Positions 1 to 39,651 of a stretch of 39,651 bases of DNA are shown here, in pieces. Source of the stretch: Pseudomonadota bacterium. Lineage in GTDB: Bacteria > Pseudomonadota > Gammaproteobacteria > Burkholderiales > Burkholderiaceae_F. Positions within the stretch are counted from its first letter, which is position 1, and each line of letters starts with the position of its first letter. Both the position numbers and the translations under genes were made by a program. Under the pieces are notes generated by a model. That model ran no database searches. It had not been told where the DNA came from and worked only from the letters and a program-made list of their open reading frames with translations. Location of the stretch: NCBI GenBank assembly GCA_021838715.1, contig JAKCCX010000018.1, forward strand, positions 1-39,651, given 5' to 3'.

Positions 1-59
1 TCCGATCTCTCGATGTCGACCACCGCGCCGATGCACTGAACGATTTGTCCGTTTGCCAT
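1..59 (-). CDS. atpD: ATP synthase F1 subunit beta, N-terminal fragment (partial)
   Basis: Only the first 19 codons lie in the window; the gene continues past the left edge. The reading begins MANGQIVQCIGAVVDIE, the usual start of bacterial AtpD (the catalytic beta subunit of the F1 head). It follows atpG on the same strand after a gap of 65 bases, the standard position in the atp operon. Too little is visible to judge the catalytic part. Confidence 0.9.
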   Translation of the reverse strand, partial: MANGQIVQCIGAVVDIERS

Positions 60-124
60 GTTGTCCCTCAGTTCAAAATTCTTGTATCCGTCCGAACGCG
101 CCGAAGCCCTGCGGCGCGCCTCGG

Positions 125-1006
125 TCAGGCGACCGCCGCGCTGCCGCCCACGATCTCCGAAATCTCCTTGGTGATGCCCGCCTGCCGCGTCTTGTTGTAG
201 ACGAGCTGCAGTTCACCGATGAGCTTCTTCGCGTTGTCCGACGCGGCCTTCATCGCAACCATCCGGGCGCTCTGTTCGGAGGCCATGTTTTCCGCCACCG
301 ATTGGTAGATCAGCGCTTCGACGTAGCGGGTCAGCAGTTCGTCGACCACCTTGCGCGCCTCCGGCTCGTAAACGTAGTCCCACGAGTGGCTGCGGCGCTC
401 TTCCTCGGTCTGCTGCAGCCGTTCCGCGGAAAGCGGCAGCAGCTGCTCGAACATCGGCTCCTGCTTCATCGTGTTGACGAAGCGGGAATACGCCAGATAG
501 ACGGCGTCGAGCTTGCCTTCGGCATACGCGTCCAGCAGCGGCTTGATCGGCCCGATCAGCTTGTCCAGATTGGGCTTGTCGCCCAGGTGGACGACCTGGG
601 AAATCACATCGGCGCCCAGGCGCTGCAGGAATCCCAGGCCCTTGGCGCCGATCGCGGCCCCCTGGAAGCGGACGCCGTCCGCCTCCCATTGCCGGAAACG
701 GCCGAGCAGCAGGCGCTGCACGTTGGTGTTGAGACCGCCGCACAGGCCTTTGTCGGTGGAGACGAGGATCAGGCCAACCCGCTTGTTGCCCTGGTGGTGA
801 ACCAGGAACGGGTGGCGATACTCCGGGGTCGCCAGCGCCATGTGCGCGGCGATGTTGCGGATCTTGTCGCCGTACGGACGGTGCGCGCGCATGCGATCCT
901 GCGCGCGCCGCATCTTCGAGGCGGCGACCATTTCCATCGCCTTGGTGATCTTGCGCGTGTTCTGCACGCTCTTGATCTTGACGCGGATTTCCTTGGTGCT
1001 GGGCAT
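125..1006 (-). CDS. atpG: ATP synthase F1 subunit gamma
   Basis: The 293-residue protein is the central rotary stalk that turns inside the alpha3-beta3 head and couples proton flow to ATP synthesis. The N-terminal helix ([20 protein letters not shown], about residues 13-32) and the C-terminal helix near [18 protein letters not shown], which form the rotor coiled coil, are both present, as is the GLCGGLN motif. Length fits the proteobacterial family. It lies between atpA and atpD, 43 bases after atpA, and is presumably made from the atp operon transcript. Identity is secure. Confidence 0.97.
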
Positions 1007-1049
1007 CGGGAAGCCTTCTCTTGATTACGCTGTCAGGTCGTCCCGTGGA

Positions 1050-2591
<1,542 letters not shown>

Positions 2592-2613
2592 CGAACCACT
2601 CCGGATTGGAATA

Positions 2614-3150
2614 TCACGCGGTCAACTGAATGCGCAGGCCGTCCAGACGGGCGCGCACCGAGTTGTCCATCACCCGATCGCCGACGGTGACCCGCACGCC
2701 ACCGATGAGGCGCGAGTCGACCCGGACTTCAGGCTTGAGTTGAAAGGGAAACTTCTTGGCCAGCGCGCCCACGAGACCGTCGACCTGCGCCGGCTCCATC
2801 GGGTACGCGCTTTCGATCAGGCAATCCGCGATGCCGTCCGCTTCGTTCTTGCGGCTGCGGACCTGCGCGGCGATCTCCGGCAGCGCGACCACCCGATCGT
2901 TTTCAACGGCGATGCGGAGCAGGCCCGCGACCGTCTCGGGCAGCTGCGTTCCGGTCAGGCCGGCGATGAGGTCGATCCGCTGCTGCGGCGTGAGCCGGGG
3001 ATCGCCCAGCGCCTCCGCCACGTCCGGCTGCGAAGCGACCTCCGCCAGCGCATCGAGGGCCGGCAGCCATTCCGCGGTTTTTCCCTGGGCTTGCGCCGCC
3101 TCGAAGAACGCTTCGGCGTAGGGACGTGCGATCGTGGAAAGTTCGGCCAT
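2614..3150 (-). CDS. atpH: ATP synthase F1 subunit delta
   Basis: The 178-residue protein is the peripheral-stalk subunit that joins the top of the F1 head to the b subunits. It opens [19 protein letters not shown], the typical delta/OSCP start, and ends with the [21 protein letters not shown] region found at the C terminus of the family. The start lies 3 bases after the atpF stop, which suggests translational coupling in the atp operon. Confidence 0.96.
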
Positions 3151-3153
3151 GGC

Positions 3154-3624
3154 TTAGAGCTGCTGCTGAAGTTGCTCAAGCAGCGCCGCGTGCGTCCGCG
3201 CGTCGACTTCCCGCTTGAGAATCTGCTCCGCGGCGGCGACCACCAGAACGGCCACCTGGTCGCGCAGTTCGGTGCGCGCACGCACAAGCTGCTGCTGGGC
3301 CTCGGACTTGGCCGCGGCGATGAGCCGCTCCGCCTCGACCTGCGCCTGCGCCTTGGCCGCCTCGACGATGGCCTGGGCGCGCTTCTCGGTGTCGATGATG
3401 ATCAGCTGAGCCCGGGCCTTGGCGTCGGATTCGAGCTGGGTGATCTTGCGGGTCGCTTCGCTCAGGCTGCGCGTCCCCTCTTCGGCCGCGGCAAGGCCGT
3501 CGGCGATCTTCTGGCGACGCTCGTCGATTGCGCGAATGAGCGGCGGCCAGATGAACTTCATCGTGACCCAGCCCAGGATGATGAATACGATCGCCTGGAC
3601 GATTAACGTTGCATTCAGATTCAT
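3154..3624 (-). CDS. atpF: ATP synthase Fo subunit b
   Basis: The 156-residue protein is the membrane-anchored peripheral stalk. One N-terminal membrane segment (about residues 6-28, around [20 protein letters not shown]) is followed by a long charged, alanine-rich helix that forms the dimeric coiled coil. Length equals the usual 156 residues. It lies 89 bases after atpE and directly before atpH, as expected in the atp operon. Confidence 0.96.
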
Positions 3625-3713
3625 GGCAAATCCCGTTTCGAACTACATGCCGGCAGGCTGGGCGGCGGAAGTGACCGCCGCGGCGCCCGACATCAGCGGG
3701 TGGCGAGCACCCG

Positions 3714-4016
<303 letters not shown>

Positions 4017-4874
4017 TCAATGCGAAGCGTGCGATTCCTGCGCCTGGCCGAGGTAGACGAGCGTCAGCATCATGAAAATGAACGCCTGCAGAACGATGAT
4101 CAGGCACTCGAACAGCGCCCAGACCGCGCCGCCGACGAGCTGCATGCCCATTCCCCACACGGTCGCCGTGCCGCCGAGCATCGCCAGCAGGAAAAACAGC
4201 AGTTCACCCGCATACATGTTGCCGTACAACCGCATGCCCATCGACAGCGTCTTGGAGAAGTATTCGATGAGGTTGAGACCGCAGTTGGCGATCGCCAGCG
4301 CGACCGCGCCGATCCAGGTGAGCGGATTGGCCGTCAGATGGACGCGGCCGAACGGCGCGACGAACAGGTCGCGGACGAAGCCGCCCGGCCCCTTGATCTT
4401 GAATCCGTAATAGAACGAAAGAACCAGTACGCCGACCGACATGCCGAGCGGGACGTTGGCGTCGGCCGTCGGCACCGGGCGGAAATGGCCCGCGCCGAGC
4501 GCGCCCGCCAGGCGGGGGATCGCGTCAACCGGCAAGACGTCGAGCGCGTTCATTACCGTGCCCCAGCAGAACACGGTGAGCGCCAGCGGCGCGGCGTAGC
4601 GGCGGTCGCCGGGCACCAGCGCCTTGGCGGACTCGTCGACCATTTCGACCAGCATCTCGACGAAGGCCTGCATGCGGCCGGGGATGCCCGAGGTGACGCG
4701 GCCCGCGACGACGCGCAGGCTGATGAGCGTGATCGCGGCGGTGATCAGCGAAACGCTGATGGTGTCGAGGTTGTATACGGACGGATCGAAAAGCCCGTGC
4801 TGCGTCCCTGTCGCCAGGTAGTGCAGGTGGTGCGAGATGTATTCGGTTCCGGTAACCGCGCCGTCGGTAGCCAT
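4017..4874 (-). CDS. atpB: ATP synthase Fo subunit a
   Basis: The 285-residue polytopic membrane protein forms the proton half-channels beside the c ring. The essential arginine of the fourth helix is Arg215 in SMGMRLYGNMYAGE, and the final helix motif LIIVLQAFIFMMLTLVYLGQA is intact. It lies between atpI and atpE, in the normal order. The start MATDGAVTGTEYISHHLHYL resembles other betaproteobacterial AtpB proteins. Confidence 0.97.
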   Translation of the reverse strand: MATDGAVTGTEYISHHLHYLATGTQHGLFDPSVYNLDTISVSLITAAITLISLRVVAGRVTSGIPGRMQAFVEMLVEMVDESAKALVPGDRRYAAPLALTVFCWGTVMNALDVLPVDAIPRLAGALGAGHFRPVPTADANVPLGMSVGVLVLSFYYGFKIKGPGGFVRDLFVAPFGRVHLTANPLTWIGAVALAIANCGLNLIEYFSKTLSMGMRLYGNMYAGELLFFLLAMLGGTATVWGMGMQLVGGAVWALFECLIIVLQAFIFMMLTLVYLGQAQESHASH

Positions 4875-4923
4875 CGGTATGTCTTATTGCGTCTTTTTCC
4901 GTTGCTGTCGCCGGGTGCGCAAT

Positions 4924-5295
4924 TCAGCGCCGCCAGGCCATGGCAAAGGGTTGTGCCAACAAAACGGCGCAGACCGATCCGATCAGCGCCGGCCAATTTA
5001 CGTGTTTCACGCTCCAGACGATCAGCACCAGGATGCCGCCCGTCAGCGCGATCTTGGCGAATTCGCCAAGCAATAAAAGGAGAAGGCTTCCGAACGCCGC
5101 CGATGCGCCGCTCTCCGGCTTCGCTTTCCGCAGCACCCCCCAAAGCGCCATGTTCCCCGCGAACACGGCATTGGGCACCACGCAGGCCGCCCCGCCGAGC
5201 ATCGCGCCGAACGCCGCATGGCGCCCACCCAGCAGACCCGCGACGAGCGCGGCGCACATGGCGACCCCGAATTGCACTGCGACGACCCGGAACAT
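4924..5295 (-). CDS. atpI: ATP synthase accessory protein I
   Basis: The 123-residue membrane protein has four predicted membrane segments, including the LGGAACVVPNAVFAGNMA segment and FGSLLLLLLGEFAKIALTGGIL, typical of AtpI. In other bacteria AtpI helps assemble or stabilise the c ring and is not essential. It is the first gene of the atp operon, 49 bases before atpB, with a promoter-like sequence about 70 bases upstream. Sequence conservation in this family is low, so position in the operon is a large part of the evidence. Confidence 0.88.
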   Translation of the reverse strand: MFRVVAVQFGVAMCAALVAGLLGGRHAAFGAMLGGAACVVPNAVFAGNMALWGVLRKAKPESGASAAFGSLLLLLLGEFAKIALTGGILVLIVWSVKHVNWPALIGSVCAVLLAQPFAMAWRR

Positions 5296-5369
5296 ATTCC
5301 GGCGCTACTTCCGGCGCGCAACTTGCCTGCACGCAGCCGAAAGCGACCGCCCCCCTCCAAAACCCGCGG

Positions 5370-5399
5370 ATTCTACTTTGCCGTACGGAATTGGGTCAA
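5370..5399 (-). promoter_or_regulatory. sigma70-type promoter for the atp operon
   Basis: On the minus strand TTGACC (5394-5399) and TAGAAT (5370-5375) are separated by 18 bases, close to the TTGACA/TATAAT consensus. The start point would be near 5363, some 70 bases before the atpI start codon. It lies in the parB-atpI gap, so it would drive the atp operon separately from parAB. No experimental support is available here. Confidence 0.5.
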
Positions 5400-5445
5400 G
5401 TTCTATCCAAACTTGTGGCGGCTTGTCCGGTCCGGGCGCCGGCAA

Positions 5446-5462
5446 CGTCGGGAATCCCGACG
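5446..5462 (-). terminator. hairpin after parB, possible terminator
   Basis: CGTCGGGAATCCCGACG forms a perfect 7-bp stem with a 3-base loop just after the parB stop codon. No run of U follows, so it is not a classical intrinsic terminator. It may instead protect the 3' end of the parAB transcript or weaken read-through into the atp operon. Confidence 0.35.
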
Positions 5463-5463
5463 C

Positions 5464-6327
5464 TCAGTCCTCGCCGGCGTCTCCGCGCAGCGCGTCGATC
5501 AAGCCCTGCAGCTGATCGAGATCGCCGTAGTCGATGACCAGGCGCCCCGCTCCGCCGCGACCGGCATGGATCCGCACCTGCGTCGCGAGGATGTCCGACA
5601 GCTCTTCCTCCAGCCGTAGCAGGTCGCGGTCGCGCGCCGGCCCGGCCTTGCGCTGCGCCGGCGGCGCCGACGCCCGGCGGACGAGTTGCTCGGCTTGCCG
5701 TACGGAATAGCCGCGCGCGGCGATTTCATGGCCGAGGCGGATCTGCATTGCCGGGTCGACCGCGAGCAAGGCGCGCGCGTGGCCCATGTCGAGGATGCCC
5801 GCCATGAGCTGGTCCTGCACCGGCTGCGCGAGCTGCAGCAGGCGCAACAGGTTGGTGGTGGCGCTGCGCGAGCGGCCGATCGCCTCCGCCGCCTGTTCGT
5901 GGGTGAAGGAGAATTCGGCGACCAGGCGCTGGACGCCCTGCGCCTCTTCCAGCGGATTGAGGTCTTCCCGCTGGATGTTCTCGATCAGCGCCATCGCCAG
6001 CGCCGCTTCGTCGGGCACCGGCTTGATCAGCACCGGCACTTCGGTCAGGCCCGCGATCTGGGACGCGCGGTAGCGGCGCTCGCCGGCGATGATCTCGTAG
6101 CGGTCGCCGTCAACCGGTCGGACCAGGATGGGCTGGATCACCCCCTGGCGGCGGATCGACTCCGCGAGTTCCGCCAGCGCCTCCGGCTGCATGTGGGTAC
6201 GGGGCTGGTACTTCCCGGGCTGCAGGCGCGCGACCGGCAGGGTCTGCGGTGCCCCGGCGGGCGCTTCGATGGGTTCCGCGCCGAGCAGCGCATCGAGGCC
6301 GCGGCCCAATCCTTTGGTACGTTTCAT
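5464..6327 (-). CDS. parB: chromosome partitioning protein ParB (parS-binding CTPase)
   Basis: The 287-residue protein is a chromosomal ParB: it binds parS, loads onto DNA as a CTP-dependent clamp and works with ParA to segregate the origin. The N-terminal ParB/Srx domain contains GERRYRA at about 82-88 (CTP-binding motif), followed by the helix-turn-helix segment EQAAEAIGRSRSATTNLLRLL and a C-terminal dimerisation region. It starts 4 bases after the parA stop, and two parS sites lie 3.5 kb upstream, so the system is complete in this window. Confidence 0.97.
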   Translation of the reverse strand: MKRTKGLGRGLDALLGAEPIEAPAGAPQTLPVARLQPGKYQPRTHMQPEALAELAESIRRQGVIQPILVRPVDGDRYEIIAGERRYRASQIAGLTEVPVLIKPVPDEAALAMALIENIQREDLNPLEEAQGVQRLVAEFSFTHEQAAEAIGRSRSATTNLLRLLQLAQPVQDQLMAGILDMGHARALLAVDPAMQIRLGHEIAARGYSVRQAEQLVRRASAPPAQRKAGPARDRDLLRLEEELSDILATQVRIHAGRGGAGRLVIDYGDLDQLQGLIDALRGDAGED

Positions 6328-6331
6328 GGCA

Positions 6332-7102
6332 TCAGAGTGTTTTTACGCGTTCGACCATCTCGGCCCCGAACTCGACGTACGCCGTGGCGCCGCGCGACGC
6401 CCGGTCGTAGACCACGCCCGGCGTGCCATAGCTCGGCGCCTCCGCCAGGCGGACGTTGCGGGGAATGACGGTGCGGAACACCTTGTCGCCGAAGTGCGAT
6501 TCGAGCTGCTCGGAAACCTGCTGCTGCAGCGTGATGCGCGGGTCGAACATCACGCGCAGCAACCCGATGATCTTGAGCGCGGGATTGAGGTTGGCATGGA
6601 CGCGCTTGATGGTGTTGACCAGGTCGGTCAGCCCCTCGAGCGCAAAATATTCGCACTGCATCGGAATCACGACCCCATGGGCCGAACACAGGCCATTGAG
6701 GGTCAGCAGCGACAACGACGGCGGGCAGTCGATGAGGACGAAATCGTATTCGGCCTCGACCGCGCGCAGCGCATCGCGCAGGCGCGCTTCGCGCTGCGGC
6801 AGATCGACGAGTTCCACCTCGGCGCCCGCCAGTTCGCGATTGGCGCCCAGCACGTCATACCCGCCGCGCTGCGAGCGCGCGCGCGCGCCGGCGATGTCGG
6901 CCGTGCCGATCAAGACCTGATAGACGGACGACTCGAGCGACCGCTTGTCGACGCCGCTGCCCATCGTTGCATTGCCCTGCGGATCGAGGTCGACCAGCAG
7001 CACGCGCTGCCCGTGCACCCCCAGGCCCGCGGCCAGATTGACGGCCGTCGTCGTCTTGCCGACGCCACCCTTTTGATTTGCAATGCAAAAAACCTTGGCC
7101 AA
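6332..7102 (-). CDS. parA: chromosome partitioning ATPase ParA (Soj)
   Basis: The 256-residue P-loop ATPase has the deviant Walker A motif KGGVGKT at residues 11-17 and the Walker B region YDFVLIDCPPSLSLLTLN. It lacks the N-terminal helix-turn-helix of plasmid type Ia ParA proteins, as expected for a chromosomal Soj-type protein. It follows rsmG by 18 bases and precedes parB by 4 bases, so mnmG-rsmG-parA-parB looks like one transcription unit. Confidence 0.97.
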   Translation of the reverse strand: MAKVFCIANQKGGVGKTTTAVNLAAGLGVHGQRVLLVDLDPQGNATMGSGVDKRSLESSVYQVLIGTADIAGARARSQRGGYDVLGANRELAGAEVELVDLPQREARLRDALRAVEAEYDFVLIDCPPSLSLLTLNGLCSAHGVVIPMQCEYFALEGLTDLVNTIKRVHANLNPALKIIGLLRVMFDPRITLQQQVSEQLESHFGDKVFRTVIPRNVRLAEAPSYGTPGVVYDRASRGATAYVEFGAEMVERVKTL

Positions 7103-7120
7103 ACGATTTCCTGGATGAGG

Positions 7121-7831
7121 TTATGGTTTTTCCGCGCCGTCGGGCCGCATCAGGACCAGGTGGCGTTGTTCGGCGAGCCGGGGAACGCGGAGTGTAACCG
7201 TCCGCAGGACGCGGATATCGGCAGGCAGCTCGGCAAGCTCCTGTTCCGGGTACTTCCCTTTCATCGCCGCCCAGGTTCCGCCGGGGCGCAGGAGACCGCG
7301 GGAGCAATCGACGAAGTCGCGCAGCGAGGCAAACGCCCGCGACACCACCAGATCCTGCGACGGGATGTTGGCATTGTCCCGCACGCCCAGCCGCGCGTGG
7401 CGCACCTGGACATTGGCCAGTCCCAGTTCCATGCGCACCTGGTGCAGGAAGGCGCATTTCTTTTCGACGGCGTCGACCAGCGTGCACTGCCACGCCGGCC
7501 GGACGATGGCGAGCGGAATGCCGGGCAGGCCGCCGCCGGCGCCGACGTCGAGCACGTGCAGCGGCTCCGGGTAGCCGAGTTCGTCCAGCGGGGCGACGAT
7601 GGCCAGGCTGTCGAGGATGTGATGACTGAGCGCCTCGTCTTCGGAGCGGATCGCCGTGAGGTTGTGCACCCGGGTCCAGCGGCGCAGCAACGCCACGTAG
7701 CGCAGCAGGCTTGCGCCCTGCGCTGCGGTCACGGCGAGCCCGAGTTCCGCCCGCGCCAGGTCCGCCAGCGCCAGGGCGGCGGCGGACTCGGGGCCCGTCG
7801 GCACCGGCTGCGGCGCCTGCGCCGCGTTCAT
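7121..7831 (-). CDS. rsmG: 16S rRNA (guanine527-N7)-methyltransferase RsmG (GidB)
   Basis: The 236-residue protein methylates N7 of G527 in 16S rRNA using S-adenosylmethionine. The SAM-binding motif [10 protein letters not shown] is at about 95-104 and is preceded by the family motif NLTAIRS. The ATG at 7829-7831 was chosen because it overlaps the mnmG stop in an ATGA (7828-7831), a sign of translational coupling; the same frame stays open far upstream inside mnmG, but no family similarity is seen there. Gene order mnmG-rsmG-parA-parB is common near origins. Confidence 0.95.
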
Positions 7832-9762
7832 GGCGCCTCGGACCGCGCCGGCACGCGGCTCGCGCGCTTGAGAAAGACCAGCAGCAAGGAAATCGCCACC
7901 GGCGTGACGCCGGAAATCCGGCTGGCCTGGCCCACCGTCTCCGGGCGCTGCTGCTGCAGCTTCTGCCGGACCTCGATCGACAGGCCGCGGACCGTTTCGT
8001 AATCGAAGTCGGGCGGGATCCGCGTCGTCTCGTGGTGTTCCCGGCGCGCGATCTCCACCTGCTGGCGGGCGATGTAGCCATCGTACTTCGCCGCCGTCTC
8101 GAGTTGCTGCACCACCACCGTTCCCAATTCCTCGGGCGGCGGCACCCAGGCGTCGCCCTCCCCCTCCTCCGTCCGCGGCCGCAGGCTCGCCAGCGCCGGA
8201 TAGTCGACGCCGGGACGCTTGAGCAGGTCGTACAGGGTGTATTCGCGCTCCAGGGCCTTGCCGAAGACCTGCTGCGAGCGCACCGCATCCAGCACGCGCG
8301 GATTGACCCAGGTCGACCGCAGGCGCTCGAGTTCGCGCGCGATCCGGTCGCGCTTGGCGCAGAAGGCATTCCAGCGCTCGTCGCCGACGCAGCCCAGCTC
8401 GCGCCCGATTTCGGTCAGGCGCGCGTCGGCGTTGTCCTCGCGCAGGCTGAGGCGGTATTCCGCCCGGCTCGTGAACATCCGGTACGGCTCGGTCACGCCG
8501 CGGGTGGTCAGATCGTCGACCAGCACGCCGAGATACGCCTGATCCCGGCGCGGCGCCCACGGCGCCCGCCCGCTCGCGCGCAGCGCGGCGTTGATGCCCG
8601 CCAGCAGGCCCTGGGCCGCCGCTTCCTCGTACCCGGTGGAGCCGTTGATCTGGCCGGCGAAGAACAGGTTCGCGAGGGCCTTGCTCTCCAGGGACGCCGT
8701 CAGCCCCCGGGGGTCGTAGTAGTCGTACTCGATCGCGTATCCCGGGCGCAGCAGGTGCGCCTGCTCCAGACCGCGGATCGAATGGACCATCGCGAGCTGC
8801 ACATCGAACGGCAGGCTGGTGGAGATCCCGTTGGGGTAGATCTCGTGCGTCGCCAGTCCCTCGGGCTCGAGAAAGATCTGGTGCGAATCCTTGGCGGCGA
8901 AGCGGTGGATCTTGTCCTCGATCGACGGGCAGTATCGCGGCCCCACCCCTTCGATGACGCCCGAGTACATCGGCGAGCGGTCCAGATTCTCCCGGATGAG
9001 CTCGTGCGTGCGGGCGTTGGTATAAGTGACCCAGCAGGGGCGCTGCTCCGGGTGCTCGGCGGCATCGCCGAGGAAGGAAAACACCGGCATGGGATCGCGG
9101 TCGCCCGGCTGCTCTTCCAGCACGGAGAAATCGATGGTCCGGCCATCGATCCGCGGCGGCGTTCCGGTCTTCAGGCGTCCCTGGGGCAGCCGGAGCTCGC
9201 GCAGCCGATCCGCCAGCCGGATCGACGGCGGATCGCCGGCCCGCCCGCCCGAATGCCGCTCCAGGCCGATGTGGATCAGGCCGTTGAGAAAGGTGCCGGT
9301 GGTCAACACGACCGTCCGGGCGCGATAGCGGATTCCGGCCTGGGTGATCGCGCCCACGACCTGGTCGCCCTCCACCAGCAGGTCGTCGACGGCTTGCTGG
9401 AACAGCAGGAGGCCGGCCTGGTTTTCGAGGCGGCGGCGAATCGCGGCCTTGTAGAGCACGCGGTCCGCCTGCGCGCGCGTCGCCTGTACCGCCGGACCCT
9501 TGGATCGATTGAGGATGCGGAACTGGATTCCGGCTTCGTCGGTGGCGCGCGCCATGGCGCCGTCGAGCGCATCGAGTTCCTTGACCAGGTGTCCCTTGCC
9601 GATTCCGCCGATCGACGGATTGCAGGACATCTGACCCAGGGTCTCGATGTTATGCGTCAGCAGCAGCGTGCGCGCGCCCATGCGGGCGGCCGCCAGGGCC
9701 GCCTCCGTGCCGGCGTGACCGCCACCGATGACGAGAACATCGAACTGAGTGGGGTACTCCAT
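7828..9762 (-). CDS. mnmG: tRNA uridine-5-carboxymethylaminomethyl modification enzyme MnmG (GidA)
   Basis: The 644-residue FAD protein works with MnmE to modify the wobble uridine of several tRNAs. The dinucleotide-binding motif [10 protein letters not shown] begins at residue 13; the [16 protein letters not shown] and GFRN-like [21 protein letters not shown] blocks typical of GidA are present, as is the C-terminal YDGYIARQ region. Length is slightly above the usual 625-635. It is the first gene after the parS sites. Its partner gene mnmE is not in this window. Confidence 0.97.
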
Positions 9763-9844
9763 GCGCCGCCTGCTCTATTTGCAAAATCCCGTCGCAAATT
9801 TCCGTTGCGCGCTTCTCCTCCCCGGGAAAGGAGGACGGCATGAA

Positions 9845-9860
9845 TGTTTCACGTGAAACC
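9845..9860. promoter_or_regulatory. parS site 1
   Basis: TGTTTCACGTGAAACC matches the bacterial parS consensus TGTTTCACGTGAAACA at 15 of 16 positions. It lies in the yidC-mnmG gap, 27 bp from a second copy and about 4.7 kb from oriC. It should be a loading site for the ParB encoded at 5464-6327. Confidence 0.95.
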
Positions 9861-9871
9861 ATGCATCGCAA

Positions 9872-9887
9872 TGTTTCACGTGAAACA
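9872..9887. promoter_or_regulatory. parS site 2
   Basis: TGTTTCACGTGAAACA is a perfect 16-bp palindrome identical to the parS consensus. Centre-to-centre distance from site 1 is 27 bp. No other full match was seen elsewhere in the window. Confidence 0.97.
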
Positions 9888-9904
9888 TCCGGATTCCGGA
9901 TCGA

Positions 9905-9948
9905 ATCCACCCCGAACCCGACCACGGCAGGCCGGCCCCGGGGTGGAT
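9905..9948 (-). terminator. hairpin after yidC, possible terminator
   Basis: ATCCACCCC (9905-9913) and GGGGTGGAT (9940-9948) are perfectly complementary 9-base arms separated by 26 bases, starting 12 bases after the yidC stop. The loop is GC-rich and no U tract follows, so termination would be weak or would need Rho. It separates the yidC group from the parS sites. Confidence 0.35.
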
Positions 9949-9960
9949 CGGCAGCCTGCC

Positions 9961-11685
9961 TCAGGCCGCCGCCTTCTTCGACCGCGCAATCACCTGGTTG
10001 ATCCGCCACTGCTGCAGGATCGACAGGCCGTTATTGAGAACGTAGTACAAAACCAGGCCGGAAGGGAAGAAAAAGAACATCACGCCGAACGCGAACGGCA
10101 TGATCATCATCATCCGGGCCTGAACCGGATCGGGCGGCGTCGGCTGCAGGCGATACTGGATCCAGCTCGTCGCCATCATGATGGCCGGCAGCACGAACCA
10201 CGGGTCCGGCGTCGCCAGGTCGTGAATCCACAGGATCCAGGGCGCGTTGCGCATCTCGACCGACCCCAAGAGCACCCAGTAGAGCGCGATGAACACCGGA
10301 ATCTGGACCATGATCGGCAGGCAGCCGCCCAGCGGGTTGACCTTCTCCTGCTTGTAGAGCTCCATCATTGCCAGCTGAAGCTTCTGCTTGTCCTCGCCGC
10401 ACTGCTCCTTGAGCCGCTGCATGCGCGGGGCCAGCTCCTTCATCTTGGCCATCGACTTGTACCCCGCTGCCGACAGCGGATAGAACGCCAGCTTGATCAG
10501 CATGGTCAGCGCAACGATCGCCCAGCCCCAGTTCCCGACCACGCGATGCAGAGCGCTGAGCAACCAGAACAACGGCTTGGCGATCGGATCGAGCCAGCCG
10601 TAATCCTCCACCCGCTCCAGGCCCGGCGCCAGCGCCGCGAGTTCGCGATGATCCTGCGGGCCGACATAGAGAATGGCGTCCCGCGTCACGCTCGCCCCCG
10701 GGGCGATCGTCCCCAAGGGAAAGATGGTCCCCACCGAAAAGAGCCGGTCGCTCAGCGCGCGGACATAGAACTCCCGCTGCATGCTTCCTTGCGGAATCCA
10801 TGCCGTCAGGAAGTAGTGCTGCACCATCGCCACCCACCCATCCTTCGCCGCCGGCGGCAGGGTGACGTCGCTCTCGGCGATCTTCTTGAACGGGATCTTG
10901 CGATAGTGATCTTCGTTGGTATAGGTCGCCGGACCGGTATAGGTCTTGTAGAACGACCCTTCTTCCCCAGTAGTACCGTTGTCTCGAACGAGTTGCAGAT
11001 ACAAGGACGGCGTTACCGCCTTATCGCCGACGTTCTTGACCTCTTGCTGCACGTTGACGTCGTAATGTCCCCGCCGGAAGACGAAGGTCTTGCGCAGCAT
11101 CACTCCGCCGGACTGCCCCTCCAGCACGACGCGCAGGGTGTCCTGGCCGTTTTCCAGCGTCGTCGGCCCCGGCAGGACCGTAAACCGCGTATTGCGATGG
11201 TTCGGGAAGCCGTCGCCGCCGATCAGGCCGGTCTGCCCCTCGTACTCCCGATCCGCACTGTGGTCGAACAGCACCTCGTGGGTCTTCGGTCCCGGCTTCT
11301 GCCCCGAAATGAAGCCCGCCAGGCCCTGCGCCTTCCAGTTCGTCGCCCGATGCTGCTTGCGCAACACCGCGCGGACGATCGTTCCGCCCTGGGGATCGAT
11401 GTCGATCCGCAGCACGTCGGTCACGATTTCCACCGGCTTGACCGCCGCCGCCCCGGGTGCGCCGGCATCGGCTCCCGGAACCGTACCCGGCTGGGCGCTC
11501 GCCGCCGCTCCGACAGCAGGCACCGCACCGCCGGCTGCGCCGCCCGCGGCACCCGGACCCGCGGCCGCCTGGGTCGGAACCGGGAAGAACATCGGCTTAT
11601 GGCCGTGTGCGACTTCCCAGCGATCCCAGAGCAAAACCAGGGAAAAACAGAAAACGACCCACACCAGTATCCGTTGAAAATCCAT
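9961..11685 (-). CDS. yidC: membrane protein insertase YidC
   Basis: The 574-residue inner-membrane insertase folds and inserts membrane proteins, alone or with SecYEG. The N-terminal segment MDFQRILVWVVFCFSLVLLW is the first membrane helix; a large periplasmic beta domain follows, and the conserved C-terminal core (WGWAIVALTMLIKLAFYPLS onward) holds the remaining helices with GGCLPIMVQIPVFIALYWVL. The ATG at 11683-11685 is preferred because it places this first helix at the N terminus as in other Gram-negative YidC proteins, although the frame is open further upstream. A proline/alanine-rich linker follows the first helix. Confidence 0.96.
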   Translation of the reverse strand: MDFQRILVWVVFCFSLVLLWDRWEVAHGHKPMFFPVPTQAAAGPGAAGGAAGGAVPAVGAAASAQPGTVPGADAGAPGAAAVKPVEIVTDVLRIDIDPQGGTIVRAVLRKQHRATNWKAQGLAGFISGQKPGPKTHEVLFDHSADREYEGQTGLIGGDGFPNHRNTRFTVLPGPTTLENGQDTLRVVLEGQSGGVMLRKTFVFRRGHYDVNVQQEVKNVGDKAVTPSLYLQLVRDNGTTGEEGSFYKTYTGPATYTNEDHYRKIPFKKIAESDVTLPPAAKDGWVAMVQHYFLTAWIPQGSMQREFYVRALSDRLFSVGTIFPLGTIAPGASVTRDAILYVGPQDHRELAALAPGLERVEDYGWLDPIAKPLFWLLSALHRVVGNWGWAIVALTMLIKLAFYPLSAAGYKSMAKMKELAPRMQRLKEQCGEDKQKLQLAMMELYKQEKVNPLGGCLPIMVQIPVFIALYWVLLGSVEMRNAPWILWIHDLATPDPWFVLPAIMMATSWIQYRLQPTPPDPVQARMMMIMPFAFGVMFFFFPSGLVLYYVLNNGLSILQQWRINQVIARSKKAAA

Positions 11686-11743
11686 GATGGCTGCCCTGAA
11701 AACCTGTTTTATCGATCCGCCGCGTACAAGAACCGCGGCTACG

Positions 11744-12073
11744 CTATCGCGCAGGCTCGTCTTGCGCCTGCGGTGCTCCCTGTCCCACTCGTACGCCACC
11801 GCCGCCCGGCGCCACCTCGACCCGCTCGCAACCGTTCCGTCGCGATTCCTGAATGAAATTCCCGCCCGGCACGGGATCGATCCCGCCGGGATTCCACGGA
11901 TGGCAGCGCAGAATCCGCCGCACCGCCAAGGCCCCGCCGCGCAACGCACCGAAGCGTCCGATCGCTTCCGCTGCGTAATGCGAACACGTCGGCGCGAACC
12001 GGCACTGGTTGCCGACCCAGGGAGAGAGAAAGAATTGATAACCGCGGATCGCCCAGAGCAGCAGGGTCTTCAT
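11744..12073 (-). CDS. yidD: membrane protein insertion efficiency factor YidD
   Basis: The 109-residue protein belongs to the small YidD family (formerly DUF37), which supports YidC-dependent insertion. The conserved core is visible: [20 protein letters not shown], then the Cys and [12 protein letters not shown] segment, and the [15 protein letters not shown] motif. Three family cysteines are present at about residues 24, 30 and 57. The start overlaps the rnpA stop as ATGA at 12070-12073. The C-terminal 35 residues are longer than usual and look disordered. Confidence 0.95.
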
Positions 12074-12678
12074 GCCCCTCCCCTCGCCGGCTCCGCCGGC
12101 ACTGGTGGCCGGGAACCGCGATCCGGGCCGCGCCCGCCCCGGACCACCCGCTCGAGACGCGCAAGCAGGCCATCGGATTCCGCCCGCAGTTCGCGCTTCA
12201 GCACCTGCCAGGCGCGATCATCCCCCTTGGCGGGAAACGGCGCCTTCAAACGCATCAAGACATCGAGGGGAACGCCGGACGCGGCGCGGTCCAGACTGGC
12301 GGCACGCCGCCGCGCCGATTCCCGCAGGATACGGCGGATGGTGTTGCGCACCACCGCACGCTGCGCGTGCCGCTTTGCAACCAGGATCCCGAAGCGCGTC
12401 CGGGAACGGCTCGGGGGCGCCCCGGCGGAAGCGACCTCGGTTTTCCGTACGGATCCGGCATCGGACGCACCGGTCTCCGCCCCTTCGGACGTTTCAACCG
12501 GGTGAAACCGTGCGCTCATGGCAATCCACGTACCCGACGCCCGCCAGGACCCTTGTGGAGGGAAAAACGCGTCGAACTCGGCGTTCCGGAGCAGGCGTCG
12601 ATCCTTGCCCCAGGAAAGCCGGTTTCGCCGCGCAGACTCAGACCGCGAGCCGCTTGCGGCCTTTGGCACGGCGAGCAT
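12070..12678 (-). CDS. rnpA: ribonuclease P protein component (start uncertain)
   Basis: The protein subunit of RNase P helps the catalytic RNA mature tRNA 5' ends. Family features are [14 protein letters not shown] near the N terminus, [25 protein letters not shown] (the RNR motif) in the middle and the [10 protein letters not shown] strand. The start is uncertain: no ATG, GTG or TTG exists in frame between the rpmH stop and the RRLLRNAEF block. The nearest candidates, GTG at about 12669 and ATG at 12678 or 12696, all lie inside rpmH. With ATG 12678 the protein is about 202 residues, far longer than the usual 120, partly from an insert between the [10 protein letters not shown] and GILVAKR segments. 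Confidence 0.85.
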
Positions 12679-12778
12679 TGAGGACGGCGCGCCCATTACG
12701 GGTGCTCATCCGTTCCCGAAAACCATGCGTGCGTTTGCGCTTCACGACGGAAGGCTGATAAGTGCGTTTGGTAGCCAT
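12638..12778 (-). CDS. rpmH: 50S ribosomal protein L34
   Basis: The 46-residue basic protein begins [20 protein letters not shown], an unmistakable L34. An AGGAA ribosome-binding site lies 7 bases before the ATG. It is the first gene of the rpmH-rnpA-yidD-yidC group and diverges from dnaA. Its last codons overlap the likely start of rnpA in another frame. Confidence 0.98.
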
Positions 12779-12884
12779 GGCGATTCCTCGAACCTGCGCA
12801 GGCGCCGCGAATCGATTCAACTCGCCCGGGCGCTGCCGAATGGGTGCTTCGCACGTCGCGAGACTGCGAAACGAAAAGCCCTCT

Positions 12885-12913
12885 ATTAGAAGCGAATCGC
12901 ATGATTTCGTCAA
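12885..12913 (-). promoter_or_regulatory. sigma70-type promoter for rpmH-rnpA-yidD-yidC
   Basis: On the minus strand TTGACG (12908-12913) and TCTAAT (12885-12890) are spaced by exactly 17 bases, each one mismatch from consensus. The predicted start is near 12878, giving a leader of about 100 bases before rpmH. This is the best promoter match seen in the window, fitting a strongly expressed ribosomal protein gene. Confidence 0.65.
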
Positions 12914-12930
12914 ATGGCGATTCACCGGCC

Positions 12931-12961
12931 TGTGGATAACTTGCCCCTTCCCGGCTACAAT
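12931..12961 (+). promoter_or_regulatory. probable dnaA promoter with overlapping DnaA box
   Basis: TGTGGATAA (12931-12939) is a perfect DnaA box on the minus strand (TTATCCACA). A -10-like TACAAT lies at 12956-12961; the hexamer TGGATA 17 bases upstream (12933-12938) is a fair -35 and lies inside the box. DnaA binding here would block polymerase, the classical arrangement for dnaA autorepression. The box is certain; the promoter assignment is an inference. Confidence 0.5.
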
Positions 12962-13080
12962 CCCAGGTTCATGCCGATCATAAAAACGCGGGCAAGCACG
13001 CCGGCGTCGCGCGATCCACACCGGAACTCGGAGGGGACGGGGATGGCGCGGTCAATCCAACGGCGAGAAACAACGACCCG

Positions 13081-14499
13081 ATGAGCACATTCTGGCAAAC
13101 CTGTTCGCGCCAACTGGAGAGCGAACTGAGCCCGCAACAATACTCGGCCTGGATCAAGCCGCTGCGTCCTCTCGACTTCGACGAGGCCACCGGCGACGTC
13201 CGTCTCGCCGCGCCGAACCGCCTCAAGCTCGATGCGGTACGCACCCAGTTCGCGGAACGCATCCAGTCCGTCGTCGCTGCGATCCTCCAGCGGCCGGTCA
13301 CGGTCTCGTTCGAGATCGACGCCGCCGTGGCCGACACCCCGGTGGAAGAATCCGCCGACGCTCCCGCTCCGGACGACGAACTCGACGGCATGCCGGCGGA
13401 AAATGACGACGACGGCAGCCCGATCGTCGCGCGCGCCGCCCCGGCGATCGTCGTTTCGGCCAATCCCGAATCGGTGGAGCGCGCGAAGCTCAACTCCTCG
13501 CTCACGTTCGAAACCTTCGTCATGGGAAAGGCGAACCAGCTGGCGCGCGCCGCCGCCCTGCAGGTTTCCGAAAACCCCGGCGGCTCGTACAACCCGCTGT
13601 TCCTCTACGGCGGCGTCGGCCTGGGCAAGACGCACCTGATCCATGCCGTCGGCAACAGTCTCCTCACCCGCCGCGCCAACGCCAAGGTCCGCTACATCCA
13701 CGCCGAACAATACGTCACCGACGTCGTCCGCGCCTACCAGCGCAAGGCCTTCGACGAGTTCAAGCGCTATTACCACTCGCTCGACCTGCTGCTCATCGAC
13801 GACATCCAGTTCTTCGCCGGCAAGTCGCGCACCCAGGAAGAATTCTTCTACGCCTTCGAGGCGCTGGTCGCCGGCCGCAAGCAGATCATCATCACCAGCG
13901 ACACCTACCCCAAGGAACTCAAGGACGTCGAGGACCGCCTCGTCTCCCGCTTCGCCTCCGGCCTCACGGTGTCGATCGAGCCGCCGGAACTCGAGATGCG
14001 CGTCGCCATTCTGCTCAAGAAGGCCGAGGCGGAACGATCCGAGCTTGCCGAGGACGTCGCGTTCTTCATCGCCAAGAACCTGCGCAGCAACGTCCGCGAA
14101 CTCGAAGGCGCCCTGCGCAAGGTGCTGGCGTTCTCCCGCTTCCACGACCGTCCAATCACCGTCGACCTCGCCCGCGAAGCGCTCAAGGACATCCTGACCG
14201 CCAGCACCGGCCAGGTCACGGTCGAACTGATCCAGAAGACCGTCGCCGAGTACTACAAGATCAAGGTCTCGGACATGTACAGCAAGCGGCGGCCGAACAA
14301 CATCGCCATGCCGCGCCAGGTCGCGATGTACCTCGCCAAGGAAATGACGCAGAAAAGCCTGCCCGAGATCGGCGATCTCTTCGGCGGCCGCGACCACACC
14401 ACCGTGCTGCACGCCGTGCGCAAGATCGGCGATGCCCGGTCCAAGGACGCGGTTCTGAACCATGCCCTGCACGTTCTCGAACAAACGCTGAAGGGATGA
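13081..14499 (+). CDS. dnaA: chromosomal replication initiator protein DnaA
   Basis: The 472-residue AAA+ protein binds DnaA boxes and opens oriC. Domain I is at the N terminus ([25 protein letters not shown]); an acidic, proline-containing linker (about 85-130) forms domain II; domain III has Walker A GGVGLGKT at 177-184 and Walker [11 protein letters not shown]; domain IV has the DNA-binding signature [15 protein letters not shown] near the C terminus. The gene lies between a DnaA-box promoter and oriC, and leads the dnaA-dnaN-gyrB series. Confidence 0.99.
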
Positions 14500-14515
14500 A
14501 GGATCGGGACAAGTC

Positions 14516-14524
14516 TGTGGATAA
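14516..14524 (-). promoter_or_regulatory. perfect DnaA box in oriC
   Basis: TGTGGATAA is the exact complement of the consensus TTATCCACA. It lies 17 bases after the dnaA stop codon and is the only perfect box in the dnaA-dnaN gap; the second perfect box of the window is in the dnaA promoter. Confidence 0.9.
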
Positions 14525-14546
14525 CCCAGGAATTTCCGGGGACAGA

Positions 14547-14594
14547 CCGGGATAACTTTCGACAAAACCCCGGCGCCCCAAAAGTTATCCCGGG
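14547..14594. repeat. 13-bp perfect inverted repeat in oriC carrying two DnaA-like boxes
   Basis: CCGGGATAACTTT (14547-14559) and AAAGTTATCCCGG (14582-14594) are perfect reverse complements, separated by 22 bases rich in C and A. Each arm contains a TTATCCCGG box, so two boxes face each other. The right arm is followed at once by a second near-copy, giving GTTATCCCGG-GTTATCCCGC in 10-bp tandem. The repeats are seen directly; their role in DnaA binding is inferred. Confidence 0.85.
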
Positions 14595-14739
14595 TTATCC
14601 CGCACAATCCAAGGCTGCCGTACACACTTGTCCACGTCGATTCCACACGGATAACGTTTTGATAAATAATAGAATTGTCGGCTTATCCCCAGTCGCGACG
14701 GTCCTTTATCCATTACCTGCTATGAAAAGGAAATAAAAC

Positions 14740-18512
<3,773 letters not shown>

Positions 18513-18569
18513 CGGCGGTTCCCTCGGGGGACGATGACTCGACAGCCGACCGAAGGACGGAGGAATTCC

Positions 18570-19313
18570 TTGGCAGCGCTTCAGGTCACAGAAATTGTCC
18601 GCCGTCTCGATCAGGGAATGACCGGGCCATACCTTGTCCGCGCGGAGGATGGCGAGCTATACGTAGCGAAGGGCAAGGGAGCAACGAAACGCGGCCTGAT
18701 GGTCGAATGGATATGTGCTCACCTGGCTCGCCGGATCGGGCTCTCGATACCGGACTTTACGTTTCTCGAGGTTCCCCAAGAACTGCTGGACGCACTCGCA
18801 ACCGGTGCGACCTCGTTAGGCGCGGGAATCGCGTTTGGCTCACGGCAGGAAGTGAGCGTTCAGGAATTCGCGATCACGCAGCTAGAGCGAGTTCCTTCCG
18901 ACCAGCGCCGATTGCTTCTGACATTCGATTGGTGGATCGAAAATGGCGACCGCTCGCTTTCACCGCACGGTGGAAACCCCAACCTGCTTTGGCGGGCTTC
19001 GGACCGGCGCCTGTTGGTGATCGACCATAACCTCGCGTTCAACGCAGGCGCGGATTTCGACAAAGGAAAGTTTTTCTCGACCCACGTGTTTCGCGCCGAC
19101 GCGGACGCGGCATTTTACGATTTGGTCAACCGCATCGAACTCTCCACTCGATTGCATTCCGCGTCTGCGTGTTTCGATACTGCCCTTGCGGCGATTCCGG
19201 AGCCATGGAAATGGGTCGACGCCGAGTGCACAATCCCGGTTCAGGTAGACTGGTCTGCAGTCAGAAACCGGCTTGTACAGCGAGCAGAACTCACGAGAGG
19301 TTGCCCCGTATGA
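18570..19313 (+). CDS. HipA-like kinase family protein (HipA_2 type)
   Basis: The 247-residue protein resembles the compact HipA_2 family, a kinase-like fold related to the HipA toxin kinase but lacking its N-terminal domain. Landmarks, numbered from the TTG start, are an ATP-site lysine in LYVAKGKG (Lys34), the catalytic-loop-like ENGDRSL...NPNLLW (Asp127, Asn138) and the metal-binding LVIDHNLAF (Asp152). The TTG at 18570 is favoured because GGAGGA ends 5 bases upstream and the family homology begins there; ATG 18534 in the same frame is the alternative. It overlaps the DUF3037 gene by ATGA. Substrate and any toxin activity are unknown. Confidence 0.8.
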   Translation: MAALQVTEIVRRLDQGMTGPYLVRAEDGELYVAKGKGATKRGLMVEWICAHLARRIGLSIPDFTFLEVPQELLDALATGATSLGAGIAFGSRQEVSVQEFAITQLERVPSDQRRLLLTFDWWIENGDRSLSPHGGNPNLLWRASDRRLLVIDHNLAFNAGADFDKGKFFSTHVFRADADAAFYDLVNRIELSTRLHSASACFDTALAAIPEPWKWVDAECTIPVQVDWSAVRNRLVQRAELTRGCPV

Positions 19314-20137
19314 AATTCGCCGCTCGGTACGCGATCGTGCGTTTTTTGCCGTACGCGGAGACGGAGGAGTTCGCCAATATCGGCGTGGTCGTGTGGGCGC
19401 CGACGGCGCGGTATTTCAATTTTCGTATTTCCAGCAAGTGGCGGCGGATCGGCGGATTTTTCGAGGCGCTCGATCGTCGCGTATTCGCGGAAGGGGTGCG
19501 GGCGTTCGAGGAGGAGCTTGTTCGGACCCGACAGATGGCCAGCGAGTTGCTCCAACAAGGTCCCGTAGGTTTGGTCTCCGCGCAGAACTTATTTGACGAT
19601 CTGGTGCGGCCGCGGGAAGCGCTTTTCCGTTTTTCCGAAATTCGGGCTGTCATGGCGGAGGTTCTGGACGACACGCTGACTGCGCTCTTCGACCGATACG
19701 TGGAGCACGACTTCGTCACCACGGACCCGCATGAGAAGTTGATCGAGCGCAGCCTTCGCGCCGCGCTGCGGCGCGAAGGGTTGGGCGAACGGTATCGACG
19801 TGCAGATCTCGGTACGGGCGAGTTGCGCTTCGGAGTTCCTTTTGCAGAAAGGGATGTCATGGGCCATGTGCATAAGGTGATCAAGCCGATGCACTTGGCT
19901 TATGAGAGTCCGCTGCGGATCCTCGATCACGGCAGCCAGTGGGTTGGGAGACTGCGACACCTGAAACGGATCGACGCCATGCCGGATGCCTTGCTGCTGG
20001 CGGTGACGCAACCGCCGCCGGATACCGACGGGCATGCCGCCTACGAAGAGATTCGGCGCGACCTGGAGAATGTGGGCGCCCTTCTTGCCGCAGCGAACGA
20101 CGAATCGGCGGTGATTCACTTCGCTCGGGCGGCATAG
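19310..20137 (+). CDS. DUF3037 family protein
   Basis: The 275-residue protein begins MKFAARYAIVRFLPYAETEE followed by FANIGVVVWAP, the hallmark of DUF3037 proteins. The family has no established biochemical function, but it is repeatedly found beside HipA_2-type kinases, as here. The ATG overlaps the stop of the kinase gene (19310-19313) and has GAGAGG 9 bases upstream, so the two are translationally coupled and probably work together. No catalytic motif, signal peptide or membrane segment is evident. It could be a regulator, antitoxin or substrate of the kinase. Confidence 0.8.
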   Translation: MKFAARYAIVRFLPYAETEEFANIGVVVWAPTARYFNFRISSKWRRIGGFFEALDRRVFAEGVRAFEEELVRTRQMASELLQQGPVGLVSAQNLFDDLVRPREALFRFSEIRAVMAEVLDDTLTALFDRYVEHDFVTTDPHEKLIERSLRAALRREGLGERYRRADLGTGELRFGVPFAERDVMGHVHKVIKPMHLAYESPLRILDHGSQWVGRLRHLKRIDAMPDALLLAVTQPPPDTDGHAAYEEIRRDLENVGALLAAANDESAVIHFARAA

Positions 20138-20290
20138 GTAACGCTGGACGCATCGGCGATCCCCGTTTGGCCAACTTGTTCTGGGTGCCCGCGCAGGCGA
20201 GCTGGAAAAACATAGGGACTTGGCTGCCGATTTAAGCGTGACCAGCTTTGCCGATTCTGTGCGGATCCGGATCTTTCGGAGCGGACGGAC

Positions 20291-20857
20291 ATGCAAAAGA
20301 ATCGACTCGAGGCGTTCAGCGATGGAGTCCTGGCCATCGTGATCACGGTGATGCTGCTGGAGATGAAGGTGCCGCTGGGATCCGACCTGGGCGCACTGCG
20401 TCCGGTCCTGCCGCTGTTCCTAAGCTATGTTCTGAGCTTTCTCTACGTCGGCATCTACTGGAACAACCATCACCACATGATGCACGCGGCATCTTCCGTC
20501 GACGGCGCGGTGCTGTGGGCCAACCTGCATCTCCTGTTCTGGCTTTCCCTGCTGCCGTTCGCCACCGCGTGGATGGGGGAGAACCACTTCGCCCCCGCTC
20601 CGACCGTGCTCTATGGCGGAGTGCTGCTGTGCGCGGCGGTGGCGTATTCCATCCTCGCCCACACGCTCGTCGCTGCCGACGGTCCTGATTCGCGTCTGGC
20701 ACGCGCGCTCGGCCGCGATTTCAAGGGAAACCTGTCGATTGTTATGTACCTGGTGGCAATTCCCTTGTCGTTCGCTGCCCAGTGGGTTGCGCAATTACTA
20801 TACGTCGCCGTCGCTGCGATCTGGCTGATCCCGGATCGGCGCATGGTGCGTGAATAG
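20291..20857 (+). CDS. TMEM175/DUF1211 family potassium channel-like protein
   Basis: The 188-residue protein has about six membrane segments and starts with RLEAFSDGVLAIVITVMLLEM, containing the FSD signature of the TMEM175 family. Bacterial members are tetrameric, weakly selective potassium channels with a hydrophobic leucine/isoleucine constriction in the first helix. A histidine cluster (NNHHHMMH) follows the second or third segment, as in many relatives. About 150 bases without a gene separate it from DUF3037. Family is clear; conducted ion and role are not tested here. Confidence 0.88.
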   Translation: MQKNRLEAFSDGVLAIVITVMLLEMKVPLGSDLGALRPVLPLFLSYVLSFLYVGIYWNNHHHMMHAASSVDGAVLWANLHLLFWLSLLPFATAWMGENHFAPAPTVLYGGVLLCAAVAYSILAHTLVAADGPDSRLARALGRDFKGNLSIVMYLVAIPLSFAAQWVAQLLYVAVAAIWLIPDRRMVRE

Positions 20858-21180
20858 CGGTTTCGGTACAACGCCACGTCCATGGAACACGTCAAGGCCG
20901 CATTCCTCTTCGTGCTCGGGTTCGGCATGCTGCTCGTCGCGCTGCAGGGAGTCGGCCGCGGCGCGCTGCCGGCACGCCGGACGGTATATCGATCGCAGCA
21001 ACCGCTGCTCTTCTGGTTCTTCTTCCTGCTGTATTTGTGGTTCTCCCTCGATGTGATGTCGCATGCCGTGACGATGACCTTCCCGCACGGCGATCGCCCG
21101 GCGCCGCCGCGTTCGCGGACTCGATGGGGGTCCGATACCCGCACCCCTTCAGCAGGCACGCATCCTGCTATATCCATGGC

Positions 21181-22652
<1,472 letters not shown>

Positions 22653-22653
<1 letters not shown>

Positions 22654-23627
22654 TGCTCTCCCGTGTCGCCGAAAACCTGTACTGGATGACCCGCCACATG
22701 GAGCGCGCGGAAAACACCGCGCGCCTCATCAACGGTACGGCGCAGGTCGTGATGGACCTGCCCAAGGGTGCGTCGTTCCGCTGGGACAACCTGGTCAGCG
22801 TGGTGGGGCTGGACAACCGGTTCCAGGAGTTCTACGCGGAAGCGGACGAAGAATCGGTCATGCGCTTCCTGATTCTCGATGAACGCAATCCCAGCTCCAT
22901 CGTGTCGTGCATCCGCAATGCCCGCGAGAACACCAGAACCTTCCGCGAGGTGCTGCCCGGCGAGACCTGGGAGCGCATCAATGCGCTGCATCTCTTCCTG
23001 CAGCGCAGCGGGGCGCGTACCACCCAGGGGCGGCTGCCGCGCTTCGAGGTGCTCAATGAAATCATCGAGCGCCGTCAGTCCATCATCGGCCTGTTGGTGG
23101 GATCGATGAGCCTGGACGTCGCCTATCAGTTCATCAAGCTCGGCCGCAACATCGAGCGCGCCGACATGAGCACCCGCATCCTCGACGTGAATTCCGCCGT
23201 TCTGCTGCCCAAGGAGGGCAACACCGAGGCGGAGGTCGAGCGGTTGTGGATGGGAACACTGAATGCCCTGTCCGCCTATCAGACATATCGCCGCCGCGTG
23301 TCGGTCCATGTTCGCGGCCGCCAGGTGCTGGACTTCGTCATGAAAGATGCCGGCTTTCCCCGCACCGTGCATCACTGCCTCAACGAAATAGTCAGTTGCC
23401 TGAAGAGGCTGCCCAACCATGCCGGACCGCTGGCTGCGGTCCAGCATGCCCGCCGCCGCCTGCTGCGCACGTCGTTTGGCGCGCTCGATCTCGGTGCCCT
23501 GCACGAGCGGCTGGACCGGGTGGAAGCCGATCTGGGCGCCATCCACGACGCCCTGTCAAGGCAGTATTTCCATCTCCATTCGAGTCCGGCCGCGCCGACG
23601 CAGACCGCCCCCGCCGCGCAGGAATAG
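22653..23627 (+). CDS. alpha-E domain-containing protein
   Basis: The 324-residue, mainly helical protein begins MLSRVAENLYWMTRHMERAENTARL, the diagnostic start of the alpha-E (DUF403) family, with a second ERAD-like element in GRNIERADMSTRILD. The family is almost always encoded next to circularly permuted ATP-grasp genes, often fused to them, and is predicted to be a partner in peptide synthesis; no activity is proven. It is coupled to the ATP-grasp gene by a one-base overlap, and only 6 bases separate it from the convergent glgP. Confidence 0.93.
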
Positions 23628-23633
23628 GACCGG

Positions 23634-26144
23634 CTACGGCCGGCCGGCTGCCTGCGACGGCGCGATCGGCACCGCCTTCACGGCCCAGATGTCGTCGCAA
23701 TACTCGCGGATGGTGCGGTCGGACGAAAACCATCCGCTGCGCGCCGTGTTGAGAATGCTCATCCGGCTCCAGCGGTCGCGGTCCGCATAGGCCGTGTCCG
23801 CTTCGATCTGCGCATCCAGATAGCTCTGGAAATCCGCGAGCAGCAGGTAGGGATCGTGATGGAGCAGGTTGTCCACGAGCGGACGAAACAGATCGCCGTT
23901 TCCGCGCGAGAAGAAGCCATGCCGGATCAGATCGATGGCAACCCGGATATCCGGATTGGCATGGTAATGCTGCATGGGGTCGTATCCCTCGTGCTTGATC
24001 CGCGCCACTTCCTCGGCCGTGTGACCGAACAGGAAAAAATTCTTGGCGCCGGCCTGTTCCCGAATTTCAATGTTGGCCCCGTCGAGCGTGCCGATCGTGA
24101 CCGCGCCGTTCATCATGAACTTCATGTTGCCCGTGCCCGACGCTTCCTTGCCGGCCGTGGAAACCTGCTCGGACAGATCCGCCGCGGCATACAGCGCCTG
24201 ACCGGTGCGCACATTGAAATTCGGGACGAAGACGACCTTCATCCGGCCGCGCACGATCGGATCGTGATTGACGACGGAGGCGACCGAGTTGATCAGCTTG
24301 ATGATCAGCTTCGCCATGAAATAGCCGGGAGCGGCCTTGCCGCCGAAGATGAAGGTCCGCGACGGAAACTCGAGGTTCGGGTTTTCCCGCAGGCGGTGAT
24401 ACCGCGCAATGACATGGAGAATGTTCAGGTGCTGGCGTTTGTACTCATGGATGCGCTTCACCTGCACGTCGAACATCGAATCGGGATCGACCGCCACGCC
24501 CGTGACGCTGCGCACATATGCGGCGTAGGCCTCCTTGTTGGCGCGCTTGATCTCGCGCCATTGCGCGCGGAAGTCCGCGTCTTCCGCCAGCGGCTCCAGT
24601 TCGCGGAGCCGGCTCATGTCGGTCAGCCATCCCGACCCCAGCTTGCGGTCGATGAGCGACGTCAGGCGCGGGTTCGACAAGGCCACCCAGCGGCGCGGGG
24701 TCACCCCATTGGTCTTGTTGGAGAATTTCTGCGGGCTGATCTGATAAAAGTCGCTCAATACTTCCTGCTTGAGGAGTTCGGTGTGCAGCGCGGCCACGCC
24801 GTTGATCGCATGGCTGCCGACGCACGCCAGATGGGCCATGCGCACATGGCGCCCGCCGGCTTCGTTGATCAGCGACAGGCGTATCGCGCGATCGATGTCC
24901 GTGGGGTCTTGCAACCGAACCTGGTCGAGAAAGCGCGCATTGATTTCGTAGATGATTTCGAGGTGGCGGGGAAGCAGCCGCTCGAACAGGGAAACCGGCC
25001 ATTGCTCGAGGGCTTCCGGCAGCAGCGTGTGATTCGTATAGGCAAACGTCTGGCGCGTCACCTCCCAGGCCGGTTCCCAGTGCATGTTCTGGGTGTCGAC
25101 CAGCAGGCGCATCAGTTCGGCCACGGCGATGGCCGGATGCGTGTCGTTGAGCTGTACCGTGAATTTCTCGTGGAACCGCTCCAGCGGAATCTCCTGGATC
25201 CGCATGATGCGCAGCATGTCCTGCAGCGAACAGGCGACGAAGAAATACTGCTGGGTGAGGCGCAGTTCCTTGCCCTGAATCTGCTCGTCGTTGGGGTACA
25301 GGACCTTGGTCAGGTTTTCCGATTCGATCTTGCGCTGCACCGCCCCCCAGTAATCGCCGCGGTTGAACGTCGAGAGATCGAACGTTTCCACCGCTTCCGC
25401 CCGCCAAAGGCGCAAGGTGTTGGCGGTGTTGTTGCGGAATCCGAGAGTCGGTGTGTCGTAGGGAACGCCCAGCACGCTCCGGGCAGGGATCCAGCGCACC
25501 TGAGGACGCCCCTTGTCGTCGGTGAAGTGCTCCGTGTGGCCGCCCAGCTTGACCTCGACCGCCCACTCCGGGCGGGCGATTTCCCATGGATTTCCCTTGC
25601 GCAGCCAGACATCGGTCTTTTCCACCTGCCAGCCGTTGACGATGTCCTGGGTGAAAATGCCATGCTCGTAGCGAATGCCATAGCCCAGGGTCGGAATTTC
25701 CAGCGTGGCGAGCGAATCGAGGAAACAGGCCGCCAGCCGTCCCAGCCCGCCGTTGCCGAGCCCCGGTTCATCCTCCTGCGCCAGCAGCGACTGGTAGTTC
25801 AGGCCGAGTTCGCGCATCGCGTCGCGCACCGGCTCTTCGATGCCGAGATTGAGAATGTTGTTGCCCAAGTGCGGGCCGAGCAGGAATTCCGCCGACATGT
25901 AGGCCACGGTTCGCGACCCCAGGTGGGTATAGATTTCCGCGGTGCGCACCCAGCGCGCCAGCAAGCGGTCCCGCACCGTGTATGCCAGGGCAAGATAGTA
26001 GTCGTGCTGCGACGCCAGTTTGGGGAATTTTCCCTGGACGTAAAACAGGTTGTCCAGGAACGCCCGTTTCAGGGCCTCCTTGGAGATGCCGGTACGGCTG
26101 GTTTCCGGCTGGGTCGCGTTCTGATGTTCGACGGGTGTGTTCAT
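23634..26144 (-). CDS. glgP: glycogen/starch/alpha-glucan phosphorylase
   Basis: The 836-residue PLP enzyme releases glucose 1-phosphate from alpha-1,4-glucans. The PLP-lysine motif EASGTGNMKFMMNGA places the lysine at about 675; the ARSVLGVPYDTP, LNDTHPAIAVAELMR and TNGVTPRRW blocks of GT35 phosphorylases are intact. Length fits the E. coli-type enzyme (about 815). The start overlaps the stop of the DUF2126 gene as ATGA (26141-26144), so translation is coupled. No other glycogen gene is nearby, which makes this location unusual. Confidence 0.97.
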   Translation of the reverse strand: MNTPVEHQNATQPETSRTGISKEALKRAFLDNLFYVQGKFPKLASQHDYYLALAYTVRDRLLARWVRTAEIYTHLGSRTVAYMSAEFLLGPHLGNNILNLGIEEPVRDAMRELGLNYQSLLAQEDEPGLGNGGLGRLAACFLDSLATLEIPTLGYGIRYEHGIFTQDIVNGWQVEKTDVWLRKGNPWEIARPEWAVEVKLGGHTEHFTDDKGRPQVRWIPARSVLGVPYDTPTLGFRNNTANTLRLWRAEAVETFDLSTFNRGDYWGAVQRKIESENLTKVLYPNDEQIQGKELRLTQQYFFVACSLQDMLRIMRIQEIPLERFHEKFTVQLNDTHPAIAVAELMRLLVDTQNMHWEPAWEVTRQTFAYTNHTLLPEALEQWPVSLFERLLPRHLEIIYEINARFLDQVRLQDPTDIDRAIRLSLINEAGGRHVRMAHLACVGSHAINGVAALHTELLKQEVLSDFYQISPQKFSNKTNGVTPRRWVALSNPRLTSLIDRKLGSGWLTDMSRLRELEPLAEDADFRAQWREIKRANKEAYAAYVRSVTGVAVDPDSMFDVQVKRIHEYKRQHLNILHVIARYHRLRENPNLEFPSRTFIFGGKAAPGYFMAKLIIKLINSVASVVNHDPIVRGRMKVVFVPNFNVRTGQALYAAADLSEQVSTAGKEASGTGNMKFMMNGAVTIGTLDGANIEIREQAGAKNFFLFGHTAEEVARIKHEGYDPMQHYHANPDIRVAIDLIRHGFFSRGNGDLFRPLVDNLLHHDPYLLLADFQSYLDAQIEADTAYADRDRWSRMSILNTARSGWFSSDRTIREYCDDIWAVKAVPIAPSQAAGRP

Positions 26145-29100
26145 TTCGTCCGAAGGATTCGCAGGTCGAGCGTGGAAGGAAATTCGCCCGCCGGCTCTTC
26201 GGGCGGGAGCGTCATGGGCCTGGGTGGTTCGCCGGGGAGGAAGCGTGCCATCGGAGGCACCCAGGGCGGCGGACGCAAGGGGCCTGCCGTATGACCCTGG
26301 GTTTCAAATCGCGTGTTGCGGCGCGCTTCGGCTTCATTGGCGTTGACCGGGAAATGCGCGTAGTTGCGTCCGCCCGCATGCATGACCTGATACACGCAGC
26401 CGCCGATCGACCGGCCGTTCCAGGTATCGACCAGATCGAAAGTAAGCGGCGAGTGTACGCCGATGGTCGGGTGCAGGGCCGAAGGCGGCTGCCAGGCCCG
26501 GTATCGCACCCCTGCGACATATTCGCCGGCCACGCCGGTCGCGGCCAGCGGAATGCGGCGGCCGTTGCAGACCAGCAGGTGGCGGTTGTCCGTCAGGCCG
26601 CTGAGCTTGACCTGCAGGCGCTCCACCGAAGAGTCGACAAAGCGCGCGGTGCCAAGGTTGGTGGCTTCCTCCCCGAGCGCGTTCCACGGCTCGATGGCGG
26701 CGCGCAGCTCGATTGCGATTTGGCCAAGCTGGCGGGTGCCATAGTGGGGAAAGCGGAACTCCAGAAACGGCTCGAACCACTCCTGCTGGAACGGGAATCC
26801 GCCATCGTTCAGGTCCGCGACGACTTCCTTGAGGTCCGTCCACAAATAATGCGGGAGCATCCATCGATCATGCAGCTGCGTGCCCCAGCGCACCAGCGGC
26901 TTTTCGTAAGGCGTTTCCCAGAGACGCGCCACGAGCGCTCGCAGCAGCAGCATCTGGGCCAAGCTCATGCGCGCATGGGGCGGCATTTCGAATGCGCGGA
27001 GTTCGAGCAGCCCCAGGCGACCCGCTGCACTGTCGGGGGAATAGAGCTTGTCGATGCAGAACTCCGCACGGTGCGTGTTGCCCGTGAGGTCCGTCAGAAG
27101 GTGGCGCAGCAATCGATCGACCAGCCACGGTTGGGGCACGACGCCGCGTGGCATGCGCTGGAAGGCGATCTCCAGTTCATAGAGCGCCTCGGGCCTGCCT
27201 TCGTCGACGCGCGGAGCCTGGCTGGTCGGGCCGAGGAAGAGCCCCGCGAAGAAATAGGACAGGCTGGGGTGGTGCTGCCAATAGGTGACCAGACTGCGCA
27301 GCAGATCGGGGCGCCGAAGGAAGGGGCTGTCCGCCGGCGTGCTGCCGCCGAGCGTCACGTGGTTTCCGCCGCCAGTGCCGGTATGCCGGCCGTCGAGCAT
27401 GAACTTTTCCGGGGACAACCTCGACTGGCGCGCTTCTTCATAAAGGATGGTGGTGCGTTCGACGAGTTCCTCCCAAGTCCGGGACGGGTGGATGTTGACT
27501 TCGATCACGCCCGGATCCGGCGTCACCAGCAGCTTTTCCAGGCGCCCGTCGTTGAGGAGCCCATAGCCCTCGACAGCGACCGGCATTTCGAGTGTCGCCG
27601 CGGTGTGCTCGATCGCCGCGATCAATTCCAGCCCGTGTTCGAGCCGCTGCAGCGGCGGCATGAACACGTGCAGGCACCCGTCGCGCGGTTCCACGCAGAC
27701 CGCGGTGTGCGGCACCGCAACGGGAACGTGCACCGGCTCATCCATTTCGAAACGCGCTTCGGCGTCGGGCTCCCAGGCAGCACTGCGTGCCGCCGCTGTC
27801 CGATGAAAATCGCCAAGCGGCGGCTGGAGCTCGAACGGGTCGGGCGGGCCGACCCATTCGCGCTGGTCCTCGTCCACCCACGGCAGGGAATCGAGCGGGA
27901 GCCGCAGCCCCAGGGGCGAATCGCCGGCCGCGAGGTAAAGGCGTCCGCGGCGGAAATTCCAGGGCGCCGAATACCAGCAACCGACCGATCCGTTCCAACC
28001 CAGCGGAAGCACGTAGCCTGCGGGCGTATCCAGCCCGCGCGAAAGCTTTTCGGCAAGTGCGCGGCGCACCGCTGGATCCTTGAGGTCGGCCTTCGCCGGG
28101 TCCAGATCGATCGGCAGGCGGGCCTCGCTTTGCAGGTAGAACATCGCGTCTTCGTAGGCCGGCATGACGTAGCGGGTCGCCAGTCCCAGACTGCGGCAGA
28201 GCGCATCCGCGAACCGCTTCGCCTCGCCGATGCCATGACCACGGTCGTGATGCGCCTGCGCGAGCCACTTCGGATTGCGCCAGATCGGCACGCCATCCTT
28301 GCGCCAAAACAGGCCCAGTGCCCAGCGCGGCAGGGGCTCGCCCGGATACCACTTTCCCTGCGCCGTGTGCAGGAGAACGCCCTGCCCGAAACGCGCTCCA
28401 AGGCGCCGCGCCAGGACCTCGGCCCGCTCGCGCTTGTGCGATCCCAGTGCGGCGGTGTTCCATTCCGGTGCATCCGCGCTGTCGATGGAGACGAACGTCG
28501 GTTCGCCGCCCATGGTCAGCCGGACATCGCCCTGCGCCAGGCGCTCGTCCACCAGGCGGCCGAGCGCGAGCATGTGTGCCCACTGCTCTTCGGTATACGG
28601 CTTGGTGACGCGGGGATCCTCCTGGAAGCGCGAGACCGTATTGCGAAAGGCGAACTCGACCCGGCACGGCTCCGTATGGCCTTCGATGGGGGCGGCGGAC
28701 GATGGCGTGGGGGTGCAGGCCAGCGGGATGTGGCCTTCGCCGGCGAACAGGCCGGAAGTCGGGTCAAGCCCTACCCAGCCCGCGCCGGGAATGTAGACCT
28801 CGGCCCAGGCGTGAAGATCGGTGAAATCGTGATCCGTGCCCGGTGGGCCGTCGAGCGATTTCTCGTCGGGCGTCAGCTGCACCAGGTAGCCCGACACAAA
28901 ACGCGCCGCCAGGCCCAGGTGCCGGAGAATCTGGACCAGCAGCCAGCCCGTATCGCGGCACGAACCCATGCCCTTGTCGAGGGTTTCCTCGCAGGTCTGT
29001 ACGCCCGCCTCGAGGCGGATCGTGTAGCCGACGCGTTTTTGCAGATCCTGGTTGAGGCCCACCAGGAAATCGACCGTGGGTGTCGGGTCGCGGCGGATCC

Positions 29101-29497
29101 CGTCCAGGTGGCGCTGCAGCAGCGGGGAGGCCGGTTCGGCTTCTAGGTGCGGGGCCAGATCCTTGCGGAGCAGTTCGGGATACTCGAAGGGCCAGCGTTC
29201 CGCGTATTCCTCCAAAAAGAAGTCGAAGGGGTTGATCACCGTCAGGTCGGCGATCACCTCCACATCGATCGCGAGCTGCCGGGCTTTTTCCGGGAACACC
29301 AGCCGGGCGAGGAAATTCCCGAAGGGGTCCTGCTGCCAGTTGATGAAATGCTTTTCCGGCGCGACCTGGAGGCTGTAGGAAACGATGGGCGTGCGGCTGT
29401 GCGCAGCCGGCTTGAGCCGCACCACATGCGGGCCCAGCGATACGTGGCGGTCGAACGTGTAGGTGGTCGTGTGACGAATTGCGACGCGGATGCTCAT
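26141..29497 (-). CDS. DUF2126 transglutaminase-like protein
   Basis: The 1118-residue protein has an N-terminal bacterial transglutaminase N domain (about 1-85), a transglutaminase-like cysteine peptidase core with Cys180 in GMGSCRDTG, His229 in DLHAWAEVY and Asp245 in GLDPTSG, then a long DUF2126 region with GGNHVTLGG and LDGRHTGTGGGNH. The catalytic triad is complete. Such proteins accompany Anbu, alpha-E and ATP-grasp genes, where a peptidase or transpeptidase role has been predicted. No signal peptide is seen, so it is probably cytoplasmic. It follows the Anbu gene by 54 bases. Confidence 0.93.
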   Translation of the reverse strand: MSIRVAIRHTTTYTFDRHVSLGPHVVRLKPAAHSRTPIVSYSLQVAPEKHFINWQQDPFGNFLARLVFPEKARQLAIDVEVIADLTVINPFDFFLEEYAERWPFEYPELLRKDLAPHLEAEPASPLLQRHLDGIRRDPTPTVDFLVGLNQDLQKRVGYTIRLEAGVQTCEETLDKGMGSCRDTGWLLVQILRHLGLAARFVSGYLVQLTPDEKSLDGPPGTDHDFTDLHAWAEVYIPGAGWVGLDPTSGLFAGEGHIPLACTPTPSSAAPIEGHTEPCRVEFAFRNTVSRFQEDPRVTKPYTEEQWAHMLALGRLVDERLAQGDVRLTMGGEPTFVSIDSADAPEWNTAALGSHKRERAEVLARRLGARFGQGVLLHTAQGKWYPGEPLPRWALGLFWRKDGVPIWRNPKWLAQAHHDRGHGIGEAKRFADALCRSLGLATRYVMPAYEDAMFYLQSEARLPIDLDPAKADLKDPAVRRALAEKLSRGLDTPAGYVLPLGWNGSVGCWYSAPWNFRRGRLYLAAGDSPLGLRLPLDSLPWVDEDQREWVGPPDPFELQPPLGDFHRTAAARSAAWEPDAEARFEMDEPVHVPVAVPHTAVCVEPRDGCLHVFMPPLQRLEHGLELIAAIEHTAATLEMPVAVEGYGLLNDGRLEKLLVTPDPGVIEVNIHPSRTWEELVERTTILYEEARQSRLSPEKFMLDGRHTGTGGGNHVTLGGSTPADSPFLRRPDLLRSLVTYWQHHPSLSYFFAGLFLGPTSQAPRVDEGRPEALYELEIAFQRMPRGVVPQPWLVDRLLRHLLTDLTGNTHRAEFCIDKLYSPDSAAGRLGLLELRAFEMPPHARMSLAQMLLLRALVARLWETPYEKPLVRWGTQLHDRWMLPHYLWTDLKEVVADLNDGGFPFQQEWFEPFLEFRFPHYGTRQLGQIAIELRAAIEPWNALGEEATNLGTARFVDSSVERLQVKLSGLTDNRHLLVCNGRRIPLAATGVAGEYVAGVRYRAWQPPSALHPTIGVHSPLTFDLVDTWNGRSIGGCVYQVMHAGGRNYAHFPVNANEAEARRNTRFETQGHTAGPLRPPPWVPPMARFLPGEPPRPMTLPPEEPAGEFPSTLDLRILRTK

Positions 29498-29519
29498 GGC
29501 GACAGACCCGATGGATTTC

Positions 29520-29538
29520 CCCTTGCTAGAAGCAAGGG
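29520..29538 (-). repeat. hairpin between Anbu and DUF2126 genes
   Basis: CCCTTGCT (29520-29527) and AGCAAGGG (29531-29538) form a perfect 8-bp stem with a 3-base loop, about 22 bases before the DUF2126 start codon. No U tract follows, so it is more likely an mRNA stability, processing or translation-control element than a terminator. Confidence 0.55.
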
Positions 29539-29551
29539 TCGGGCCAGGGAT

Positions 29552-30334
29552 CTATCCCCGCATCTGTCCGTTGCGGCCGTCCGCCACCCGCTGCAGCGGC
29601 TGCGTGTTGCTTTCCCATTCGAAGGCGGGCAGGCTGTTCAGCGCCTGCCGCAGGCCTTCGCTCCAGGCTTCGCCCAGCGCGCGGTAGTAGGGATCGTCTT
29701 CCTGGAACACGAGGCGGCGTCCGCCATCGAGCGTATGGTTCGAATAGATCACCAGCTCTACGGGAGGGCCGACGGTCAGGTTGGAGCGGATCGTCGAATT
29801 GATCGATACCAGCGCGCAGCGCGCCGCCTGTTCCAGCGGGGTGTCATGACGGATCACCCGGTCGAGGATGGGCTTGCCGTATTTGACCTCGCCGATCTGC
29901 AGAAACGGGTGTGCGCTGGACTCGTGGATATGGTTGCCCTGCGCGTAGATCATGTAGATCTCGGGGTCCTGCCCGGCGATCTGGCCGCCGAGGATGAAGG
30001 TCGCCTCGAAATTGGTGTTGGCGGTGTCGCGGTTCGCCTGATTGCGCTGCGCGTCGGCCGAAATGGTGCCGACATATTCCGCGGCCTCTTCCACCGTCTG
30101 CACGGTCGACAGACACGGTTGCTTGCCAGCGAGGCGATCATCCCGCATATGCTTGACGACGCTCTGGGTCGTCGCCAGGTTTCCCGACGCCAGCAGCACG
30201 AACATCCGATTGCCGGGCTCGACAAAGGTGTGCATCTTGGAATAGGTGCTGACGTGATCGATCCCCGCGTTCGTCAACGAGTCGGACGCGAAAATCAATC
30301 CCTGGTCGGTCTTGATTGCAAGGCAATAGGTCAT
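29552..30334 (-). CDS. proteasome-type protease Anbu (ancestral beta subunit)
   Basis: The 260-residue protein is a proteasome/HslV-like Ntn hydrolase. It begins MTYCLAIK, so removal of Met exposes Thr as the nucleophile, and it keeps the catalytic Asp18 (FASDSLTNAG) and Lys33 (YSKMH). Known Anbu proteins form open helical or lock-washer assemblies and lack a clear unfoldase; activity is weak or untested. It has a GGAAG ribosome site 5 bases before the ATG. With the DUF2126, alpha-E and ATP-grasp genes it forms the typical Anbu island. Confidence 0.93.
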   Translation of the reverse strand: MTYCLAIKTDQGLIFASDSLTNAGIDHVSTYSKMHTFVEPGNRMFVLLASGNLATTQSVVKHMRDDRLAGKQPCLSTVQTVEEAAEYVGTISADAQRNQANRDTANTNFEATFILGGQIAGQDPEIYMIYAQGNHIHESSAHPFLQIGEVKYGKPILDRVIRHDTPLEQAARCALVSINSTIRSNLTVGPPVELVIYSNHTLDGGRRLVFQEDDPYYRALGEAWSEGLRQALNSLPAFEWESNTQPLQRVADGRNGQMRG

Positions 30335-30666
30335 CGGCGCTTCCGTTCATTGCTTCCCGTTCGTACCGCAACCGACTTCATTGCACCAGTGCAAACACCG
30401 CCGGCGGAAAACGAAGTCCGTCCGGCTTCGAGGGAAGATATCGTACTTCCTTCGCTGCGGAAAACATAGTCTGTAGTCCGCCGAGCGCGCGGCCGCTCCC
30501 CAAAAAGCAACTTGGCCGCGAGGCCGCTGGTCCGGCCGCGCCTAAGTCAAACAACGCATTTTCCTTCGCCGCCCGAAAAAATATTCTGTCCTCGTTCGCA
30601 GTTGGTGCAGCGCAGGCCGCAACCGGTCTGGACCAACAAAACCCTCTCTATCCAGGAGAACTTGTC
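30335..30666. promoter_or_regulatory. divergent control region, Anbu operon / urtA
   Basis: This 332-base gap separates two divergent operons. It contains the dyad TTGCAC-CA-GTGCAA at 30381-30394, a candidate operator, and a GG-N10-GC sequence (TGGTGCAGCGCAGGC, 30603-30617) that resembles a sigma54 promoter at its -24 part but has AGGC rather than TTGC at -12. A clear AGGAGA ribosome site for urtA lies at about 30654-30659. No gene of convincing quality was seen. Confidence 0.4.
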
Positions 30667-31956
30667 ATGTATGAGGCACAGGTGCCGAAGGGCACTCCCG
30701 TTTCCGGTACGCGAACCAGACGCGCGCCGAAAATCTCGAAGCGCCGGGGACTTGCGCGGATCGCTGCAACCCTGCCGCTTCTCCTTGCGAGCGGCTTCGC
30801 GCTCGCGCAGACGCCGCCGACCGACAAGGTCGACACCACCGGCCTAGCGGTGTCCGACTCCGATGTGACGGTGGGCATCCTGCATTCCCTGACCGGCACG
30901 ATGGCGATCTCCGAAACCGGCGCGCAGGAAGCCGAAAAGCTTGCCATCAGTCAGATCAACGCCATGGGCGGCGTGCTCGGCCGCAAGATCAAGGTCGTTC
31001 AGGAGGACGGCGCTTCCGATTGGCCGACCTTCGCGGAGAAGGCCAAGAAGCTGCTGGAATCCGATCACGTCGCGGCCATCTTCGGCTGCTGGACCTCGGC
31101 CTCGCGCAAGGCGGTGCTGCCGGTGCTGGAGCGCGACAACGGCCTGCTGTACTACCCGACCTTCTATGAAGGACTGGAGCAGTCGAAGAACGTGGTCTAT
31201 ACCGGGCAGGAGGCGACCCAGCAGGTGTTTGCCGGCCTGAAGTGGGTGGCCGACACGAAACACGCGAAGACCTTCTACCTGATCGGGTCCGACTACATCT
31301 GGCCGCGCACGGTGATGAAGCTCGCGCGCAAGTACATCACCAACGTGCTCCATGGCCGGGTGGTGGGCGAGGAATACGCCGCGCTCGGCAGCACCGATTT
31401 CGGCTCGACCATCAACAAGATCCGCCTCAAGCGGCCCGACGTGATCTACGCCGCCGTCGTCGGCGGCTCCAACGTGTCCTGGTTCAAGCAGTTGAAGGCG
31501 GCCGGCATCAACGGTCACAACCACACGCTGCTCACCGTTTCGGTGACCGAGGACGAGGCCAAGGGAATCGGCGGCGAGAATCTGGTCGGCTTCTATTCGG
31601 CGATGAAGTACTTCGAATCGCTCGACACCCCGCGCAACAAGGAGTTCGTCAAGCAGTTCCATGCCATGTGGGGCGCGACGGCGCCGATCGGCGACGTCAC
31701 CCAGGCGGCGTACGAGGGTCCGTGGCTGTGGAAGGCCGCGGTCGAGAAGGCCGGCAGCTTCGACACCGACAAGGTCGTCAAGGCCGAGGAAAGCGGAACG
31801 ATCCAGTTCGACGCGCCCGAAGGCATGGTCTACCTCGAGCCCAACCACCACCTGAAGACCCGGCTGCGGATCGGCGAGTGGCGAAGCGATGGGCAGGCCG
31901 ACATCGTCTACACCTCCGACTACATCATGCCCAATCCGTTCCCCAAGGGGTATTGA
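30667..31956 (+). CDS. urtA: urea/short-chain amide ABC transporter, substrate-binding protein
   Basis: The 429-residue protein is the periplasmic binding component (UrtA/FmdD, a type I periplasmic binding fold). VGILHSLTGTMAISE, INAMGGVLGRK and AAIFGCWTSASRKAVLPVLE match UrtA closely. The N terminus has a long basic region with KRRGLAR, a hydrophobic core and a likely cleavage site after ALA at residue 47; the twin arginine might allow Tat export. The ATG has AGGAGA 7 bases upstream. It heads the five-gene transporter, and the downstream fmdA suggests amides as well as urea as substrates. Confidence 0.93.
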   Translation: MYEAQVPKGTPVSGTRTRRAPKISKRRGLARIAATLPLLLASGFALAQTPPTDKVDTTGLAVSDSDVTVGILHSLTGTMAISETGAQEAEKLAISQINAMGGVLGRKIKVVQEDGASDWPTFAEKAKKLLESDHVAAIFGCWTSASRKAVLPVLERDNGLLYYPTFYEGLEQSKNVVYTGQEATQQVFAGLKWVADTKHAKTFYLIGSDYIWPRTVMKLARKYITNVLHGRVVGEEYAALGSTDFGSTINKIRLKRPDVIYAAVVGGSNVSWFKQLKAAGINGHNHTLLTVSVTEDEAKGIGGENLVGFYSAMKYFESLDTPRNKEFVKQFHAMWGATAPIGDVTQAAYEGPWLWKAAVEKAGSFDTDKVVKAEESGTIQFDAPEGMVYLEPNHHLKTRLRIGEWRSDGQADIVYTSDYIMPNPFPKGY

Positions 31957-31970
31957 GTCAGGAACCCCCC

Positions 31971-32010
31971 GCGGTGTTGTTGCGATCCCCCTCCTTCGCA
32001 GCAACACCGC
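31971..32010 (+). repeat. long hairpin between urtA and urtB
   Basis: Arms 31971-31985 (GCGGTGTTGTTGCGA) and 31996-32010 (TCGCAGCAACACCGC) pair over 15 positions with one G-U, around a 10-base loop; flanking C-rich and G-rich runs (31965-31970 and 32014-32018) could extend the stem. It starts 14 bases after the urtA stop and no U tract follows. Such elements commonly protect the 3' end of the binding-protein message so that it is made in excess over the membrane subunits. Confidence 0.75.
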
Positions 32011-32055
32011 ATCCGGGGGCCGGTTCCGTCGTCGATCTTGCGCTGGAGACTATTC

Positions 32056-32979
32056 ATGGACGGCTATTCCCTCTCTGATCTGTGGTCGATTTTCGTAATG
32101 CAGGGGTTTTCCGGCCTGAGCCTGTTCAGCGTGCTTCTCCTGATGGCCTTGGGTCTTGCGATCATCTTCGGGCAGATGGGCGTCATCAACATGGCGCACG
32201 GCGAGTTCATGACGATCGGCGCCTATACGATCTACCTGGTATCGAAAGTCGCGACCAGGTACTTTCCGGCTTTTGTGCCGTACTACTTCATCGTCGCCGT
32301 CGTCGTCGCCTTCGTGGTGGCGTTCGCCGTCGGATACCTGGTCGAGTACCTGCTGATACGGCACTTGTACAAGCGCCCGCTCGACACGCTGCTTGCGACG
32401 TGGGGCCTGAGCCTGATCATGCAGCAGTTCTTTCGATCCGCATTCGGCGCCCGCGAGGTGAGCGCAACGCTCCCGGACTGGCTGATGGGTGCGTGGCACG
32501 CGACGCCGACGATCGACATCCCGCGAAACGGCCTGTTCGTGCTGCTGATCTCCCTGCTGGTTACCGGCGCGGTGATCCTGCTGCTGTTCCGGTCGAGCTG
32601 GGGGCTGCACGTGCGCGCCACGGTGCAGAACCGGATGATGGCCGGCGCCGTCGGGATCAACACCAAAAAGGTCGACCGTCTCACCTTCGCCATGGGATGC
32701 GGCATCGCCGGAATCGCGGGCGCCGCGTTCACCACCATCGCGTCCACCGGACCGACATCGGGCTCCCTGTACATCGTGGATACCTTCCTGGTGGTGGTGT
32801 TCGGCGGTGCGGCCAGCCTCCTCGGCACCGTGGCCTCGGCATTCTCGATCGCACAGGCCCAGTCCATCCTGACGTTCTTCATGACCAACGCGATGGGCAA
32901 GGTGACGACCCTGGTGGTGGTCATCGCCATCCTGATGCTTCGTCCCGAAGGGCTGTTCGCGGCGAAGGTTCGGAAGTAA
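32056..32979 (+). CDS. urtB: urea/short-chain amide ABC transporter, permease 1
   Basis: The 307-residue permease is of the branched-chain amino acid/urea (LivH/UrtB) type: GLAIIFGQMGVINMAHGEFMTIGAY is the family signature and about eight membrane segments follow. It lacks the long N-terminal extension that some UrtB proteins carry (about 520 residues) and so matches the short FmdE/UrtB form. The ATG at 32056 has GGAG 7 bases upstream; an in-frame TTG at 32038 is less likely. It lies 99 bases after urtA, behind a strong hairpin. Confidence 0.9.
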   Translation: MDGYSLSDLWSIFVMQGFSGLSLFSVLLLMALGLAIIFGQMGVINMAHGEFMTIGAYTIYLVSKVATRYFPAFVPYYFIVAVVVAFVVAFAVGYLVEYLLIRHLYKRPLDTLLATWGLSLIMQQFFRSAFGAREVSATLPDWLMGAWHATPTIDIPRNGLFVLLISLLVTGAVILLLFRSSWGLHVRATVQNRMMAGAVGINTKKVDRLTFAMGCGIAGIAGAAFTTIASTGPTSGSLYIVDTFLVVVFGGAASLLGTVASAFSIAQAQSILTFFMTNAMGKVTTLVVVIAILMLRPEGLFAAKVRK

Positions 32980-32995
32980 ACCGGAGGGCAATGCC

Positions 32996-34117
32996 ATGCA
33001 AGCGTTCTACAAGAAATTCGTGGGCGGCAGGAGCGGCGCCATCGAGCTCGCCATCCTGTCGGCGGTGATATTCCTGCTCCTTCCCGCGACGCTGGACATA
33101 TTCCGCCTCAACCTCGTCGGCAAATACCTCACCTACGCATTCGCCGCCGTCAGCCTGGTGATGGTCTGGGGATACGGCGGCGTGCTGAGTCTCGGACAGG
33201 GCGTGTTCTTCGGTCTGGGCGGGTATTGCATGGCGATGTTCCTCAAGCTCGAGGCGTCGGATCCCGTCAGCACCATGCACCAGACCACCCCGGGGATCCC
33301 GGACTTCATGGACTGGAACCAGCTCACGAAGCTTCCCGCCTTCTGGGTGCCGTTCCACAGCCTGACCTTCTCCCTGATCGCCGTACTCGTCGTGCCGGCG
33401 GCGTTCGCCTACGTCGTCGGGGCGACGATGTTCAAGCGCCGCGTCAGCGGGGTGTATTTCTCGATCATCACCCAGGCCGTCGCGGCGATCCTGACCATTC
33501 TCGTGGTTGGACAGCAGGGATGGACCGGCGGCATCAACGGCATCACCGACCTCAAGACCATGCATGGCTGGGACATCAACACCAACAGCGCGAAGTACAT
33601 CCTGTACTACGTCAACGGGTTCCTGCTGCTCGGCGTGATCATGGTGTGCCGCTACGTGCTGTCGTCGAAGCTCGGGCGCCTGCTTCTCGCGATGCGCGAC
33701 CGCGAGGACCGCGTGCGCTTTTCCGGGTACGACGTGGCGAACTTCAAGATCTTCGTGTTCTGCCTGGGCGCGGCCATATCCGCGATCGGCGGCGCCATGT
33801 TCACGCTGCAGGTGGGGTTCATGTCGCCCAGCTTCATCGGCATCGTGCCGTCGATCGAAATGGTGATCTTCGCCGCGATCGGGGGGCGGATGTCGCTGGT
33901 CGGCGCGGTCTACGGAACGCTCCTCGTCAACTACGGGAAATCGACGTTTTCGGAAAGCTTCCCGTCGCTGTGGCTGCTGCTGATGGGCGGGATGTTCATC
34001 GGGGTGGTCCTGCTGTTCCCCAACGGATTGGCCGGTCTTTACGCCACCCTTCTGAAGGGGCGGGTCGAAAAGATCCGCATCCGCTTCGCCCGCAAGCCGG
34101 CCGGGCAGCACGCCTGA
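32996..34117 (+). CDS. urtC: urea/short-chain amide ABC transporter, permease 2
   Basis: The 373-residue second permease (LivM/UrtC/FmdF type) has the signature VWGYGGVLSLGQGVFFGLGGYCMAM and closes with the membrane segments around SLWLLLMGGMFIGVVLLFPNGLAGL. GGAGGG lies 7 bases before the ATG. It follows urtB after 16 bases. It would form the transmembrane channel with UrtB. Confidence 0.92.
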   Translation: MQAFYKKFVGGRSGAIELAILSAVIFLLLPATLDIFRLNLVGKYLTYAFAAVSLVMVWGYGGVLSLGQGVFFGLGGYCMAMFLKLEASDPVSTMHQTTPGIPDFMDWNQLTKLPAFWVPFHSLTFSLIAVLVVPAAFAYVVGATMFKRRVSGVYFSIITQAVAAILTILVVGQQGWTGGINGITDLKTMHGWDINTNSAKYILYYVNGFLLLGVIMVCRYVLSSKLGRLLLAMRDREDRVRFSGYDVANFKIFVFCLGAAISAIGGAMFTLQVGFMSPSFIGIVPSIEMVIFAAIGGRMSLVGAVYGTLLVNYGKSTFSESFPSLWLLLMGGMFIGVVLLFPNGLAGLYATLLKGRVEKIRIRFARKPAGQHA

Positions 34118-34144
34118 TCGCTCATCGACAGAGGACTCCGGGAC

Positions 34145-34891
34145 ATGAAACATCGCAACGAGATCGTTCTCGCCATCGAGGATCTCACCGTGTCGTTCGA
34201 CGGCTTCAAGGCGGTCGACGGACTGAACCTGTATGTGGAGAAGGACGAGCTTCGGGCGGTCATCGGCCCCAACGGCGCCGGGAAGACGACCGTGTTGGAC
34301 CTGATCTGCGGCAAGACCAAGGCGACGGCCGGGAGCATTCAGTTCAAGGGGATCGAACTCACCGCGATGCCGGAACACAAGATCGTGCAGGCGGGCGTCG
34401 GTCGGAAATTCCAGAATCCATCCATATACGAAAACCTGACGGTGTTCGAGAACCTGGAGATTTCCTATCCCCGCGGGCGTGGAGTGATCGGATCCCTGCT
34501 GTTCGAGCGGACCAGCGACGTGACCGATCGCATCCACGAGGTCCTCGAGGAAATCTTCCTCGTCGATCACCCGAACACCCAGGCCGGCCTGCTCAGCCAC
34601 GGCCAGAAGCAATGGCTGGAGATCGGGATGCTGATCATCCAGAACCCCGAACTTCTGTTGCTCGACGAGCCGGTGGCGGGGATGAGCGTTTCGGAGCGCG
34701 AAAAGACGGCGGAACTCCTCAACCGGATATCGAAGGGGCGTTCCGTGATCGTGATCGAGCACGACATGGAATTCGTCAAGCGCATTGCCGACAACGTCAC
34801 CGTGCTGCATCAGGGAAAGCTGCTGGCGGAGGGAAGCATGGAGTCCGTGCAGGGCAATCCGAAGGTGATCGAGGTCTATTTGGGACATTGA
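34145..34891 (+). CDS. urtD: urea/short-chain amide ABC transporter, ATPase 1
   Basis: The 248-residue ATPase (LivG/UrtD type) has Walker A GPNGAGKT at 41-48, the signature LSHGQKQWLEIGM, Walker B LLLLDEPVAGM and the switch histidine in VIVIEHDMEFVKRIAD. The LSHGQ signature in place of LSGGQ is usual for UrtD. It follows urtC after 27 bases. It powers the transporter together with UrtE. Confidence 0.94.
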   Translation: MKHRNEIVLAIEDLTVSFDGFKAVDGLNLYVEKDELRAVIGPNGAGKTTVLDLICGKTKATAGSIQFKGIELTAMPEHKIVQAGVGRKFQNPSIYENLTVFENLEISYPRGRGVIGSLLFERTSDVTDRIHEVLEEIFLVDHPNTQAGLLSHGQKQWLEIGMLIIQNPELLLLDEPVAGMSVSEREKTAELLNRISKGRSVIVIEHDMEFVKRIADNVTVLHQGKLLAEGSMESVQGNPKVIEVYLGH

Positions 34892-34902
34892 GGAGGCCAG
34901 CG

Positions 34903-35604
34903 ATGACCGGTTCGACATTCCGCATCAAGAATCTTTCCTCCGGATATGGGCAGAGCGAGGTCATCCACGATCTCAGCTTCGATATCGAGGGCAGCGAAAT
35001 CGTTGCGATCATGGGGCGCAACGGGATGGGGAAATCCACCCTCTTCCGCACGCTCATGGGCGTCCTGCCGGCGTTTCGGGGCGACGTGGTGCTGGACGGG
35101 CAGTCCCTCGACCGCCTGGAGTCGCACCAGCGCGTCGGGCGGGGAATCGCCTATGTGCCGCAGGGCCGGATGATTTTTTCCCACATGACGGTCGAGGAAA
35201 ACATTCGAACCGGGCTGCCGCCCGGCGCGCAGGGGAAGGTGCCCGAGGAGCTGTATGCGCTGTTCCCGGTTCTGTTCGACATGCGCGCCCGCAAAGGCGG
35301 GAATTTGTCCGGTGGCCAGCAACAGCAGCTCGCCATCGCGCGCGCGCTGGCGACCAATCCCAAGGTGCTGTTGCTCGACGAGCCGACCGAGGGGATTCAG
35401 CCGTCGATCATCAAGGATATCGCCAAGAGCCTGCGCGAGATTCGCACGCTGCGCAATCTCGCGATCGTGGTTTCGGAGCAGGTCCTGAGCTTCACGTTGG
35501 AGATCGCGGACCGATTCTTTGTGATCGAGAAGGGACGCTTCGTCCATGAGGACCAGCGACGGAACGTCAACGCGGAAACCATCAGCCGGTACTTGTCCAT
35601 TTGA
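34903..35604 (+). CDS. urtE: urea/short-chain amide ABC transporter, ATPase 2
   Basis: The 233-residue ATPase (LivF/UrtE type) has Walker A GRNGMGKS at 38-45, signature LSGGQQQQLAIARAL and Walker B VLLLDEPTEGIQPSII; the GRNGMGK and TEGIQPS variants are typical of UrtE. The switch position reads VVSEQVL, with Gln where most ABC ATPases have His, which is also seen in this subfamily. AGGAGG at 34891-34896 precedes the ATG by 6 bases, and the start is 11 bases after urtD. Confidence 0.94.
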   Translation: MTGSTFRIKNLSSGYGQSEVIHDLSFDIEGSEIVAIMGRNGMGKSTLFRTLMGVLPAFRGDVVLDGQSLDRLESHQRVGRGIAYVPQGRMIFSHMTVEENIRTGLPPGAQGKVPEELYALFPVLFDMRARKGGNLSGGQQQQLAIARALATNPKVLLLDEPTEGIQPSIIKDIAKSLREIRTLRNLAIVVSEQVLSFTLEIADRFFVIEKGRFVHEDQRRNVNAETISRYLSI

Positions 35605-35678
35605 CCAATCCCCGCTGCTGCGCGTCCACCGGCGGACGTTGCGCCGCGCACATCGCCGTTCAATCGGGAGAGTTTGCC

Positions 35679-36905
35679 ATGACGAATACGCTAATCAAAG
35701 TCGATCTCGCACAGTCGCCGTATGAAAACGAATCGGTCCACAACCGGTGGCATCCGGACATCCCGATGGCTGCGTGGGTCAATCCGGGGGACGATTTCGT
35801 TCTCGAGACCTACGACTGGACCGGCGGCTACATCCAGAACAACGACAGTGCGGACGACGTCCGCGATATCGATCTCAGCACGGTCCACTTCCTGAGCGGG
35901 CCGATCGGCGTGAAGGGGGCCGAGCCCGGCGACCTGCTGGTCGTCGATCTGCTCGACATCGGCGCCAAGCCGGAAAGTCTGTGGGGATTCAACGGCGTCT
36001 TCAGCAAGAAGAACGGCGGCGGGTTCCTTACCGAGCACTTTCCCAAGGCGCAAAAGTCGATCTGGGATTTCCATGGCATGTTCACGAGTTCGCGGCATGT
36101 CCCCGGCGTCCGGTTCGCCGGACTGATTCATCCGGGGTTGATCGGCTGCCTGCCCGACCGCCAGATGCTCGAGATGTGGAATACGCGGGAACAGGACTTC
36201 ATCGCCACCGACCCGGGCCGCGTGCCGCCGCTCGCCAATCCGCCGTCCGCGAAGACGGCGCACATGGGGAAACTCCAGGGAGCGGCGCGGGACCAGGCCG
36301 CTGCGGAAGGCGCGCGCACGGTGCCGCCGCGGGAGCACGGCGGCAACTGCGACATCAAGGATCTTTCCCGGGGGTCGAAAGTCTTTTTCCCGGTGTACGT
36401 CGACGGTGCCGGATTGTCGGTGGGTGACCTGCACTTCAGCCAGGGCGATGGCGAGATCACCTTCTGCGGCGCGATCGAAATGGCCGGATGGGTGCACATG
36501 CGGGTGAGCCTCATCAAGGGCGGCATGGCCAAGTACGGCATCAAGAACCCCATCTTCAAGCCGAGCCCGATCACGCCGACCTATCGCGACTACGTGATCT
36601 TCGAAGGCATCTCGGTCGATGAGGCAGGGAAACAGCACTACCTGGACGTGCACGTCGCATACCGCCAGGCCTGCCTCAACGCCATCGAATACCTGAAGAA
36701 ATTCGGCTACTCGGGCGCCCAGGCGTATTCGATTCTGGGCACGGCGCCGGTGCAGGGACACATCAGCGGCGTCGTCGACATCCCGAACGCCTGCGCGACG
36801 CTCTGGCTGCCGACGGAGATCTTCGAGTTCGACATCAATCCCACGGCGGCGGGACCGATCCGGCACATCGCCGGCGGCGTCGACCTTCCCCTGTCGGAAG
36901 ACTGA
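35679..36905 (+). CDS. fmdA: formamidase (acetamidase/formamidase family)
   Basis: The 408-residue enzyme hydrolyses formamide, and in relatives short-chain amides, to ammonia and the acid. It begins MTNTLIKVDLAQSPYENESVHNRWHPDIP and has the segments HVPGVRFAGLIHPGLIGCLP and PPREHGGNCDIKDLSRGSKVFFPVYV typical of FmdA; length is almost identical to Methylophilus methylotrophus FmdA (about 407). GGGAGA lies 8 bases before the ATG. Position right after the amide-type transporter supports a route in which imported amides are used as a nitrogen source. Confidence 0.95.
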   Translation: MTNTLIKVDLAQSPYENESVHNRWHPDIPMAAWVNPGDDFVLETYDWTGGYIQNNDSADDVRDIDLSTVHFLSGPIGVKGAEPGDLLVVDLLDIGAKPESLWGFNGVFSKKNGGGFLTEHFPKAQKSIWDFHGMFTSSRHVPGVRFAGLIHPGLIGCLPDRQMLEMWNTREQDFIATDPGRVPPLANPPSAKTAHMGKLQGAARDQAAAEGARTVPPREHGGNCDIKDLSRGSKVFFPVYVDGAGLSVGDLHFSQGDGEITFCGAIEMAGWVHMRVSLIKGGMAKYGIKNPIFKPSPITPTYRDYVIFEGISVDEAGKQHYLDVHVAYRQACLNAIEYLKKFGYSGAQAYSILGTAPVQGHISGVVDIPNACATLWLPTEIFEFDINPTAAGPIRHIAGGVDLPLSED

Positions 36906-36915
36906 CGGAAACGCG

Positions 36916-36942
36916 GCGGCTCGCGGGCATGGCGCGAGCCGC
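36916..36942 (+). repeat. hairpin between fmdA and fmdB
   Basis: GCGGCTCGCG (36916-36925) and CGCGAGCCGC (36933-36942) form a perfect 10-bp stem with a 7-base loop, starting 10 bases after the fmdA stop. It is not followed by a U tract. It probably stabilises the fmdA message and lowers fmdB expression relative to it. Confidence 0.7.
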
Positions 36943-36967
36943 ACCCACCTTCCCAAGAGGTTCGAGC

Positions 36968-37309
36968 ATGCCGATCTACGACTATCTCTGTGACCATTGC
37001 GGCAGCTTTTCCGTGCTGCGCCCGATCGACCAGCGGGATGCCGGTTGCCGCTGCCCGACGTGCGAGGGCGTCGCGCGGCGCGCCATCCTGTCGGCGCCGG
37101 CGCTGTCGTCGATGCCCGCGCATGCCCGCGCGGCCCATGCCACCAACGAGCGCGCGGCGCATGCGCCGCGCACGAGCGCGGAATATCAGGCGTCCCGGCA
37201 TCCGCCGGGATGCGGCTGCTGCGGTTCGAAAAAATCCCGCGCCACCGTGCGCAGTGCCGACGGCGCCAAGGGGTTTCCCACCAAGCGTCCGTGGATGATC
37301 AGCCACTGA
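36968..37309 (+). CDS. fmdB: FmdB family zinc-ribbon protein
   Basis: The 113-residue protein starts MPIYDYLCDHCG and has the FmdB-type zinc ribbon with Cys8, Cys11, Cys29 and Cys32, plus a C-terminal GCGCCGSKK (Cys82, 84, 85). In Methylophilus the homologue is proposed to regulate formamidase expression. The middle is alanine- and histidine-rich and probably flexible. AAGAGG lies 7 bases before the ATG, which is favoured over ATG 36929 because that one lies in the loop of the preceding hairpin and adds unconserved residues. Confidence 0.92.
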   Translation: MPIYDYLCDHCGSFSVLRPIDQRDAGCRCPTCEGVARRAILSAPALSSMPAHARAAHATNERAAHAPRTSAEYQASRHPPGCGCCGSKKSRATVRSADGAKGFPTKRPWMISH

Positions 37310-37343
37310 CCGCCGAACAACCCCCGGTACGAACGTCCGCGGA

Positions 37344-37374
37344 GCGCCGCGCCCGGCCCGCGGGGCGTCGGCGC
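37344..37374 (+). terminator. imperfect hairpin after fmdB, possible terminator
   Basis: A GC-rich stem with outer arms GCGCCG (37344-37349) and CGGCGC (37369-37374) and an inner CGCCC/GGGGCG pairing lies 35 bases after the fmdB stop. One or two bulges interrupt it and there is no U tract. It could end the urt-fmd transcript before the sigma54-type promoter. Confidence 0.35.
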
Positions 37375-37418
37375 ACCGCGATTGTGCGTGCGCCCGGGCT
37401 CTTGCGAGGCGTTGGCAC

Positions 37419-37433
37419 TGGTACGTTTTTTGC
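37419..37433 (+). promoter_or_regulatory. sigma54 (RpoN) promoter
   Basis: TGGTACG-TTTT-TTGC matches the -24/-12 consensus TGGYRYR-N4-TTGC exactly, with GG and GC spaced by 10 bases (GG 37420-37421, GC 37432-37433). The start point would be near 37445, about 80 bases before the permease-kinase gene. Sigma54 control fits a nitrogen-related gene and would require an NtrC-type activator. Confidence 0.75.
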
Positions 37434-37443
37434 GGCGAGTAGT

Positions 37444-37473
37444 CGGGCTGATTGATCGGGCTGATTGATCGGG
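37444..37473 (+). repeat. 13-bp tandem direct repeat in leader of permease-kinase gene
   Basis: CGGGCTGATTGAT occurs twice in tandem (37444-37456, 37457-37469) and is followed by CGGG, the start of a third copy. The array begins at about the predicted transcription start of the sigma54 promoter. It may bind a regulator or be a replication-slippage product. Confidence 0.7.
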
Positions 37474-37525
37474 TTTCCTGCAAAGAGGATCTCCCCCGCT
37501 TCGTGCGGGGCACGGCGCTTCCGTC

Positions 37526-39651
37526 ATGGGCACTGCGACACAAAAGATTTCTCCGATTCGGCGCCGATACAACTCCTGGGTCGCCGATCAGACCATGGAG
37601 GACTACGCGTTGCGCTACACGCCGCGTCAGTTTCGGAAGTGGTCGGAACTGCGCGTCGCCAACACGGCATCCGGTGCCGCCTCGTTTCTTGCCATGGAGA
37701 CCATCGGCGGCACCATCGCGATGAAATACGGATTTGCCAACGCGGTGGCGGCGATTCTGCTCGTTGGAGTGGTGATTTTCGTAACCGGACTGCCGATCAG
37801 CTACTACGCCGCCCGGTATGGGTTGGACATGGACCTGCTGACGCGCGGCGCCGGCTTCGGCTACCTCGGTTCGACGGTCACCTCGCTCATCTACGCGAGC
37901 TTCACGTTCATATTTTTCGCGCTCGAAGCATCCATCATGGCGATGGCGCTGCAGATGTGGCTGAAGATCGGGATGCTCTGGTGCTATCTCCTGAGCTCCA
38001 TCGTCATCATTCCGTTGGCGATCCGCGGCATCACCTTGATATCCCGATTGCAGGCATGGACGCAGCCGGTCTGGCTCCTGCTGCTGGTCCTGCCCTATCT
38101 TGCCATCGCGTGGCACAGCCCCGGGGAGTTTCGCGATTTTTCGCGATTTTCCGGGCAGGTGTCCCGAACCGCCGGATTCGATCTCGCGATGTTCGGCGCC
38201 GCCGCGGTCATCCCCTTCTCGTTGATCGTGCAGATCGGCGAGCAGGTGGACTTCCTGCGGTTCCTTCCGGAACGCACGCCGGAGAACCGCCTCCGGTGGT
38301 GGTCTGCCGTTCTGCTCGCCGGTCCCGGATGGATCGGCCCCGGCGTCCTCAAAATGCTGGGCGGCGCGTTCCTCACCTTTCTGGCGATCCGCCACGGCAC
38401 GCCGCCGGCGCACGCCGTCGAACCGACCCAGATGTACTTGACGGGGTATGCCGGCGTGTTCCGGTCGCCGACGCTCATTCTGGCGGCGACCGTGCTGTTC
38501 GTCATCGTGTCGCAGACCAAGATCAACGTGACGAATGCCTATGCCGGTTCGCTCGCCTGGTCCAACTTCTTCGCCCGCCTGACCCACAACCACCCGGGTC
38601 GGGTCGTCTGGCTGATCTTCAATGTGGTGATCGCGCTGGTGCTCATGGCCATGGACGTCTTCCATGCCATCGATCGCGTGCTCGGCTTCTACAGCAATAT
38701 TGCGATCGCGTGGGTGGGGGCCCTGGTCGGTGATCTCCTCGTCAACAAGCCGCTCGGCCTGAGCCCCGCCGGAATCGAGTTCAAGCGCGGCCATCTGTAC
38801 GACGTGAATCCCGTCGGCGTCGGCGCGATGGGGCTGGCGGCGGCGGCGTCCATCATGGCGTGGTCGGGCGCATTGGGCGAGCGCTGGCGATACGCCGCGC
38901 CCCTGCTCGCGCTGCTGGTGGCGATCGTGATGTCTCCGGTCATCGCCTGGGTGACGCGCGGCCGCTACTACGTCGCCCGCCCGCACGACGAAACGCCGAC
39001 TCCCGGCCGGCGGGTGCGCTGCAGCGTGTGCGACAACGAATTCGAATCGGAGGACATCCTGCGGTGCCCGGCCTACGACGCACCGATCTGCTCGCTTTGC
39101 TGCACGCTCGAATCGCGCTGCGACGACCGCTGCAAAAAGGATTCCCGCATTGCCGACCAGATGCGGAAGCTGCTCTTCGCGGTGTTACCGCGGAACGTCG
39201 CGCAGCGCATCGACGTGCGCACCCTGCAATACCTGGGGGTTTTTCTGGCGCTCGCGTCACTAGTCGCCGCGGTCGTCGCGATCGTCTACGTCCAGGAGTC
39301 GCAGACGGCCCCACCGGGGACGGCAGTCGCGTTTCTGCAGGCGGCGCTGTTCAAGGTGTTCGGCATTCTGACCCTGATCGTCGGCGTTTCAAGCTGGTGG
39401 ATCGTGCTTGCCGGCCAAAGCCGCCGCGTGGCCCTGGATGAGGCAAATCGCCAGAACCGGCTGCTCACGATGGAAATCGATGCGCACCAGCGCACGGACA
39501 TGGCCTTGCAGAAGGCGAAGGAATCGGCGGAGGCCGCGAATCAGGCCAAGACCCGCTATGTCGCGGGCATCACCCACGAATTGCGTTCCCCCCTCAACAG
39601 CATCCTGGGGTATAGCCAGATCCTGCTGAAAAGCCGGGCCGCCTCGCAGGC
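37526..39651 (+). CDS. NCS1-like permease fused to a sensor histidine kinase (partial, runs off the right edge)
   Basis: 708 codons are open to the window end. Residues about 40-480 form an NCS1-type (purine/hydantoin permease-like) membrane domain with about 12 segments, including FGYLGSTVTSLIYASFTFIFF. A cysteine-rich module follows, with Cys at 499, 502, 514, 522, 525, 526, 532 and 536. Two more membrane segments (about 569-590 and 610-632) and a helical linker lead to the HisKA domain with phospho-acceptor His684 in THELRSPLNSILGYSQ. The ATPase domain, and any receiver, lie beyond the edge. ATG 37526 has no close ribosome site; GAGGAT at 37485 is separated from it by a 6-bp hairpin (37494-37510). 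ATG 37595 is an alternative. Probably a transporter-type sensor for a nitrogen compound, as CbrA is for its SLC5 domain. Confidence 0.88.
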   Translation, partial: MGTATQKISPIRRRYNSWVADQTMEDYALRYTPRQFRKWSELRVANTASGAASFLAMETIGGTIAMKYGFANAVAAILLVGVVIFVTGLPISYYAARYGLDMDLLTRGAGFGYLGSTVTSLIYASFTFIFFALEASIMAMALQMWLKIGMLWCYLLSSIVIIPLAIRGITLISRLQAWTQPVWLLLLVLPYLAIAWHSPGEFRDFSRFSGQVSRTAGFDLAMFGAAAVIPFSLIVQIGEQVDFLRFLPERTPENRLRWWSAVLLAGPGWIGPGVLKMLGGAFLTFLAIRHGTPPAHAVEPTQMYLTGYAGVFRSPTLILAATVLFVIVSQTKINVTNAYAGSLAWSNFFARLTHNHPGRVVWLIFNVVIALVLMAMDVFHAIDRVLGFYSNIAIAWVGALVGDLLVNKPLGLSPAGIEFKRGHLYDVNPVGVGAMGLAAAASIMAWSGALGERWRYAAPLLALLVAIVMSPVIAWVTRGRYYVARPHDETPTPGRRVRCSVCDNEFESEDILRCPAYDAPICSLCCTLESRCDDRCKKDSRIADQMRKLLFAVLPRNVAQRIDVRTLQYLGVFLALASLVAAVVAIVYVQESQTAPPGTAVAFLQAALFKVFGILTLIVGVSSWWIVLAGQSRRVALDEANRQNRLLTMEIDAHQRTDMALQKAKESAEAANQAKTRYVAGITHELRSPLNSILGYSQILLKSRAASQ

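Follow-up and report, generated by a model that had tools for sequence, protein, structure and literature searches.

The window, our name for the whole 39,651-nucleotide stretch analysed here, ends within a gene whose product carries, in this order, an NCS1/LeuT-fold permease domain, an eight-cysteine module, two further helices, and the HisKA, HATPase, and receiver domains of a histidine kinase. This protein, referred to below as the window protein, belongs to what is apparently a large family of permease-cysteine sensors, real and conserved and so far undescribed, and the functional link of this family to urea and amide use is strong. We consider it likely that the window protein is a two-component sensor whose predicted ligand is urea or a short-chain amide, for example formamide, and whose regulator would induce the genes for uptake and hydrolysis by way of a palindromic site.

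The permease-kinase gene and its domains

The open reading frame at positions 37526-39649 (+) stays open up to the end of the window and encodes 708 amino acids within it; the gene itself, at 37526..39651 (+), is cut by the end of the contig. Within its genome the window corresponds to contig C83, and the only other match of 100% identity there was the end of contig C136. The two contigs share an exact 125-bp block at the window end, with 3 bases unmatched at each tip, and the joined frame, which continues on C136 (L006:18615-20000, − strand), encodes 1126 amino acids. An uninterrupted gene of the same length is present in a near-identical MAG (locus L007), and 1050 of the 1126 residues of the two proteins are identical. 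As the joined length is that of the continuous L007 gene, it is the contig, not the gene, that ends at 39651.

The HisKA match lies at residues 674-703 (E 6.6e-7) and contains the phospho-acceptor H684 in the H-box HELRSP (39575..39577, +), and the part of the protein encoded on C136 matched HATPase_c (E 2.4e-24) and Response_reg (E 3e-22). With HisKA, HATPase_c, and receiver on a single chain, the protein is a hybrid histidine kinase; no PAS domain was found in it. Two extra transmembrane segments (residues ~562-632; 39209..39421, +) lead into the kinase, as assayed by hydropathy (~562-595 and ~597-632) and by model helices at 564-594 and 601-683. An earlier note, made from the window alone, had read there a 12-helix NCS1-like domain, a cysteine-dense module, two further membrane helices, and an H-box, all of which held up in the present analysis. 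It had also proposed extension of the contig, and had held that a lack of a kinase ATPase domain past the window end would count against its reading; the extension revealed both the ATPase and receiver domains and, adjoining them, a REC-LuxR regulator.

For the permease domain (residues 1-480; 37526..38965, +), assignment came from structure. The AlphaFold2 model had a mean pLDDT of 70; in a Foldseek search with it the top five rows were all Mhp1 or CodB (Mhp1 E 4e-8; CodB TM-score by target 0.74). With VIA-align, CodB led the LeuT-fold chains (Z 29.3 over 387 residues, rmsd 3.8), followed by Mhp1 (Z 24.9) and AgcS (Z 24.4), which were tied; the best-ranked SLC5 chain listed, CHT1, reached Z 21.4 as against 29.3 for CodB. 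Identity to CodB and Mhp1 in the structural alignment was 12-17%. By this model the domain has the 12-helix NCS1/LeuT fold, with Mhp1 and CodB nearest.

Sequence comparisons gave little. The NCBIfam cytosine permease family matched residues 25-203 (E 1.4e-5), far under the family cut-off. Neither PF02133 nor any SLC5/SSS Pfam family matched the window protein, which by the latter test is not an SLC5 protein. Among stand-alone relatives, PF02133 exceeded its cut-off in L075 (31.8 bits vs 23.5) and had no match in L060 or in a Streptomyces protein. Permease profiles searched by sequence found no transporter of known structure, pairwise BLASTP of CodB against one relative gave no match, and a profile comparison with CodB covered 148 columns only (helices 1-4) at 47% probability.

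Mapping of residues to CodB is tentative, and for helices 6 and 8 it was made through an ungapped alignment by eye. With that reservation, the stacking Trp108 of CodB corresponds to an invariant Phe130, Gln105 to Thr127, also invariant, Phe204 to Leu233 (by eye), and the Na2-site residues Thr278/Thr279 to Lys332/Ile333 (helix 8, by eye). The replacements of Trp108/Gln105 and of Thr278/Thr279 suggest, as far as sequence can, a ligand different from that of CodB and no sodium at Na2. These substitutions bear on the proposal that a nitrogen heterocycle (allantoin, hydantoin, uracil, or purine), broken down to urea, is the ligand instead of urea. Both nearest solved relatives are heterocycle carriers and the stand-alone Streptomyces relative is annotated as an allantoin permease; against this stand the substitutions themselves, the neighbours shared among loci, which are urea and formamide transporters and enzymes (the only ones that our queries covered), and the finding that an NCS1 protein may take ligands that are not rings, as MetT, reported to carry metformin (PMC13390362), shows. 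We regard a heterocyclic ligand as quite unlikely and favour urea or a short-chain amide.

The eight-cysteine module (C499-C536; 39020..39133, +) lies between helices 12 and 13 and has the pattern CxxC-x11-C-x7-CxxCC-x5-C-x3-C. Its cysteines, C499, C502, C514, C522, C525, C526, C532, and C536, are all invariant in a 20-member alignment, and 50 of 51 aligned members have the full set of eight, among them the stand-alone L060 permease; the exception, L075, has a shortened tail and no kinase. These alignments, and the tree described below, were made without two broken frames, L030 (933 aa) and L038 (301 aa), and the 51-row alignment also without the fragment L076. Where the ORF caller picked the family protein (38 of 55 regions), the eight cysteines were present in all 38. 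The stretch around the module is rich in arginine and lysine and therefore fits a cytoplasmic position.

From the transporter type and the module together, the earlier note had suggested a sensor that may respond to a metal or redox state as well as to a substrate. In its stronger form this proposal holds that the eight cysteines read zinc, nickel, or redox, with the permease merely anchoring the protein or pre-concentrating the signal. Urease needs nickel and formamidase is regarded as a metalloenzyme; a gene beside L075 matches nickel-transporter families, under their cut-offs; and the conservation of the cysteines agrees with such a role. The fold matches of the module were mostly to RING/FYVE/PHD fingers, which are binuclear zinc fingers, but they came from a poor model (mean pLDDT 67) and all had E above 0.1, so that the search yielded no significant match; no Pfam or NCBIfam family matched the stretch between permease and kinase either. 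Stand-alone permeases that have no kinase also end in the module, in full or in shortened form, which shows that it is not kinase-specific and is more simply read as a permease tail or adaptor. Moreover, urea and amide genes are what most loci have in common (metal genes were outside the queries), and the many invariant residues in the permease domain (20-member alignment) are as expected if the permease does the sensing. We thus consider a metal or redox sensor unlikely and prefer to view the module as a tail or adaptor in a probable sensor of urea or amides. A cytochrome c match to the L075 tail (E 0.0014) was rejected as compositional, the haem motif CxxCH being absent.

Distribution of the family and its urea and amide neighbours

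The permease-cysteine architecture, as detected with a permease-module profile irrespective of output type, occurred in 52 of 398 genomes of a phylum sample. We also found 33 loci in a genome collection, a family member in 18 of 369 genomes of a class sample, and matches in 520 plasmid records (in 503 the match covered 80% of the query or more), 340 of which were from Klebsiella. The earlier note had supposed that the architecture might exist in other Burkholderiales; it occurs there and beyond, in soil and marine bacteria and on Sinorhizobium pSymB. Among the plasmid records listed, the annotation was mostly "ATP-binding protein", "response regulator", or an ArcB name.

Most members scanned have the order permease, module, HisKA, HATPase, and REC, and the output varies around this theme. 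L073 has two PAS domains ahead of the kinase; the divergent relative L072 has a PAS-GGDEF-EAL output and no kinase; and L159, which adjoins FmdA and FmdB homologues, has a kinase without a receiver. The stand-alone L060 (559 aa) retains the whole cysteine tail and lies directly before fmdA-fmdB; L075 lies beside a urease cluster, and its tail, like that of the Streptomyces relative, is shortened. In a FastTree of the permease domains, for which we chose L075 and the Streptomyces protein as root, L060 was sister to all sensors (support 0.79). This position fits, without proving, the view that a permease with a cysteine tail gave rise to the sensors. Such natural fusions of one permease-cysteine module with a kinase, a cyclic-di-GMP output, or no output at all would offer a way to study how a kinase comes to be driven by a transporter fold.

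Upstream of the sensor gene, all on the + strand, the window contains urtA, for a urea/amide ABC binding protein (30316..31956; TIGR03407, 492.8 bits against a cut-off of 492.75), with an uncertain start, the listed TTG being probably too far upstream; the permease genes urtB (32038..32979; TIGR03409, 399 bits, cut-off 250.3) and urtC (32996..34117; TIGR03408, 433.1 bits, cut-off 296.2); the ATPase genes urtD (34145..34891; TIGR03411, 376.5 bits, cut-off 304.1) and urtE (34903..35604; TIGR03410, 324.1 bits, cut-off 285.8); the formamidase gene fmdA (35679..36905; NF045496, 772.6 bits, cut-off 500); and fmdB, for a zinc-ribbon RPWMISH protein (36929..37309; NF053663, 154.3 bits, cut-off 120). 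Behind the kinase, on C136, the adjoining regulator contains a receiver (Response_reg, E 8.2e-25) and a GerE helix-turn-helix (E 8.7e-20) and is therefore of the LuxR/NarL type. It is followed by a second ureG (TIGR00101, 226.7 bits, cut-off 204.2). C136 also carries a porin-like gene, whose best match was the ExtI porin at 64.5 bits, under the cut-off of 150, and which had no Pfam match. Beyond these, on the opposite strand of C136, lies a urease cluster in which the gamma and alpha subunits, UreE, and UreG exceeded NCBIfam cut-offs; UreD and UreF, with no NCBIfam match at 1e-10, were named by position and likeness among loci.

To ask how general this arrangement is, we searched fetched loci with neighbour queries taken from the window and C136, at identity thresholds that we set ourselves. 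Urea-transporter, formamidase, or urease genes were present in 96 of 106 loci (32/33, 11/18, and 53/55 in the three sets), many of them from Marinomonas and hence not independent, and by the same criteria in none of 20 control windows, which were drawn from 20 of these genomes at a distance of 200 kb. The 106 include the stand-alone-only L075, which was positive, and the GGDEF-EAL locus L072, which was negative. A match to the regulator, counted when one unbroken alignment spanned 70% of the query at 36% identity or more, was found in 29/33, 14/18, and 49/55 loci. In the class sample, UrtD exceeded its family cut-off in 15 of 16 kinase-bearing genomes vs 70 of 353 others (Fisher p 1.3e-9), a count in which the divergent G137 and the stand-alone-only G279 stand among the others (15/17 if G137 is included). 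In the sixteenth kinase-bearing genome, G263, the kinase gene diverges from the gene of a stand-alone permease, behind which lie FmdA (above the NF045496 cut-off) and an FmdB homologue.

Note that the ten loci without a urea or amide gene are of three kinds. Four (L012, L070, L128, and L161) are on short or cut contigs; four (L059, L066, L067, and L069) are from genomes with UrtD elsewhere; and two, the GGDEF-EAL protein L072 and the PAS-kinase L073, are the divergent members of G137, which is absent from the genomes listed with a UrtD match. The association with urea and amide genes on which the earlier note built is thus borne out in the great majority of loci, and relatives lacking it, which the note had named as grounds for doubt, exist as divergent members. 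Of the ligands that the note had listed, formamide and urea agree with the neighbours held in common, which point to urea and short-chain amides; our queries covered urea and amide genes, and the count does not bear on cyanide-derived, purine, or hydantoin compounds as ligands. The stand-alone permeases are also informative, since a place beside fmdA-fmdB or a urease cluster is where a urea or amide importer would be expected.

A candidate operator

Motif discovery in 61 intergenic regions between divergent urtA and kinase genes (49 non-redundant) yielded a 7-2-7 palindrome with the consensus TACGTCA-N2-TGACGTA, a spacing that resembles that of NarL sites. This one dyad occurred in 29 of the 49 non-redundant regions, whereas no dyad exceeded 6 in any of five shuffles. 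At least 12 of 14 positions were matched in 40 of the 61 regions vs 3 of 610 shuffled ones, a count that is partly circular, the same 61 regions having been used for discovery. Some loci have a variant palindrome, ATACGC-N6-GCGTAT. With at most 2 mismatches, 64 sites were found in 52 of 108 loci and none in 20 control windows. Sixty-one of the 64 precede the genes of homologues of UrtA, the kinase, FmdA, or the porin, and of the remaining three one is upstream of UreD, one inside a kinase gene, and one elsewhere. Seven FmdA sites, two porin-only sites, and five of eight urtA-only sites took no part in motif discovery.

Genome-wide and with one mismatch, an evenly drawn phylum sample gave a site in 28 of 52 family-bearing genomes vs 33 of 346 others (Fisher p 1.1e-12); that is, 24 of the 52 had no site at this threshold and about a tenth of family-less genomes had one. 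Of the 32 sites present in genomes with the family, 25 lay, by their coordinates, no more than 12 kb from the permease-kinase match (21 genomes), and the other 7 occurred at about the rate of family-less genomes. A hand-picked comparison (17/20 kinase-bearing genomes vs 1/20 without the kinase) is not to be relied on: its kinase-bearing set mostly omitted genomes with a variant or no site, and the even sample is the figure used. G438, a genome that lacks the family, has a pair of sites separated by 8.4 kb; no urea or amide query matched there, and the matches to the window protein were short kinase stretches only.

In the genome of the window only one site is strong (12/14 positions); it lies upstream of the porin-like gene (L006:16856-16871; C136:20886-20901) and is conserved in L007; the chance expectation for such a match, with 3 mismatches in that 20 kb, is 0.18. 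Promoter and terminator scans near it found nothing. The window itself contains no palindrome at up to 3 mismatches, and a weak operator-like site upstream of urtA (30543..30558, +; 10/14 positions) is also present in L007. We conclude from the placement of sites at the loci that TACGTCA-N2-TGACGTA is a probable operator.

The scarcity of the palindrome also bears on the proposal that the sensor responds to ammonium or to general nitrogen status, with the urea genes as only one target. Ammonium is a product of urea degradation, and the transporter-kinase fusion Ks-Amt5 senses ammonium (PMC5764959). Nevertheless, the fold of the permease is nearest to NCS1, and a site found only 32 times in 28 family-bearing genomes, mostly near the kinase, is unlike a global nitrogen regulon. 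An ammonium or general nitrogen sensor is, in our judgement, very improbable.

A proposed urea and amide sensor among known systems

We propose that the permease domain binds urea or a short-chain amide, and possibly transports it as well, and that binding changes the conformation of the permease. The change would pass through the cytoplasmic cysteine module, with what are probably two structural zinc sites, and through helices 13-14 to the HisKA/HATPase core. Phosphate would then reach the neighbouring REC-LuxR regulator, either directly or by way of the fused receiver, which might act as a phosphate buffer or relay. Bound to the palindrome, the regulator would activate the genes for the urea/amide ABC transporter, formamidase, and porin, and those for urease as well in certain lineages. 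In essence, the sensor probably tells the cell when urea or formamide nitrogen is present. Urea, besides being a host metabolite, is one of the major sources of nitrogen, and the family offers a testable ligand, partner, and operator.

A broader reading is possible, and we advance it tentatively: the family may be a widespread, undescribed class of urea/amide transceptors in which a still-transporting permease with a cysteine (zinc) tail, acting as a STAC-like transmission adaptor, has been joined to interchangeable outputs (hybrid kinase, PAS-kinase, or GGDEF-EAL), with a dedicated operator controlling urea uptake, also on clinical Klebsiella plasmids.

The Fmd system of Methylophilus methylotrophus reportedly comprises an amide/urea ABC transporter, formamidase, FmdB, and an inducible porin, as here; to our knowledge no permease-kinase sensor has been described for it. 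In an IncFIB/IncFII Klebsiella plasmid record, a relative of the window protein is divergent to urtABCDE-formamidase with an operator site between, and a regulator of 43% identity lies behind it. The UTS urea-transport cluster of Klebsiella plasmid pKPN-307 likewise contains UrtABC and formamidase (PMC5506382, PMC13060141); the terms "histidine kinase" and "two-component" are absent from the main texts of these two papers. In the open-licence literature we found no paper on an NCS1-kinase fusion and none describing a membrane sensor kinase for urea. We also considered GrtK, an ammonia sensor of Burkholderia glumae, for which the authors describe no Amt module (PMC12918730).

The closest solved folds, CodB and Mhp1, carry no kinase, and the nearest parallels in architecture are found elsewhere. 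In the SLC5/STAC kinases CbrA and CrbS/MxtR, as in the window protein, a transporter domain is joined to a histidine kinase by a cytoplasmic adaptor (PMC7918813), and CbrA likewise is described as not conserving the residues that form the Na2 site of PutP (PMC7918813). CrbS, itself a hybrid kinase, has a regulator of the LuxR type, with an inverted repeat as operator (PMC7918813, PMC5715377), and the CrbR inverted repeat resembles the 7-2-7 spacing of our palindrome (PMC5715377). The window protein differs from CbrA and CrbS in having an NCS1-type transporter domain, the eight-cysteine module and two helices in the place of STAC, no PAS domain found, and urea and amide genes nearby instead of genes for histidine or acetate. 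Ks-Amt5 is likewise a histidine kinase of nitrogen metabolism that senses through an uptake transporter; it differs in its Amt transporter domain, its ligand, ammonium, and its host, an anammox bacterium, and its abstract mentions no cysteine module (PMC5764959). By analogy, we take the window protein to work as CbrA, CrbS, and Ks-Amt5 do, from outside the SLC5/STAC and Amt families.

The permease-cysteine module with other partners

The permease-cysteine module was also observed joined to an output other than the kinase: in the region 7318-17384 of locus L072 it is joined to PAS-GGDEF-EAL, and close to this fusion gene, in divergent orientation, lies a gene for ribulose-bisphosphate carboxylase, which scores 885.6 bits against the NF010002 cut-off of 489. 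At locus L075, the gene at 7974-8963 on the minus strand adjoins a stand-alone permease and a urease cluster; its matches to nickel-transporter families were all below cut-off, with scores of 257.4 bits against a cut-off of 450 and 254.9 bits against a cut-off of 333.

Taxonomic placement and a plasmid-borne kinase

In the tree, the kinase of locus L011 grouped with Variovorax, although the MAG that carries it is labelled Hyphomicrobiaceae; the contig may reflect a binning error. A further kinase, annotated as 'ATP-binding protein' and followed by a regulator, is present on an IncFIB/IncFII plasmid of Klebsiella pneumoniae (L183:11998-16252), and the PLSDB gene table holds no row for this regulator.

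Additional genes beside the kinase and regulator

The gene separating the regulator from the porin-like gene (L006:16903-17517, minus strand) is a second ureG-like gene; it scores above the TIGR00101 cut-off and lies apart from the urease cluster, which has its own ureG. In four loci (L153, L155, L156, and L160), the opposite side of the kinase-regulator pair carries a second ABC cluster, urt- or liv-like and more distant, with an identity of 25-37%.

Operator-like sites and a variant palindrome

Genome G438, which lacks the kinase, carries two operator-like sites 8.4 kb apart on contig C84 (L207), and near them there was no match to any of the urea-transporter, formamidase, or urease queries; perhaps these sites belong to a different regulator that recognizes a similar sequence. 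A different palindrome, ATACGC-N6-GCGTAT, which we left out of the operator statistics, occurs in intergenic regions of L115, L118, L142, L145, L149, and L151, where its position is similar to that of the probable operator, TACGTCA-N2-TGACGTA.
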